Translations under genes and position numbers: made by a program
Notes under the pieces: generated by a model
Database searches by the model: none
What the model was told of the DNA's origin: nothing
The model's input: only the letters and a program-made list of their open reading frames with translations
Part shown: piece by piece, positions 1-64,000 of the stretch
Position numbering within the stretch: the first letter of the stretch is position 1
Layout of the letters: each line of letters starts with the position of its first letter
NCBI RefSeq assembly: GCF_014595955.1
Contig: NZ_JABVCF010000001.1
Location: 558,001 to 622,000 of the forward strand
DNA length: 64,000 bases
Reading direction: 5' to 3'
Source: Pseudaminobacter soli (ex Zhang et al. 2022)
Lineage (GTDB): Bacteria > Pseudomonadota > Alphaproteobacteria > Rhizobiales > Rhizobiaceae

Positions 1-9
1 ATCGCCGCC

Positions 10-2520
10 TCACAGAACCTTCGGAAACAGGCCGATGACCAGAAGCGTCACGACCGCCGTGAGAACGAGGAAATGCCAGTAGAGTTCAACGTTGCGGATG
101 TCGCCGTCATATTCGGCGGTCATGCGGCCGGCGAAGCTGCGGGCCAGGCAGTAGAGCTGCATCACGGCGCCGACGGCGGCATGGCAGAGCAGCCAGATCA
201 CCAGGATCCAGACGATCGCCGCATAGACGTGGGCGGTGGGCTCCATCGTATGCGACCAGGGGCCGAGAAACGCGGCCAGCGAGCCGGCAATCGTCAGGAT
301 GCATCCTGCAGCCAGAGATGCCCGCGCGAGGTCGGTGCGATTGCCCTGGTTCAGTGCACGCGCAGCGACCGTGGCGCCCCATGCCGCCGCGAAGAAGGCC
401 AGCGACAACAGTGGCCAGAATGCGCCAGGGCCGGCCAGTCCGCCCGTGAAATCCCCATGAATCGTCCAGTAGAAGAAGTAACCGAAGACGAGGCTGGCGA
501 ATGCAGTGCCGTCGCCGACCATGGTGATGAACATGGCCCACCAGCCCACCGAGTTCGGGCCCGACGCATAGATCGGAAGTGTGAGCCCCAGGCCGACATC
601 CTTCTGCGGCTTCTCGGGAATTTCCGAGGTCCCGGTCCACAGCCAGTAGAGGATCGATGCAAAAGCCGCCACGCCGAAGACCAGAGCCGTCCACCACCAG
701 TGGAAGGTGAGTGCGACGAAGACCATACCGAGGCTCGCTGCCGAAACGATCGTGACGTATGACGTTCCGCCGACTCGCAGCACCTGCAGCGGTCTTGCGT
801 CCAGGACCGAGGTGACCAGCCCCTCCCGTTTGCCCTCCTCGGCGTCGGGGAGGTAGAAGTCTCCTTCGTTGATGCGGCGAACGAGATCCTTCTGGTCCCA
901 AAGCGGATAGCGGCTCTCGACAATGGGAATCGAGCGCACGCCCCAGTTCTCCTCTGGCTCCGATATCCATTCGAGCGTTCCGGCATTCCAGGGATTGATC
1001 TCGCCTCCTGGCTGCCTGTGCTTGGGCCGCAGCACGTCGTAGACCACCACCAGCACGCTGGCGGCAAAGACGTAGGCGCCGATGGTGGAAACCAGGTTCA
1101 GCCAGTCCCATCCGATTCCGGCCGGATAGGTGAAGACCCGGCGCGGCATGCCGCGCAGGCCGGTGAGATGCATCGGGAAAAAGGCGACGTTGAAGCCTGC
1201 AAACATCAGCCAGAACGCAATCTTGCCCAGCCGGTTCGAAAGCCGCTTCGAGTCGATCAGCGGGTAATAGTAGTAGATGCCGGCCACGATCGGGAACAGC
1301 ATGCCGCCGATCAGCACGTAATGCAGGTGGGCGACGATGAAATAGCTGTCGTGTGCCTGCCAGTCGAACGGCGCCAGCGCCACCATCACGCCGGTGAGAC
1401 CGCCGATAACGAAGACGGCGATGCCACCGATGCCGAACAGCATCGGCACCGAGAAGATGACGCGGCCCGCCAGCATCGTCGCAATGAACACGAATATCTG
1501 GACGCCGGTCGGGATCGCCACTGCCTCCGAGGCGGCGGAGAAGAAGGCGAGCGAGATCTGCGGAAGGCCGGTGGCGAACATGTGGTGCACCCACAGGCCG
1601 AAGGAGATGAAGCCGGTCCCGACCGCGGCGAGCACTATCCAGGGATAGCCGACAATCGGCCGCTGCGCGAAGGTCGGCACGATCATCGCCATGAGTGCGA
1701 TTGCCGGCAGGAAGATGATGTAGACTTCCGGGTGTCCGAAGATCCAGAAGAGGTGCTGCCACAGGATCGGGTCGCCGCCACGGGAAGCATCGAAGAACGG
1801 CCAGTCGAACATCCGCTCCATCTCGAACAGGATGTCCCCGGCAATGAGCGGCGGGAAGGCGAACAGGATCATTCCGGCCACGACGAGCAGATACCAGGCG
1901 AAGAGCGGCATCAGGTTGATGCGCATGCCGGGCGCGCGACATTTCATGATGCCGACGATGATCTCGACTGCGGCGGCAATGGAGGCCACCTCGATGAAGG
2001 AGAGCCCGAGCAGCCATATGTCGGCACCGTACCCCGGCTCCTTCGTGGCGAGCGGCGGATACATGAACCATCCGCTGGTTGGAGCCGAATCGAATAGGAT
2101 CGAGCCGCAGACAAAAACCCCGCCTAGGAAGAAGCTCCAGAAGCCGAAGGCGCCCAGTCTCGGAAACGGCAATTCCCGGGCGCCGAGCATCGGCGGCAGC
2201 AGGAAGATCGCGACCGCTTCGAAGATCGGCACAGCGAACAGGAACATCATCACCGTGCCGTGCAGGGTGAAGGCTTGGTTGTAGAAGCCGGCCGAGATTA
2301 GGTCGTTCTCCGGAACGGCGAGTTGCGCCCGCATGATCAGCGCCAGCAACCCGGCGAACAGCATGAAGGCGAACGCGGCGGAGGCGTACCAGAGGCCCAC
2401 CTGGAAGTTGTTGACGGAGGTCCAATAGCGCCAGCCGGACGGGTTGGCCCACACGGCGCGCAGCCTTTTCTCCTGCGCCCGCCGTTCCCTTAGCGAGAAG
2501 TCGTTGCCGACGATCATCAC
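10..2520 (-). CDS. ctaD: Cytochrome c oxidase subunit I fused to subunit III
   Basis: Catalytic subunit of a proton-pumping haem-copper oxidase in the inner membrane, reducing O2 with electrons from cytochrome c. The 836-aa protein is longer than a normal subunit I (about 530-560 aa) because a subunit III-like membrane domain follows it (about residues 600-836). Visible subunit I marks are the haem ligand region TLHGT near residue 87, the HPEVY copper-B motif at 263-267, a VHHMF motif and HDSYFIVAHLHYV. The start is GTG at 2520 (or ATG at 2517). The GTG overlaps the TGA of coxB as GTGA, so the two are translationally coupled. I-III fusions are known in some bacterial caa3/aa3 oxidases. No subunit IV is seen; anything downstream of position 10 is outside the window. 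Confidence 0.95.
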   Translation of the reverse strand: MMIVGNDFSLRERRAQEKRLRAVWANPSGWRYWTSVNNFQVGLWYASAAFAFMLFAGLLALIMRAQLAVPENDLISAGFYNQAFTLHGTVMMFLFAVPIFEAVAIFLLPPMLGARELPFPRLGAFGFWSFFLGGVFVCGSILFDSAPTSGWFMYPPLATKEPGYGADIWLLGLSFIEVASIAAAVEIIVGIMKCRAPGMRINLMPLFAWYLLVVAGMILFAFPPLIAGDILFEMERMFDWPFFDASRGGDPILWQHLFWIFGHPEVYIIFLPAIALMAMIVPTFAQRPIVGYPWIVLAAVGTGFISFGLWVHHMFATGLPQISLAFFSAASEAVAIPTGVQIFVFIATMLAGRVIFSVPMLFGIGGIAVFVIGGLTGVMVALAPFDWQAHDSYFIVAHLHYVLIGGMLFPIVAGIYYYYPLIDSKRLSNRLGKIAFWLMFAGFNVAFFPMHLTGLRGMPRRVFTYPAGIGWDWLNLVSTIGAYVFAASVLVVVYDVLRPKHRQPGGEINPWNAGTLEWISEPEENWGVRSIPIVESRYPLWDQKDLVRRINEGDFYLPDAEEGKREGLVTSVLDARPLQVLRVGGTSYVTIVSAASLGMVFVALTFHWWWTALVFGVAAFASILYWLWTGTSEIPEKPQKDVGLGLTLPIYASGPNSVGWWAMFITMVGDGTAFASLVFGYFFYWTIHGDFTGGLAGPGAFWPLLSLAFFAAAWGATVAARALNQGNRTDLARASLAAGCILTIAGSLAAFLGPWSHTMEPTAHVYAAIVWILVIWLLCHAAVGAVMQLYCLARSFAGRMTAEYDGDIRNVELYWHFLVLTAVVTLLVIGLFPKVL

Positions 2521-3593
2521 TGCAGCGCCTTCAGGTAGGCGGCCATGGCGCGGATCTCGGTCTCGGGCAGCATGCGGAAGGGCGGCATGGTGGAACCCGG
2601 CTTGACGACATCGGGCTCGGCGATGAAGCGGGCGATCGCCTCCTCCGTATTGGGCAGGGTGCCGGCGCCGATCATGAGGCGGGACCCGACATGGGTGAGA
2701 TCGGGGCCGACTTCACCGCTGGCTGCGGTGCCGCGGATCGTGTGGCACGCGCCGCAGCCGTTCTCGACGAAGAGACGGGCACCGTCGGACGGCTGTGGCC
2801 GCGCCGGCCCGGCTTCCGCCGCAAGCCAGGAGCGGAACGCCTCGGGCTCCATGCTTATCGCCGAGAAGGCCATTAGGGCGTGGGACGCTCCGCAGAATTC
2901 TGCGCAAGGGCCGCGGAACGTACCGGGCTTGGTAGCCAAGATCGACAGCCGGTTCGTCCGGCCGGGGATCATGTCCATCTTGCCGCCGAGCGGCGGGATC
3001 CAGAAGGAATGAATGACGTCGCTGCTGGTCAGCGTGAACTCGACACGCTCCCCCACCGGCAGACGGATCTCGTTCGCGGTGACGACTGGCTGGTCGCCGG
3101 GCCGGTGATAGACGGCGCGCCACCAGAACTGGCGGCCTTCGACCTCGATACGAAGCGTTGCGGCGGCCTGAGCTGGCGCCCAGGGCCTCAGTTGAGGCAT
3201 CAGCCAGAGCGCATAGCCCAGGAGCAGGAAGAGAGTGACGACCGGAAAGACCGCGCCGGCCCAGAAGATCAGCCGGCCTGCCGTCCATTCGTCATGCACC
3301 CGGCGCCTGCGCCTTATGCCGTAGAGCATGAGCGAGACCACGAAGAGCCAGAGGAGCGCACCGCCCACGACCATCGCCCAGAACAGGGTGGCGATCGACG
3401 ATGCCTCGGCGCCGGCAGGATCGAGCGCGGAGGCCTGGCCCAGAGCCGGAACGGACGTTACCGTCAGAAACGCAACGCAAAGGCGCCGCCCGCTCTGCGA
3501 ACCATTATTGCGGGCTCGCCTCGACGCCAGCGTCAGCGCACCGCCCTTCTCCGCCGCTCCTGTTGGTCTTGCGCGTGCTCTCAAGATGGGCAT
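2517..3593 (-). CDS. ctaC: Cytochrome c oxidase subunit II with C-terminal cytochrome c domain
   Basis: Electron-entry subunit of the oxidase, 358 aa. Two membrane helices (about residues 67-91 and 108-132) are followed by a periplasmic cupredoxin domain. The CuA ligands are visible as H195, C230, C234, H238 and M241, with E232 between the cysteines. A cytochrome c domain follows, with CGACH at 280-284, so this is the caa3-type arrangement with covalently attached haem. The start at 3593 gives a long basic leader; there is no closer ATG before the first helix, so the exact start is uncertain. It is the first gene of the two-gene operon with the I-III fusion. Confidence 0.94.
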   Translation of the reverse strand: MPILRARARPTGAAEKGGALTLASRRARNNGSQSGRRLCVAFLTVTSVPALGQASALDPAGAEASSIATLFWAMVVGGALLWLFVVSLMLYGIRRRRRVHDEWTAGRLIFWAGAVFPVVTLFLLLGYALWLMPQLRPWAPAQAAATLRIEVEGRQFWWRAVYHRPGDQPVVTANEIRLPVGERVEFTLTSSDVIHSFWIPPLGGKMDMIPGRTNRLSILATKPGTFRGPCAEFCGASHALMAFSAISMEPEAFRSWLAAEAGPARPQPSDGARLFVENGCGACHTIRGTAASGEVGPDLTHVGSRLMIGAGTLPNTEEAIARFIAEPDVVKPGSTMPPFRMLPETEIRAMAAYLKALQ

Positions 3594-3668
3594 GCCTGCG
3601 GTCGGCGGCCTGAAGGAGTTCCGATTGAACAGGCTGAACTGTCCCGATCGAGCTTTGTTCCTTCGGCC

Positions 3669-4280
3669 TCAGCGCGGCATCAGTTCCAGCACCTCTTCCA
3701 AAGTCGCCGTCTCGAGATGCTGGCCGTAACGGGAGGAGAACAGCATCAGCATCGCATCGTGGGCCTCGTCGGAAGCGCTGCAGAGCGCATCGCTGACGAT
3801 GATCGTGCGGAAGCCGTAATCGGCGGCTCCGAGCACCGAGGACAGCACGCACATGTCGGTCTCGCCGCCGGTGATGACGAGCGTGTCGCACCCCCGCGCG
3901 CGAAGGCGGGCATGGAGGCTCGAGCCCAGCCAGGGCGAATAGACCGGCTTGTCCACTACATCCGCCGGAGGAACGAAGCGGGCGAGTTCCGGCACGAGTT
4001 CGACCATGTCCATGCCGACGGCTTCGATGGTCATGGAAGCCCAGCGCTCATAGTAGCGCCTCCAGGTGCCGTGCCCCTGACCTGGCCTCTGCGCGGGAAT
4101 AAATCGGGTGAATGTGGTGTGATCAGGTGCCCGCTCGCAAAGCCGGACGATCTGCGGCAGCACGCGCGACATCCACGGCAGAGACCACTCCGTTCCCTCG
4201 GCATAGAGGCGCTGCATGTCCACGCAGAGGTGAACGAAGTTCGGACTGATCGACTCGTTCCGAATTGTCGATGGGACCAA
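3669..4280 (-). CDS. Isochorismatase-family cysteine hydrolase
   Basis: A 203-aa hydrolase of the isochorismatase/nicotinamidase superfamily. The expected catalytic triad is present: D21 in LCVDMQ, K111 in DKPVYSPW and C144 in GGETDMCVLS. Substrates in this family range from isochorismate to nicotinamide, N-carbamoyl compounds and biuret-like amides, and nothing here fixes the choice. The codon giving the first residue is TTG at 4280, preceded by GGGGTG; the next in-frame Met lies after D21, so translation must begin upstream of it. It stands alone, divergent from the flavoprotein gene at 4477. Confidence 0.85.
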   Translation of the reverse strand: MVPSTIRNESISPNFVHLCVDMQRLYAEGTEWSLPWMSRVLPQIVRLCERAPDHTTFTRFIPAQRPGQGHGTWRRYYERWASMTIEAVGMDMVELVPELARFVPPADVVDKPVYSPWLGSSLHARLRARGCDTLVITGGETDMCVLSSVLGAADYGFRTIIVSDALCSASDEAHDAMLMLFSSRYGQHLETATLEEVLELMPR

Positions 4281-4476
4281 ATCTCACCCCATTAATAAGC
4301 GTTGCGGTCCGTGGTTGACGCAATCGAACCCGCCCCAATCCCTCAATCCGACGGCAACTCCGCGGAACAGACCTGCCAATAACCGCGCCTGATAACGCAG
4401 GTTCCGGCAGTTGCTCGCTCGAGAGAAAAGAAACAACTAGGCGATGGACGCGTTTGCCCTGTTTTCAGGAGGGAAT

Positions 4477-5583
4477 ATGGCCAGTTCGAACGGCACATCC
4501 GCCCGCCCCGCGCCCGAGCCGCGCAAGGGCACGCCCAGTCCGAGACTGGACGAGATCGAATTCAAGCGCCGCTACCGGGAACAATTCTCCGATCCTGCCT
4601 TCCGCGCGCTCGGCGAGGAGATCGAGAGGATCGCCGACGTAGCCTGGGATGCGTACTCCCAGTCTCGGAAGAGCCCGGTCACACGCAAGGCCGGACCGGA
4701 TTTCGCCGATCCGGATTACGACCTGTCGGTCGACTGGCTCGCTGCGCGCGAGGCGCTGCTGATCGCGCAGTCACGCCACGCCGACGAGACCAAGGCGCCG
4801 CAGATCCTGATCATCAACTGCTCTTCGCGCAGCGAGCACACCTGTCCCGGCGAGATGTCGAAGAGCTTTCGGCTGACGGAGATTGCCCGCAGCACGATCG
4901 CGTCCGAGATGGGGCTCGAGACGGCAGTTCTCGATCTCTCCCGCCTTGCCTCCGAGTACGGGCGGAAAATCCATCCCTGTAAGGCGTGCTTCTCGACGGC
5001 CGCGCCGCTCTGTCACTGGCCGTGCTCCTGCTATCCCAATTACTCGCTGGGCCAAACCCAGGACTGGATGAACGACATCTATCCTATGTGGGTGGCGGCC
5101 CACGGCATCATGATCTTAACCCCGGTCAACTGGTACCAGGTGACCTCGCCGCTCAAGCTGATGATGGACCGCATGGTCTGCGCCGACGGCGGCAATCCCG
5201 ACCCGACACTCACCCAGGGTAAAGATGCCGAAAAGGCCAAGCAGATCGAACTCGACGGCTGGGACTATCCCCGCCATCTCGCCGGGCGGCTGTTCTCGGT
5301 CGTGGTCCACGGCGATGTAGAGGGCGCCGAGAACGTCCGGCGCTCGGTCTCGGATTGGCTGAGATACATGAAACTTGCGCCCGCCGGACCCAGCGCCGAA
5401 CTCGATCGCTACATCGGCTACTGGAAGCCCTACGCCACCAGCCATGATGAACTCGATGCGGACCAGGCCGTGCAAGAGGAGGTCCGCAACGCCGCCCGGA
5501 CATTGGCAGAGGCGGTGATGGAACGCCGCGCCGGACGTCATCGAATTGCCGGAGCTACGCTGACCGAGCCGCGTGAGAAATAG
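4477..5583 (+). CDS. NADPH-dependent FMN reductase-like flavodoxin-fold protein
   Basis: A 368-aa protein with a flavodoxin-like NADPH-dependent FMN reductase core from about residue 108 (QILIINCSSRSEH) and an N-terminal extension of about 100 residues. The core has the loop TPVNWYQVTSPLK expected next to the flavin. A cysteine-rich insert at about residues 165-185 carries five Cys (CKACFSTAAPLC...CSC), as in iron-sulfur or metal-binding flavoproteins. I chose ATG 4477 because AGGAGG ends 4 nt before it; ATG 4444, in frame, is the alternative. The substrate is unknown. A strong hairpin follows the gene. Confidence 0.75.
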   Translation: MASSNGTSARPAPEPRKGTPSPRLDEIEFKRRYREQFSDPAFRALGEEIERIADVAWDAYSQSRKSPVTRKAGPDFADPDYDLSVDWLAAREALLIAQSRHADETKAPQILIINCSSRSEHTCPGEMSKSFRLTEIARSTIASEMGLETAVLDLSRLASEYGRKIHPCKACFSTAAPLCHWPCSCYPNYSLGQTQDWMNDIYPMWVAAHGIMILTPVNWYQVTSPLKLMMDRMVCADGGNPDPTLTQGKDAEKAKQIELDGWDYPRHLAGRLFSVVVHGDVEGAENVRRSVSDWLRYMKLAPAGPSAELDRYIGYWKPYATSHDELDADQAVQEEVRNAARTLAEAVMERRAGRHRIAGATLTEPREK

Positions 5584-5602
5584 GCAGGTCCCAAAGCTAC
5601 CA

Positions 5603-5646
5603 GAGCGAGATGAATTCTCGTCGAGTCGTCATCTCGCTCCAAGTTT
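5603..5646 (+). terminator. Probable rho-independent terminator after the flavoprotein gene
   Basis: A perfect 11-bp inverted repeat, GAGCGAGATGA at 5603-5613 and TCATCTCGCTC at 5629-5639, is followed by CAAG and five T. It lies 20 nt after the stop of the flavoprotein gene. Confidence 0.75.
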
Positions 5647-5657
5647 TTGTTCTTGGC

Positions 5658-5700
5658 GCATGATCTTGTCCGAAAAATCCGCAGCTTTTCGGGATCATGC
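5658..5700. repeat. Rhizobial-type intergenic palindrome
   Basis: GCATGATC (5658-5665) and GATCATGC (5693-5700) form the outer arms, CCGAAAA (5670-5676) and TTTTCGG (5686-5692) the inner arms, with a TTGT bulge. From memory, very similar elements built on GCATGATC and CCGAAAA are dispersed in Mesorhizobium and Sinorhizobium intergenic regions. It lies between converging genes and ends 1 nt before the stop codon of the kinase gene. Confidence 0.7.
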
Positions 5701-5701
5701 T

Positions 5702-7762
5702 CTAGGCCTCCGACTTCCCGGCCGCGACAATCCTCTGGATCAACTCAGTCTCGCTGAACGGTTTCACCAGCAGGGGCACGTCCTCCGGACGTCCATCGAC
5801 TGCGGCAGCGTCGGCGTAGCCGGTGATGATGATGGCGGGACAATCGGACCGGAGCTTGCGGGCGAAGCGCACCACGTCGAGGCCCGTCACCGCCGGCATG
5901 GCAAAGTCGGTAACGATGACGTCGAACTTATGCGGGTCGCTCTCGATGATGGCGAGAGCCTCTACACCGCCTCCCGCGGTGGTCACGGAGAACCCCCGAT
6001 CGGACAGGGAGCGTGCGGTGAGTTCCCTCAGGTTCGCGCTGTCGTCCACCAGCAGGATCGAGAGTGAGCGCGCACCATCCGTTTCGAGCAGATCCTGGAC
6101 GTCTTCGGCCGAGGGGCCGGATGGCACCGGTTCCTCGGAGCGCGGCAGCCATAGCTCCGCCGACGTGCCCTGGTCGACGACGCTATCGAGCTTGAGCATG
6201 CCTCTGGACTGGCGCGCGAAACCGTACACCGTACTGAGGCCGAGCCCCGTCCCCTTGCCCACTGACTTGGTCGTGAAGAAGGGTTCTATCACCTTTGACA
6301 GGATTTCCGGCGGTATGCCCGAGCCGCTATCGCTTACCGCGATGACTACGTAGTCGCCGGCCGAGATGTCGTCGGTGTCCTTCTCGACCACCTCGTTGCG
6401 GGCCTTCACCAGGATCTTGCCGCCCGACGGCATCGCGTCGCGGGCGTTGAAGATCAGGTTCATGACGGCGAGTTCCAACTGCGCCGCATCGGCATGTGGA
6501 GCCCAGACTTCAGTGTCGGCCGACCACTCGAATTCGATCAGCCCGCCCAGCACGGGAGCGATCAGGCCCTTCAGCGTGTCCGCCAGCGCATCGATCGAAA
6601 CGGCGGCCGGACGAAGCTGCTGGCGTCGGGAGAAGGCGAGCATCCGGTTGACGAGATCGGCGCCCTGAGTGGCCGAGCGGCGCGTCATCTCCAGGATACG
6701 CGTCGCATCGTCGCCGAGCTTCGCCCGGCGCCCGATCAGTCCCAGCCCACTGAGGATGGCAGCCAGAAGGTTGTTGAAATCATGCGCCAATCCGCCGGTG
6801 AGCTTGCCGATCGCATCCAGTCGCTGAGAGTGCATCAGCCGCTCTTCCAACTGCCGGCGCTCGGTGATGTCGGTGAGGGTACCGTAGAGTTCCGGCTCGC
6901 CGCTCTCGCTATCCCTTGCAATCACCCCCTCGTCGAGAAACACGCGGTATGTGTCGTCGGCGCAGAGCCAGCGGAACTCGGTGGCATAGGAGCCCCGCTC
7001 CAGGGTCGAGACAAGGGCCTGCTTCACCGCCGGAAGATCCTCCGGATGAACGCGGCTCAGCCCGAACTCGGGATCGGAGGTGAAGCGCTCGGTCGGAAAT
7101 CCGGTAAGGCGCTCGGCGGCCGCACTGACGAAATGCGCTGCGTAGGGCGGTGTCGCCGATCGTGCATGGAAGCAGATCGGGAGAGAACGCAGGATAGCCT
7201 CCTGACGCTGCTCGGACCTGCGAAGGGAGCGTTCCGCCTCCAGCTTCTCCGCATTCGCATCGAGCGCAGCCTGCAGCAGGTTCTGCTCGGCTGCGGCGCG
7301 TCTCTGGATTTCCTGGGTCTTATCGAAGAGATCGACGAAGACCCTGACCTTCGATCTCAAGATGAATGGATCGAACGGCTTGAACACGAAATCCACCGCG
7401 CCGGCATCATAGCCGCGCAGCATATGCGCCTGTTCCTTGTTGATCGCGGTCAGGAAGATGATGGGGGTGCGCCGCGACTGCTCGCGCTGCCTGATCAGCG
7501 CGGCGGTTTCGTACCCGTCCATGCCCGGCATGAGCACGTCGAGCAGAATGACGGCGAACTCCTCCTTGAGCAGCCAGCGAAGCGCTTCCTCGCCGGATTT
7601 TGCGCAGACGATCTCGCCGGTGTCGCCCAGCACCTCGCAGATCGCGGTGAGGTTCCGGTCGTCGTCGTCGACGGCGAGGATGCGGGCGCCGCTGGTCGGA
7701 ACCGGCGCCGAAGAAGGAAGGCCATATGATTTCGGAATGCGTGTTCTCACAATCCCCTGCAC
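5702..7762 (-). CDS. Hybrid sensor histidine kinase (REC-PAS-HisKA-HATPase-REC)
   Basis: Cytoplasmic 686-aa two-component protein with no membrane segment. Order: receiver (about residues 27-140, phospho-site in LLDVLMPGMDG), short coiled coil, PAS-type sensor (about 190-310), HisKA with the phospho-His in GGLAHDFNNLL, HATPase with DSGSGIPP and GKGTGLGLSTVYG, and a second receiver (about 565-680, VTDFAMPAVTG). The HDFNN H-box is typical of PAS hybrid kinases in alphaproteobacteria. The encoded start is GTG at 7762 with a weak GGAAA upstream, only 30 nt after the stop of the HAMP-repeat kinase, so the two are probably co-transcribed. The stimulus is unknown. Confidence 0.88.
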   Translation of the reverse strand: MQGIVRTRIPKSYGLPSSAPVPTSGARILAVDDDDRNLTAICEVLGDTGEIVCAKSGEEALRWLLKEEFAVILLDVLMPGMDGYETAALIRQREQSRRTPIIFLTAINKEQAHMLRGYDAGAVDFVFKPFDPFILRSKVRVFVDLFDKTQEIQRRAAAEQNLLQAALDANAEKLEAERSLRRSEQRQEAILRSLPICFHARSATPPYAAHFVSAAAERLTGFPTERFTSDPEFGLSRVHPEDLPAVKQALVSTLERGSYATEFRWLCADDTYRVFLDEGVIARDSESGEPELYGTLTDITERRQLEERLMHSQRLDAIGKLTGGLAHDFNNLLAAILSGLGLIGRRAKLGDDATRILEMTRRSATQGADLVNRMLAFSRRQQLRPAAVSIDALADTLKGLIAPVLGGLIEFEWSADTEVWAPHADAAQLELAVMNLIFNARDAMPSGGKILVKARNEVVEKDTDDISAGDYVVIAVSDSGSGIPPEILSKVIEPFFTTKSVGKGTGLGLSTVYGFARQSRGMLKLDSVVDQGTSAELWLPRSEEPVPSGPSAEDVQDLLETDGARSLSILLVDDSANLRELTARSLSDRGFSVTTAGGGVEALAIIESDPHKFDVIVTDFAMPAVTGLDVVRFARKLRSDCPAIIITGYADAAAVDGRPEDVPLLVKPFSETELIQRIVAAGKSEA

Positions 7763-7792
7763 AAATTTCCGATCAAAACAGGCGAAGAAATT

Positions 7793-10700
7793 CTACGCCG
7801 CCCCTCGTCCCCGAGCCTTGGCCCCGGCTCTCGCCCGACCGACCCAGACGCGCAGCAGAGCGAGCAGCAGATCGAGGTCGACTGGCTTGGCGATGTAATC
7901 GGAAGCGCCTGCTTCCAGGCATTTCTGCCTGTCGCCCTTCATCGCCTTGGCAGTGACCGAGATAACGGGCACATGTGCGATCGCCGGCTTCTCCCTGATC
8001 AGCCGGATGGCCTCGTAGCCGTCCATTTCCGGCATCATGATGTCCATGAGCACCACGTCGATATCCGGCATCCGCTCCAGCAAGGCGATGCCCTCCGCGC
8101 CGCGCTCGGCATGGTGGACTTCCATGCCCTGCGTCTCGAGCACGCTGGTCAGCGAATAGATGTTGCGGATGTCGTCGTCGACGATCAGCACCTTGGCGGC
8201 CTGCAGGCTGGCATTCCGGCCCTTCCACTCCGGGTCCTTGTGCGGACGTTCGGGGTCACCGCCGGGCAGGACCGATGGAAGCAGAAGCGCCAACTGAGTG
8301 GGATTCTCGGCGCGCGGAATGTCGGCCAGTGCCGGATTGAGTGCGACGCTCTGCTCCAGCGCCTCCGCATGGGGCGTGTAGAACACCAGCCGATGCACAA
8401 TATCGTCGAGGCGCCCGGACAGGTCGTCGATGAACTCCGAATTCTCCTTGGCCGACCGGCCGAAGCCGAGCACGACCGCGTCATAGCCGCTCATCTCTTC
8501 CGCATTGGCGGCCAGCCGCGGCACGGAATCCACTGCCGTGATCCCGTCCCGGATGACTTCCACCAGCGCCAGCCGGCGGTCTGGATCGGGATCCGCCACC
8601 AGCACCCTGCGCTGCTCGCGCTGCTTGCCGCTCTGTATGCTGCCGAACAGCTTGCCGAGATCGTCAGATGACGCCGGCTTATTTAGCACGCTGGCTGCGC
8701 CGCGCTCGAGAAGCTGAGTGGCATCGTCCGAACCCGAAATCACATGGACCGGGATGCCCGCGGTCTTGGGATCGTTGCCGAGAAGGTCGAGCAGCACCCA
8801 GCCGTCGATGTCGGAGAGGCCGAGATCGAGCGTGATCGCATCGGGCACGATCTTGCGCGCCAGCGCGAGTGTTCCGGCTCCCGCTGTCGACAATACGCCC
8901 TTGAGGCCCGCCGCGCGCGCGAGGCCCAGCAGCAGCCCGCCAAATGTCGGGTCGTCCTCCACGATCAGCACGACGTGATCGCTCGGCTGGATCGAGTCGC
9001 GGTCGTCCTGAAGCTCCCCATCCGCCTTGCCGGCGATCGCGCCTGCCGCGGCCCCCTGCCCCTTGGCCGGCATTCCGACGTTCGAGGCGGCGGCAAGAGC
9101 GGCCCTGGGCCCCTCCAACGGTATGAGGAGGGTGAAGGTCGATCCATTGCCCGGTGCGCTTTCGACGCGCAACTCGCCGCCGAGCAGGCGTGCGATCTCG
9201 CGGCTGATCGAAAGGCCGAGGCCCGTTCCGCCATATTTGCGGCTGGTCGTTCCGTCCGCCTGCTGGAAGGCCTCGAAGATCAGCTTCTGCTTGTCCTCGG
9301 GAATGCCGATGCCGGTATCGATGACGTTTATCGACAGTGCCCGCCCTTTCACAGGGCCCAGCGTCGGCCCACTTTCCTCGAGCCGGAACTCGAGCACCAC
9401 CTCGCCTTCGGAGGTGAACTTGAACGCGTTGGAGAGAAGATTGAGCACGACCTGCTGCAACCGCTTCTCGTCGGTACGGATGGATTCAGGCAGGCCGGGA
9501 TCGACCTTGATGGTGAAGCCGAGACCCTTGTCGGCCGCGAGCTGCCGGAAGGTGCGATCCATGTGCTGCCGCAGGTGGGCCAACGGCACGTCCGTCGGCT
9601 CGATCGACACCGTGCCGGATTCGATCTTCGACAGGTCGAGGATGTCGTTGATCAGGCTGAGAAGATCGGTGCCGGCAGAATTGATCGTGCGGGCGAACTC
9701 GACCTGCTTCTCGTTGAGATTGCCCTGCTGGTTGGTTGCCAGAAGGTTCGACAGGATGAGCAGCGAGTTGAGCGGCGTGCGCAGCTCGTGACTCATATTG
9801 GCGAGGAACTCGGACTTGTACTTCGAGGTGAGCGCCAACTGCTCGGCCTTCTCCTCCAGAGCCCGGCGCGCCATCTCGATCTCGAGGTTCTTGTTCTCGA
9901 CCTGCTTCTTCTCGTTCTCAAGAAGCTGCGCCTTTTCCTGCAGTTCCTCATTGGTGGCGTGCAGTTCCTCCTGCTTGGTGGTGAGCTCGCTCTGGCGGGA
10001 CTGCAGTTCGGCGGTGAGCAACTGCGACTGCTTCAGCAGGCCTTCGGTACGCATCGTCGCGGCGATGGTGTTCAGGACGATACCGACCGACTCCATGAGT
10101 TGGTCGAGGAAGGACTTGTGGGTATCGCTGAAGTTGCTGAACGAGGCGAGTTCGATCACTGCCTTGACGTCGTCCTCGAACAGGGCTGGCAGGATTATCA
10201 CGTCGGCGGGCGCAACATCGCCCAAGCCGGAGGAGATGCGCAGGAACCCGGCCGGCACCTCGTTCAGCACGATCGCCCGCTTGTCGGCCGCGCACTGTCC
10301 GACGAGGCCCTCGCGCAGGTCCAGCCGTTGCTGGAGGACCGAGCGACTCTCCGCCCCGTAGGAGGCGGCAAGCTCGAGATAGGTGTCGTCCTCGTCGCGA
10401 TTGGTGACGTAGAACACGCCGTATTGCGCGTTCACCAGCGGCGCCAGTTCGGACATGATCAGGCGTGACACGGTCGCCAGGTCGCGCTCGCCCTGCAGCA
10501 TGCGCGAGAAGCGGGCAAGATTGGTCTTCAGCCAGTCCTGCTCGGCATTCTTCAGCGTCTGATCCTTCAGGTTTCGGATCATCTCGTTGATGTTGTCCTT
10601 GAGGGCCGCGACCTCTCCGGACGCCTCCACCGAGATCGACCGCGTCAGGTCGCCTTTCGTCACCGCGGTCGAGACCTCGGCGATCGCGCGCACCTGGGTG

Positions 10701-13501
10701 GTGAGGTTCGCGGCGAGTTGGTTGACGTTGTCGGTGAGGTCGCGCCAGAGACCCGCCGCACCCGGCACGCGCGCCTGGCCGCCGAGTTTGCCCTCGATGC
10801 CGACCTCGCGCGCCACGTTCGTCACCTGGTCGGCGAAGATCGCCAGAGTCTCGATCATGCCGTTGATGGTGTCGGCCAGAAGCGCGATCTCGCCCTTGGC
10901 GTCGACCGTAAGCTTGCGCTTCAGGTTGCCTTGCGCGACCGCCGTCACCACGTCGGCGATGCCGCGGACCTGGTTGGTCAGGTTGGTCCCCATCAGGTTG
11001 ACGTTGTCGGTGAGGTCCTTCCAGATGCCCGCGACACCTTCCACGCGCGCCTGACCGCCCAGCTTGCCCTCCGTACCCACCTCGCGAGCGACGCGCGTCA
11101 CCTCGCCAGCGAAGGAGTTGAGCTGGTCCACCATGGTGTTGATGGTGGATTTCAGCTCGAGGATTTCGCCCTTCACGTCGACGGTGATCTTCTTCGACAG
11201 GTCGCCGCGCGCCACGGCTGTCGTCACGTCCGCGATGTTGCGGACCTGGCCGGTCAGGTTCTCGGCCATCGAGTTCACGTTGTCGGTGAGGTCCTTCCAG
11301 GTGCCGGCGACCCCACGCACCTGCGCCTGGCCTCCGAGTTTGCCTTCTGTTCCCACTTCGCGGGCAACGCGCGTCACCTCAGAGGCGAACGAGTTGAGCT
11401 GGTCCACCATGGTGTTGATGGTGTCCTTCAACTCCAGGATCTCGCCGCGCACGTCGACGGTGATCTTCTTCGACAGGTCGCCCGAGGCCACGGCGGTCGT
11501 GACCTCGGCAATGTTGCGCACCTGGCCTGTGAGGTTAGCGGCCATGGCGTTGACGTTGTCCGTCAGGTCCTTCCAGGTACCGCCGACGCCTTCCACGCGC
11601 GCCTGGCCACCCAGCTTGCCGTCCGTACCGACCTCGCGCGCAACCCTGCTCACTTCGGACGCGAATGAGTTCAACTGGTCCACCATCGTATTGATAGTGT
11701 TCTTGAGCTCAAGGATTTCGCCCTTGGCGACGGCGGTGATCTTCTTAGACAGGTCGCCGGAGGCCACCGCGGTGGTCACCTCGGCGATGTTTCGCACCTG
11801 GCCGGTGAGGTTTTCGGCCATGGAGTTCACGTTGTCGGTCAGGTCCTTCCAGGTGCCCGCCACGCCTTCCACATGCGCCTGGCCGCCGAGCTTGCCTTCG
11901 GAGCCCACCTCGCGGGCGACGCGGGTGACCTCCGAGGCGAATGAGTTCAGCTGATCCACCATCGTGTTGATGGTGTCCTTCAGTTCCAGGATCTCGCCCT
12001 TAACGTCGACGGTGATCTTCTTCGACAGGTCCCCGCGCGCCACGGCGGTGGTCACGTCGGCGATGTTTCGCACCTGGCCCGTGAGATTGGCCGCCATGAG
12101 ATTGACGTTGTCGGTAAGATCCTTCCAGGTTCCGCCAACGCCCTTCACCTCGGCCTGGCCGCCGAGCTTGCCTTCGGTGCCGACCTCGCGCGCCACGCGC
12201 GTCACCTCCGAGGCGAAGGAGTTGAGCTGGTCCACCATCGTGTTGATGGTGTCCTTGAGTTCCAGAATTTCGCCCTGGGCAACGGCGGAGATCTTCTTCG
12301 ACAGGTCGCCCGAGGCCACGGCGGTCGTCACTTCGGCGATGTTGCGCACTTGGCCGGTGAGGTTCTCGGCCATCGAGTTCACGTTGTCGGTGAGGTCCTT
12401 CCAGGTGCCGGCGACGCCGCGCACCTGCGCCTGACCACCGAGCTTGCCCTCGGTGCCGACCTCGCGCGCCACGCGCGTCACCTCCGAGGCGAAGGAGTTC
12501 AACTGGTCCACCATCGTGTTGATGGTGTTCTTGAGCTCCAGGATCTCGCCCTTCACGTCGACCGTGATCTTCTTGGAAAGGTCGCCCAGCGCCACCGCCG
12601 TAGTGACCTCGGCGATGTTGCGAACCTGGCCCGTAAGATTTTCGGCCATCAGGTTGACGTTGTCGGTCAGGTCCTTCCAGGTGCCACCGACGCCTTCCAC
12701 GCGCGCCTGACCGCCGAGCTTGCCTTCGGTGCCGACCTCGCGCGCCACGCGCGTCACTTCCGAAGCGAAGGAGTTGAGCTGGTCCACCATCGTATTGATA
12801 GTATTCTTGAGCTCCAGGATTTCGCCTTTCACGTCGACGGTGATCTTCTTCGACAGGTCGCCCGACGCGACCGCCGTGGTGACTTCCGCAATGTTGCGGA
12901 CCTGGCCGGTCAGGTTCGTCGCCATCGCGTTGACGTTGTCGGTCAGGTCCTTCCACGTGCCTGCGACGCCCTTCACCCGCGCCTGGCCGCCGAGCTTGCC
13001 CTCGGTACCGACTTCGCGCGCCACGCGCGTCACTTCCGACGCGAAGGAGGCGAGTTGCCCGACCATCGTGTTGACGATTTCGCCGATGCGCAGGAACTCG
13101 CCGCGAAGCGGACGCCCATCGATCTCGACCATCATGGTCTGCGAGAGGTCGCCCTTGGCCACCGCACCGATGACGCGGGCAACCTCTGCGGTCGGCTGGA
13201 CCATGTCCTCGATCAGTTCGTTCACCGAACGGATGCTGGAACTCCAGGCGCCGGTGGCGTTGCGCACCCGGGCTCGCTCGCTAATGCGCCCCTCCTTGCC
13301 GACGACCTTGCAGAGGCGGTCGAACTCGCGGGAGAGTTCCTCGTTGATCTCGACGATTTCGTTGAATGTATCGGCGATCTCTCCGTCGATCCCGTCGAAC
13401 TCGTTCGCGATGCGGACCGAGAAATCCCCTCGCCTGAAGGCACGCAGCGCGACCAGAATCTGACGGCCATCCAGCCGCGGCCGAGGCATTTCGACGTCCA
13501 C
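7793..13501 (-). CDS. Giant soluble HAMP-repeat hybrid histidine kinase
   Basis: About 1902 aa, no membrane helix. The first ~980 residues are a chain of about eleven HAMP units: two divergent N-terminal ones, then nine ~92-residue units each marked by W[KR]DLTDNVN. Next come a GAF domain (about 985-1150), a coiled coil (about 1160-1230), HisKA with [10 protein letters not shown] (phospho-His near 1238), HATPase, and three receivers. The middle receiver is degenerate (ADPDPD, then GFGRS where the Asp is expected); the last has the intact [11 protein letters not shown]. The architecture resembles fungal group III osmosensor kinases (Nik1/Bos1) and bacterial relatives. I chose GTG 13501, since GAGGGG lies 6 nt upstream; ATG 13489 is the alternative. 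An open frame to 13642 would bury the promoter. Confidence 0.93.
10620..12990 (-). repeat. Tandem ~276-bp repeats encoding HAMP units
   Basis: Nine near-identical units of about 276 bp (92 codons) lie head to tail inside the giant kinase gene. The segment encoding WKDLTDNVN recurs at about 10723, 10999, 11275, 11551, 11827, 12103, 12379, 12655 and 12937. Alternate units resemble each other: KITVDVKGE types mix with KISAVAQGE or KITAVAKGE types. Such repeats are prone to recombination and assembly collapse. Confidence 0.92.
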
Positions 13502-13615
13502 AGTACACCCCTCAATAACTGCGATGGGATCGCAGCACCGGCAAATACGGGGGTCTAAAACGAAACTTTTCTTGTCACCCCCCGTGACAGTTGCGCAAAA
13601 CACGCAATGGCCGAC

Positions 13616-13640
13616 AACGCACCAGGCGCAGTCGGGTTCC
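13616..13640 (-). promoter_or_regulatory. EcfG-type promoter of the HAMP kinase gene
   Basis: Read on the minus strand this is GGAAC, 16 nt, CGTT, an exact match to the general-stress (EcfG/RpoE2) consensus GGAAC-N16/17-CGTT. Transcription would begin near 13608, about 105 nt before the chosen start codon. Confidence 0.75.
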
Positions 13641-13676
13641 AACCGGGATCAAAAATTTTTCTTCGCCTGAGCGGGG

Positions 13677-14261
13677 CTATCGACGCCGTGCGGATTCCTC
13701 CAGAAGATGGCCATCGGAAAAGCGGTTGCGCTTTTCGACAAGAGAACGCGACGAGGTCTCGCCAAGCGCTTCGAGGACGCCCGCGCGCGCCCTGTTGAGG
13801 CGGCTCTTGACCGTTCCGACCGCACAACCGCAGATCTCGGCGGTCTCTTCGTAGCTGACGCCCAGCACCCCGATCAGCATCAGAACCTCGCGCTGATGCT
13901 CGGGCAGACGCTCCACTGCCTCGGCGACTTCCCGGCCCTGCACGGACCACTCCTGCGTCGCTTCAGCGATCGGGCGAGCAGAGGCGCAGTCAAGAAGGCC
14001 CGGCGCCTCGCGTACCGCCACCTTGATGCGGGTGTTGTAGGTGTTGCGCATGATGGTGAAGAGCCAGGACTTCATGCGCGTTCCCGGCTCGTATTTGTCG
14101 ATGTTCGCTATGCCCTTTGCGAGCGTCTCCTGGACGAGATCATCTGCATCGGCCTGGTTGCGACAGAAAGTTCGCGCGAATGCCCGGAGCGCCGGAATGA
14201 GATCGACTATCGCAGGGTCGTCTTTCCCGGCAGGTTCCAGGTTGGTATCGCGATCTTGCAA
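13677..14261 (-). CDS. EcfG-like ECF RNA polymerase sigma factor
   Basis: A 194-aa sigma-70-family factor with only regions 2 and 4. Region 2 has DADDLVQETL and KSWLFTIMRN (about residues 37-73). Region 4 has LPEHQREVLMLIG followed by SYEETAEICGCAVGTVKSR, very close to the EcfG (ECF15) general-stress factors. In that system NepR sequesters the factor and phosphorylated PhyR releases it. No PhyR is seen in the window; a NepR-like ORF lies 10 kb away at 24740. The start is TTG 14261 with AGGAG at 14269-14273, 7 nt upstream. Its own promoter matches the EcfG consensus, which suggests autoregulation or control by a paralogue. Confidence 0.88.
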   Translation of the reverse strand: MQDRDTNLEPAGKDDPAIVDLIPALRAFARTFCRNQADADDLVQETLAKGIANIDKYEPGTRMKSWLFTIMRNTYNTRIKVAVREAPGLLDCASARPIAEATQEWSVQGREVAEAVERLPEHQREVLMLIGVLGVSYEETAEICGCAVGTVKSRLNRARAGVLEALGETSSRSLVEKRNRFSDGHLLEESARRR

Positions 14262-14299
14262 GGGGATGCTCCTGGTGACCTGGAGAGCGGACCCCCATC

Positions 14300-14325
14300 A
14301 ACGCCCCAGGGGAAATCACGGTTCC
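14300..14325 (-). promoter_or_regulatory. EcfG-type promoter of the sigma factor gene
   Basis: The minus strand reads GGAAC, 17 nt, CGTT. The -10 end lies 39 nt upstream of the TTG start codon. This is an exact consensus match in a 256-nt intergenic stretch that otherwise shows no gene. Confidence 0.75.
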
Positions 14326-14517
14326 CTTGTTGATGCACAATATTGTGAACTGGAATCTGCCAGAAGGGGTGCACCAAGGCTGCTTCGCCGCCGGTGACCA
14401 CCCTCGGCTCGGCGCTGTTCTTCGACCTTTCCCACTCCGCACGAACTGCGGATTTGCATCGCGCTCGATGCGATTTGCCAGAGGACATTCCGGCCTAGTT
14501 TGAGCGTGGCCTAGAAC

Positions 14518-14805
14518 TCATCGTTTCCGGTCGCGTCCGTTGCCGTCGCGTTCCACGAACTTATTGAAGCGGCTTGTCTTTCCGTCCTCCGTCTTGTCCT
14601 GATGGAGGAAGGCTAGGTGGTTCTCGTCGAAAATCCGAAAAAACTCGTCCCAGTCGATCTCTTCCAGGGCCTCGTCCTTGTCGCCGAAGTCGAAACGCAG
14701 GATGCCGCCCTCGCCCTTGGTTCGAACCACGGCTGGCCGGCCACCGCGCTTCTCGGCCCATTTGCGGATTTCGTCGTGATCGGTCGTCTTCATTGCTTCG
14801 GACAT
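14518..14805 (-). CDS. Small conserved protein, often mislabelled glucan branching enzyme
   Basis: A 95-aa soluble acidic protein with the pattern [16 protein letters not shown]...LRFDFGD...IDWDEFF...NHLAFLHQD...SRFNKFVER. From memory, a small alphaproteobacterial family of this pattern is frequently annotated '1,4-alpha-glucan branching enzyme' without carrying any GH13 catalytic domain; the real function is unknown. I chose ATG 14805 over 14820 because GGGAG lies 6 nt before it. It sits beside the stress sigma factor, where such small proteins are often found, but no exact EcfG promoter was seen upstream. Confidence 0.75.
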
Positions 14806-14942
14806 CGTGCTCTCCCGCATAGGGTTACTCGAGGGGTCTCCGCGACGGCTTGATCATTCAGTTCCCGTCGAAATGTCGTGCGCAGAACGAAGAGCGCGCG
14901 CCTCCGTTCCTTTCGGCGCGATGATCCGATCCTTTCGTTGGA

Positions 14943-15476
14943 TCAGTCCGGCCTCGTCTCCCGGATCGCCTCGAGCACCTTCTCTGGTTCCACCTCATTG
15001 GTGAGATTGTCCAGTTCCGACCTTTCCTTCGGCGCGACATTCAGGTGCCGGGCGATGGCCGAAACGACTTCCGCCATCTTGGTCATCTCGTATTCGGCCA
15101 GCAGGCTGATCTGCAGCGTCATCTCGGCGCGCTCGTCATCGAGCTTGGCGATACGGTTCTGATTCATAAGGACGAAGGTCGTCAGAAAGATCGCCTCCAC
15201 CGATGCGATCATTGCGAGCACCACGAGCGACGGGTCCCACGATCGGACGATGGGCAGCAGCCCGATGTTGATCAGGATCCATGCCGAGAAGACGATCGCG
15301 TGGACCAGAACCGACCACATGCTGCCGGCGAAGGCAGCGATGGCTGCTGCAGCCCTGTCGACGAAACCCGCTTCCATGCGTTCGCGTGCGCGCCGGCTCA
15401 TAAGGCTTCGAATGTTGCGCTCCAGCGGCGGCGCGATCGCCGCAACACTGTCCTCGAACTCATCTCGCCTGATCAT
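14943..15476 (-). CDS. DUF1003 membrane protein
   Basis: A 177-aa protein with a basic N-terminus, two adjacent membrane helices (about residues 47-65 and 79-101) and a C-terminal coiled-coil-like segment (IAKLDDERAEMTLQISLL...). The pattern SVLVHAIVFSAWILIN followed by FLTTFVLMNQNR is the DUF1003 signature. The function of the family is unknown. ATG 15476 gives the usual family length; an open frame continues upstream to 15725 but would overlap the start of the divergent epimerase gene at 15654. Confidence 0.85.
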   Translation of the reverse strand: MIRRDEFEDSVAAIAPPLERNIRSLMSRRARERMEAGFVDRAAAAIAAFAGSMWSVLVHAIVFSAWILINIGLLPIVRSWDPSLVVLAMIASVEAIFLTTFVLMNQNRIAKLDDERAEMTLQISLLAEYEMTKMAEVVSAIARHLNVAPKERSELDNLTNEVEPEKVLEAIRETRPD

Positions 15477-15592
15477 TCGACATTCCCGCTGAAGCGAACC
15501 CATCGAAACGCGGCGGCTCCAGCTTCGTTGCGCGGCAGCATAGGACGAAGGCCGAACAAAGAACGCCAGGAACAAACCGTCGTGAGCGGGCG

Positions 15593-15617
15593 GGAACAAA
15601 CCTTCATTCCGTAAGTT
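15593..15617 (+). promoter_or_regulatory. Possible EcfG-type promoter of glycan operon 1
   Basis: GGAAC, 16 nt, AGTT, ending 36 nt before the GTG start of the first epimerase. It differs from the consensus CGTT only at the first -10 base. The same variant with the same spacing precedes operon 2 (26767-26791). Confidence 0.55.
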
Positions 15618-15653
15618 CGAAGCCGCGGGAACCGCCTTTGTTCTGGAGCAGTT

Positions 15654-16760
15654 GTGGAACGGATTTTGGTTACTGGAGGCTGCGGATTCATTGGCAGCCA
15701 CGTCATGCGCGAACTCGTCGATCACGGCTACGCAGTTCGCCTTCTCGATTCATTCGTCGAACAGGTCCACGGCGGAAGCAGCTATGAAGCCGAGCCGGAG
15801 GCGGAACTCGTCAACGGGGACGTTCGGGATCGTCGGATGGTCGAGCAGGCGCTCGAGGGCGTCGATGCAGTCATACACCTCGCGGCCGAAGTCGGCGTGG
15901 GCCAGTCGATGTACGAGATCGCGCGCTATGTCGGGGCGAACGACCTAGGCACGGCGGTCCTTCTCGAAGCCATGATCAAGAAGCCGATCAGACGGATCGT
16001 CGTTGCGTCCTCGATGAGCGTCTATGGCGAGGGACTCTACATCGCGCCTGACGGGAGGCGGGTCGGCAACGCCCGCCGAAACGGCAAGCAGGCGAAGAGC
16101 GGCCAGTGGGACCTGTTCGCCGACGATGGCGAGCGCCTGCGGCCGATCCCGACCGACGAGGAGAAGCCGGTAGACCTCGCCTCCATCTATGCGCTGACCA
16201 AGTTCGCGCAGGAACGCGAAGTGCTGATCTTCGGCGAAGCCTATGGCGTCGACGCCGTGGCGCTCCGCCTGTTCAACGTCTTCGGCGCCGGCCAGGCCCT
16301 GTCCAATCCCTATACCGGAGTGCTTGCAAACTTCGCCTCGCGCCTGGCGAACGGGCAATCGCCGATGGTCTTCGAAGACGGCGAGCAGCGCCGCGACTTC
16401 GTCCACGTCCGTGACGTCGCGAAGGCGTTCCGCCTGGCGTTGGAGCAGCCGCGCGCTTCCGGCCAGGTCATCAACATCGGCAGCGGCAACGCCTATGCCA
16501 TCAAGGACGTGGCCAGCCTTCTGGCCGAGGCGATGGGCGTGCCCGAACTCAAGCCGGATATCCTGGGCAAGGCGCGCGTCGGCGACATCCGCAACTGCTT
16601 CGCCGACATCGGCAAGGCGCGCGAGTTCCTTGGCTTCGAACCGGCTCACCGGCTGGAGGATTCGCTCGACGAATTCGTCCACTGGGTGCGCGGCAGCGTA
16701 GCCCTCGACAAAGGCGCCGAGATGAAGCGCGAACTCGAACAACTAGGACTGGTATCATGA
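15654..16760 (+). CDS. NAD-dependent sugar-nucleotide epimerase/dehydratase
   Basis: A 368-aa extended short-chain dehydrogenase acting on a nucleotide-sugar. Rossmann motif GGCGFIGSH at 8-16, catalytic SSMSVYGEG and YALTK (Y-x3-K), and the downstream RRDFVHVRDVA motif of GalE/RmlB-like enzymes. It carries an insertion of about 45 residues between VYGEG and YALTK (GRRVGNARRNGKQAKSGQWD). Exact product unknown; a 4-epimerase or 4,6-dehydratase is possible. The start is GTG 15654 with GGAG 5 nt upstream. It is the first gene of an eight-gene operon whose neighbours mostly overlap by 4 nt. Confidence 0.85.
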   Translation: MERILVTGGCGFIGSHVMRELVDHGYAVRLLDSFVEQVHGGSSYEAEPEAELVNGDVRDRRMVEQALEGVDAVIHLAAEVGVGQSMYEIARYVGANDLGTAVLLEAMIKKPIRRIVVASSMSVYGEGLYIAPDGRRVGNARRNGKQAKSGQWDLFADDGERLRPIPTDEEKPVDLASIYALTKFAQEREVLIFGEAYGVDAVALRLFNVFGAGQALSNPYTGVLANFASRLANGQSPMVFEDGEQRRDFVHVRDVAKAFRLALEQPRASGQVINIGSGNAYAIKDVASLLAEAMGVPELKPDILGKARVGDIRNCFADIGKAREFLGFEPAHRLEDSLDEFVHWVRGSVALDKGAEMKRELEQLGLVS

Positions 16761-17818
16761 GAAGCGGCCCGATCGTCATCGTCGGGGGCTGCGGATTCAT
16801 CGGCTCGAATCTTGCCGACAGCTTTCTGTCGGACGGCGAGCGGGTGGTCGTGGTCGACAATCTCAGCCGCGACGGGGTCGAGGACAACCAGTTGTGGCTG
16901 TCTGAAAAGCATGGCGACCTGGTTTCGGTCGAGATCGCCGACATCCGCGATACCGATGCGCTCTCGACGATCGTGGATGACGCGAGAGCAGTCTTTCACT
17001 TCGCTGCGCAGACCGCGGTGACAACGAGCCTGGTCGATCCGGTCGAGGACTTCGAGGTCAATGCGCGAGGCACGCTGAACGTCCTCGAGGCGGTCCGCAA
17101 GAGCGGCCGTGCGACCCCGGTCATCTTCGCCAGCACCAACAAGGTCTACGGCGACCTTGGCGACCTCGCGATGATCGAACAGGACGGGATGTATGCCCCG
17201 GCCGAGGCCGAGATCCGCGCCCACGGCATCGGAGAGTGGCGCTCGCTCGAGTTCTGCACGCCCTACGGCTGCTCCAAGGGTGTCGCCGATCAATATGTGC
17301 TGGACTACGCCAAGTCCTACGGGCTCCCCACCGCCGTGCTGCGTATGAGCTGCATCTATGGCCCGCGCCAGTTCGGCACCGAGGACCAGGGCTGGGTGGC
17401 GCATTTCCTCATCCGTGCGCTGGCAGACGAGCCGATCACCATCTACGGCGACGGCAGGCAGGTACGCGACATTTTGCACGTGTCCGATGCCGTGGCGGCC
17501 TACCGCGCTGTGCTCTCGCGGATCGAAGAGTTTTCCGGCCGAGCGTTCAATCTCGGCGGCGGGCCCCAGAATGCGGTCAGCCTGCGCATGGTGCTGCACG
17601 AGATCGGCCGCATTCTCGGCCGTGAGGTGCCGTTCAGCTTCGCTAGGACCCGCACCGGCGACCAACTCTACTTCGTTGCGGACACCCGCGCCATTTCGAG
17701 CGCGCTCGGCTGGGAAGCCCAGATGACCTGGCAAGACGGCATTCGCAGCCTCGCCGATTGGCTGCTCGAGCACCGCTTCGGGGGCTCACAGGGCCAGCAG
17801 CGGAGGCGGGTCGCATGA
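16757..17818 (+). CDS. NAD-dependent epimerase, CDP-paratose 2-epimerase-like
   Basis: A 353-aa extended short-chain dehydrogenase with Rossmann motif GGCGFIGSN, catalytic ASTNKVYGD and YGCSK. The stretch SKGVADQYVLDYAK...RMSCIYGPRQFG and EDQGWVAHF is the hallmark of the TyvE (CDP-tyvelose/paratose 2-epimerase) branch, so a C2 epimerisation of an NDP-sugar is a reasonable guess; the nucleotide and sugar are unknown. The start overlaps the preceding stop as ATGA. Confidence 0.82.
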   Translation: MRSGPIVIVGGCGFIGSNLADSFLSDGERVVVVDNLSRDGVEDNQLWLSEKHGDLVSVEIADIRDTDALSTIVDDARAVFHFAAQTAVTTSLVDPVEDFEVNARGTLNVLEAVRKSGRATPVIFASTNKVYGDLGDLAMIEQDGMYAPAEAEIRAHGIGEWRSLEFCTPYGCSKGVADQYVLDYAKSYGLPTAVLRMSCIYGPRQFGTEDQGWVAHFLIRALADEPITIYGDGRQVRDILHVSDAVAAYRAVLSRIEEFSGRAFNLGGGPQNAVSLRMVLHEIGRILGREVPFSFARTRTGDQLYFVADTRAISSALGWEAQMTWQDGIRSLADWLLEHRFGGSQGQQRRRVA

Positions 17819-19107
17819 AGGTCGCGCTCGTCAACCCGCGCTGGAGCTACGAGGCGAGCATCTATTTCGGCTGCCGCGAGCCTCACCTGCCCCTTGAGCT
17901 CGGCTACTCGAAATCGCTCCTCGAAAAGGACGGCCATGAGCTGCTGATGCTCGATGGGCAGTTGCAGCAGTTCGACAATTCCGAGTTGGCCGAACGGGTG
18001 GCCGAGTTCGGTCCCGACATGACGGTGATGACCACGGCCCCGACCTATCTTTTCTGGCGGTGCGCGCCTCCGGAGCTTCGCATCCCCGCCGAATTCCTGA
18101 ATTACCTCGATGACCGCGGCGGCCGCACGGTCGCCGTCGGACCGCACGGCTCGGCAACGCCGGGATCGACGCTCAGGAAGCTCGGCGTCGACATCGTCGT
18201 GCGCGGCGAATGCGAGGAGATCGTCGCCCAACTCGCGAACGGACCGGACTGGAGGGAAATCCCGTCAACCGCATATCTCCGGGACGGCGAGGTCGTCAGC
18301 AAGGGCGGCGTCCATGCAAGTCGCTTTGTGGACCACGAACCACTGCGCTGGCCGACGGAATGGCTCCAGCGACACCACCACCATCACCACCGCTTCGATC
18401 ACGAGCAATACGGTTTGGGCGCCGAAGTGGAAGCATCACGCGGATGCCCGTACAACTGCAGCTTCTGCGCCAAGATCGACTTTCGCGATGCCTACCGCCG
18501 GCGCAACCACGAGGCCATCGTCGCCGAGATCGACGGACTGATCGCCCAGGGCGTCGGCTACGTCTACTTCATCGACGAGATCTTCCTGCCGCAGAAAGCC
18601 CTGCTCGAGGCGCTGGTCGAGCGCCCCATCAAGTTCGGGGTGCAGACCCGCATCGATCTCTGGAAGCCCGATCTTCTGGAACTGCTCGGCCGGGCGGGCT
18701 GCGTCTCGATCGAGGCTGGGCTCGAAAGTCTCACGGTCGAAGGCCGCGAAATGCTCGCCAAGCGGTGCCGGCTGGGCACCGAGGAATTGGCCGCCCTGCT
18801 GATCAACGCACGCAGGCACGTGCCCTTTGTGCAGGCCAACCTGATCGGAGTGGTGGAAGACGACCCGGAACTGGTTGCCTATTGGCGCAAGCACCTGATC
18901 GATAATGGAGTGTGGGCCAATGAGCCGGTCCCGCTCTACCCCTACCCCAGTTCTCCCAGCTACCGGCAGCTCTGGGGCGAGCCGGACGACCTCGCCTGGG
19001 AGCGGGCCCACGAGCATTACCTCGCCTCGTTCAGGAACTTCAGCGACATCCAGGAGAAGCAGCCGCTGCCGCTCCGGGTTCTGGAACAGTCATGCTGCGC
19101 AGCTTAG
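17815..19107 (+). CDS. B12-binding-domain radical SAM enzyme
   Basis: A 430-aa protein with an N-terminal cobalamin-binding-like Rossmann domain (about residues 1-145) and a radical SAM barrel. The cluster motif is C211-x3-C215-x2-C218 (RGCPYNCSFC). Family members use 5'-deoxyadenosyl radical and often methylcobalamin to methylate unactivated carbon or phosphorus, or rearrange substrates. I recall a TIGRFAMs family of such proteins in oligosaccharide-type cassettes (TIGR04295) but could not check membership. Residues 187-192 are a natural run of six His just before the cluster. ATG 17815 overlaps the previous stop as ATGA. Probable job: C-methylation or remodelling of a sugar in the same pathway. 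Confidence 0.82.
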   Translation: MKVALVNPRWSYEASIYFGCREPHLPLELGYSKSLLEKDGHELLMLDGQLQQFDNSELAERVAEFGPDMTVMTTAPTYLFWRCAPPELRIPAEFLNYLDDRGGRTVAVGPHGSATPGSTLRKLGVDIVVRGECEEIVAQLANGPDWREIPSTAYLRDGEVVSKGGVHASRFVDHEPLRWPTEWLQRHHHHHHRFDHEQYGLGAEVEASRGCPYNCSFCAKIDFRDAYRRRNHEAIVAEIDGLIAQGVGYVYFIDEIFLPQKALLEALVERPIKFGVQTRIDLWKPDLLELLGRAGCVSIEAGLESLTVEGREMLAKRCRLGTEELAALLINARRHVPFVQANLIGVVEDDPELVAYWRKHLIDNGVWANEPVPLYPYPSSPSYRQLWGEPDDLAWERAHEHYLASFRNFSDIQEKQPLPLRVLEQSCCAA

Positions 19108-20192
19108 CTCAGCCACGCCGCATCCTGATGACGGTCGATGCCGTGGGAGGCGTGTGGAACTACGCCATGACGCTCGGCCGGGAACTGAAGCGCATGGGAA
19201 TGTCCATCGTCTTCGCCGGTGTCGGCCCGGGGCCCAGCGCCGAGCAGCAGGCTCAGGCGGAGGCCATCGGGACCGTCGTCTGGCTGCAGACTCCGCCGGA
19301 CTGGATGACCGACCGCCCCGAGGTCCTGGACGGCCTGAAGGACGAGCTTCCCGCCTTGGTGCGCGAGCATGCGATTGATCTCGTCCACCTCAATGCGCCC
19401 TCGCAGGCGGCCGGGCTCGAAGTCCCCTGCCCTGTCGTCGTGATCTCGCACTCCTGTGTCGTGACCTGGTTCCATGCGGTATTGGGCGAACCCGTCCCGG
19501 ACGGCTGGCGCTGGCACGAGGAGCGGAATCGGCAGGGCTTCGAGCGCGCGGACGCGATCGTCGCGCCCAGCACCAGCCACGCGGCCCTGATGCAAGCCTG
19601 CTATGGTCCGATCGCGCGGCTGAGCGCGGTCTACAATGCGGTGGAGGAGATCGCCTCGGCCGGCGAAAGGGAGCCGATCGTCGTTGCTGCGGCGCGGTGG
19701 TGGGACAACGGCAAGAATGCTGCGGTTTTCGATGAGGCCGCGGCGAACTCCGCATGGCCTGTGAGGGCGATCGGCGCCACTCGAGGCCCGAATGGCGAGC
19801 ATGTGGAGTTCAGGCATGCCCGCGCAACGGGGTCAATTCCAGCCTTCGAGATCAGATCAGCCTTCTCCCAGGCCGGCCTGTTCGTATCGCCGTCTCTCTA
19901 CGAACCGTTCGGGCTGGCGGCACTCGAGGCCGCTCTCTCCAGCACACCGCTGCTGCTCGCCGATATACCGACCTATCGCGAGCTTTGGGACGGGGCGGCG
20001 CTGTTCTTCCCGCCTCGCGACGCGGCTGCACTCTCGGATGCGATCAACAGCCTGGCCGGGGATCCGGAACGGCGGCGCCAGTTGGGCAGGCTTGCGGCTG
20101 AGCGGGCGCGACGTTTCTCGCCGCGCTCGCAGGCCGCCGCCATGGCAGCGCTCTACCAGAACGCCGTCGAAGCGGTAGCCAGGGGACGATGA
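19092..20192 (+). CDS. Glycosyltransferase family 4
   Basis: A 366-aa GT-B fold enzyme, cytoplasmic. The N-terminal domain shows the GGVWNYAMTLGRELKRMG acceptor-domain start; the C-terminal domain has SPSLYEPFGLAALEAAL, the E-x7-E nucleotide-sugar signature of GT4. It starts at ATG 19092, overlapping the radical SAM gene by 16 nt. A retaining transfer from an NDP-sugar is expected; donor and acceptor are unknown. The MshA step of mycothiol synthesis is also GT4, so an inositol phosphate acceptor is worth testing. Confidence 0.85.
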   Translation: MLRSLAQPRRILMTVDAVGGVWNYAMTLGRELKRMGMSIVFAGVGPGPSAEQQAQAEAIGTVVWLQTPPDWMTDRPEVLDGLKDELPALVREHAIDLVHLNAPSQAAGLEVPCPVVVISHSCVVTWFHAVLGEPVPDGWRWHEERNRQGFERADAIVAPSTSHAALMQACYGPIARLSAVYNAVEEIASAGEREPIVVAAARWWDNGKNAAVFDEAAANSAWPVRAIGATRGPNGEHVEFRHARATGSIPAFEIRSAFSQAGLFVSPSLYEPFGLAALEAALSSTPLLLADIPTYRELWDGAALFFPPRDAAALSDAINSLAGDPERRRQLGRLAAERARRFSPRSQAAAMAALYQNAVEAVARGR

Positions 20193-21325
20193 CGATGCGT
20201 TTCCTGTTCTACACCCACTCACTCGTTTCCGACTGGAACCACGGCAACGCCCACTTCCTCCGCGGGATAATGCGCGATCTCGTCGCGCGAGGGCACCGGG
20301 CGATCGCTCTGGAGCCCGAGGACGGCTGGAGCCGCACCAATCTGGTGACCGAGCGCGGTCCCTTCGCCGTGGAGCGGTTTGGCTCGGATTTTCCCGAACT
20401 CACCTCCTTCGCCTATCGGCCGGACTTCGATCACGAAGCGTGGCTCGCCGAGGCGGACGTCGTCGTCGTGCACGAATGGACCGATCCGGCGCTGCTGGCG
20501 TGGATCGGGCGCGCCCGCCGCGATGGCGGGCGGTTCACCCTCCTCTTCCACGACACGCATCACCGCGCGGTTTCGGCCGAGGGAGATATCTCCTCGCTCT
20601 CCCTCGCCGACTATGACGCGGTGCTCGTCTTCGGCGAGACGCTGCGCGAACGCTACCTCAGGGCCGGCTGGGGCAGCCAGGTCTTCATTTGGCACGAGGC
20701 CGCCGACGACCGGGTGTTCCGGCCGTATCCCGACATCGTCAAGATCGGCGACCTCGTCTGGATCGGCAACTGGGGCGATGACGAGCGAAGCCGGGAAATC
20801 GGCGAGTTCCTGGTCGAGCCGGCGAAGGAGCTTGGGCTGAAGGCGACCGTGCACGGTGTGCGCTATCCCGATGCTGCGCTGGGCGCCCTCGCCGCGGCTG
20901 GCATCCACTACGAAGGCTGGCTGCCCAATGCGGAAGTGCCGAGGGCATTTGCGGCAAACAAAGTGACCGTGCACATTCCCCGCCGACCCTATGTCGAAAG
21001 CCTGCCGGGCATCCCGACCATCCGCATGTTCGAGGCGCTGGCCTGCGGCATTCCGCTGGTCTCCGCGCCATGGTCGGACAGCGAGAACCTGTTCAGGCCT
21101 GGCAGCGATTTCCTCTACGCCCGCGACGGCGAGCAGATGCGCGGTCATCTCCGCGCCATCCTGAACGATCCGCAACTGACAGCCTCCCTCGCCACATCGG
21201 GCCTGGAGACGATCCGCAACCGCCACACCTGCCGGCACCGCGTCGACGAGTTGCTCGGCATCCTCGTCCAATGCGGGACTACCCAGGTCCTCGACCAACT
21301 TGCCGCCAAGGAGGCCGCGCAATGA
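20189..21325 (+). CDS. CgeB-like glycosyltransferase (copy 1)
   Basis: A 378-aa putative GT-B enzyme of the CgeB ('spore maturation protein') family. N-terminal YTHSLVSDWNHGNAHFLRGI and C-terminal PGIPTIRMFEALACGIPLVSAPW followed by FLYARDGEQM are the family pattern; the C-terminal R-FEA-ACG-P motif is the likely donor-binding region. CgeB of Bacillus is thought to glycosylate spore surfaces; activity of the family is little studied. ATGA overlap with the upstream GT4. Confidence 0.78.
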   Translation: MTMRFLFYTHSLVSDWNHGNAHFLRGIMRDLVARGHRAIALEPEDGWSRTNLVTERGPFAVERFGSDFPELTSFAYRPDFDHEAWLAEADVVVVHEWTDPALLAWIGRARRDGGRFTLLFHDTHHRAVSAEGDISSLSLADYDAVLVFGETLRERYLRAGWGSQVFIWHEAADDRVFRPYPDIVKIGDLVWIGNWGDDERSREIGEFLVEPAKELGLKATVHGVRYPDAALGALAAAGIHYEGWLPNAEVPRAFAANKVTVHIPRRPYVESLPGIPTIRMFEALACGIPLVSAPWSDSENLFRPGSDFLYARDGEQMRGHLRAILNDPQLTASLATSGLETIRNRHTCRHRVDELLGILVQCGTTQVLDQLAAKEAAQ

Positions 21326-22416
21326 AGCTCGCATTCTACGGTTCCAGCCTGCTGTCCTCCTACTGGAACGGCGCGGCCACCTATTATCGGGGACTGCTGC
21401 GGGCGCTAGCGGAGCGCGGCTACGATATCACCTTCTACGAACCAGACGTCTACGACCGCCAGAAGAACCGGGACATCGAGGCGCCCGACTGGTGCAAGGT
21501 CGTCGTCTACCAGCCCACGCAGAGCGCGCTGAGAGAGGTCCTGGCGCGGGCGGTGGAGGCCGACATCGTCGTGAAGGCGAGCGGCGTCGGCTTCGAGGAC
21601 CATGCGCTCCTACGCGGCGTTCTCGACAAGGCGCGGCCCGGGGCGCTGCGTGTCTTCTGGGACGTCGACGCACCGGCAACGCTGGCCGAATTGAAGGAGG
21701 ACGCCAGCCATCCCCTGCTCGCCGCCCTTGCCGAACTGGACATGGTGCTCACCTACGGCGGCGGCGATCCGGTGGTTCACGCCTATCGGGCAATGGGCGC
21801 GGCCGACTGTATCCCGATCTACAACGCACTCGATCCCGACACCCACCATCCCGTCGAGAAGGACGGCCGCTTCGCCTGCGACCTGGCTTTCCTCGGCAAT
21901 CGCCTTCCCGATCGTGAGGCGCGCGTCGAATCCTTCTTCGTCGAGGCCGCTGCGGCACTGCCTCATCAGCATTTCCTGCTTGGCGGGGCGGGGTGGGGCG
22001 ACAAGCCGATGACGCCGAACGTCCGCTGGCTCGGTCATGTCGGGACACGCGACCACAACGCCTTCAATGTGACCCCGAAGGCGGTCCTCAACATCAGCCG
22101 CGAGAGCATGGCTTCGACCGGCTTCTCGCCCGCCACGCGCGTCTTCGAGGCCGCCGGCGCGGGGGCCTGCCTCATCACCGACGAGTGGCTGGGCATCGAG
22201 CTTTTCCTGAAGCCAGGGGAAGAGGTGCTGGTCGCGCGTGACGGCAAGGACGTCGCCGACATTCTTCGCGACCTCACGCCTGAGCGCGCCACCGCGATCG
22301 GGCAGAGGGCGCTGAAGCGGGTCCGGGCCGAACACACATACCGCCACCGCGCAGATCTGGCCGACGAGATCTTCCGGCGCGCGCTCAACACGCCTGCCAT
22401 GGAGGCCGCGGAATGA
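21322..22416 (+). CDS. CgeB-like glycosyltransferase (copy 2)
   Basis: A 364-aa CgeB-family protein: N-terminal FYGSSLLSSYWNGAATYYRG, central VFWDVDAPATLAEL, C-terminal TRVFEAAGAGACLITDEW and HTYRHRADLADEI. AAGGAGG lies 7 nt before ATG 21322, which overlaps the preceding stop as ATGA. It is clearly related to copies 3 and 4 (the WDVDAPATL / YDIDTPVTL block) but more distant from copy 1. Predicted to add one sugar of the cluster's glycan. Confidence 0.78.
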   Translation: MKLAFYGSSLLSSYWNGAATYYRGLLRALAERGYDITFYEPDVYDRQKNRDIEAPDWCKVVVYQPTQSALREVLARAVEADIVVKASGVGFEDHALLRGVLDKARPGALRVFWDVDAPATLAELKEDASHPLLAALAELDMVLTYGGGDPVVHAYRAMGAADCIPIYNALDPDTHHPVEKDGRFACDLAFLGNRLPDREARVESFFVEAAAALPHQHFLLGGAGWGDKPMTPNVRWLGHVGTRDHNAFNVTPKAVLNISRESMASTGFSPATRVFEAAGAGACLITDEWLGIELFLKPGEEVLVARDGKDVADILRDLTPERATAIGQRALKRVRAEHTYRHRADLADEIFRRALNTPAMEAAE

Positions 22417-23525
22417 CGGGTGCCATGGACCTCGTCTTCATCGGCCTGACGCTCTCGTCCTCCTGGGGCAATGGGCATGCCACCACCTATCGAGCGCTGC
22501 TCAGGGCGTTGGATGCGCAGGGGCACCGGGTGACGTTCCTTGAGCGGGACGTGCCCTGGTACGCCTCCAGCCGCGATCTCGAAGAGCCCGACTACTGCCG
22601 ATTGCGCTACTACGAATCGGTGGATGAACTGCGGCGGAGTTATCGGCGCAACATCGCCCAGGCCGACGCCGTTATCGTCGGCTCCTACGTGCCCGAGGGG
22701 CCGGCGGTGATCGACGCGGTCGCGGACATCGCAGACGGACAGTTCTGCTTCTACGACATCGATACGCCGGTCACGCTGGCCAAGCTGGAAAGTGGCGAGT
22801 GCGAGTATCTGGCGCCCCCCCAGATCCCGCTGTTCGACATCTACTTCTCCTTCACCGGCGGGCCGACGCTCACCAGGCTGAAGCGGCAATATCGTGCACG
22901 GCGCGCCGAGGCCCTTTACTGCGCGGTCGATCCGGACCGCTACGCGCCGACTGGCGAGCCCCCCAAATGGGACCTCGGCTACCTCGGCACCTACAGTCCG
23001 GACCGGCAGCCCACATTGGAAAGGCTGCTCATTGAACCCGCCAGGCAGATGCCGGAGCGGCGCTTCGTGGTAGCCGGACCGCAATATCCGACGTCCATCC
23101 GCTGGCCGGAGAATGTCGAGCGCATCGAGCATCTCCCGCCGGCCCAGCATGCGTCCTTTTACAGCCGCCAGCGCTACACGCTGAACGTGACCCGCGCCGA
23201 CATGATCGCGGCCGGCTGGTCGCCCAGCGTGCGCCTGTTCGAGGCCGCGGCATGCGGCACGCCAGTTATCAGCGATGCCTGGGCGGGCCTGGAGAGCCTT
23301 TTCGGCGGCGACATCCACGTCACCACCCGGTCCGACGATGTCGTCCGCATCCTCTCCAACGAGGAGGACATCGTCGGACGGCGACTGGGTTCCGGCGCCA
23401 GGGAACGCGTGCTCGCACGACACACGGCCCAGCACCGGGCCAGGGAACTAGTGGGCTATCTGGCCAGCCCGGTGGAGGCGCGAACCAGAAAAGCGGAGAA
23501 GGAATCGGCAGGGACCGCAGCATGA
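22413..23525 (+). CDS. CgeB-like glycosyltransferase (copy 3)
   Basis: A 370-aa CgeB-family protein: SSSWGNGHATTYRALLRAL, FLERDVPWYASSRDLEEPD, YDIDTPVTLAKL, DLGYLGTYSPDRQ, and C-terminal SVRLFEAAACGTPVISDAW. It is a close paralogue of the copy at 28527 in the second operon, with the same blocks in the same order and near-equal length. ATGA overlap with copy 2. Two such similar enzymes may transfer the same sugar to different positions. Confidence 0.78.
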   Translation: MTGAMDLVFIGLTLSSSWGNGHATTYRALLRALDAQGHRVTFLERDVPWYASSRDLEEPDYCRLRYYESVDELRRSYRRNIAQADAVIVGSYVPEGPAVIDAVADIADGQFCFYDIDTPVTLAKLESGECEYLAPPQIPLFDIYFSFTGGPTLTRLKRQYRARRAEALYCAVDPDRYAPTGEPPKWDLGYLGTYSPDRQPTLERLLIEPARQMPERRFVVAGPQYPTSIRWPENVERIEHLPPAQHASFYSRQRYTLNVTRADMIAAGWSPSVRLFEAAACGTPVISDAWAGLESLFGGDIHVTTRSDDVVRILSNEEDIVGRRLGSGARERVLARHTAQHRARELVGYLASPVEARTRKAEKESAGTAA

Positions 23526-24598
23526 CTGCCGCAATCCCAGGAGGCGACAGGTCGACCATGATGAAGAATGGAAAAACCAAGACGGCGCTGGTCGCCGGGG
23601 GCGCGGGCTTTCTTGGATCGCATCTCTGCGAAACACTTTTGAAGAACGGCTATTCAGTCATTTGTCTGGACAATTTCCTCACGGGCACTGCTGGAAACAT
23701 CAAGGAACTCTACCGCGACCCGCACTTCAGCCTGATCGAGCATGACGTGTGCAAGCCGCTCGAACCCAGCGGAAAGCTTGACTTCGTCTACAACCTGGCC
23801 TGCGCCGCCTCGCCGCCGCACTACCAGGCCGACCCGGTGCACACGATGCGCACCTGCGTCCTCGGCACGCTCAACCTGCTGGAAATCGCCGAGCGCCACG
23901 GCGCACGCTTCGTCCAGGCCTCAACCAGCGAGGTCTACGGCGATCCCGACCAGCATCCGCAGCGCGAGGACTATGCAGGGCATGTGAACTGCACGGGCCG
24001 CCGCGCCTGCTACGACGAAGGCAAGCGGGCGGCGGAAGCACTCTGCTTCGACTTCCTGCGGGCGAAGCGCGTGGACGTCAGGGTGGCGCGCATCTTCAAC
24101 ACTTACGGGCCGAGGATGCACCCGAACGACGGCCGCATCGTCTCGAATCTCGTGGTGCAGGCACTCTCCGGCAGGCCTCTGACCATCTATGGAAGCGGCG
24201 CGCAGACGAGGTCGTTCTGCTACGTCTCCGACCTCATCACAGGGCTGGTCAGGCTGGCCGAGGTCGCGGAAAACCCGGGCGCCCCGATCAATGTTGGCAA
24301 TCCGTCCGAATTCACCATCCTGGAACTCGCCGATCTCGTGCTGGAACTGGTCGGGTCGGAGAGCCGCATCCAGTACATGCCGCTGCCGGAGGACGATCCG
24401 CGCCGGCGGCGGCCGGACATCTCGCGAGCCCACAAGCTCCTCGAATGGTCGCCGACCGTACCGCTGCGCGAAGGGCTTCAGCATACGATCGCGTACTTCG
24501 CGTCGCTCGCTGCGGAGCGGCGCCCGCGCAAGTCCCTCAGGACCACCCGGCCGGCAGCTAGGATCCTGCAGAAGGCACCGACCGCCGCGACTGCTTGA
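23522..24598 (+). CDS. UDP-glucuronate decarboxylase-like epimerase/dehydratase
   Basis: A 358-aa extended short-chain dehydrogenase with GGAGFLGSH, NLACAASPPHYQ, catalytic STSEVYGDP, YDEGKR (Y-x3-K) and RIFNTYGPRMHPNDGRIVSN. These blocks are characteristic of UDP-xylose synthase (Uxs), which decarboxylates UDP-glucuronate to UDP-xylose. A UDP-xylose or related pentose donor would therefore be available for the cluster's glycosyltransferases. It is the last gene of operon 1; the start overlaps copy 3 as ATGA. Confidence 0.85.
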   Translation: MTAAIPGGDRSTMMKNGKTKTALVAGGAGFLGSHLCETLLKNGYSVICLDNFLTGTAGNIKELYRDPHFSLIEHDVCKPLEPSGKLDFVYNLACAASPPHYQADPVHTMRTCVLGTLNLLEIAERHGARFVQASTSEVYGDPDQHPQREDYAGHVNCTGRRACYDEGKRAAEALCFDFLRAKRVDVRVARIFNTYGPRMHPNDGRIVSNLVVQALSGRPLTIYGSGAQTRSFCYVSDLITGLVRLAEVAENPGAPINVGNPSEFTILELADLVLELVGSESRIQYMPLPEDDPRRRRPDISRAHKLLEWSPTVPLREGLQHTIAYFASLAAERRPRKSLRTTRPAARILQKAPTAATA

Positions 24599-24739
24599 GA
24601 ACGGTTTTCTCGATGCAGCGGCAGATGCCCTGCCGCAGCATTCGCCACACAACGCACATCGTCTGCGGCCAATTGACGGAAGGTCTTGCGTGTCTTGCAG
24701 CCGCTGCACACCTTGCAGCCCGGAGCAGGCGAATTGGCA

Positions 24740-24928
24740 ATGGGACGGGCCGTAAAGAACAACATCAACGAAGCGCGAGAGATTCCTGAGGGCTCGCCTC
24801 TCGAGGACCAACTCGCGCCGATTCTGGATGCGGTTGAGGCAGAGCCAGTTCCGGAAAACCTTCAGAAGCTCGCGACGGAGCTTCAGACGGTGCTGGAAGA
24901 ACGGCGGCAGCGGCGGAAACCGAAGTGA
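24740..24928 (+). CDS. NepR-like small protein (possible anti-sigma factor)
   Basis: A 62-aa hydrophilic protein. LEDQLAPILDAVEAEPVPENLQKLATEL resembles the NepR core, in which two helices flank an EPVP motif and sequester the EcfG sigma factor until PhyR is phosphorylated. The ATG at 24740 has only a weak AGG about 10 nt upstream. It lies 141 nt after the UXS gene, possibly as a tail of operon 1, and converges on the 580-aa gene with 34 nt between the stops. Orthodox NepR genes sit beside phyR and ecfG, which is not the case here; it may be a paralogue. Confidence 0.6.
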   Translation: MGRAVKNNINEAREIPEGSPLEDQLAPILDAVEAEPVPENLQKLATELQTVLEERRQRRKPK

Positions 24929-24962
24929 GGCAGTCGGGCGGAATGGCGCGCGTTATCGGGTT

Positions 24963-26705
24963 CTAGAGGAGCAGCGCTCCGAGCTTCGCCATATAGCGCT
25001 CCCGCAGCGCAAACTGCCTGGATTTCTCCCAGTCCGGCCCGGCCGTGGCGAAGGTCCAAAGCCCGATCTGAAACGCCAGGTAGCAAGGCGTGTAGAAGGC
25101 TACCAGCCGTGGATCGACCTCGCGTCCGCTGCCTGCTTCAACCGCGATGCGCAGGCTTTCGAGTTCACCGCTTGAAAGATCGTGCTCGATCCCGGCGGCC
25201 GCGATATCCCAGGCGATGTCCTGGCAGCCGACGAGGTCGTGGGCTGCCGCGTGGTCCAGCGCGTCGGTCTTGACCAGCTTGCCCGCAGGGGTGACGAGGA
25301 ATTCCCAGGCGTGGAGCCGACTGTCGGTTTCGACGGGGGTGAGCCGGCACGGCCCAACCGGCCTGGATTCGAACCACCGCCTTAAGCGCATGGCAAAATC
25401 GCCCGCCAGGGCGAGTTCGGCATTGTGCCCCGCCATTTCGGTCAGTTCACCGAGCGATGCCCCCTGTTGAGAAGCGACGCAATGGCGGGCGCGATAGCCA
25501 AGATAGCTTCCCAGCCAGTCGATGAGGCGTGCCTTGTCGAAGCCAGACAGAGGCAGCGGAGTGCCCCGAACCCAGCGCTCCACCAGAAAGCCATGGCAAA
25601 GCCCCACCGGCTCCGACGTAAACCCACCCTCGTGGAGCGTCCTGGCGAGGGCAAGCTTGTGCTCTCCGGTGTCGCCCAGCCCGGCGAACCTCGCCAACCA
25701 CCAGTCGGCGCCACTCGAGACCAGATACTTCCGGCGCTCCTGCCTCGGGTCACAGGAGGGCCACTGCGCAGGATCGGCATAGACGATCTTCCGCCAGGCC
25801 CCACCGAAGAAATCCGTCAGCTCGAACCCGTCGGTGCCGAGAAGATCGCCGATCCAGGAGCGAAGGCTCCGGCTGGGATGCGTGGAGTCGCCGATTACCT
25901 CGTCGAAGCCAGCGCAGTGCCGGGCCGAATGTGCCCATGCCCCACGGTACTGCTCGGCGGCCTCGGGGCCCGGCCCGCCTTCATGACTGGGGAAGAGGTG
26001 GATGCGGCTCGCGGCTACTCCCAATGACTGGAGCCATTCGACGACGGCACCGAAGGAACTGCCGGAGAGGCCAGGTCCCTCGTCGACAATGGCGACGGGC
26101 GCGGCAGGGTCGGAAAGCGCTTCCGCGACGAGAATCGTTTCCGCCCTCAGTTCGCGTCGAAAGGGATGCCCTACAGGCCGGAAGCTCTTCGGCGGCTTTG
26201 CACCGAGCGCGGCTGCGATCAGTGCCGCAAGGCCAAGGCCAATGCTGCGGATACCGATCACCACAGTCTTCGCCGGCAGGCCGGACCGCCGCGCCGCCTC
26301 AACATAAAGCTCCGGATAGAGGGCATAGAAGTCATAGCCCTCAGCGCGCGACGTAGTGATCAGGCCGGCCGGTGCCAAACTTTCTCGAAGGTGGTCAACG
26401 TCGATTTCAGGGAAGATATCCGCCCGCAGGCCCGTGTCCCAGGAAACTGCGATCTGCTCCGCAATAGACATCAGAAGAGCGTTCGCGGCGGTCTGTCTGT
26501 TCGAAGGCGCGTCGACGCCCCGCGCCTCGAAGTCGGCGTCCGCGACCCCCTGGGCGAGTTCCGCGGCAGACATAAAGGCGCGCACCAGGGCGGCATGCCG
26601 TTCGAGCCCCGGTCCGAGCGCTCCGATCCGCTTGAGTGCCCTGACGACGGATTCTAGAGCTTGCTCGCAAGTCTGCTCCGTGCGGAAGTCACCGTAGACG
26701 AACAT
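24963..26705 (-). CDS. Uncharacterised 580-aa phosphoribosyltransferase-like protein
   Basis: I do not recognise the whole protein. Residues about 148-230 look like a type I phosphoribosyltransferase: VVIGIRSIGLGLAALIAAALG, then VAIVDEGPGLSGSS (207-217), which has the position and shape of the PRPP loop. The C-terminal half (about 330-580) weakly resembles a kinase-like (APH-type) fold around AHDLVGCQDIAWDIA. ATG 26705 was chosen because AGGGGG lies 4 nt upstream; an in-frame extension to 26798 is less likely. It is transcribed against both glycan operons and sits exactly between them. A role in supplying or transferring a ribose or phosphoryl group is possible but unproven. Confidence 0.6.
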   Translation of the reverse strand: MFVYGDFRTEQTCEQALESVVRALKRIGALGPGLERHAALVRAFMSAAELAQGVADADFEARGVDAPSNRQTAANALLMSIAEQIAVSWDTGLRADIFPEIDVDHLRESLAPAGLITTSRAEGYDFYALYPELYVEAARRSGLPAKTVVIGIRSIGLGLAALIAAALGAKPPKSFRPVGHPFRRELRAETILVAEALSDPAAPVAIVDEGPGLSGSSFGAVVEWLQSLGVAASRIHLFPSHEGGPGPEAAEQYRGAWAHSARHCAGFDEVIGDSTHPSRSLRSWIGDLLGTDGFELTDFFGGAWRKIVYADPAQWPSCDPRQERRKYLVSSGADWWLARFAGLGDTGEHKLALARTLHEGGFTSEPVGLCHGFLVERWVRGTPLPLSGFDKARLIDWLGSYLGYRARHCVASQQGASLGELTEMAGHNAELALAGDFAMRLRRWFESRPVGPCRLTPVETDSRLHAWEFLVTPAGKLVKTDALDHAAAHDLVGCQDIAWDIAAAGIEHDLSSGELESLRIAVEAGSGREVDPRLVAFYTPCYLAFQIGLWTFATAGPDWEKSRQFALRERYMAKLGALLL

Positions 26706-26766
26706 TGCGCCCCCTGTACCAGGGAACCCAAACGCGCCCGAGGGAACTTTGATCCCTTGGGCCTGG

Positions 26767-26791
26767 GGAACAATCGCGCGACTCCGCAGTT
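26767..26791 (+). promoter_or_regulatory. Possible EcfG-type promoter of glycan operon 2
   Basis: GGAAC, 16 nt, AGTT, ending 21 nt before the Ino1 start codon. It has the same sequence variant and spacing as the element before operon 1. Confidence 0.55.
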
Positions 26792-26812
26792 CTAGCACGG
26801 GAACTTACCTGA

Positions 26813-27933
<1,121 letters not shown>

Positions 27934-27937
<4 letters not shown>

Positions 27938-28530
27938 CCACCACCTTCTTCCTAATCCGCCACGCAGCCCATGAGGATCTGGGTCGTTCGCTGACGGGAA
28001 GGAAGGAGGGGGCTCGGCTGGGGCGCGTCGGACGCGTGCAGGCGTTGCGGCTGGCGGAGTTGCTGTCGAGCGAGGCCATTTCAGCTGTCTACTCCAGTCC
28101 CCGCGAAAGGACACGAGAAACCGCCGCGGCGATCGCGATCGCCTGCGAGACCGGGCCGGTTAAGACTGTCGAGGAGGTCGACGAGATCGACTTTGGCGAA
28201 TGGTCGGGCAAGACGTTCGAGGAACTCGACCAGGACGCCGGCTGGCGCCGCTGGAACGAGGTGCGCGACCAGGCGCAAACGCCGGCGGGTGAGAGCATGG
28301 CGGACGTCCAGGCTCGTGCCCTCGATTTCGTCTGGCAGCTTACCCGAACAAATCGGGGTGAGGCGGTGGCAGTGGTGAGCCATTCCGATGTCATAAAGGC
28401 GATCGTCTGCCACGTACTGGGGCTGCCGATCGCCCATTGTTTCCGTTTCGATATCGACCCCGCCTCGGTCACCACCATCGTGATCGGCGATTGGGGAGCC
28501 AAGCTTCTGCGGATGAACCAAACCGCATGA
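27934..28530 (+). CDS. Histidine phosphatase family protein
   Basis: A 198-aa phosphoglycerate-mutase-fold protein. The phospho-His motif appears as LIRHAAHE (RHA rather than RHG). [12 protein letters not shown], the catalytic E in [15 protein letters not shown], and the second His in [11 protein letters not shown] are intact. ATGA overlap with ino1 makes a phosphatase acting on an inositol phosphate or phosphoglycoside intermediate attractive, analogous to the missing-step phosphatase of mycothiol synthesis, but the family's substrates are very diverse. Confidence 0.87.
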
Positions 28531-29636
28531 CGGGATCCGGCATGCGTCTGACCATATTCGGACTGAGCGTCAGTTCGTCCTGGGGAAACGGCCATGCCAC
28601 GCTCTGGAGAGGATTGATCCGGGCGCTCGCCGCGCGCGGCTGGAGCGTGACCTTCTTCGAGCGCGATGTGCCCTACTATGCCACCACGCGCGATCTCTAT
28701 GAGATCGAACCCGGCGAGTTGGTGCTCTACGAGAACTGGACGGAGGTGCGCCGACAAGCGCGTCAGGCAGTCGATGAAGCGGATGTGGTGATGGTCACCT
28801 CCTATTGCCCGGACGCGATCGCCGCGACCGATCTCGTGGCAGATGCCGGGAAAGCTCTCAAGGTGTTCTATGATCTCGATACGCCGGTGACCCTGTCGCG
28901 GCTCGGGACCGAGGAGCATCCCGCCTATATCGGAGAGCGGGGCCTTCGCGATTTCGACCTGGTGCTGAGCTACACCGGCGGCATCGCCCTGGACCGCCTC
29001 CGCTCGGACCTTGGCGCCCGCCATGCCGCGCCGCTCTACGGTCACGTCGACCCTCAGATTTACGAGGCGGGAGAGCCCAATTCGGCCTTCGCCGCGGATC
29101 TTTCCTATCTCGGCACCTATGCCACCGACCGTCAGGAGGGCGTGGAGCGGTTTCTCGTACGCCCGGCCGCCCTGCAGCCGAACCGTCGGTTTGTGATCGG
29201 CGGTGCCCAGTATCCGCAGGACTTCCCTTGGACACCCAACATCTATTTCGTGCGCCACCTGCCGCCGGCGGACCATCCTTCGTTCTACGCTTCGTCCCGG
29301 GCGACCCTCAACGTCACGCGCGGCGCCATGGCCGCAATGGGATGGTGCCCCTCGGGCCGTCTGTTCGAAGCCGCGTCATGCGGCGCCACGATCCTGACCG
29401 ACGTCTGGGACGGGCTGGACGAGTTCTTCGAGCCGGGCTCCGAGGTCCTGCCTCTCTCCAGCACCGAGCACGCCTTAGCCGCGCTCGAGATGGACGATGC
29501 CGAACTGCGCCGGATCGGCCGGCTGGCGCGCGAGCGCACGCTCGCGCAGCACACGTCGGCGATACGGGCTGCCCAGTTGGAACGCATGTTGGAGGAGGCG
29601 CATTCGTCGCACTGGGAGCAAAGGGAGACGGTGTAG
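28527..29636 (+). CDS. CgeB-like glycosyltransferase (copy 4)
   Basis: A 369-aa CgeB-family protein closely paralogous to copy 3: SSSWGNGHATLWRGLIRAL, FFERDVPYYATTRDLYEI, YDLDTPVTLSRL, DLSYLGTYATDRQ, SGRLFEAASCGATILTDVW. ATG 28527 overlaps the phosphatase stop as ATGA; ATG 28542 is an alternative. An open frame extending to 28437 lies inside the phosphatase gene and is rejected. Confidence 0.78.
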   Translation: MTGSGMRLTIFGLSVSSSWGNGHATLWRGLIRALAARGWSVTFFERDVPYYATTRDLYEIEPGELVLYENWTEVRRQARQAVDEADVVMVTSYCPDAIAATDLVADAGKALKVFYDLDTPVTLSRLGTEEHPAYIGERGLRDFDLVLSYTGGIALDRLRSDLGARHAAPLYGHVDPQIYEAGEPNSAFAADLSYLGTYATDRQEGVERFLVRPAALQPNRRFVIGGAQYPQDFPWTPNIYFVRHLPPADHPSFYASSRATLNVTRGAMAAMGWCPSGRLFEAASCGATILTDVWDGLDEFFEPGSEVLPLSSTEHALAALEMDDAELRRIGRLARERTLAQHTSAIRAAQLERMLEEAHSSHWEQRETV

Positions 29637-30458
29637 ATGCTGGGCGTCGTACCGGCCGCAGGAAAGGGAACCCGGATCCAGCCCCTCGGCTTTTCCAAAG
29701 AACTGCTGCCTGTCGGCAGCCGCCTGGAAGGTCCCGTCGAGCGGCCCTGCGCGGTGAGCGAATATCTGGTGCGCCGCATGGTCATGGCCGGGGCGGACAA
29801 GATCTGCTTCGTCATCGCTCCGGGCAAATCCGACATCCTCGAGTACTATGCTGCCGGCTACTCGGAGGCGGCCACAGTCTTCGTCGTGCAGCCCTCCCCG
29901 GTCGGCCTCTGCGATGCGATCTTCCGGGCCGCACCGCTGGTTGGGCCCGACGAACAGGTTCTGGTCGGCCTTCCGGACACGATCTGGTTTCCGGAGGACG
30001 GGTATTCGGCGCTGCCGAAAGACTGCCTTTCCTTCCTGCTCTTTCCTGTCGATCGCCCCGAATTCTTCGACGCTGTCGTGACTGATGAGTTCGGCCGGGT
30101 CAGCGAAATTCAGGTGAAGGAAAAAGACGCCCAGTCGAACTGGATTTGGGGCGCCTTCTCCATGCCGGGGCGGGTTCTTCGGGAACTCGCCGACCTCTGG
30201 CATGTGCGCGAGGAGCAGGATGAATATGTCGGCACTCTAATCAACGCCTATCTGGCCCAGGGAGGAGAAGCGCTCGGCGTGAGGGCGGGGAGCGAATACG
30301 TCGACGTGGGCACCTTCGACGGCTACCGCCGGGCGGTGAAGCTGCTCGGCGAGGCCTCGCAGCAGGAGCAGCCCCGCGCAGCCGATTTCCCGAACATCGC
30401 AACGACCATCTGTTCGCAGCCGGGTGCCACAAGAATTCCTCTCCGGGAAGGGAGATGA
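29637..30458 (+). CDS. Sugar-1-phosphate nucleotidyltransferase-like protein
   Basis: A 273-aa protein with the signature VVPAAGKGTRIQPLGFSKELLPVG, a version of the G-x-GTR-x-P-x-K-LLPV pyrophosphorylase motif. DTIWFPEDG may carry the metal-binding Asp, and EYVDVGTFDGYRRAV ends the catalytic domain as in RmlA-like enzymes. It would activate a sugar 1-phosphate to an NDP-sugar for the cluster's transferases. The ATG directly follows the upstream stop, with GGGAGA 8 nt away. Confidence 0.8.
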   Translation: MLGVVPAAGKGTRIQPLGFSKELLPVGSRLEGPVERPCAVSEYLVRRMVMAGADKICFVIAPGKSDILEYYAAGYSEAATVFVVQPSPVGLCDAIFRAAPLVGPDEQVLVGLPDTIWFPEDGYSALPKDCLSFLLFPVDRPEFFDAVVTDEFGRVSEIQVKEKDAQSNWIWGAFSMPGRVLRELADLWHVREEQDEYVGTLINAYLAQGGEALGVRAGSEYVDVGTFDGYRRAVKLLGEASQQEQPRAADFPNIATTICSQPGATRIPLREGR

Positions 30459-31222
30459 GGATGCAACTGTCCAGCACGGAGATCCGTCGGCAGGTGGAGG
30501 CGCTCGGGCCATGGTTCCACAACATGGAACTGATGGGCGTAGCGACGGCTCCGAACCACTTTCTAGGCAACTATCCTTACATCAAATGGCGCAAGTTCGC
30601 CGATGCCATACCCGCGGACCTCTCGGGCATGACCGTTCTGGATATCGGTTGCAATGCCGGTTTCTACTCGATCGAGATGAAGCGCCGGGGTGCCGACCGC
30701 GTGCTCGGGATCGACTTCGACGCGGGCTATCTCGCGCAGGCCCGCTTCGCGGCCGACGTCGCGGACTGTGACATCGAGTTCAGGCTGCTCTCCGTCTACG
30801 ACGTGGGCGCTTTGAAGGAAAAGTTCGACGTCATCCTCTTCATGGGCGTCCTCTATCACCTGCGCCATCCGCTGCTGGCGCTCGACCTGATCCGCGAGCA
30901 TGTCGCCAAGGACCTCCTCATCTTCCAGTCGATGCAGCGCGGCAGCACCGACGAAGCGCAGGTGGAGCAGAACTACGACTTCTGGCAGCGCGAACTGTTC
31001 GATCGGCCCGAATTCCCAAAAATGCATTTCATCGAGCACCGCTATTCCGACGACCCGACCAACTGGTGGATCCCGAACCGCGCCTGCACGGAAGCGATGC
31101 TGCGCAGTTCGGGCTTCGAGATCCTCTCCCACCCGGAAGAGGAGGTTTATCTCTGCCGCGCCGCCCAGGCCCCCGCCGGGGAAGGCGCCGTCTACCCCGC
31201 GAGAGGATTTGCAAATGATTGA
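30455..31222 (+). CDS. SAM-dependent methyltransferase (TIGR04290-like)
   Basis: A 255-aa class I methyltransferase. SAM motif I is VLDIGCNAGFYSIEMKRRGA (about residues 63-82), followed by GIDFD and LFMGVLYHLRHPLLALD. The N-terminal LGPWFHNMEL and central QSMQRGSTDEAQ...WWIPN fit what I remember of TIGR04290, a family defined from an uncharacterised carbohydrate-type cassette; this needs a search to confirm. A sugar or inositol O-methylation is likely. ATGA overlap upstream. Confidence 0.82.
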   Translation: MRMQLSSTEIRRQVEALGPWFHNMELMGVATAPNHFLGNYPYIKWRKFADAIPADLSGMTVLDIGCNAGFYSIEMKRRGADRVLGIDFDAGYLAQARFAADVADCDIEFRLLSVYDVGALKEKFDVILFMGVLYHLRHPLLALDLIREHVAKDLLIFQSMQRGSTDEAQVEQNYDFWQRELFDRPEFPKMHFIEHRYSDDPTNWWIPNRACTEAMLRSSGFEILSHPEEEVYLCRAAQAPAGEGAVYPARGFAND

Positions 31223-32150
31223 AGCCGCGATGATCTGGAACGAGCCGAACAACAAGTCCCACTGGGACCCCGAACTCGACCCCGATTGGAGCCGGTTCGC
31301 CGAGATGTCCATCCTGGCGGCGGATGCGATCGCGGCCGAAAACCCGGCCTTGACCAAGGTGCTTGGCGGCATCTCGCCGATCGACCCCGGCTTCATGCAG
31401 CGCATGAAGGATTTTGGTGTGCTGGATCATGTCGATGCCGTAGCCGTCCATGGTTTTCCGCTCGACTGGAATCTTTGGCAGGTCCACGAATGGCCGCAGA
31501 AGATCGCCGAGATCGCAGCCGTGACCGATCTGCCGATCTGGGTGAGCGAAGTGGGTGTTTCGACTTTCGGCGCCGAGGAAGTGCAGGCGTGGGGGCTTAA
31601 ACGCACGGCGGAGCTTCTCAGGGGTAATACTCCCCGCATCCAGTGGTACAGCCTCTACGACCTGCCGCGCTCCTGGGAAGCCACGACGCGCCACAAGGAG
31701 GCGGAAGGATCTTCCTACTACCGCCACTTCTACATGGGCCTCCTGCGCGAGGACGGGACACCGAAGCCGGCCTTGGAAGAGTTCGCGCGCCACACGCCCG
31801 AGATGGGGCTGGTCCAGTGGTTCCATTTCGAGGATCAGCGCCTGGACGACGCGGTCGCCTGGATGAAGCGCCTCGGCGTGACCTATCTGCGCACCGGACT
31901 TTCCTGGGCAGACAGTTTCAGGCCCGGCGCCCTGGACTGGTTCGATCGGCAGATGGAGGCCCTCGCCCCCTTCGACGTGACGCTGACCTTCTGCTTCACG
32001 CCCGAGCATCGCGGCGAGATGCCTCATCACACCAGCCCGCCGCAGGTGCCCGAGGAGTTCGCCGAGTTCTGCGCCGCGATGACGCGCCGCTACGCCGCGG
32101 CGGCACGACCGGCAAGCGCGCGGCAAGCTATGCGGGCTACGGCCGCCTAA
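31215..32150 (+). CDS. Glycosidase-like TIM-barrel protein with circularly permuted motif order
   Basis: A 311-aa protein with GH clan-A features. WNEPN (8-12; E10 would be the acid/base) is normally at the end of strand 4, yet here it is at the N-terminus. VHGF (78-81), VSEVG (110-114; E112 would be the nucleophile) and WYSLYD (144-149) follow as strands 6, 7 and 8. The second half (about 198-293) then reads like strands 1-3: LVQWFHFED, LGVTYLRTGLSWAD, FDVTLTFCFTPEHRG, SPPQVPEEFAEFCAAMTRRYA. That last stretch is what normally comes just before WNEPN. No signal peptide, so cytoplasmic: it may trim, transglycosylate or only bind the glycan. ATG 31215 has AGAGG 8 nt upstream. The last 15 residues (AAARPASARQ...) look non-native. 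Confidence 0.75.
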   Translation: MIEAAMIWNEPNNKSHWDPELDPDWSRFAEMSILAADAIAAENPALTKVLGGISPIDPGFMQRMKDFGVLDHVDAVAVHGFPLDWNLWQVHEWPQKIAEIAAVTDLPIWVSEVGVSTFGAEEVQAWGLKRTAELLRGNTPRIQWYSLYDLPRSWEATTRHKEAEGSSYYRHFYMGLLREDGTPKPALEEFARHTPEMGLVQWFHFEDQRLDDAVAWMKRLGVTYLRTGLSWADSFRPGALDWFDRQMEALAPFDVTLTFCFTPEHRGEMPHHTSPPQVPEEFAEFCAAMTRRYAAAARPASARQAMRATAA

Positions 32151-32155
32151 CGGCC

Positions 32156-32992
32156 ATGCAGCAGCGGGTCTCACCGGCGGATGTCATAGCGCCCTTCGCG
32201 GCCATGCTGGCGGGCGATGCGCCCGGCAGCGGCAAGGCTGTGGTGGTCATCGCTCATCCGGACGACGAGACGGTCGGGATGGGCAGCGTTCTCCACTGTC
32301 TGCAGGACCTGCAGATTATTCATGTGACGGACGGCGCGCCGCGCGACATGGCCGATGCACATGCGTACGGCTTTTCGACCTGTGAGGACTATTCGCGGGC
32401 GCGCCGGGCCGAGTTGAACAAGGCCCTTGCGGAGGGCGGTGCATCGCACGCCGCGCTCGTCGAACTCGGAGTCCCCGACAAGGAGGCGGCGCGGAACCTC
32501 CCTCGCCTCTCGACCGAACTCGCCAGGCTGATCGCCAGCGCGCGTTTCGTCGTCACCCATTGCTACGAAGGCGGGCACCCGGATCATGATGCATGTGCCT
32601 TCGCGGTGCACGCGGCCTGCCGGTTGCTGCGCCAGCGGGAAGGTCTTTGCCCGGAGATCATCGAGGTGCCCCTCTATAACGCCGGCGAACAGGCCCCTTC
32701 GTTTCAAACCTTCCCTGCCGGACCCGGCCCGACGGCGATCGAAATGCCGCTCCCAGAGGACGCGCTCGATCGGAAGCGCCGGATGCTTGCCTGCTTTGCG
32801 ACGCAACGCCAGGTGCTCGCGCCCTTCACCTCTCCGGTCGAGCGCTTCCGCAATGCGCCGGCCCACGACTTCCAGAAGCTGCCGAATGCAGGGCGGCTCT
32901 ATTATGAGACGCTGCCCCTCGGCCTGACCGGCGCCGAATGGCTCGTGCTGGCCAGCGGCGCCTATGACGAACTGGGGCTTTCCCCACTATGA
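32156..32992 (+). CDS. PIG-L family N-deacetylase
   Basis: A 278-aa zinc-dependent deacetylase of the PIG-L/MshB family. Metal ligands are visible in AHPDDE (33-38) and GGHPDHD. Family members remove the acetyl group from GlcNAc in GlcNAc-PI (GPI anchors), GlcNAc-inositol (mycothiol) or GlcNAc-malate (bacillithiol). With ino1 and glycosyltransferases in the same operon, a GlcNAc-inositol-type substrate is a natural hypothesis. ATG 32156 lies 5 nt after the previous stop; an upstream open frame belongs to the out-of-frame shadow of the glycosidase gene. Confidence 0.88.
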   Translation: MQQRVSPADVIAPFAAMLAGDAPGSGKAVVVIAHPDDETVGMGSVLHCLQDLQIIHVTDGAPRDMADAHAYGFSTCEDYSRARRAELNKALAEGGASHAALVELGVPDKEAARNLPRLSTELARLIASARFVVTHCYEGGHPDHDACAFAVHAACRLLRQREGLCPEIIEVPLYNAGEQAPSFQTFPAGPGPTAIEMPLPEDALDRKRRMLACFATQRQVLAPFTSPVERFRNAPAHDFQKLPNAGRLYYETLPLGLTGAEWLVLASGAYDELGLSPL

Positions 32993-34044
32993 AGCTCACG
33001 GTCCTCAACGTTGCCTATCCGCTGGCGCCTGTCGGGCCGGATGCGGTCGGCGGTGCGGAGCAGGTGCTCTCGGCACTCGACCGCGCGCTCGTCGAGATGG
33101 GCCATCGCTCCATCGTTATCGCATGCGAGGGCTCCACGGCCGCCGGAACGCTGGTGAGCGTGCCTTTCGAGGTTGGCATTCTCGATGAGGCTGCAAAGGC
33201 GCGAGCGCATGCGCGCCACCGCGAAGCGATCGCTACGACGCGGCGGCGCTGGCCGGTCGATGTCGTCCACCTCCACGGCATCGATTTTCAATCCTACCTG
33301 CCGGATAACGGGCCGACGCTGGCTACCCTGCACCTGCCGCTCGATTGGTATTCCGCCGAGGCGCTCCGCCCTGCCCGGCCGGACCTGTGGCTGCACGCGG
33401 TCTCGCAATCCCAGCACCTGCTCGTCCCGGATGGTGCGATGCTGCACGGACCGATCCCCAACGGCGTGGATTTCGATGCACTGGCACGCCCCCACGCCAA
33501 GCGCAATTTTGCCCTCGTGCTCAGCCGCATCTGCCCTGAGAAGGGCATTCACCTGGCATTCGAGGCGTCCCGAATGGCCGATATGCCTTTGCTGGTAGCA
33601 GGGCGGGTCTACCGCTACGAAACACACGAACGCTATTTCCGCGACGAGGTGCTGCCGCGGCTGGACAGGCGGCGAAGGTTCCTGGGGCCGGTCGGCTTCA
33701 TCCGCAAGCGGCGGCTCTTGAACGCCGCGCGCTGCCTTGTCATCCCGAGCCTGGCGGCGGAAACCAGCTCGCTCGTGGCCATGGAAGCGCTCGCCTGCGG
33801 AACGCCCGTCGTGGCATTCCCGAACGGCGCACTGCCGGAGGTGATCGACCACGGCCGTACCGGGTTTCTCGTGAACAGCCTAGTCGAGATGGCTGAGGCC
33901 ATGGCTGCAGCCGGCTCGCTGGATCCGGAAACCTGCCGGGCAGAGGCGCGCCGCCGGTTCTCGCTGGAGAAAATGATCGCCGGCTACATGGATGCCTATC
34001 ATGCGCTCGCCAGGCTTGGCCACGGCGTCTCCGCGGTGGCCTGA
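32989..34044 (+). CDS. Glycosyltransferase family 4
   Basis: A 351-aa GT4 enzyme: GGAEQVLSALDRALVEMGH near the N-terminus, VVHLHGID, SRICPEKGIHLAFEA at the domain junction, and ETSSLVAMEALACGTPVVAFPNGALPEVI (E-x7-E donor motif) in the C-terminal domain. ATGA overlap with the PIG-L gene. Either this or the GT4 at 19092 could perform an MshA-like transfer to inositol phosphate; sequence alone does not decide. Confidence 0.87.
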   Translation: MKLTVLNVAYPLAPVGPDAVGGAEQVLSALDRALVEMGHRSIVIACEGSTAAGTLVSVPFEVGILDEAAKARAHARHREAIATTRRRWPVDVVHLHGIDFQSYLPDNGPTLATLHLPLDWYSAEALRPARPDLWLHAVSQSQHLLVPDGAMLHGPIPNGVDFDALARPHAKRNFALVLSRICPEKGIHLAFEASRMADMPLLVAGRVYRYETHERYFRDEVLPRLDRRRRFLGPVGFIRKRRLLNAARCLVIPSLAAETSSLVAMEALACGTPVVAFPNGALPEVIDHGRTGFLVNSLVEMAEAMAAAGSLDPETCRAEARRRFSLEKMIAGYMDAYHALARLGHGVSAVA

Positions 34045-35032
34045 GGCAGAGCTGCCCCTGCGCACCGAGGTCATCGCGGGCCTCGACGACCTGCGCCGAA
34101 TCGAGCGGCTCTGGTGGTCGCTCTGGGAGCGCTGCCCTCCGGCCACGCCCTTCCAATCGCCTGCGTGGCTGCTGCCCTGGTGGGAGGTTTTCGCGCCGGG
34201 GCGGCTTGCCGCGATCGCGGCGTGGCGTGATAACGAACTCTATGGCCTCGCAGCCTTCTATCTCGAACCAAACACTGACCGGCTTCTGCCGGCCGGCATT
34301 TCGCTCAGCGACTATCTCGATGTCCTCATCGATCCGGATTCGGAGGAGGAAGCGGGGACCGCGATTGTCCATACGGCAGTCGCCCTGCCCTGGCGCGAAT
34401 GGAGTTTTGAGGACCTCGCGGCCGGAGCCTGCGCGATGCGCCTTCCGGTGCTTCCCGGAACAAAAGAAACCGTCTCGCCGCACCACGCCGCGCCCGTCAT
34501 TCCGCTCTGCGGCGGCGATGATCTCTGCTGCTGCGTACCGGCCCGGCGCAGGCGGCAGTTGAGACGGGCGATTGCGGCTGCTGAGCGGCTCGGGGAAATT
34601 TCGATCGAGCGAAAGGAAGACGCACCCAAGCAATTCCTGGACGAACTCATCCGCCTGCATGGGGCACGTTGGGAGGGCGACGGCGTCCTGAACGGCGCGG
34701 ACGTACTGCGCTTCCACAGGCTCGCCCTGCCCCGGCTGGCCGCTCGTGGGCTGGCGCGCTGCTGGCTGATGTCGATCGACGGCAAGCCGGTGGGCGCCTA
34801 TTACGGTTTCGGCGACCACGACCGCGCCTATGCCTATATCGGCGGGTTCGACCCCGACTATTCCGAGGTCAGCCCCGGCTCGATCCTGACCGGACATGCG
34901 ATCAGGCAAGCCATCCGCGAGGGCGCGCGCGAATTCCACTTCCTCAGGGGCGGCGAGGCGTACAAGTTCAGTTGGGGAGCCAAGGAGCGCTGGACCAGCC
35001 GGCGCGTGTTCACCCGGACCGAGACATCATGA
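33992..35032 (+). CDS. BioF2-like (GNAT/FemAB fold) acyltransferase
   Basis: A 346-aa protein of the acetyltransferase group formerly called CelD/BcsL-like (PF13480 type). Typical blocks are TPFQSPAWLLPWWEVF, ARRRRQLRRAI, and RCWLMSIDGKPVGAYYGFG followed by FHFLRGGEAYKFSWGA. It would acylate an amine or hydroxyl of the glycan, perhaps the amine exposed by the PIG-L enzyme. The ATG at 33992 overlaps the GT4 gene by 53 nt; TTG 34016 is a shorter alternative. Confidence 0.8.
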   Translation: MPIMRSPGLATASPRWPEAELPLRTEVIAGLDDLRRIERLWWSLWERCPPATPFQSPAWLLPWWEVFAPGRLAAIAAWRDNELYGLAAFYLEPNTDRLLPAGISLSDYLDVLIDPDSEEEAGTAIVHTAVALPWREWSFEDLAAGACAMRLPVLPGTKETVSPHHAAPVIPLCGGDDLCCCVPARRRRQLRRAIAAAERLGEISIERKEDAPKQFLDELIRLHGARWEGDGVLNGADVLRFHRLALPRLAARGLARCWLMSIDGKPVGAYYGFGDHDRAYAYIGGFDPDYSEVSPGSILTGHAIRQAIREGAREFHFLRGGEAYKFSWGAKERWTSRRVFTRTETS

Positions 35033-36279
35033 GCCTGGACGGTAAGTTGGATCTGACCGAACCTTACGAGCCGCTCGCCCGGCGCATCTCCGGCGCGCAA
35101 ACGATGGAAGCTGCACTTGTCGGGCTGATCCTGGAGACCGAGAGCTTAAGCGCGCTCCAGATACTGCTGCGAGAAGAGGCTGCTCGGACGAAAGATGAAA
35201 GCGGAGCCGTGCAGATTGCCGAAATGCAGCAGTTTCTGCGCAGACACCCGCAATCTTGGCGGCAGGTGCGTGGTGCGGCCAAAGCGGTGGACCATGCGCG
35301 CGGTAATGAAACTCCGGAGGAGGTGCTGGCCAGACTGGCGGAAAGCTTTGATGCGGCCGCCGCGATCTCGCCCGCCGCAGGCGTGGCACTGTATTCCCTC
35401 GGCGATGAGGGAAAGCTGGCGGCGATGACCGACGAGGCCGTCGAATGGCTGGAGCAACAAGGGCTCATCGCTCCCGATCGGGAGTTACTCGACCTCGGAT
35501 GCGGCAGCGGCCGCTTCGAACAGGCGCTTTCCCCCAAAGTGCGCCGCATCGTCGGCACGGAGATCTCGCCGAGAATGCTGGAATGTTCCGGCAAGCGTTG
35601 CTCGGGGCTTACGAATGTTCAGTTTCGGCTTACCGATGGGCGCGACCTCGGCGGCTTTCGGGATCGGAGTTTCGACTGCATCCTTGCCGTCGACAGTTTT
35701 CCCTATCTGGTGCTCGCCGGCGGCGGTATAGCCGCCGCGCATGTGCGGGATTCCGGGCGCGTTCTGCGTGCCGGCGGGAGCTTGGTGATCCTGAACTATT
35801 CCTATGAAGGCGGCTTCGAGACCCAGCAGGCGGAGGTAACTGAGTTGGGCCGGCTCGCGGGCCTGGAACTCACGTCGGCCGCAAAGAACCCGTTCCGCCT
35901 ATGGGACGGATCGGCGTTCCAACTTGATAAGCCCGGGCCTAGCCTGCGCGGCCGCAGTATGGGACGCGGCTCAACTCTTCGCGCTCGAATTCGGGTTGCG
36001 CTTGTCGGAGTCCGTGATCGGTCCCTTGGACGCTTTCGAGCCGCCGCCCCGCTCCTGCGCATTCCACTGCTGGCTGCCGACGTCACGCGGGGCGGATTAC
36101 TAGTCGCTCCCGCTGGCGGGCTTGTCCGAAATCTTCTTGCCCGACCTGCTGCTTGGCCATCCGACGCCTCCTCGTTGCTGCCGGCCCAACCGATGCGGCA
36201 CGATTTCGATCCGGCTCAGATAGGGGAACCATTCCCTGCGGCGTCCCGTTGGTCCGGTAACGAAAGGAGATCAAAATGA
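35029..36279 (+). CDS. SAM-dependent methyltransferase with anomalous C-terminal tail
   Basis: The first ~301 residues form a normal class I methyltransferase with an N-terminal helical extension (1-130), motif I LLDLGCGSGRF (153-163), GTEISPRML and the ILNYSYEG strand. After FRLWDGSAFQLDKP the frame runs on for about 115 residues rich in Arg, Ala and Leu with no recognisable fold, to a stop overlapping the next gene as ATGA. The tail (35932-36279) may be out-of-frame readthrough after a lost stop, since TAG in the next frame lies at about 35941. ATG 35029 overlaps the acyltransferase stop; longer upstream frames are shadows. It is the last gene of operon 2. Confidence 0.75.
   Translation: MSLDGKLDLTEPYEPLARRISGAQTMEAALVGLILETESLSALQILLREEAARTKDESGAVQIAEMQQFLRRHPQSWRQVRGAAKAVDHARGNETPEEVLARLAESFDAAAAISPAAGVALYSLGDEGKLAAMTDEAVEWLEQQGLIAPDRELLDLGCGSGRFEQALSPKVRRIVGTEISPRMLECSGKRCSGLTNVQFRLTDGRDLGGFRDRSFDCILAVDSFPYLVLAGGGIAAAHVRDSGRVLRAGGSLVILNYSYEGGFETQQAEVTELGRLAGLELTSAAKNPFRLWDGSAFQLDKPGPSLRGRSMGRGSTLRARIRVALVGVRDRSLGRFRAAAPLLRIPLLAADVTRGGLLVAPAGGLVRNLLARPAAWPSDASSLLPAQPMRHDFDPAQIGEPFPAASRWSGNERRSK
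36225..36250 (+). promoter_or_regulatory. EcfG-type promoter of the small stress-protein genes
   Basis: GGAAC, 17 nt, CGTT, an exact consensus match ending 25 nt before ATG 36276. It lies inside the anomalous tail of the methyltransferase frame, which further argues that the tail is not conserved coding sequence. Confidence 0.75.
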
Positions 36280-36461
36280 CGGCAAAAGCTCCTCCGACAC
36301 CCCCCGAAAACCAGAGCCATAAAGGCACGGGCGACATGAAGACGGCACCTCGCGACGAGCAGCCGAAGGGCGGAACTTCGGTCGACAATCCGGATAAACG
36401 CGGCCACCAGGGCAATTCAGCCATAAACCTCACGCCGCAACGCAAAGTGCAGGATCGATAG
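36276..36461 (+). CDS. Small hydrophilic protein, stress-type (1 of 3)
   Basis: A 61-aa protein, very polar, without hydrophobic core: PPTPPENQSHKGTGDMKTAP...GGTSVDNPDKRGHQGNSA. AGGAG lies 6 nt before the ATG. It sits directly behind an exact EcfG promoter, as do many short disordered proteins of the alphaproteobacterial general stress response. No family is recognised and no function can be assigned. Confidence 0.72.
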   Translation: MTAKAPPTPPENQSHKGTGDMKTAPRDEQPKGGTSVDNPDKRGHQGNSAINLTPQRKVQDR

Positions 36462-36470
36462 GAGGGCAGG

Positions 36471-36680
36471 ATGTCCACTTCAAGCAAGCATCCCAACACC
36501 ATTCGCCAAGGCGGGCCCGGCGCCTCGCACGAGAACGCCAAAAAGCCGCTTCAAGTGAACAAGCCGCAGGCGGACTCCGACCAGCGACATCACAGCAAGG
36601 TCTCCGGCGGCGGTGGAGAGAAGGACATCCGCCACACGCACAACCCTGAGACCAAAGGCTCGCAGCGGCAGACGCACTGA
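36471..36680 (+). CDS. Small hydrophilic protein, stress-type (2 of 3)
   Basis: A 69-aa protein rich in His, Gln, Ser, Lys and Gly (SSKHPNTIRQGGPGASHEN, HHSKVSGGGGEKDIRHTHN). GGAGGG precedes ATG 36471 with a 4-nt spacer, 9 nt after the preceding stop, so it is probably co-transcribed with it. No family recognised; predicted disordered. Confidence 0.7.
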   Translation: MSTSSKHPNTIRQGGPGASHENAKKPLQVNKPQADSDQRHHSKVSGGGGEKDIRHTHNPETKGSQRQTH

Positions 36681-36711
36681 TCAGAGAATCGTTTTTTGCA
36701 GGAGGCGACAA

Positions 36712-36930
36712 ATGGCAAATGCCAGCAAGAAGCACATGGGCATTGGCGCCCACGGGAAGGGATCCGGCGAGGGGGCGATGACCACCATGCCGAAGGACAT
36801 GGTGCCGGAAAATGCCATCCTGTCCAACCGCGACAAGGCCCAGCACTCCAAAGAGCGCGGCCACGACAGCCGTGGATCTATGACCGACCAGTATCAGGAC
36901 CATTCCGGAAACCGCATTCCGGAAGAGTAG
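36712..36930 (+). CDS. Small hydrophilic protein, stress-type (3 of 3)
   Basis: A 72-aa polar protein: MANASKKHMGIGAHGKGSG, TTMPKDMVPENAILSNRDKAQHSKERG, ending DQYQDHSGNRIPEE. AGGAGG lies 5 nt before ATG 36712, a better start than the in-frame one at 36613 inside the preceding gene. No hydrophobic stretch. Third member of the probable operon behind the EcfG promoter; a hairpin terminator follows. Confidence 0.75.
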   Translation: MANASKKHMGIGAHGKGSGEGAMTTMPKDMVPENAILSNRDKAQHSKERGHDSRGSMTDQYQDHSGNRIPEE

Positions 36931-36952
36931 GGTTTCCTCACCTTACTCTCAG

Positions 36953-36984
36953 ACGGGTCGCTCCCGGGCGGCCCGTTGAATTTT
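36953..36984 (+). terminator. Hairpin terminator between converging genes
   Basis: ACGGGTCG (36953-36960) pairs with CGGCCCGT (36969-36976), with one G-U pair and an 8-nt loop, followed by TGAATTTT. It lies 22 nt after the third small gene and at the 3' end of the opposing CtaG-like gene, so it may serve both. Confidence 0.6.
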
Positions 36985-37823
36985 CAGGCGTGGCGCTGAT
37001 CCATCTGCATCAGCCACCGGGCCATCAGGATGAGCGCCGCGACGACATAGAGGCTGCAGGCCGGGATCCACATGATCAGTCCGGCGAGTGCCTGATCCTC
37101 CGACCTTGTCATGCCGATCAGTTCCATCGGATCACGGCCGTCGGGGTACCAGAGCTTCGTCGAAAAGGTGAGCAGCGCACCCAGCAGCGCCGCCTGGATC
37201 GAAGTGAAGAAGAGGGCCAGCACCGCCGCCCCCTGGCCGTGCCGGCGCTGGTCCCGATCGAGTACGGCGATCCAGAAGAATGCGGCCGAGACGACGAAAG
37301 ACAGATGCTGGATCACATGCAGCCCTTCGTTCCTCACCGCCGCTTCGAAGAAGGACGGCACGTGCCAGACCCATATCACCGCCGTATGCAGCAGCGTGGC
37401 GCTGGTGAGTTCGGTGAAGGCCCGCCATGCCCATCCGAGCACGGGGCCCCGAAGCAGCCGCATCAGCGGCTGCCGCCAGCCGTGCGGCACACCCCATAAA
37501 AGCACCGGCCCCGGGCGCGCCGCCACCATCAGCGGGACCGCGATGATCATCATGATCTCGTGCTCGATCATGTGGGCCGAGAACAGCCGTGTGCCGTAGG
37601 CATGGAGCGGAGACATCAGCGCCAGCGCAAGGGTGGCAAAACCGGCCCAGAACAGGACGGCGGACCTCCACCGGTCCGCGCTGCCGCGGCGAGCGAGCCT
37701 GCTGCTTCCGGCGGCATAAAGGACGGCGAGCACGAACATGGGCCACACCACCCAGGGCTCGAAGCTCCACCCGAGGGCTTCCGCCGCGTGGTTGCCGCCC
37801 TCATGGGCATAGGCTGGCGTCAT
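36984..37823 (-). CDS. ctaG: CtaG-like (caa3-type) cytochrome oxidase assembly membrane protein
   Basis: A 279-aa multi-spanning membrane protein of the caa3_CtaG family: about seven helices, with HMIEHEIMMIIAVPLMV, TAVIWVWHVPSFFEAA and LHVIQHLSFVVSAAFFWI carrying conserved His typical of the copper-delivery family. It is unrelated in fold to the Cox11-type CtaG. It probably assists the caa3-type oxidase encoded at 10-3593, from which it is separated by 33 kb. ATG 37823; a relaxed EcfG-type element lies 50 nt upstream. Confidence 0.85.
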   Translation of the reverse strand: MTPAYAHEGGNHAAEALGWSFEPWVVWPMFVLAVLYAAGSSRLARRGSADRWRSAVLFWAGFATLALALMSPLHAYGTRLFSAHMIEHEIMMIIAVPLMVAARPGPVLLWGVPHGWRQPLMRLLRGPVLGWAWRAFTELTSATLLHTAVIWVWHVPSFFEAAVRNEGLHVIQHLSFVVSAAFFWIAVLDRDQRRHGQGAAVLALFFTSIQAALLGALLTFSTKLWYPDGRDPMELIGMTRSEDQALAGLIMWIPACSLYVVAALILMARWLMQMDQRHA

Positions 37824-37872
37824 CCCTCGGCTCTTCTCCGCGCGCCTGCTGAAGGCATCTCACTTCGCCGCG

Positions 37873-37897
37873 AACACCTGCGACGAAGCTTTGTTCC
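37873..37897 (-). promoter_or_regulatory. Possible EcfG-type promoter of the CtaG-like gene
   Basis: The minus strand reads GGAAC, 16 nt, TGTT, ending 49 nt before the start codon. It deviates from CGTT in the first -10 base. Confidence 0.4.
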
Positions 37898-38162
37898 CTG
37901 CATCGCAGACCCGCCCTGCCGGCATGGGAGCGATGACGGTGCAGCGCACGGGTCGGACGCTTCGCCGAGTGCCTGAGATGCCTTCCGATCGTCGAGAGAC
38001 CAAAAACAGAGCGGCTATCCTGCCGATTGGGCCAGAAATGTTTTTCGGTCAGATTAGTCTTCCCGAAGGGAACCTTCGCGGAAGTGCCAAGTTGGACCTG
38101 CGGATCGCAGTCCCTTCGCAAATCCCTGCGATGTCGTGAGGTCCCTCCCGCCTGGCACGACG

Positions 38163-38191
38163 GCCCGTCGCGATCCCCTCACGCGACGGGC
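38163..38191. terminator. Strong GC hairpin after the 5'-nucleotidase gene
   Basis: CCCGTCGCG (38164-38172) and CGCGACGGG (38182-38190) pair perfectly, with one more G-C pair outside. There is no T-run on either side, so it may be a Rho-blocking or mRNA-stabilising hairpin rather than an intrinsic terminator. It lies 17 nt beyond the nucleotidase stop. Confidence 0.5.
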
Positions 38192-38207
38192 TCCGCGGGG
38201 AAGAATG

Positions 38208-40187
38208 TCAGAGCGTTATCCTGTACTTGGCGAAGCCGCCCTCGCCTTGCCCTGCGGACTCGATCTTCACCGCCTTCAGGTCGGCGATGAAGTCCTTGGC
38301 CTTCGGGCCGGTCTCGAAGATGACCGTGGCGCCGCCGAGCGGCGCAAAGGACCAGTTGTCGTCGGCTGACGGATTGATGGTCTTCTGCTCGACGATGTAG
38401 CGCACAATGACGTCGCGGTTGGTGTCCGGAGCCTCGAAGACGATCTTGGATTCGTTGATCTCCGGGAAATTTCCCCCGCCGCCGGCACGGTAGTTGTTCG
38501 TCGCGACGACGAACTTCTGGGCCGGGTCGATGGGCTTGCCGTCGAACATCAGGTCCTTGATGCGGCTCGAGGAGGCGTTGAGCACCGCGCCCTTGGGGTC
38601 GTATTTAGGAGGCTGCGACAGGTCGATCCTGTAGGTCACGCCGTCGATGACGTCATAATTGTAGGACGGGAAGTCCGGATTGATCAGCTTCTGGTCCGGC
38701 TTGCCCGGCTCGATCTGGTTGAAGATGCCGGCCGACATCTCCAGCCACTCCTTCACCTGCGCGCCGGTGATGGCAACCGCCCGCACCGTGTTCGGATAGA
38801 GGTAGAGGTCGGCCACATTCTTGATGGCGATGTCGCCGGCCGGCACATCCGTATAGTAGTCCGGTCCGCCGCGACCACCCGCCTTGAAGGGCGCGGCCGC
38901 CGAGAGAACCGGCAGGTCCTTCCACTCGCTCCCCTTCAACAGATCCTTGATGTACCAGGTCTGCGCCTGGCTCACGATCTGTACCGAGGGATCGTCAGCG
39001 ACTAGGGCGAAGTAGGAGTAGAGCGGCGCCGCCGTCTTGCCGACCGGCCGGCGCACATAGGCGAGCGTCGCCTCGTGGTCCTCCTTGAGCGCCTCGACCA
39101 CGCGCTCGTCGTCCTTCACCGTCGCCTTGTTCTTGTTGTCGACGCGCTCGAAGATCGGCAGCGCCTCAGAGGTCGCCGAAACCACCCGCCATTTCGAACC
39201 GTCGCGATCGAGGAGGAGATCGATCAGGCCCATATGCGAGCCCCAGAAGCCGCCCATGACGGCGGGCTTGCCCTGCAGCGTGCCCTTCTGGGGGTCGACG
39301 CCCTCCAGGCCTTGAAAATCCTTCTTGCCTGGGAAGACCAGGTGCTGGTGGCCGGTGAACACGGCGTCGATGCCCTCAACACCCGCCAGGAAGAAGGATG
39401 CATTCTCCATCATGGCGGTCTGCCTCACGTCGATGCCGGAGTGCGAAAGCGCGACCACGATGTCCGCGCCCTCCTCCTTCATCTGCGGCACCCAGGCTCT
39501 GGCCGCCTCGACGATGTCGCGCGTCATCACGTTGCCGGCGAGGTTCTTGGCGTCCCAGATCATGATCTGCGGCGGGACGAAGCCGATAAAACCGATCTTG
39601 ATCGGGTGCTCCGTGCCGGCGCCGTCCTTGAGCTTCTTTTCCACGATCAGGTAGGGCTTGAGGTAGAGCTTGTCGTCGCGTGGGTTTGCGCCGAGTTCGG
39701 TGCCGCGGATGAGATTGGCGCAGACGACCGGGAATTTCGCGCCGCCGAGCACCTTGTCCATGAAGGACAGGCCGTAGTTGAACTCGTGGTTACCGAGCGT
39801 CGACACCTCGTAGCCGAGGACGTTCATGCCCTTCATCACCGGGTGGACGTCGCCTTCCTTCAATCCCTTCTCATAGGCAATGAAGTCGCCCATCGGATTG
39901 CCCTGCAGGAAATCGCCATTGTCGACGAGGATGGCGTTGGTCGCCTCGCTGCGCACCGCGTTGATCAGGGAGGCCGTCCGCGACAGGCCCATCGTGTCGT
40001 TCGGCTTGTCCGCATAGTAGTCATACGGCAGCACGTTCACGTGAATGTCGGTGGTCTCCATGATGCGCAGATGCGCCTGGTTGGCCTGCGCTCGGGCCGA
40101 GAACGGGTGAAGGATGATCAGGGCTCCGGCGGCGGCACTGCCGGCGAGGAAGGAACGGCGCGAGAGAGATGGCGGGGTATGATCCAT
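38208..40187 (-). CDS. cpdB: Periplasmic 2',3'-cyclic-nucleotide phosphodiesterase / 3'(5')-nucleotidase
   Basis: A 659-aa enzyme that hydrolyses 2',3'-cyclic nucleotides and nucleoside monophosphates. A Tat signal ([17 protein letters not shown]) opens the protein. The metallophosphoesterase domain follows with [45 protein letters not shown] and [12 protein letters not shown]. The C-terminal 5'-nucleotidase domain has [15 protein letters not shown]. The product is bifunctional in the CpdB branch. ATG 40187 has AGGAG 6 nt upstream; an open frame that continues to 41021 is rejected because it lacks the signal position and runs antisense through the next gene. The preceding plus-strand gene diverges at 40392. 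Confidence 0.9.
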
Positions 40188-40391
40188 AGACTTCTCCTGA
40201 AGGCGCGTGGACAAATCCGGTTGCTGGAAAGACTTTCGCTGCAACGACGAAGCGAGTCCAGCAGTCTTGGAAGACGTTGGCGTGACTTTGTGCAGCGGCT
40301 CGTCGCCATTGAGCGGCACCCTGTCGCGATTCCATCGGCCTAGGCTGAGCCTGGGGCATAGAGTTCCATAAGCAGGGAGGAGCGAGCCGCA

Positions 40392-41069
40392 ATGACCGCA
40401 GACGATCCCGACGAAAAGCCCGGCGCCACCTATGCATCGCCGCCCTGCTTCATGCACGAGGTCGAGGGTCTGGCCGAACCCACGAATCCAGCCGATCCTG
40501 TGCTTTGGGCCGATGTTCGCCGCTGGCGAAAGGCCAAGCGCGAACGGCTGATCGCAGCGCGATTGGAAATCTCCGCCGACAGGCGGGCAGAGATGTCGGC
40601 CCGGATCGCGGAAGGGATCGATGCGGCGATCGGCAGCCCCGCCGGAAAGACGGTGAGCCTCTACTGGCCGTTCCGCGGCGAGCCGGACCTGCGCGGCTGG
40701 ATGGCCTCGCTGGTGGCGCGTGGCGGTCGGCCGGCCTTGCCGGTCGTCATCGAGAAGGGCCAGCCGCTGGTCTTCCGCGCCTATAGACCGGGCGACCGGC
40801 TGGAGAAGGGCGTATGGAACATCCCGATTCCAGCGGACGGCGAAGAAGTAATCCCGGATGTCGTCATCGCGCCGGTCGTCGGGGTCGACCCGGGCAACTA
40901 CAGACTGGGCTACGGGGGCGGCTTCTTCGACCGGACGCTTGCCGCCCTGCCCCGCAAGCCACTGGTGATAGGCGTCGGCTACGAGATGCAGCGGATCCCG
41001 ACGATCTACCCGCAGCCGCACGACATTCCGATGAGCCTCATCGTCACCGAGGCTGCGGGCCCTGCGTGA
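40392..41069 (+). CDS. 5-formyltetrahydrofolate cyclo-ligase
   Basis: A 225-aa enzyme converting 5-formyl-THF to 5,10-methenyl-THF with ATP, returning formyl-folate to the one-carbon pool. [12 protein letters not shown] near the N-terminus, YWPFRGEPD, and the ATP/Mg motif [14 protein letters not shown] are diagnostic. GGAGGAG lies 9 nt before the ATG. The 3' end overlaps the opposing NADH dehydrogenase gene by 26 nt. The N-terminal 30 residues are an extra extension compared with the usual ~190 aa. Confidence 0.9.
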
Positions 41070-42318
41070 TCAGCCGCGCGCTGCGGCTCCCCGTCGTATA
41101 GGTCCACAACCAACTCAGCGCCACGAATATGCGGTTGCGCAGACCGATCAGGAAGAAGATGTGGACGAAGCCCCAGAGCCACCAGGCGATCCTGCCGCGG
41201 AACGACAGGTCTCCGAAGTCAATGACGGCCGCCCGCTTGCCAATGGTCGCGAGATCGCCTTCGTGCTTGTAGAGGAAAGGTCGCGGGGACCATTCACCGC
41301 CAAGCCTTGCCTTGATCGTTTCGGCAACATGCCTGCCCTCCTGCTTGGCTGCCGGCGCGATACCGGGAACGGTACGTCCGTCGGGGCGCTTGACGAGCGC
41401 CGTATCCCCGATGGCGAAGATGTCGGGGTGGCCCGGTACGGTCAGGTCGTCCCCGACGATCACCCTTCCTGCCTTGTCGGCCGCCACTCCCAGCCACTCC
41501 GCCGCCGGCGATGCGGCAACTCCGGCGGCCCAGAGGATGGTCCTCGACGGCAGGCGGGTTTCGCCGATCTTCACACCCTCAGCGTCACAGGCCGTGACCT
41601 GGTGGCCTAGCTTCACTGTCACACCAAGGCGTTCCAGCGCCGATTTCGCATATTCCGAAAGTTCCGGCCGAAATGCCGGCAAGACCCGGTCGCCCCCTTC
41701 GATCAACACGACCCGCGCCTGCGCCGGATCGATCAACCGGAACTCGCCGGGGAGAATCTCCTTCGCCAGTTCCGCGATGGTTCCGGCAAGCTCGACCCCC
41801 GTGGGGCCACCGCCGACGATCACGAAGGTCAGGAGTGCCTGGCGCTCGTCCTCATCCAAATCGCGCTCGGCATTCTCGAATGCAAGCAGGATGCGCCGCC
41901 GGATCGTGGTCGCATCCTCCAGCGTCTTGAGGCCGGGCGCGAACTCCTCCCACTCGTCATGGCCGAAATAGGAGTGACGCGCACCGGTGGCGAGCACCAG
42001 CGTGTCGTAGGCGATCGACGTGCCGTCGTCGAGAACGATGCATTTGAGCTTCGCATCGACCCCCGTCACAGTCGCAAGAAGAGTGGTCACCTCCTGCTCG
42101 CGCCGTAAGAGATGGCGGATCGGCCAAGCGATCTCGGAAGTGCCCAGCGAGGTGGTCGCCACCTGATAGAGCAGTGGCTGGAACAGGTGATGGTTGCGCT
42201 GGTCGATCAAGGTTATGCGCACGGGAGCGTCGGCCATGGCGCGCGTGAATTCGAGGCCGCCGAAGCCGCCGCCCACCACGACCACGTGATGCTGCTCTCC
42301 GCTCATCCAGATCGCCAC
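41044..42318 (-). CDS. ndh: Type II NADH dehydrogenase (NAD(P)/FAD-dependent oxidoreductase)
   Basis: A 424-aa flavoprotein that oxidises NADH to the quinone pool without proton pumping. FAD motif [12 protein letters not shown] near residue 12, NAD motif [20 protein letters not shown] (about 166-185), FAIGDTALV for FAD ribityl binding, and a C-terminal amphipathic/hydrophobic membrane anchor ([19 protein letters not shown]). The start is ATG 42318 or ATG 42306 (MSGEQHH). It overlaps the cyclo-ligase gene tail to tail. Confidence 0.9.
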
Positions 42319-42366
42319 GCTTCGATGGTGAAGTGTGGCGGGAGACAGGCAGATTCAAGCGGGCAA

Positions 42367-42840
42367 TTAGGCCATCTCGGGCTTCAGCCCCAGCGCCGTC
42401 CGGTCGACGATCTCGCGCAGCGCGAAGGAGGAATTGATCTTCGTCACATGCGGCATGGCCGACAGCCACTCCTTGTGGATCCGCTCGTAGTCGGCAAGGT
42501 CTTTTGCGGCAATGCGCAGGATGTAGTCGTATTCCCCCGACATGAGATGGCAGGAGAGAACGTTCGGGCAGCGCTTGATCGCGGCCTCGAACTCGGACAG
42601 CGATTTCTCGAACTGGCCAGACAGCGATATGTGGACGATAGCTGTCATCTGATGGCCGAGAGCCGCGTTGGAAAGCCGCGCGTGATAGCCTCGAATGACC
42701 CCCGTCTTCTCCAGGTTGTCGAGCCGCCGCGAGCAGGCGGATTGCGACAGTCCGACCTTCTCGGCGAGCGCCGCATTGGACACTCTGCCGTCCTTCTGAA
42801 GCGTGTCGAGAATGGCAATATCGATCCTGTCCAGAGCCAT
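42367..42840 (-). CDS. Lrp/AsnC-family transcriptional regulator, probable alanine dehydrogenase regulator
   Basis: A 157-aa regulator: N-terminal helix-turn-helix (LDTLQKDGRVSNAALAEKVGLSQSACSRRLDNLEK) and C-terminal ligand-binding RAM domain (GEYDYILRIAAKDLADYERI). It is divergent from the alanine dehydrogenase gene with a 150-nt shared intergenic region, the standard arrangement of AldR-type activators that sense alanine. ATG 42840 gives the family length; the frame upstream to 42879 is not needed. Confidence 0.9.
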   Translation of the reverse strand: MALDRIDIAILDTLQKDGRVSNAALAEKVGLSQSACSRRLDNLEKTGVIRGYHARLSNAALGHQMTAIVHISLSGQFEKSLSEFEAAIKRCPNVLSCHLMSGEYDYILRIAAKDLADYERIHKEWLSAMPHVTKINSSFALREIVDRTALGLKPEMA

Positions 42841-42990
42841 TCCTGAAGCTTCCTTCGGCCAGTGCCCCCACTGGCGCAAGAAGTAACGAACAAGCGGGGC
42901 TTGGACAACCGTCTTCGCAAGGACCTACGTGCCGCAGGGTGATTTAATCTATTCCCTAGGGGAAAGGCCTACAGGCTGGAGGAAACGACA

Positions 42991-44106
42991 ATGCGTGTCG
43001 GCTGCCCAAAGGAGATCAAGAACCATGAGTATCGCGTCGGGCTCACCCCCGGCGCCGTCCGCGAATATGTCGCACACGGCCACGAGGTGCTGGTCGAGAC
43101 CGGCGCGGGAGCCGGCGTTGGCGCCGACGACGGCGCCTATCGCGCCGCGGGCGCCTCAATCGCCAGGACGGCCGAGGAAGTGTTCGCGCGCTCAGACATG
43201 ATCGTGAAGGTCAAGGAGCCCCAGCCGAGCGAATGGGTGCAGTTGCACGAAGGGCAGATCCTGTACACTTATCTGCACCTCGCTCCCGATCCGGAGCAGA
43301 CCAAGGGCCTGCTCGCCTCCGGCGTGACGGCAGTCGCCTACGAAACAGTAACCGACGACCGCGGCGGCCTGCCGCTGCTTGCGCCAATGTCGGAAGTGGC
43401 TGGACGCCTTTCCATCCAGGCGGGCGCTACCGCCCTGCAGAAGCCCAATGGCGGCCGCGGCGTGCTGCTTGGGGGCGTGCCCGGCGTGCTGCCCGGTAAG
43501 GTCGCCGTGATTGGCGGGGGTGTGGTGGGCCTGAATGCGGCGAAGATGGCGGTCGGCCTGGGCGCCGACGTCACGATCATCGAGCGCTCGATTCCGCGCC
43601 TGCGCCAGCTCGACGACATATTCAACGGCCGTGTCCACACGCGCTACTCGACCGTCGAGGCGCTCGAAGAAGAGTGTTTCTCGGCCGACGTGGTGGTCGG
43701 CGCCGTGCTCATCCCGGGTGCCGCCGCCCCGAAGTTGGTCACCCGCGAGATGCTGTCGGGCATGAAGAAGGGCGCGGTGCTGGTCGACGTCGCCATCGAC
43801 CAGGGCGGCTGCTTCGAGACCTCGCATCCAACCACGCACGCCGACCCGACCTACGAGATCGACGGCATCCTCCATTACTGCGTCGCCAATATGCCGGGAG
43901 CGGTGCCCGTCACCTCGGCGCATGCGCTGAACAACGCGACATTGCACTACGGCCTGCAACTCGCGGACAAGGGCCTCAAGGCGATCGTCGACGACGCGCA
44001 TCTGCGCAACGGCCTCAACGTCCACAAGGGCAAGATCACCAACCGCGCCGTGGCCGAGTCCCTCGGCTATGAGTTGGCGGAGCCGAAGGCGGTGCTTGCC
44101 GCCTGA
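42991..44106 (+). CDS. ald: Alanine dehydrogenase
   Basis: A 371-aa NAD enzyme interconverting L-alanine with pyruvate and ammonia. [18 protein letters not shown] at the N-terminus, KVKEPQ (substrate Lys), YTYLHLAPD (catalytic His), [17 protein letters not shown] (NAD-binding) and [12 protein letters not shown] are all present, and the length equals the family norm. GGAGG lies 8 nt before the ATG. Probably controlled by the divergent Lrp/AsnC gene. A clear intrinsic terminator follows. Confidence 0.96.
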
Positions 44107-44136
44107 TGGGAGCCGGCATCGTCGTTCCACCTTTCA

Positions 44137-44164
44137 CCCGCCGGCCCAACCGGCGGGTTTCTTT
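44137..44164 (+). terminator. Rho-independent terminator after ald
   Basis: CCCGCCGG (44137-44144) and CCGGCGGG (44150-44157) form a perfect 8-bp stem with loop CCCAA, followed by TTTCTTT. Confidence 0.88.
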
Positions 44165-44295
44165 CGTGAGGGATGCGCGTAACGCGCCTTCTTCGCCATG
44201 TCGCTTTGCTGGCCCAATTGGTCGCCGCCACCGCAACGCCTGATCGATTGCGCCGTCATATTCCGCCTCGCTCAGCCAAAGTGAGGGTCAGTATC

Positions 44296-45873
44296 ATGAA
44301 CGCCGCCGTAGAGCCCGCCGAACAGGCCGTTCCGGCAGACCGCGCCCGCCGCGGCGGACGCGCCGGCAAGCGCGCCGGCGCAGGCGCGTCCTTCGAGCAG
44401 CCCGCCTTTCAACAGTTGAGGCGCCCCTTCGCACCGACCAACCTCATCTCCGAGGACGAGCTCGAGTCGATCCATCTCGCTTCCCTGCGGGTACTCAAGG
44501 AGATCGGCGTCGACGTGCTGCACGACGATGCGCGCCGCATCATGAAGGCGCATGGCGCGGACGTGCGCGAGGATTCGGTGCGCGTGCGCTTCGATCCGGA
44601 CGTGATCATGGGCCTCATGGCACACTGCCCGTCCGAATTCACGGTGCACGCGCGAAATCCGGCGCACAACGTGCGCTTCGGGGGCGACAACATCGTCTTC
44701 TCGCAGATGGCCTCCGCGCCGAACTGCTCTGACATCGACCGTGGCCGGCGCCCCGGCAACCAGGAAGACTACCGCAACTTCCTGCGCCTGGCGCAGATGC
44801 ACAATATCCTGCACACGACCGGCGGCTATCCGGTCGAGCCGATCGACATCCACCCCTCGATCCGCCACCTGGAATGCATCCGCGACCTCGCCACGCTGAC
44901 CGATAAAGTCTTCCACATCTATTCGCTCGGCCTCGAGCGCAATGTCGACGGCATCGAGATGACCCGGATTGCGCGCGGCATCTCGCGCGAGCAGTTCGAA
45001 CGCGAGCCGTCTGTCTATACGATCATCAACACCAACTCACCGCTCAAGCTCGACGTGCCTATGATGGAGGGCATCATCCAGATGTCCGGCGCCGGCCAGG
45101 TGGTGATCGTCACGCCCTTCACCCTGTCGGGCGCCATGGCCCCGGTCACGATCGCGGGTGCACTGGTCCAGCAGAACGCCGAAGCGCTGGCCGGGCTCTC
45201 CTTCACGCAGATGGTGCGGAAGGGCGCGCCGGTGGGCTATGGCGGCTTCACCTCCAACGTCGACATGAAGTCGGGCGCGCCGGCCTTCGGCACGCCGGAA
45301 TACATGAAGGCGCAGTTGGTCGGCGGGCAGTTGGCGCGCCGCTACGGCATTCCTTACCGCACCTCGAACGTCTGCGCCGCGAACACTGTCGATGCCCAGG
45401 CGGCATATGAGAGTGTGTTCTCACTCTGGGGCGCGATCCAGGGCGGCGGCAATTTTGTCCTGCACGGGGCGGGCTGGCTCGAAGGCGGCCTGCGCTGCTC
45501 CTACGAGAAGACGATCCTCGACATCGACCTCCTGCAGATGATTGCGGAGTTCCTCACGCCGCTCGACCTGTCTGAGGACGCGCTGGCGATCGATGCCATC
45601 CGCGACGTCGGCCCCGGCGGGCACTTCTTCGGCACGCCGCATACGCAGTCACGCTACAAGAACGCCTTCTACGCGCCGATCCTGTCCGACTGGCGCAATT
45701 TCGAGACTTGGTCGATGGCCGGCTCCCCGACCGCAATCGAACGCGCCAACCGCATCTGGAAGGAACGGCTGGCGAGCTACGAGCAGCCGGCGATGGACCC
45801 GGCCATCCGCGAGGAACTCGACGCCTTCGTCGAGAAGCGCAAGGCCGAAGGCGGCGCCCCGACGGATTTCTGA
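44296..45873 (+). CDS. Trimethylamine methyltransferase (MttB) family protein, non-pyrrolysine
   Basis: A 525-aa MttB-superfamily protein. The frame has no in-frame UAG, so it lacks pyrrolysine and belongs with the MtgB-type enzymes, some of which demethylate glycine betaine, proline betaine or carnitine by transferring a methyl group to a corrinoid protein. Typical blocks are PNCSDIDRGRRPG, GAMAPVTIAGALVQQN, GGFTSNVDMKSGAPAFGTPEY and GPGGHFFGTPHT. The first ~35 residues are low-complexity (Arg/Ala/Gly). ATG 44296 has GAGGG 8 nt upstream. The adjacent dimethylglycine-dehydrogenase-like gene suggests catabolism of a methylated amine such as betaine. No corrinoid protein gene is in the window. 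Confidence 0.88.
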   Translation: MNAAVEPAEQAVPADRARRGGRAGKRAGAGASFEQPAFQQLRRPFAPTNLISEDELESIHLASLRVLKEIGVDVLHDDARRIMKAHGADVREDSVRVRFDPDVIMGLMAHCPSEFTVHARNPAHNVRFGGDNIVFSQMASAPNCSDIDRGRRPGNQEDYRNFLRLAQMHNILHTTGGYPVEPIDIHPSIRHLECIRDLATLTDKVFHIYSLGLERNVDGIEMTRIARGISREQFEREPSVYTIINTNSPLKLDVPMMEGIIQMSGAGQVVIVTPFTLSGAMAPVTIAGALVQQNAEALAGLSFTQMVRKGAPVGYGGFTSNVDMKSGAPAFGTPEYMKAQLVGGQLARRYGIPYRTSNVCAANTVDAQAAYESVFSLWGAIQGGGNFVLHGAGWLEGGLRCSYEKTILDIDLLQMIAEFLTPLDLSEDALAIDAIRDVGPGGHFFGTPHTQSRYKNAFYAPILSDWRNFETWSMAGSPTAIERANRIWKERLASYEQPAMDPAIREELDAFVEKRKAEGGAPTDF

Positions 45874-45993
45874 TCTCATCATGGCCCCCATACGCGAACA
45901 CCCCCGGAGGATGGTGGTCACCAACGGAGTGGGGGAACCACGTAATTTGCCTGGCCAATCCAATCCATCTTCTCACCCTACGGACCCATCCTT

Positions 45994-48567
45994 ATGAAAT
46001 CCCACGTCAAAGCGGTTGTGATCGGCGGCGGTGTCGTCGGCTGTTCGGTGCTCTACCATCTCGCCCGTGCGGGCTGGACCGACGTCATGCTGATCGAGCG
46101 CTCGGAGCTGACCTCCGGCTCGTCCTGGCATGCGGCCGGCGGCTTCCATACGCTGAACGGCGACCCGAACGTCGCCAAGCTGCAGGCCTACACCGTGCAG
46201 CTCTACAAGGAACTGGAGGAGATCTCCGGCCAGTCCTGTTCGCTGCACCTCACCGGCGGCGTGATGATGGCCGATACGCCGGAGCGCATGGACTTCCTCA
46301 GGCTCGCCCACGCCAAAGGGCGCTATCTCGGCATGGACACCGAACTGATCACGCCTTCGGAAGCGAAGGCGATGTTCCCGCTGATGGACGAGACGAATTT
46401 CGTCGGCGCCATGTGGGACCCGGTCGAGGGCCATCTCGATCCGTCCGGCACCACCCATGCCTACGCCAAGGCGGCAAAGAATCTCGGCGCCGAAATCGTC
46501 CTGCGCAACCCGGTGAAGGAGCTTACCCAGGATCCCGACGGCACTTGGAACGTGATCACCGAGCAGGGCACGGTTAAGGCCGAGCACGTTGTGAACTGCG
46601 GCGGCCTGTGGGCGCGCGAGGTCGGCCGCATGGTCGGCGTCGAGCTGCCGGTGCTCGCCATGGAGCACATGTATCTGCTCACCGAGCCGATGCCGGAGGT
46701 CGAGGCCTTCAACAAGGAAACCGGCCGCGAGATGGTCGGCGTGCTCGACTTCAAGGGCGAGATCTACACGCGCCAGGAGCGCAACGGCATCCTGCTCGGC
46801 ACGTATGAAAAGGCCTGCAAGCCGTGGTCGCCGGTCAACACGCCGTGGGACTTCGGTCACGAACTGCTTCAGCCCGACCTTGATCGCATCGCGCCTTCGC
46901 TCGAACTCGGCTTCAAGCACTTCCCTGGGATCGCCAGTGCCGGGATCAAGCAGGTTATCAACGGCCCCTTCACCTTTGCGCCGGACGGCAACCCGCTTGT
47001 CGGCCCGGTGCAGGGGCTCACCAATTTCTGGTGCGCCTGCGCCGTCATGGCCGGCTTTAGCCAGGGCGGCGGGGTCGGCTTGGCGCTGTCCAACTGGATG
47101 GTGAACGGCGATCCGGGCTTCGACGTTTGGGGCATGGACGTCTCGCGCTTCGGCGAATGGGCGTCGCTCCGCTACACCAACGCGAAGGTCCGCGAAAACT
47201 ATTCGCGGCGGTTCTCGATCCGCTTCCCCAACGAGGAATTGCCGGCCGCCCGCCCCGCGCAGACGACGCCGCTGTGCGACATCATGGTCGCGCAGAACGC
47301 GGTCATGGGCGACAGCTGGGGCCTGGAGACGCCGCTCTGGTTCGCGCCGAAGGGCACCGAGGCGAAGGACATCGTATCGTTCCGCCGTTCCAACGATTTC
47401 GAGCATATCGGCGCGGAAGTTCGCGCGACGCGTGAGAGCGTCGGCGTCACCGAGATCGCCAACTTCGCCAAGTACGAGGTCACCGGTCCCGGGGCGGAGG
47501 ATTTCCTCAACCGGCTGATGACCAACCGCATGCCGAAGAAGGGCCGCATCGTGCTCACCCCGATGCTGAACGAGTTCGGCAAGCTGATCGGCGACTTCAC
47601 CATCGCCCGCGCCGGCGACGAGCGCTTCATGATCTGGGGCTCGTCGGCCGCCCAGAAGTATCACATGCGCTGGTTCGAGAAGCACCTGCCCAAGGACGGC
47701 TCGGTGCGTATCCACCGCTTCGACCAGACGCTGGTCGGTCTCTCCATCGCCGGCCCGAAGGCGCAGGAACTGCTGCAGAAGCTTGCCGATGTGGACGTCT
47801 CCACCAAAGCATTCAAATTCATGGATTTTCGCGAGATGGCGGTCGGCGGCGCGCCCTGCATGGTCAACCGCGTCACCTATACCGGCGATCTCGGTTACGA
47901 GATCTGGATGCCGCCGGCCTACCAGCGGCTGGTCTACGCCGCCATCAAGTCGGCCGGCGAGGAGTTCGGCATCGTCGACTTCGGCATGCGCGCGCTGCTG
48001 TCCATGCGGCTTGAGAAGAATTTCCCGACCTGGTTCCGCGAACTGCGGCCCATCTACGGCCCCTTCGAGGGCTCGATGGACCGCTTCACCAAACTGGAGA
48101 AGAACGACTTCATCGGCCGAGAGGCGGCCGCGAAGGAGCATGCAGACGGGCCGAAGCTGCGGCGTGTCTCCCTCATCGTCGACGCGCTCGACGCTGACGT
48201 CATGGGTGACGAGCCGATCTGGGCGAAGGTGAAGGGCCGCGATTTCGGCACGGTCGAGAAGCCGCACGGCTACGGCGCGCCGCGCTTCGATGCCACCGGC
48301 GAGGAGGTACGCTCCTCCACGGCCGCAACGGGCGCGTCAGCGGTCCGCGGCATCCACGACGGCGAATGGTCGGTGGTGGGCTGGGTGACCTCGGGCGGCT
48401 ACGCGCATTACGTGGAGAAGTCGCTCGCCCAGGGATACGTCCCGGCCGAACTGGCCGACGACGAGAGCGAGGGCCTGTTCGAAATCGAGATCCTTGGCGA
48501 GCGCCGGCCCGCGCGCATCAACCGCGTGGCGCTGTTCGACCCGGCGGGCGAGAAGATGCGCGGGTGA
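45994..48567 (+). CDS. Dimethylglycine/sarcosine dehydrogenase-like FAD oxidoreductase with GcvT domain
   Basis: An 857-aa two-domain enzyme. The N-terminal DAO-type FAD domain (about 1-440) starts [20 protein letters not shown] and has GSSWHAAGGF, the pattern near the flavin-linked His of dimethylglycine and sarcosine dehydrogenases. The C-terminal half (about 470-850) is a GcvT-like folate-binding domain ending in a barrel (GGYAHYVEKSLAQGYVP). Such enzymes oxidatively demethylate N-methyl amines and pass formaldehyde to tetrahydrofolate. The gene follows the MttB-like gene by 120 nt in which no gene is seen. Confidence 0.9.
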   Translation: MKSHVKAVVIGGGVVGCSVLYHLARAGWTDVMLIERSELTSGSSWHAAGGFHTLNGDPNVAKLQAYTVQLYKELEEISGQSCSLHLTGGVMMADTPERMDFLRLAHAKGRYLGMDTELITPSEAKAMFPLMDETNFVGAMWDPVEGHLDPSGTTHAYAKAAKNLGAEIVLRNPVKELTQDPDGTWNVITEQGTVKAEHVVNCGGLWAREVGRMVGVELPVLAMEHMYLLTEPMPEVEAFNKETGREMVGVLDFKGEIYTRQERNGILLGTYEKACKPWSPVNTPWDFGHELLQPDLDRIAPSLELGFKHFPGIASAGIKQVINGPFTFAPDGNPLVGPVQGLTNFWCACAVMAGFSQGGGVGLALSNWMVNGDPGFDVWGMDVSRFGEWASLRYTNAKVRENYSRRFSIRFPNEELPAARPAQTTPLCDIMVAQNAVMGDSWGLETPLWFAPKGTEAKDIVSFRRSNDFEHIGAEVRATRESVGVTEIANFAKYEVTGPGAEDFLNRLMTNRMPKKGRIVLTPMLNEFGKLIGDFTIARAGDERFMIWGSSAAQKYHMRWFEKHLPKDGSVRIHRFDQTLVGLSIAGPKAQELLQKLADVDVSTKAFKFMDFREMAVGGAPCMVNRVTYTGDLGYEIWMPPAYQRLVYAAIKSAGEEFGIVDFGMRALLSMRLEKNFPTWFRELRPIYGPFEGSMDRFTKLEKNDFIGREAAAKEHADGPKLRRVSLIVDALDADVMGDEPIWAKVKGRDFGTVEKPHGYGAPRFDATGEEVRSSTAATGASAVRGIHDGEWSVVGWVTSGGYAHYVEKSLAQGYVPAELADDESEGLFEIEILGERRPARINRVALFDPAGEKMRG

Positions 48568-48627
48568 TTTGACACCCTTCGTGTGCGGCAGGTCCATGGG
48601 GCTTTGCCGCACCGCAAGCGGGATGCG

Positions 48628-50121
48628 CTAGCGTCCCGCCTCAAGGTTTCCGAGTACACCAGGCAGCGCGCCGGGCAGATCGTCGGCGATCAGGCCCGGC
48701 CCCAACGAGCGCGCCGCTTCCGCATGCATCCAGGCCGCGGCGCAGGCTGCTTCGAAGGCGGGCATGCCCTGCGCAAGCAGGCCAGCGATGATGCCGGAAA
48801 GCACGTCCCCCGATCCGGCCGTTGCGAGCAGAGGCGTGCCATTGAAGTTGATGGCGGCTCGGCCGTCCGGGCTGGCAATCACCGTATCGGGTCCTTTCAA
48901 GAGCACCACCGCCGAGGCGCGCTGGGCCGCAAGCCGGGCGCGCTCCAGCTTGGAACCGGACTGAGCGGCAAGATCCGGGAAGAGTCGCGCGAACTCGCCT
49001 TCGTGGGGCGTCAGGACCAATGGACCCTCATAGGCGGCGCTGACCTCGAAGAAGCCCTCCGGATCAAGCGCAAGCGCCGTGATCGCGCTGGCATCGACCA
49101 CGACCGCCGGGTTTTCGCCTGCCCCCAGCAGTTCCCTCAACATGGCCGCGGTAGGCTCTTCCGGTGCCAGCCCGGGGCCGAACACGATGGCTCGGACGCG
49201 TCGATCCGAGATGAAGTCGAGCGCCTCCACCCCAGAATCGCAACGGCGCAGCATGATCGAGGTGAGATGGGCGGCGTTGACCAGAAGCGCGGCCGAGGGC
49301 GAAAGGAGCGTCACCGCCCCTGCCCCGGCGCGTGCGGCGGCAAGTGCCGAAAGGCGGACGGCGCCGGTCGCCGACGGACCTCCCGAAAAAGCCGCGACGT
49401 GGCCGCGCGAATATTTGTGCACGTCGACAGCCCAGGACGGGAGAGTTTTGCGCCAGAGATCCGGCCGGTTTTCGAAACATTTCGGTCCAACGGAAGCGAC
49501 CACGCTGTCCGGTATGCCGATGTCGGCGACGATGACCTCGCCGCAGTTCGTGCGGCCCGGCAGCAGCAGATGCCCGGGCTTCAATCGCGCAAACGTCACC
49601 GTAAGTTCGGCGCTGAAGGCGGTTCCCAGGATTTTACCGGTCTCGCCTGAAACCCCGCTGGGAAGATCGACCGCAAGCACCGGGGCCCGCGCCTCGGCCG
49701 TGAACTCGATTGCCCTCATGACCGTTCCGCTCACCGGGCGGTCCAACCCAGCCCCGAAGATCGCATCGACGACCAGGTTGCCCTTTGTCGGCGCGTACTC
49801 GGCAAGCGGCCGCGGCTCTATCCGGCAGTCCGTCCGGGCGCGGGCGGCGTCGGTTCCCTTCTTCGGGCTTCCTTCGGCAAAAAGTGCGACCTCGATACCA
49901 GAGCGTCGGAGGATCTCCGCGACCACATAGCCGTCACCGCCATTGTTGCCCGGCCCGCACAGCACATCGACGCGGGATGCCCCGGGATAGCGCGAGAGTG
50001 CCGTCGAGGCGACGGCCTGCCCGGCGCGCAGCATCAGCCCGTAGCCATCCAGCGGTCCCGCAGCGATCGTCCTGCGGTCGCATTCGCTCATCTCCGCCGG
50101 CGTGAGCACTTCAAGCCGCAT
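48628..50121 (-). CDS. nnr: Bifunctional NAD(P)H-hydrate epimerase / ADP-dependent dehydratase
   Basis: A 497-aa metabolite-repair enzyme. The N-terminal YjeF_N domain (about 1-215) epimerises damaged NADHX/NADPHX (CGPGNNGGDGYVVAE; VDAIFGAGLDRPVSG; AVDLPSGVSGETG). The C-terminal ribokinase-like dehydratase (about 225-497) restores NAD(P)H using ADP (KYSRGHVAAFSGG; LTPHEGEFARLFPD; LLATAGSGDVLSGIIAGLLAQG). ATG 50121 has GGAG 8 nt upstream; the open frame to 50223 has no such site. In many Rhizobiales this gene is next to glnB, as here (divergent). Confidence 0.93.
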   Translation of the reverse strand: MRLEVLTPAEMSECDRRTIAAGPLDGYGLMLRAGQAVASTALSRYPGASRVDVLCGPGNNGGDGYVVAEILRRSGIEVALFAEGSPKKGTDAARARTDCRIEPRPLAEYAPTKGNLVVDAIFGAGLDRPVSGTVMRAIEFTAEARAPVLAVDLPSGVSGETGKILGTAFSAELTVTFARLKPGHLLLPGRTNCGEVIVADIGIPDSVVASVGPKCFENRPDLWRKTLPSWAVDVHKYSRGHVAAFSGGPSATGAVRLSALAAARAGAGAVTLLSPSAALLVNAAHLTSIMLRRCDSGVEALDFISDRRVRAIVFGPGLAPEEPTAAMLRELLGAGENPAVVVDASAITALALDPEGFFEVSAAYEGPLVLTPHEGEFARLFPDLAAQSGSKLERARLAAQRASAVVLLKGPDTVIASPDGRAAINFNGTPLLATAGSGDVLSGIIAGLLAQGMPAFEAACAAAWMHAEAARSLGPGLIADDLPGALPGVLGNLEAGR

Positions 50122-50341
50122 GATCCATTCTCCGTCCACGGGAGAGATAGCATAGGGTTCAGCAGCGCGAACACTTATTGGGTGAGCCACCCAACCCGCC
50201 CAAATTTTAGGCACAATGCCCAATTCAGGGGCTGCCTAAAGATCAATCGGCAATATCCTCGACGGCGACCTCGCATCATCCGCCCGCGAGGGACCCTTTC
50301 GACGCAAGGGAAGCCCTCTACATAGGGGCTGATCGGCAAAC

Positions 50342-50357
50342 TGGCACGGAACCTGCT
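50342..50357 (+). promoter_or_regulatory. Sigma-54 promoter of glnBA
   Basis: TGGCACGGAACCTGCT matches TGGCAC-N5-TTGCW in all but one base, with the invariant GG (50343-50344) and GC (50355-50356) exactly 10 nt apart. It lies 60 nt before glnB. NtrC/RpoN control of glnBA is established in rhizobia. No convincing NtrC site was found by eye. Confidence 0.82.
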
Positions 50358-50359
50358 AG

Positions 50360-50755
<396 letters not shown>

Positions 50756-50815
50756 GGCACCGTCCGGCGCCTCGTCCAACCGTTTTTCAGAACGTCATCA
50801 GAACAGGAAAGAGAC

Positions 50816-52225
50816 ATGACGACAGCCAACGACATCTTGAAGCAGATCAAGGACAACGACGTGAAATTCGTCGACCTGCGCTTCACCGATCCGAAGGGCA
50901 AGCTTCAGCACGTGACGATGGATGTCGCCGAGGTAGACGAGGACATGTTCGCCGACGGCGTCATGTTCGACGGCTCCTCGATCATCGGCTGGAAGGCCAT
51001 CAACGAGTCCGACATGGTGCTGATGCCCGACCCGGAGACGGTCCACATGGATCCGTTCTTCGCGCAGTCCACCATGGTGATTCTCTGCGACATCCTCGAT
51101 CCGGTCACCGGCGAGGCCTACAACCGCGACCCGCGCGGCATCGCCAGGAAGGCTGAAGCCTATCTGCGCTCCGAGGGCATCGGCGACACCGTCTATGTCG
51201 GCCCGGAGGCCGAGTTCTTCGTGTTCGACGACGTCAAGTACAAGGTCGACCCGTACAACACCGGCTTCAAGCTCGACTCGACCGAACTGCCGTCGAACGA
51301 CGACACCGATTACGAGACCGGCAACCTCGGCCACCGCCCGCGCGTCAAGGGCGGCTATTTCCCCGTTCCGCCGATCGATTCCTGCCAGGACATGCGCTCC
51401 GAGATGCTGTCGGTGCTGGCGGAGATGGGTGTGCGCACCGAAAAGCACCACCACGAGGTCGCGGCCGCGCAGCATGAACTCGGCCTGAAGTTCGACACCC
51501 TGCTCCGCAACGCCGACAAGATGCAGATGCACAAATACGTCGTGCATCAGGTCGCTAATGCCTACGGCAAGACGGCCACCTTCATGCCGAAGCCGATCTT
51601 CGGCGACAACGGCTCGGGCATGCACGTGCACATGTCGATCTGGAGGGAAGGCAAGCCGACCTTCGCCGGCAACGAGTATGCGGGACTCTCCGAGAACTGC
51701 CTTTACTACATCGGCGGCATCATCAAGCACGCCAAGGCCATCAACGCCTTCTCCAACCCGCTCACCAACTCCTACAAGAGGCTGGTGCCGGGCTACGAGG
51801 CTCCGGTGCTGCTCGCCTATTCGGCCCGCAACCGCTCCGCGTCCTGCCGCATCCCCTTCGGCTCCTCGCCGAAGTCGAAGCGCGTCGAGATCCGCTTCCC
51901 CGATCCGGGCGCGAACCCCTATCTCTGCTTCGCCGCCCTGCTGATGGCCGGCCTCGACGGCATCAAGAACAAGATCCATCCCGGCCAGGCCATGGACAAG
52001 GATCTCTACGACCTGCCGCCGAAGGAGTTGAAGAAGATCCCGACCGTCTGCGGTTCGTTGCGCGAAGCGCTGCAGAGCCTCGACAAGGATCGCGGCTTCC
52101 TGAAGGCCGGCGGCGTCTTCGACGACGACCAGATCGACAGCTACATCGAACTGAAGATGGCCGAGGTCATGCGCTTCGAGATGACCCCGCACCCCGTCGA
52201 GTTCGACATGTACTATTCGGTGTGA
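50816..52225 (+). CDS. glnA: Glutamine synthetase type I
   Basis: A 469-aa dodecameric GSI making glutamine from glutamate, ammonia and [24 protein letters not shown], the ATP-site stretch [12 protein letters not shown] and the adenylylation site Y398 (KDLYDLPP) are present, so it is regulated by GlnE. It lies 60 nt after glnB and ends before a strong terminator. Confidence 0.97.
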
Positions 52226-52248
52226 TCCGTCTTAAGGCACGGACTGCG

Positions 52249-52278
52249 AAAACCCCGGCGGCGACGCCGGGGTTTTTT
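52249..52278 (+). terminator. Rho-independent terminator after glnA
   Basis: AAAACCCCGGCG (52249-52260) and CGCCGGGGTTTT (52265-52276) form a 12-bp stem with loop GCGA, followed by more T. Confidence 0.9.
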
Positions 52279-52390
52279 GTTGGGGTGCCAGCTTCGGCGC
52301 AACGTAACCGCCCCTGAGGCGTCGCCCTCCGCTGCTGGAAACCCCGAGTACCGATTCCCGCCGAAGCTTCGGATGGTCGCCTGTCTGCGA

Positions 52391-53482
52391 TCAGGCTTTG
52401 ACGACATCCGTCTCCAGCGGATAGCTGCCCTTGGTCGCCCGCCAATGGGCGGCGGCGAAGCCGAGCACGACAAGCGCGAATCCCTGATGCAGCAGCGCAC
52501 CATCCAGCGGGACCTGCATGAGGAGCGTGACGATGCCGATCGCCGCCTGGATAACGACCAGACCGAACAGCACGATTGTGCGGCGAGCGTGCGTGGTGCC
52601 CGGCGCAGAGGACAGGGTCGCCAGCATATGCCAGAGCGCCGCAGCCAACAGAATGTAGGCTCCGAGCCTATGTATGAACTGCACGGTCTTGGGATTCTCG
52701 AAGAGATTCACCCATGCCGGCTGCTGGACAGATAGCCCGCCCGGGACGAGGCTGCCGTCCATCAGCGGCCAAGTATTGTAGCTCAACCCGGCGTCCAGGC
52801 CTGCGACCAGCCCGCCGAGATAGATCTGAATGAGGACGAAGAGCACGATCACGCCGGCAAAACGCTGTACTGGGCGCGAGGTTGGGCCTTCGGAGTGCGG
52901 CGCCAGCCCGCGCGCGACCAGCATTGTCGCCATGAAGATCAGCGCGGCGATGGTGAGGTGGGTGGCGAGGCGATACTGGCTGACGTCGACACGTTCTGAC
53001 AGGCCAGAGGCCACCATCCACCAGCCGATCGCACCCTGCAGGCCACCCAGGGCCAGGATGCCGAGGAGCTTCGGCCCGAGGCCGCGCTCGATCCGGCGGG
53101 TCGCCCAGAAATAGATCAGCGGCAGCGCGAAGACGAAGCCGACGCCGCGCGCGAGCAGTCTGTGCGCCCATTCCCACCAGAAGATCGTCTTGAACTCGTC
53201 CAGGCTCATGCCCTTGTTGATCTGCTGGTACTGCGGGATCTCCCGATACTTCGCGAGTTCCTCCTGCCATTCCGCCTCGTTGAGGGGCGGGATGATGCCG
53301 TGGATCGGCTTCCACTCGGTGATGGACAGTCCAGAGTCGGTCAGCCGGGTCGCGCCGCCGACCAGGACCAGGGCGAAAAGCACCACGAGCACGCAATAAA
53401 GCCAGCCCCGGACCATAACCCGATTGCGCAGGAGCCGATCCCGCTCGGTCAGAGGCGATCGCACGTCAGTAATGGCTGCCAT
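52391..53482 (-). CDS. ctaA: Haem A synthase (Cox15 type)
   Basis: A 363-aa membrane protein with eight helices that hydroxylates haem O to haem A for aa3-type oxidases, including the one at 10-3593. Haem-ligand His lie in [37 protein letters not shown] and [10 protein letters not shown], and [18 protein letters not shown] is the Cox15 signature. ATG 53482 is chosen because the first helix follows normally; ribosome-binding signal is weak. The frame upstream to 53557 is not supported. Confidence 0.95.
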
Positions 53483-53639
53483 GAGAGAAGAATTCCGTGA
53501 ATTCGCAGGATTGGTGGACCAGACTGCGTGGAGTTGCAAGCCGGCCTCACGCGACACGCAGTCGCGCGCGGTTTTGCTTTCGACGCCATCGGTTGCGCCG
53601 CCGCTCGTTCCGAATTAACGGAGCGGGGATGGAGCAAAG

Positions 53640-53849
53640 ATGCCGATCCGTCTGAAGAAACTCATCGGGACCGTCCTGCTGATTGCGCTCGTCGTGCTTT
53701 ATGCACTGGTTGCGAGCGCCGTCGCCGTGGCAAGACTGGGCGACGCGGGCGCGCTCGCCCAACTGGCGTTCTTCATCTTCAGCGGCCTTTTGTGGATTTT
53801 GCCGGCCATGGCCATCATCAAATGGATGATGGTACCGCGGCGAGACTGA
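53640..53849 (+). CDS. DUF2842 small membrane protein
   Basis: A 69-aa protein with two membrane helices (about residues 7-31 and 38-61) and a basic N-terminus, ending IIKWMMVPRRD. This is the DUF2842 family of alphaproteobacteria, function unknown, commonly found divergent from ctaA as here. GGAG lies 5 nt before the ATG. Confidence 0.85.
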   Translation: MPIRLKKLIGTVLLIALVVLYALVASAVAVARLGDAGALAQLAFFIFSGLLWILPAMAIIKWMMVPRRD

Positions 53850-53876
53850 GCACCTGCGGCTAACCGGCCGACTAGC

Positions 53877-54923
53877 CTATACGGTGACGACGAGCCTGCC
53901 CGGATTGGCGAGCGGCGTGATCACGCCGGACAGCATCGTCCTGATGTAGCCGAGTTGCTGATAGCGGCCGTTGATCGAAATGCGCGGCAGCGCGTGGGGA
54001 TGACTTTCATGCTGCGGCTGGATCAGGCCATGCCGGGTGGTCACGGCGGACGTGAACCCTGCCTCGGCGGCGAGCTTCACTTCGCGGCAGCCGACCGCGC
54101 TTCTGTAGCCGTAGGGATAAGCCATGTGCCTGGGACGGGCCCCCAGCCGCGCCTCCAGTATGTCGGCTGCCTCCACCATCTCCCGGAGCGCCTCATCCGC
54201 CTGCAGCCGTTTCAGATTGTAGTGGTGCACCGTGTGCGCGCCGATCGTCACCAGCGGATGCCTTGAAATCCGCTCGATCTCCGCCCAGTCCATGAAAGCG
54301 GCCCTGCTCAGCGCGGCAGCGCCGACGCCATGCGCCTCGGCCAAGGCGGAGAGAAACGCATGGCGATCATGCTCCGCCAGTCCCTTGCGAAGGTGATCGT
54401 GCAGCCAGGCATTCGCCCCGACCGGATCGTCCTGCGCGTTCAGGGTGACGTCCCCGTCCGTCGTGGGCACCCGCACGATCTTGCTGCGAGCGACGATCTC
54501 CTCTACCAGTTCCCACCAGGGGAAGGCCGTGACATCAAGCAACCCTGGCGCGATGTAGATTGTGATCGGCACGCCGTGGGCTTCGAGAACGGGCAGGGCC
54601 TCCATCAGGTTATCGCGATAGCCGTCATCGGCGGTGATGCTGGTGAAGCGCCGCCCTCCCCGACCATGGCGAAGCCGGACAAGCGCCTCGTCGATCGTGA
54701 CGAACTCATAGCCGTCGGCTTTCAGTGTACCGATCAGCCGGTCGAGGAACTCCGGCGTGATGGCGAGATGCCGGTTGAAGCCTCGCGCCCGATCCGGGTC
54801 GACCGTGACCCTATGCAGCATAAGGATCGCGCCGATCCCGCCGAGGATCGGCCGTGCCAGCGGGGCGAGGCCGGAGGCCAGATTGAGGACCAGCTTGCGA
54901 AGGGCCTCCCGGCCGTGGAGCAT
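53877..54923 (-). CDS. Polysaccharide deacetylase family protein
   Basis: A 348-aa NodB-fold carbohydrate esterase. Motif 1 is SITADDGYRDN (D-D metal/base), motif 2 IGAHTVHHYNL (H-x3-H metal ligands), followed by MAYPYGYR. An N-terminal hydrophobic segment (GLAPLARPILGGIGAILMLHR) may associate with the membrane. It lies at the edge of the exopolysaccharide locus and may de-N-acetylate the polymer or its lipid-linked precursor. Confidence 0.88.
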   Translation of the reverse strand: MLHGREALRKLVLNLASGLAPLARPILGGIGAILMLHRVTVDPDRARGFNRHLAITPEFLDRLIGTLKADGYEFVTIDEALVRLRHGRGGRRFTSITADDGYRDNLMEALPVLEAHGVPITIYIAPGLLDVTAFPWWELVEEIVARSKIVRVPTTDGDVTLNAQDDPVGANAWLHDHLRKGLAEHDRHAFLSALAEAHGVGAAALSRAAFMDWAEIERISRHPLVTIGAHTVHHYNLKRLQADEALREMVEAADILEARLGARPRHMAYPYGYRSAVGCREVKLAAEAGFTSAVTTRHGLIQPQHESHPHALPRISINGRYQQLGYIRTMLSGVITPLANPGRLVVTV

Positions 54924-55012
54924 TCGTTCACCTTTTCGGCCTAGGCTCGCCCGGCTCCCGCACAGGCACAGCGTCCATCATCGGACCATGCATAGGTTGG
55001 AAGGATTGAAGG

Positions 55013-56233
55013 ATGGTTGATGCCATGGCCAAGGCAGATTCCTTCGCGCCCAATGCCGTCGCTTCCAGATCCGGCAATCCAGCGGACGCGATTGCGATTA
55101 GCCCGGCGAACGCCGATGTGCTGGGCAAGTACAGGGCGATCGCCATCCGAGGCATCCATACGCCTGCGCAACACCCAGTCTGGATCGAGGGCTGGGTGGA
55201 AGCCACCGCGCCGCAAGCCTTCGTCGCCACGTTTTCGGAAAACAGACATCCCGTTTTCGCAATCGCGCTGGAGGTCGTGAAGACCGGCCCCTGTCACACG
55301 GCCCGTCTTCTTGGCGGGCGACACGCCAACGGCAATTTCGCGCCGGTCGACCCGTCTTGGTTGGCAGCCGCGGGCGAAAAGCCATTCCGCGCGTTGCCGG
55401 CGGCGATTGCGCGCTCCCTGCCCGGCGTCGACATCCTCGCTCTGGAGCGACTAGCCCCGGCACACGGCGGATGTCCCAATCCGCTTCTGGCGCTCCCTCA
55501 CACCCGGAGCCCGAACATCTCGCTGGCCGTCGACCTGTCGGGCGGGTTCGAACAGTACATGGCCCGCCCCAACGGCAAGCGCAAACGCAAGAAGCACCGC
55601 TCCGATGAGCGCAAGTTCGAAGCGGCCGGCGGCTTCCGACGCTACGAGGCGGGTTCCGAGAGCGAGGTGAAGGCGCTGCTGGACGCCTTCTTCGAGATGA
55701 AGGCAGCGCGTTTTCGCAAGGCCGGCATCCCCAATGTGTTCGCAGAGCCCGAAGTGCAAAACTTCTTCAGGCGGCTGTTCACAAAGTCTCTTTCGCACTC
55801 GCCAAAGCCGTTCTCGCTGCAAGGACTGGAGGTCGGCGGCAGTCTGCGCGCGATGACCGCTTCGAGCCGAACCAGCGACCGCCTCATCTGCGAATTCGGC
55901 GCGATCGCCGACGATGAACCTTCAAACGCCAGCCCCGGCGAGTTCCTGTTCTACGAGAACATCAGGGAGACCGCCGAACAGGGTCTTCCCCTCTACGATT
56001 TCAGCGTGGGCGACGAACCCTACAAGCGCGGCTGGTGCGACATCGAGACGGTCCACTACGATGTGATCGTCCCCCTGAGCATGAAAGGGAGGCTTTACGC
56101 CGCTTGGCTGCGGATGCTTGCCACCCTCAAGCTGGGGGTGAAGAATAGCCCGATGATATGGCGGTTTGCCAAGGCGATCAGACGGCGCACTCTCGGGCAG
56201 AGCGAGGGAAAGCCGAGCGTGGAAAGCGACTAA
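55013..56233 (+). CDS. BioF2-like (FemAB/GNAT fold) acyltransferase
   Basis: A 406-aa protein of the same PF13480-type group as the gene at 33992, here in the exopolysaccharide locus. Typical blocks are NGKRKRKKHRSDERKFEAAGG, LLDAFFEMKAARF and LPLYDFSVGDEPYKRGW. These enzymes are thought to acylate exopolysaccharides or their precursors. ATG 55013 with AAGG upstream. Confidence 0.82.
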   Translation: MVDAMAKADSFAPNAVASRSGNPADAIAISPANADVLGKYRAIAIRGIHTPAQHPVWIEGWVEATAPQAFVATFSENRHPVFAIALEVVKTGPCHTARLLGGRHANGNFAPVDPSWLAAAGEKPFRALPAAIARSLPGVDILALERLAPAHGGCPNPLLALPHTRSPNISLAVDLSGGFEQYMARPNGKRKRKKHRSDERKFEAAGGFRRYEAGSESEVKALLDAFFEMKAARFRKAGIPNVFAEPEVQNFFRRLFTKSLSHSPKPFSLQGLEVGGSLRAMTASSRTSDRLICEFGAIADDEPSNASPGEFLFYENIRETAEQGLPLYDFSVGDEPYKRGWCDIETVHYDVIVPLSMKGRLYAAWLRMLATLKLGVKNSPMIWRFAKAIRRRTLGQSEGKPSVESD

Positions 56234-56256
56234 GCCGATGCCCGCCTGGGATTTGC

Positions 56257-58347
56257 TCAAGCCGCGCTTCGCTCCGGCTCAGGCGGAGGTGCATAGTCGG
56301 ACAGGGCAACCAGAGTGAGTTCCTCGTAGCCCCTGGACGCTAGATCGTGGCGCGCCGCAAGGACTTCCTCGGCAGGTTCGATGACGCTCACCAGGATCTC
56401 GGTGCCTTCGGCAACCAGGCGCCTGATGCTGTCCGCCCGGGCCGGACCGCACTCGACAATCACTACACCGTAGGCCGCGCTCAGAGTGTCGATGACGATG
56501 GGCAGCCTTTCTACCGACCGCATGGCCGTTCTCTGGTCGGCGGTGCCGACAGGGATGACGTGGCACTCCGAATAGTGGTCGGAATGGATCACGTCGACGA
56601 ATTTCGCCGTGCCGGCCAGAAGGTCGGTTATGCCGGGCAGCGCCTCGCCGTCCAGCATCGGCTTCGACGCCGCCCCCTTGGCGGTGAGGTCGACGAGAAG
56701 CACACGCAGGCCTGCATCGGCGACAGAGCGTGCGACCATGACCGCACTTGCGGCGGCTTCATCACCCTCGGGCGAGATGAATAGAGCCCGCGTCGCGCCG
56801 CCGGCGATCAGCATTTCCGCGGCCTGATGTGCCGACACCTCGCCGCTGTCCTGCAGGCCCACGATCTCCCCTTCATCTTCGTAGACATCGGTCGCCACCA
56901 CCGGGTCAGGCATCCGGACCTGTTCCACAGGCATCACAACACGACGCGCGGGCATCATCGCGCGACCCGAGAACAACTCGCGCAGGAGCGTTGCGATTGC
57001 CATCACCAGCAGCGAGCCCACGAAAGTTGCACCGACAATGGGCAAGATCTTCGGGAAATATGGATCGGCCGGAACCACGGCCCGCGAGAAGATGCGGGCA
57101 TCGGCCGGCACATAATTGCCGTCGCGGCGGGAGGCCGCCTCGCGGTAGCGTGCCAGGTAGGATTCCAACAGGTCGCGCTGGGCAGCAGCTTCCCGCTCCA
57201 GCGCGCGCAGTTCCACTTCCTTTTCGCCGACTCGCGACGATTCGGCCTTTAGCCGGTTGAGATCGGCGACGACTTGGTCCTCGCGCAGTTTCGCTGCCTT
57301 GGCTGTGTTCGCGAGCCCCTGCAGGATCTTCTGGGCCTCGGCCGTGACCTGCCGGTCGAGATCGGCGAGCTGCGATTTCATCGCCCGGATGCGCGGGTGG
57401 TTGTCGAGCAGAGAGGTGGAGAGATCGGCGATTTCCGCGCGCAGTTGCACCTGGCGCTCGCGCAGGCGCTGGATGAGGTCCGAGGCGATCACGTCGGGAA
57501 ACGCGTCGAGTGACCCGCCGCTCTTGAGCGCCTGCCGGACACTCTCGGCATTGGCCTCCGCCGCGGCTCGGTTGGCGCGCACGCGCGACAGTTCGCTGGA
57601 GAGTTCGGAAAGCTGCTGCGTGGCGAGCGCCGAATTGTTCTGGCCGACCAGCAGATCGGATTGCGAGCGGAATTCCGCGACTTTTGCTTCGGCCTCCTTC
57701 ACGCGCGCCGTAAGCGCCTGAATTTCTGGCTCCAGCCACTCGGTCGCGGCCGAGTTGGACTGGAGCTTGGCCTGCTGGTTGAAGGCCAGATATGCCTCGG
57801 CGATGGCATTGGGGATCTCCGCCGCAAGACGCGCGTTCTCGGAAGAGAATGCGATCGCGATCACGCGCGAATTTTCGACACGGTAGACCGTCAGCTTCTC
57901 GCGAAAGGCGCGCAAGACCCTCTCTTCGGCCGGCACCTCGGCCGGATCGCTGCTCAGGCCCGCCATGATCAGGAAATGGCTTAGCGCCGAGGGATTCACC
58001 GCGGCATCGAATTCCGGCAGGCTGGCCAGGTCGAACTTCCTGGCGACTTCTTTCAGGATATCCGTAGAGGTGATGACTTCGACCTGGCTGGTGACGCCCT
58101 CGGGGTCGAGGATCGAGGGGTTGTTGGCACCCTCTCCTTGCGGCCGGGTGAAGACGGATTCGCGTGTCTCGATGAGAAGACGGGTTTCTGCCTGGTAGTG
58201 AGGCGTCGCAAGCGAGGCCAGGACGAAGGCAAGAAGCGAGAGGACGACGGCGACGACAAGGATCCTTTTCCAGTCTCGCCCGAGACTGGCGAACAGCCGC
58301 CCAAGATCCACGTCGACATCGCCTGCGGTCGAATTCACGACTGCCAT
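56257..58347 (-). CDS. Wzz/GumC-type polysaccharide co-polymerase with degenerate tyrosine-kinase domain
   Basis: A 696-aa inner-membrane chain-length regulator. N-terminal helix (about residues 33-49), periplasmic coiled-coil domain (about 60-430), second helix (ILPIVGATFVGSLLVMAIATLL), then a cytoplasmic BY-kinase-like domain (about 500-690). In the kinase domain the expected Walker A GKST is missing (ISPEGDEAAASAVMVARS) and Walker A' reads VLLVDLTAKG, so autokinase activity is unlikely. There is no C-terminal Tyr cluster. It diverges from the Wza-like gene with 215 nt between. Confidence 0.9.
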   Translation of the reverse strand: MAVVNSTAGDVDVDLGRLFASLGRDWKRILVVAVVLSLLAFVLASLATPHYQAETRLLIETRESVFTRPQGEGANNPSILDPEGVTSQVEVITSTDILKEVARKFDLASLPEFDAAVNPSALSHFLIMAGLSSDPAEVPAEERVLRAFREKLTVYRVENSRVIAIAFSSENARLAAEIPNAIAEAYLAFNQQAKLQSNSAATEWLEPEIQALTARVKEAEAKVAEFRSQSDLLVGQNNSALATQQLSELSSELSRVRANRAAAEANAESVRQALKSGGSLDAFPDVIASDLIQRLRERQVQLRAEIADLSTSLLDNHPRIRAMKSQLADLDRQVTAEAQKILQGLANTAKAAKLREDQVVADLNRLKAESSRVGEKEVELRALEREAAAQRDLLESYLARYREAASRRDGNYVPADARIFSRAVVPADPYFPKILPIVGATFVGSLLVMAIATLLRELFSGRAMMPARRVVMPVEQVRMPDPVVATDVYEDEGEIVGLQDSGEVSAHQAAEMLIAGGATRALFISPEGDEAAASAVMVARSVADAGLRVLLVDLTAKGAASKPMLDGEALPGITDLLAGTAKFVDVIHSDHYSECHVIPVGTADQRTAMRSVERLPIVIDTLSAAYGVVIVECGPARADSIRRLVAEGTEILVSVIEPAEEVLAARHDLASRGYEELTLVALSDYAPPPEPERSAA

Positions 58348-58562
58348 ACGCCCAACTCCGACTCCAAGTCGGACCGATCGTAAACATCTATGGTAACCCA
58401 GCGGTTAAAAGATCAGTCCTAAGACGCCCGTTGGTCGCGCGTCTCTCGCCGGGGCAGGAGATCTTCGGTCGAGCTGCTTTTACGGGGCGTTAACCCTAAC
58501 CAATGGATAACGGCCTCGTCGCCTGCCGGCAAAGTGGGCGCGCTTGAGGGACGTTCCGTCGC

Positions 58563-59126
58563 ATGAAGACTCGGGCCATCATATTGTCGACTCTGGCGCT
58601 GGCCTTGGCCGTCGGCGGATGCTCGTCCTACCGGCCCACGCCGACCGCCTTCCATGCGGCGCTGAACGAGCCGTACCGCTTGGGCGCCGGTGACCGGGTG
58701 CGCGTCACCGTCTTCGAACAGGAAAGCCTCACCAACACCTACGCAGTGAATTCCTCCGGCTATATCGCCTTCCCGCTGATCGGCTCGGTGCCGGCCCGCG
58801 GAAGCACGGTGCAAGAATTGGAAGGCGCCCTGGCGGCCAAGTTGCGGCAAGGTTTCCTCCGCGACCCGGACATCTCTGTCGAAGTGGATCAATACCGGCC
58901 CGTCTTTGTGATGGGCGAGGTCGGCGCGGCGGGCCAATACTCCTACGTCCCGGGCCTGACCGTACAGAAGGCAGTGGCGATGGCCGGCGGCTTCACGCCG
59001 CGCGCCCATCAGAATACGGTGGACATCACCCGCGACATCAACGGCAAGGTCATGACGGGACGGGTGCTCACCTCCGACCCGCTTCTGCCGGGTGACACGA
59101 TCTACATCCGCGAACGCCTGTTCTGA
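58563..59126 (+). CDS. Polysaccharide export outer-membrane lipoprotein (Wza-like)
   Basis: A 187-aa secreted protein with a lipoprotein signal ending AVGGC (Cys20) and the Poly_export domain (YRLGAGDRVRVTVFEQESL...VNSSGYIAFPLIG) plus SLBB-like repeats (VFVMGEVGAAGQYSY). Shorter than Wza (about 380 aa), as in the ExoF/short GumB class. It forms the outer-membrane exit for the polymer and would work with the Wzz homologue. Confidence 0.92.
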   Translation: MKTRAIILSTLALALAVGGCSSYRPTPTAFHAALNEPYRLGAGDRVRVTVFEQESLTNTYAVNSSGYIAFPLIGSVPARGSTVQELEGALAAKLRQGFLRDPDISVEVDQYRPVFVMGEVGAAGQYSYVPGLTVQKAVAMAGGFTPRAHQNTVDITRDINGKVMTGRVLTSDPLLPGDTIYIRERLF

Positions 59127-59135
59127 GCGAGGGCC

Positions 59136-60281
59136 GTGCTCTCCCCCGCCCATCCTCTTCGGATTGTGCACTGCTTCCGATCGCCGGTGGGCGGGATCTT
59201 CCGGCATGTCCGCGACCTGACCGTGGCGCAGGTCGCTGCGGGCCACAAGGTGGGCATCGTCTGCGATTCGACGACCGGCGGCGAGTTCGAGGAGCGCCTG
59301 TTCGATGCGATGCGCGGCATGCTGGCGCTTGGCATCCATCGTACGCCGATGCAGCGCCACATCGGGCCGGGCGACATCGCCGCCGCATGGCGGACATTCA
59401 GGATCATCAAGGAATTGCAGCCGAACGTAATCCATGGGCACGGCGCCAAAGGTGGCGTCTATGCCCGTCTGTTCGGCTCACTGTTGCGGGTTTTCAGGTC
59501 TCGCGTAGCCCGCCTCTATTCGCCCCACGGGGGTAGCCTCCACTACGACGAGGGGACCGCGACCGGAAAGGTCTTCTTCCTGCTCGAACGCAAGATGGGG
59601 AGCTTCACCGACCACCTGCTCTTCGTCTCGGACTATGAACAGCGAGCCTATCGCAAGAAGGTGGGCGAGCCGCCCATCCCGAACGCGCTGGTCTACAACG
59701 GCCTGCACGAGCAGGAATTCGTGCCCGTTCCGGCCAATTCTGAGGCGGCCGATTTCCTCTACATCGGCATGATGCGGGATCTCAAAGGCCCCGATCTCTT
59801 CATCAATGCGCTTGCAAGCGTTGAACGCAGGACCGGGCGAGCGGTCACGGCCGAGATGGTCGGAGCCGGCGACGACCTGCCGCACTATCGCAAGCAGGCG
59901 GCGGCACTCGGATTGGGGGAACGGGTGCGCTTCCGTCCGCCGATGCCCGCCCGCGAGGCCTTCGCGCTCGGCCGCACGATCGTCGTGCCATCCCGCGCAG
60001 AGGCGATGCCGTACATCGTGCTTGAAGCGCTTGCCGCTGGAAAGCCTATGGTCGCGACGGCGGTCGGCGGCATTCCGGAGATCTTCGGTGGGCAGTCCCC
60101 TGCCCTCGTCACGCCCGACGTGGAGGATCTCGGCGGCAAGATGGCGGCTGCCCTCCTCGAACCGGAAGCATACGCTTCATTGATGCCTTCCAGGCAGGAA
60201 CTGCGGGCGAGATTTGGGGCCGCTGTCATGGCTGCTCGGATCGAAGAGGCCTACCGCAAGATGCTCCGCGTCGCGGCCTGA
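59136..60281 (+). CDS. Glycosyltransferase family 4
   Basis: A 381-aa GT4 enzyme: HCFRSPVGGIFRHVRDLT, VIHGHGAKGGVYAR, FLYIGMMRDLKGPDLFINA, and the donor motif PSRAEAMPYIVLEALAAGKPMVATAVGGIPEIF. Start GTG 59136, 9 nt after the wza-like stop, with GAGGG close upstream. Adds a sugar to the lipid-linked exopolysaccharide repeat unit. Confidence 0.9.
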   Translation: MLSPAHPLRIVHCFRSPVGGIFRHVRDLTVAQVAAGHKVGIVCDSTTGGEFEERLFDAMRGMLALGIHRTPMQRHIGPGDIAAAWRTFRIIKELQPNVIHGHGAKGGVYARLFGSLLRVFRSRVARLYSPHGGSLHYDEGTATGKVFFLLERKMGSFTDHLLFVSDYEQRAYRKKVGEPPIPNALVYNGLHEQEFVPVPANSEAADFLYIGMMRDLKGPDLFINALASVERRTGRAVTAEMVGAGDDLPHYRKQAAALGLGERVRFRPPMPAREAFALGRTIVVPSRAEAMPYIVLEALAAGKPMVATAVGGIPEIFGGQSPALVTPDVEDLGGKMAAALLEPEAYASLMPSRQELRARFGAAVMAARIEEAYRKMLRVAA

Positions 60282-60367
60282 GCCGAGTTCATTAAACTTT
60301 TCAATATCTTTCAAGGAAATTCTTGGGCCCTCCCTGCTAAGGCTCGCCTGTTTGCGGGCTTTCAGAC

Positions 60368-61906
60368 ATGAACCACATCGATCCGGCCGACCGTTTTTCG
60401 CTGCGCGCCGTACCCAGCACGGACGCGGGCAGCCGCGCAGCGGAAGGAACTGCCCAGCTCAGCAAGATCGCGCGTCAGGTCGCCGCCCAGTACTGCCGGG
60501 ACACCATGTCGCCGGTGATGCTCGGCGGCGTGCTGCGCATCGTCGAGGCAGGCCTGATTTTCTTTTCCGGTATGGCCCTGTTCCTCGTGTATGTGGGAAT
60601 CGACACGCATCTCTACTGGGAATATTCGCTGGCGATCGCGGGTTCGTCGCTTCTCGCTGTCGTCGGCTTCGAGGTGGCGGATTCCTATCAGATCGGCGCG
60701 CTGATCCATCCCGCCCGGCATCTTCGCCGTATGGCGCTGGTGTGGACTGCGGTATTCGCCGCACTGGCGATGGCTGGCTTCCTGCTGAAGATGTCCGAGG
60801 GTTTTTCGCGGGCGGTATTCGGCATGTGGTTCATCGCCGGCCTGGTCCTTCTCGTCGGGGGCCGGCTCATGATGGCCCGAATGATCCGCAAATGGACCCG
60901 CAATGGCAGGATCGAGCGGCGGGCCCTCATCGTCGGCGGCGGCAAGGCGGCGGAAAGCCTCATCCGCTCGCTCGAGTTGCAGCCCTACAACGACATCCGC
61001 ATCTGCGGCATCTTCGACGACCGGGACGACAGGCGCTCGCCACGCGTGGTCGCCGGCTATCCGAAGCTCGGCAACATCTCCGAGTTGATCGAGTTCGCCC
61101 GGATCGCCCGCATAGACATGCTGATCGTTGCCCTGCCGATCACGGCAGAGAAGAGAGTGCTTTCGCTCCTCAAGAAGCTCTGGGTGCTGCCGGTGGATAT
61201 CCGCCTGTCGGCACACAGCAGCCAGTTGCAGTTCCGCCCGCGCTCCTACTCCTTCATCGGCTCGGTGCCGATGCTGGACATCTTCGACAAGCCGATCAAC
61301 GACTGGGACTCGGTCGCCAAGCGGGCCTTCGACATCATCTTCAGCCTGATCGGGATCGCCCTGTTCTCGCCGATCATGCTGGCCACCGCGATCGCCATCA
61401 AGCTCGACAGCCGCGGGCCCGTGCTCTTCAAGCAGAAGCGGCACGGCTTCAACAACGAGGTGATCGAGGTCTACAAGTTCCGGTCGATGTATACGGATCA
61501 GTCGGATCCGACCGCAAAGAAGACGGTGACTAAGAACGATCCGCGCGTCACCCGCGTCGGCCGCTTCATCCGAAAAACCTCGATCGACGAACTGCCGCAG
61601 TTCTTCAACGCGCTGTTCGGCAGCCTGTCGCTGGTCGGACCGCGTCCCCATGCGGTCGCGGCGCAGTCGCACAACCTCCTCTACACCGAAGTGGTCGACG
61701 GCTATTTCGCGCGCCACCGCGTAAAACCCGGCGTCACCGGCTGGGCGCAGATCAACGGCCTTCGCGGCGAGTTGAATACGGACGAGAAGATCAGGATGCG
61801 GACCGAGTACGACCTGTTCTACATCGAGAACTGGTCGCTATGGCTCGACCTGAAAATTCTGCTCCTCACCCCGATCCGCCTGCTTAACACGGAAAACGCC
61901 TATTGA
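60368..61906 (+). CDS. Undecaprenyl-phosphate sugar phosphotransferase (WcaJ/ExoY type)
   Basis: A 512-aa initiating transferase that loads the first sugar phosphate onto undecaprenyl phosphate. Four N-terminal helices, a CoA-binding-like domain (RALIVGGGKAAESLI), a further membrane segment (DIIFSLIGIALFSPIMLATAIAI) and the C-terminal catalytic domain with KQKRHGFNNEVIEVYKFRSM, RKTSIDELPQF and SLVGPRPHA. The N-terminal ~45 residues are hydrophilic. Overlaps the downstream polymerase gene by 4 nt. Confidence 0.94.
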   Translation: MNHIDPADRFSLRAVPSTDAGSRAAEGTAQLSKIARQVAAQYCRDTMSPVMLGGVLRIVEAGLIFFSGMALFLVYVGIDTHLYWEYSLAIAGSSLLAVVGFEVADSYQIGALIHPARHLRRMALVWTAVFAALAMAGFLLKMSEGFSRAVFGMWFIAGLVLLVGGRLMMARMIRKWTRNGRIERRALIVGGGKAAESLIRSLELQPYNDIRICGIFDDRDDRRSPRVVAGYPKLGNISELIEFARIARIDMLIVALPITAEKRVLSLLKKLWVLPVDIRLSAHSSQLQFRPRSYSFIGSVPMLDIFDKPINDWDSVAKRAFDIIFSLIGIALFSPIMLATAIAIKLDSRGPVLFKQKRHGFNNEVIEVYKFRSMYTDQSDPTAKKTVTKNDPRVTRVGRFIRKTSIDELPQFFNALFGSLSLVGPRPHAVAAQSHNLLYTEVVDGYFARHRVKPGVTGWAQINGLRGELNTDEKIRMRTEYDLFYIENWSLWLDLKILLLTPIRLLNTENAY

Positions 61907-63225
61907 GCGCGATCGCCTATACGCTTGATCGCAGCGCGGTCAAAGCCAGGCTAATCTCGCTGATCGCCACGGCGGCGGTCGGGCTGGGCATCCTCCTTTC
62001 TGGCTTCGTGATCCGTGAGCCCGCGCCTTACGAGCTCTATATGGCCGGGCTCATCGGCGTATGGGCCCTCTTCGGCTTGCGGATTTCGCGAGCCGCCACG
62101 CCGCTGCTGGTGCTGATCGTCGTCTTCAACATCGGCGGCATGATCGCAATGACCCAGATGGCTGAGCTTGCCGGGGCGCCGCTCTATATTGCCGTATCGC
62201 TGTTCCTTGGCTTCACCGCCATCTTCTTCGCCGCGGTGACGGAGGCGCAGCCCAGTCTCTTCCGCGTGATCTTCGTCTCCTACGTGGTGGCGGCCGTCGG
62301 GACCGCCCTTTTGGGCGTGCTCGGCTATTTCCACGCCTTCCCGGGCGCCGAGATGTTTACAAAGTTCGAGCGGGCCGCGGGGGCCTTCGAAGACCCGAAC
62401 GTCTTCGGTCCGTTCCTCACCCTGCCCGGGATCTACCTGCTGCACAGGCTGATGACCGGCCGGGTCTCCCACATGCCCCTCTACGCTGTCCCGCTTCTGG
62501 TCGTTGTCGCAGGCATCTTCTTTTCCTTCTCCCGCGGCGCCTGGGGACTTTTCGCGGTTTCATCGGTCCTGCTGGTGGCAGGTCTCTTCATGCAGTCGGC
62601 CAACGGCCTGTTCCGGCTGCGCATCTTCGTCATGACCGTCGCGGTCGTGGCGCTCCTGGTCCTTGGACTGCTGATCCTGCTGCAGATACCGGCCGTCTCC
62701 GACCTGTTCACCACCCGCGCCAAGTTCGCGCAGGAATACGACGCCGCACGCCTCGGCCGCTTCGCCCGCTACGTCATCGGCTTCCAGTTGGCCATGGAGA
62801 AGCCATTCGGCATCGGCCCACTGGTGTTCGGCACCCTCTACACCGAGGACACGCACAACATCTGGCTGAAGAGCCTGATGGACTATGGCTGGCTGGGATT
62901 CGCGTCATACCTGACGCTGATCGTCTGGACGCTCGCCGCCGGCTTTCGCATCCTCTTCCGCGACCGCCCGTGGCAGCCCTACCTTCTGTGCGCCTACGTC
63001 ACGCTCATCGGCCACATCGGGCTCGGCACGGTGATCGACACGGATCATTGGCGCCACTTCTACCTGCTGCTTGGTCTGGTCTGGGGTGCGATCGCGCTGG
63101 AGGCCCGCCACCAGCGCGCGACCCTGCGCTACTTTGACCGAGCGTCCCGGATCTCGGTTCGCCGGCCCCACCGTCCCCTACCAATGGCAAGCGGCCGGCC
63201 CGGCGCCTGTAGCGCAGCACGCTAG
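61903..63225 (+). CDS. O-antigen ligase/polymerase (Wzy-like) membrane protein
   Basis: A 440-aa protein with about ten to twelve membrane helices. GAFEDPNVFGPFLTLPG and the large periplasmic loop before WLKSLMDYGWLGFASYL are typical of Wzy_C/O-antigen ligase proteins. Polymerises repeat units in the periplasm. Start is TTG 61903, overlapping the upstream stop as TTGA. A flippase (Wzx) is not in the window. Confidence 0.85.
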   Translation: MSAIAYTLDRSAVKARLISLIATAAVGLGILLSGFVIREPAPYELYMAGLIGVWALFGLRISRAATPLLVLIVVFNIGGMIAMTQMAELAGAPLYIAVSLFLGFTAIFFAAVTEAQPSLFRVIFVSYVVAAVGTALLGVLGYFHAFPGAEMFTKFERAAGAFEDPNVFGPFLTLPGIYLLHRLMTGRVSHMPLYAVPLLVVVAGIFFSFSRGAWGLFAVSSVLLVAGLFMQSANGLFRLRIFVMTVAVVALLVLGLLILLQIPAVSDLFTTRAKFAQEYDAARLGRFARYVIGFQLAMEKPFGIGPLVFGTLYTEDTHNIWLKSLMDYGWLGFASYLTLIVWTLAAGFRILFRDRPWQPYLLCAYVTLIGHIGLGTVIDTDHWRHFYLLLGLVWGAIALEARHQRATLRYFDRASRISVRRPHRPLPMASGRPGACSAAR

Positions 63226-63353
63226 CGCACTTGATTCGGCCACGTGCCCTCTCCCGGTTTTCCTTCAGCAACGATTTGATCTCAGTTGTGCACCCCGTTG
63301 TGGGAGACACGTCGGACCACTGACATTGCCCCCGAACGGGCGCTTGCCAAATC

Positions 63354-63377
63354 GGCTATATTTGTTCGAATATAACG
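63354..63377 (+). promoter_or_regulatory. ModE/MopA-type Mo-box upstream of modA
   Basis: TATATTTG at 63357-63364 faces CGAATATA at 63367-63374 as an imperfect palindrome, and ACG follows, resembling the Mo-box consensus CGNTATATA-N6-TATATAACG. It lies 74 nt before modA. Molybdate-bound ModE-like regulators repress such promoters. Confidence 0.7.
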
Positions 63378-63450
63378 CGCAGTTCCGCGGGACAGATTCC
63401 TCCACCCCCGCTGGGCTCGAATCGGTCAGATCCAGGGGAGATCCACAACG

Positions 63451-64000
63451 ATGCCGCTCACGCGAACCATCAGCACCCGCTCTGCCCTCGCGGGGCTCGC
63501 CGCGCTCTGTCTCGCCGGTTTTCCGGCCCAGGCCCAGGACACGATCACCGTTTTCGCGGCTGCCAGCCTCAAGAACGCACTGGACAAGATCAACGACGCC
63601 TGTGCAGCGGAAGTCGGCGGAAAGGCCACGATCTCCTATGCGGCCAGTTCCACACTGGCGAAGCAGATCGAGCAGGGAGCGCCGGCGGACGTGTTCATGT
63701 CCGCGGATCTCGACTGGATGGCTTATCTGTCGGACAAAGGCTTGATCAGAAAGGAAACCGAGACGAGGCCGCTCGGCAACAGGATCGTGCTGATCGCGCC
63801 GGCCGCTTCGAGCGCCGGCATCGAGATCGAATCCGGCTTCGACCTCGCTGGTCTTCTGGGCGGCGGGAGGCTTGCGATGGCCAATGTGGACGCGGTGCCC
63901 GCCGGAAAATACGGCAAGGCTGCCCTTGAGAAGCTGGGCGTATGGGGCTCGGTCGAGCATACCGTGGCGCAGGCAGAGAACGTCCGGGCCGCCCTAGCCC
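63451..64000 (+). CDS. modA: Molybdate ABC transporter substrate-binding protein (partial, runs off the window)
   Basis: At least 183 residues of a periplasmic binding protein: signal peptide ending GFPAQAQ, then DTITVFAAASLKNALDKI, SSTLAKQIEQGAPADVFMSADLDWM and NRIVLIAP, all ModA signatures. ATG 63451 has AGGGGAG about 10 nt upstream. The frame is open at 64000, so the C-terminus and any modBC lie beyond the window. Confidence 0.92.
   Translation, partial: MPLTRTISTRSALAGLAALCLAGFPAQAQDTITVFAAASLKNALDKINDACAAEVGGKATISYAASSTLAKQIEQGAPADVFMSADLDWMAYLSDKGLIRKETETRPLGNRIVLIAPAASSAGIEIESGFDLAGLLGGGRLAMANVDAVPAGKYGKAALEKLGVWGSVEHTVAQAENVRAALA

Follow-up and report, generated by a model that had tools for sequence, protein, structure and literature searches.

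A GH39-like glycosidase barrel predicted to be a natural circular permutant in Alphaproteobacteria

Introduction

Clan GH-A glycosidases are defined by an Asn-Glu pair that ends barrel strand 4 and a Glu that ends strand 7. To our knowledge, few enzyme barrels are natural permutants with unpermuted relatives in gene clusters of the same kind. The GH70 enzymes, whose substrates are alpha-linked, have their break elsewhere than the protein described here. In the GH70 glucansucrases, a glycosidase barrel is naturally circularly permuted relative to GH13; the accessible part of the source describes a separate family whose domains A, B, and C are close to those of GH13 and which has further domains, IV and V (PMC8398850). 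MalS, of GH13 subfamily 19, is also a glycosidase with permuted order; in the accessible part of its description, the order of domains is permuted (C-A-B-A-C) (PMC10223318), whereas here it is the strands inside the barrel that are permuted. Among the papers listed by our searches of the open-licence literature, we found no circular permutation in clan GH-A, and no paper that treats circular permutation together with PslG, a GH39 enzyme of Pseudomonas aeruginosa (PDB 4zn2 and 5bx9).

Here, we describe a 311-aa protein encoded in a 64,000-nt stretch of the Pseudaminobacter soli genome (the whole of which we call the window). Both of its halves align with PslG, with E10 and E112 aligned to PslG E165 and E276. 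Circular permutation is a known kind of event; this appears to be an instance from a new family, whose relatives make an unusually clean set.

Results

The first-pass annotation of the window had read this protein as a clan-A glycosidase barrel in circularly permuted order. In the translated ORF, WNEPN occupies residues 8 to 12 and VSEVG, which includes E112, residues 110 to 114; the later motifs WFHFED, LGVTYLRTGLSWAD, TLTFCFTPEHRG, PPQVPEEFAEFCAAM, and RRYA follow in the order that the annotation had given. The ordinary strand order of clan GH-A, 1 to 8, is replaced by strands 4 to 8 followed by 1 to 3.

We compared the native protein with PDB chains using phmmer, and the sole match was PslG (two distinct PslG sequences; E value of 0.0015 for the whole protein). 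This match comprises two stretches that run in swapped order relative to the query, residues 3 to 186 on PslG 132 to 321 (17.6 bits) and residues 201 to 297 on PslG 26 to 132 (6.2 bits, which alone is not significant). Rearrangement of the query into ordinary order gave a single PslG alignment (6 to 288 on 26 to 321; E value of 1e-7). Each half has homologs in an unpermuted family, and the two stand in swapped order, the mark of a natural barrel permutant. We also scored residues 1 to 297 in 99 rotations, one at every third residue, with an HMM derived from 17 non-permuted relatives. The maximum, 155.2 bits over HMM positions 8 to 295, was reached at rotation 186 (starting at residue 187), compared with 98.8 bits for the native order (residues 5 to 184) and 69.2 bits for the lowest rotation. 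Because the rearranged query matches both a GH39 structure and the non-permuted relatives better, the permutation proposed in the first-pass annotation is supported, and the break lies where it had been placed, between helix 3 and strand 4. A profile of 50 orthologs gave further weak matches: beta-glucosidases were matched by its C-terminal part only (204 to 295 on 54 to 153 of 9uct; E value of 0.09), and its N-terminal part matched the beta-xylosidase 1px8 (7 to 47 on 157 to 194; E value of 0.58). Both weak matches fall where a permutation would predict.

The native protein matched nothing in NCBIfam and matched Glyco_hydro_cc alone in Pfam (17.3 bits against a cutoff of 21; residues 3 to 136). 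For Pfam, the rearranged query was used in place of the doubled one that had been suggested for comparison with GH5 and GH39 models; it scored 20.3 bits against Glyco_hydro_cc, just under the cutoff, and reached neither the GH5 nor the GH39 models. Sequence similarity to GH39 is seen via PslG after rearrangement and not via the curated Pfam GH39 model. The barrel of a fused non-permuted relative (described below) likewise had no glycosidase match in Pfam.

An AlphaFold2 model built from the 50-ortholog alignment (mean pLDDT of 82.9 and pTM of 0.85) contains eight strands alternating with helices, at residues 2 to 8, 47 to 53, 75 to 79, 108 to 113, 141 to 145, 198 to 200, 224 to 230, and 254 to 260. 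Based on the alignments to PslG and to the relatives, these are, in chain order, the ordinary strands 4, 5, 6, 7, 8, 1, 2, and 3. The prediction is a full (beta/alpha)8 barrel and not an open half, in keeping with the original reading; strand 8 is present, at residues 141 to 145 in the model and not at 144 to 149 as first given. VIA-align paired residues 2 to 294 with the designed TIM barrel 7uek (Z score of 15.2, rmsd of 3.3, 217 aligned) and residues 1 to 296 with GH20C 5ac4 (Z score of 14.5, rmsd of 3.6, 247 aligned), and alignment to whole barrels suggests that the modeled barrel is closed. The top Foldseek matches were other barrels, mostly of the aldolase, lyase, and isomerase types, with modest E values (1.6e-4 and weaker). 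GH39 is absent among the matches listed by both programs, which align in chain order and pair strand 1 with strand 1, so in our view these lists say little about homology. Loops 83 to 85, 162 to 165, and 265 to 271 have pLDDT values below 50; as they come after strands, they are expected on the face that holds the active site. In the proposed arrangement, the chain would begin and end within the loop that ordinarily leads from helix 3 to strand 4, and a short loop from helix 8 to strand 1 would link the former ends.

The GTDB genome collection holds at least 564 confirmed relatives. From the best 80 of these at least 564 loci, further loci, two S. meliloti plasmid records, and the window, we assembled 95 permuted rows (90 distinct). 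All 95 begin at the same residue, in a form of M-IEAAMIW whose first place is M in 87, L in 5, V in 2, and T in 1, and none has a normal N-terminal half in front, both as expected from the first-pass reading. The start codons at the best 80 of the at least 564 loci are ATG (76), TTG (2), and GTG (1), with one (at L051) not placed. In 13 of the 95 rows (12 distinct), a stop codon lies no more than 5 codons upstream of the start, which rules out a hidden N-terminal half upstream there. Mean column identity in the 50-row ortholog alignment is 78%, and the C-terminal tail (residues 298 to 311) varies in length and sequence. Permuted orthologs at G1246:C1:3595083-3595970 and G208:C9:21844-22767 are listed with one in-frame stop codon each, TGA and TAG, respectively.

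Based on the swapped PslG match, the gain in score on rotation, and the predicted barrel, we conclude that the protein is almost certainly a GH39-like clan GH-A barrel in which a natural circular permutation has become fixed, with a closed barrel fold. An alternative is a pseudogene produced by truncation or rearrangement, or an accidental joining of two gene fragments in the genome or its assembly; the Pfam match, confined to residues 3 to 136, is by itself what a truncated barrel would give, and in-frame stops do occur in the copies of G208 and G1246. The orthologs refute this explanation, which we regard as wholly implausible, because order and start are identical in all 95 rows and in the whole-genome samples, and the 50 aligned rows combine their high mean column identity with an invariant Glu pair. 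The swapped chain order could also belong to a protein whose active form is a domain-swapped dimer or an open assembly and not a closed monomer, given that the model was built for a single chain, that the strand beside the join (198 to 200) is short, and that several loops are uncertain. Such an assembly is very unlikely, however, since the join in the row alignment is short, with about the length of an ordinary helix-strand loop, the pTM value is high, and residues 2 to 294 align to whole barrels; a closed, permuted barrel is the reading that we adopt.

All 50 orthologs retain E10 and E112, and 57 positions reach 95% identity or more within each of two sets of rows, 40 permuted and 21 non-permuted. 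These near-invariant positions include N9, E10, H79, E112, W144, Y145, and R226; those named here besides the Glu pair are clan GH-A signature residues. N9 and E10 follow the strand at residues 2 to 8 (ordinary strand 4) and E112 falls within the strand at 108 to 113 (ordinary strand 7), the placement that defines clan GH-A. In the phmmer alignment, the two Glu residues face positions 139 and 250 of the PslG chain, which become E165 and E276 with an offset of 26 that we worked out from the construct (residues 31 to 442; 416-residue chain). The accessible part of the source names E165 and E276 as catalytic in PslG (PMC7237758). By this comparison, E10 is presumed to be the acid/base and E112 the nucleophile, and since the permuted chain is predicted to form the same closed barrel, both would be placed as in the ordinary relatives.

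We searched overlapping genome samples at the family, order, phylum, and class levels for permuted and ordinary forms. Among 199 family genomes, 34 had a match, of which 13 were permuted (72 to 100% identity), 20 were ordinary, and one was weak with stops; in the 20 ordinary cases, the counterpart of residues ∼195 to 294 lies directly ahead of that of ∼7 to 184 in one long frame. The 397 order-level genomes yielded 37 matches (31 permuted, 5 with the ordinary form only, and one weak), and three of the 31 (G571, G489, and G288) also match the ordinary form. Matches were found in 21 of 398 phylum-level genomes (12 permuted, none of them outside the class, 2 ordinary, and 7 distant) and, by profile search, in 14 of 385 class-level genomes (8 permuted and 6 ordinary).

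In the nearest non-permuted relatives found, the barrel is the N-terminal domain and is fused to a C2-epimerase homolog (SDR), which corresponds to the stand-alone gene SDR2 of the window (Table 1). The fusion was seen in the full frames of 4 of 17 ordinary forms, and an SDR2 match directly follows the barrel in all 8 mapped ordinary-form regions (L153 to L157, L159, L163, and L164). Over 17 loci (e.g., L094 and L096), the fused relatives are ∼32 to 35% identical to the permuted protein across residues 2 to 197 and ∼27 to 37% identical across residues 190 to 298. They share the 57 near-invariant positions and the same kind of gene cluster with the permuted form but differ in their ordinary strand order, in the SDR2 fusion, and in the distribution of the inositol-3-phosphate synthase homolog INO1, which at an E value of 1e-30 is matched in none of 24 fused-only genomes and in all 44 genomes that carry the permuted gene.

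We built a quick tree from 68 rows, namely 40 permuted, 21 ordinary, and 7 distant. A branch with an SH-aLRT value of 92 separates the permuted rows from all others, and another, with a value of 99, does the same for the fused rows; the very long outgroup branches leave the root unsure. A single permutation event is the simplest reading. We do not favor the permuted order as ancestral, because PslG and the distant relatives have the ordinary order, though here too the outgroup branches are very long. We infer that the barrel gene was duplicated in tandem and that the outer halves were then lost; no duplicated intermediate was seen in the genome samples searched. The direct repeats in 31150-32300, considered as a relic of tandem duplication, are three chance-like, short, two-copy families and were rejected.

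The 44 genomes with the permuted gene, taken from the family, order, and phylum samples, all contain SDR2. Of the 20 genomes whose sequence upstream of SDR2 we inspected, 18 had no barrel domain there at an E value of 1e-3; in another 21, as in the window, SDR2 lies in a frame of no more than 468 aa, too short for a fused barrel. Across the 44 genomes, a fused barrel is absent from 40, decayed in 2, and kept in 2. The latter two, G571 and G489, carry a fused form that looks intact in addition to the permuted gene, with the Glu pair intact in both forms. This distribution suggests that the fused barrel was replaced by the permuted copy. At G288:C3:313900-315600 (L168), the fused barrel is without WNEPN and keeps the second Glu (TEVG), and at G042:C5:77900-79600 (L167), neither Glu motif is recognizable; the epimerase is still attached in both.

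The window holds two adjoining gene groups (Table 1). Group A (15654-24598) consists of SDR1, SDR2, the TIGR04295 protein, four glycosyltransferases, and SDR3, and group B (26813-35032) of INO1, the phosphatase, a glycosyltransferase, the nucleotidyltransferase, the methyltransferase, the permuted gene, and the PIG-L, GT4-like, and GNAT genes. The methyltransferase gene overlaps the permuted gene by 8 nt. Our search of the open-licence literature returned no paper naming TIGR04295. Between the groups, on the minus strand (24963-26798), lies a gene for a 611-aa protein with no Pfam match at an E value of 0.001 and no NCBIfam match at 1e-10; by eye, its stretch VAIVDEGPGLSGSS resembles a phosphoribosyltransferase motif.

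Table 1. Coordinates of genes in the window and of parts of the permuted gene
Feature	Position	Strand	Basis
SDR1, GalE-like epimerase	15654-16760	+	PF01370; best NCBIfam match galE, below cutoff
SDR2, stand-alone CDP-tyvelose-2-epimerase-like	16757-17818	+	Nearest solved structure by sequence 1orr, E 2.9e-79
TIGR04295 B12-binding radical SAM protein	17758-19107	+	693 bits, cutoff 400
SDR3, UDP-glucuronate decarboxylase (UDP-xylose synthase) homolog, start approximate	23549-24598	+	4gll, E 3e-113
Inositol-3-phosphate synthase homolog (INO1)	26813-27937	+	PF01658; TIGR03450 523 bits, below cutoff 638
Histidine phosphatase family protein	27934-28530	+	NCBIfam matches below cutoffs
Glycosyltransferase, start uncertain (~28530)	28437-29636	+	PF13524
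Sugar-1-phosphate nucleotidyltransferase homolog	29637-30458	+	PF00483
TIGR04290 family methyltransferase	30455-31222	+	NCBIfam 385 bits, cutoff 300
Permuted GH39-like barrel gene (predicted)	31215-32150	+	ORF, ATG at 31215, stop 32148-32150; 95 permuted rows with shared start; AlphaFold2 barrel
Residues 1-192, ordinary strands 4-8, now leading	31215-31790	+	3-186 aligns with PslG 132-321
Presumed acid/base E10 codon	31242-31244	+	Invariant in 50/50 orthologs
Presumed nucleophile E112 codon	31548-31550	+	Invariant in 50/50 orthologs
Residues 187-197, new short join of old C terminus (after helix 8) to old N terminus (before strand 1)	31773-31805	+	Rotation scores highest at shifts 186-192; row alignment of both forms
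Residues 195-297, ordinary strands 1-3, now trailing	31797-32105	+	201-297 aligns with PslG 26-132
Residues 298-311, variable C-terminal tail past old helix 3	32106-32147	+	Low pLDDT
PIG-L deacetylase family protein, start approximate	32156-32992	+	PF02585
GT4-like glycosyltransferase	32989-34044	+	PF13692, PF00534
GNAT-type acyltransferase (Acetyltransf_6)	33992-35032	+	PF13480

We counted neighboring genes within up to 5 kb on each side of the permuted gene at the best 80 of the at least 564 loci, 74 of which have about full flanks. The phosphatase was present at 78 of these 80 loci, INO1 at 76, the methyltransferase at 63, the glycosyltransferase at 28530 at 47, and PIG-L at only 11. At the order level, INO1 was found in 73 of 397 genomes, comprising 31 of 31 with the permuted gene and 42 of 366 others. 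Co-occurrence counts of this kind are inflated and non-independent because the genomes are related; nevertheless, the 44 permuted genomes span 27 genera. Searches of the open-licence literature returned no paper on inositol-1-phosphate synthase and glycosyltransferase of S. meliloti pSymB, and none on INO1 with PIG-L or glycosyltransferase in Alphaproteobacteria.

Discussion

The permuted chain opens with a barrel strand, which leaves no room for a signal peptide, and a cytoplasmic enzyme is therefore expected. Given this location and the neighboring INO1, phosphatase, and SDR1 to SDR3 genes, we think a retaining beta-glycosidase or transglycosidase with an inositol-linked biosynthetic role most likely, at slightly less than an even chance. 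INO1 and the phosphatase would supply myo-inositol and SDR3 would supply UDP-xylose, and SDR2 and SDR1, as C2- and C4-epimerase homologs, could epimerize a nucleotide sugar. The enzyme would act on, or use as an acceptor, an intermediate containing inositol and pentose, trimming or transferring a sugar on the inositol-containing compound. The pathway is most likely the biosynthesis of an inositol/pentose glycoconjugate.

A plain catabolic beta-xylosidase would fit the label 'beta-xylosidase' that the S. meliloti pSymB record CP073680 gives to an ortholog, a label for which we found no experimental basis in the open-licence literature, and the solved sequence relatives do include, beside PslG, a beta-xylosidase and others at a weak level. 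We nonetheless consider this function unlikely, because there is no room for a signal peptide, a relative is fused to a nucleotide-sugar C2-epimerase homolog, and INO1, the phosphatase, the methyltransferase, and the glycosyltransferase recur at the best 80 of the at least 564 loci in the numbers given above. That same fusion to SDR2 could be taken to mean that catalysis has been lost and that the protein is a binding or scaffold subunit for SDR2 or a glycosyltransferase. This is improbable, since the Glu pair and the other active-site positions are invariant across the 40 permuted and 21 non-permuted rows; moreover, in 2 of the 4 permuted genomes that have a fused barrel, it is the fused barrel that is without WNEPN, as would be expected if the permuted copy were the active one.

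Combining an active, inositol-linked enzyme with the origin proposed above, we tentatively suggest a broader scenario, which we regard as a possibility and not as the expected outcome. This would be the first natural permutation in clan GH-A, in which one event within Alphaproteobacteria freed the barrel from its epimerase partner. With a recruited inositol synthase and phosphatase, the barrel might then have become an inositol-glycoside glycosidase or transglycosidase in an undescribed glycoconjugate pathway, while the older fused barrel was lost or decayed.

Both forms exist at ∼27 to 39% identity with the same active site, and the switch to the permuted form tracks a defined metabolic change, inositol synthesis. 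Together with the double-carrier genomes G571 and G489, this would allow a direct test of how chain order affects folding and activity. The permutation also helps to explain why a widespread gene has a Pfam match below threshold and why the 'beta-xylosidase' label is weak. The permuted gene occurs in soil and plant-associated bacteria, and the enzyme offers a clean natural test of how proteins survive rewiring.

INO1 also occurs apart from the permuted gene. In the genus g128 (e.g., G456, G420, G217, G486, and G400), 12 genomes with no match to the permuted gene have an INO1 that is 66 to 70% identical to that of the window, and five of the g128 INO1 matches are listed with one in-frame TGA.
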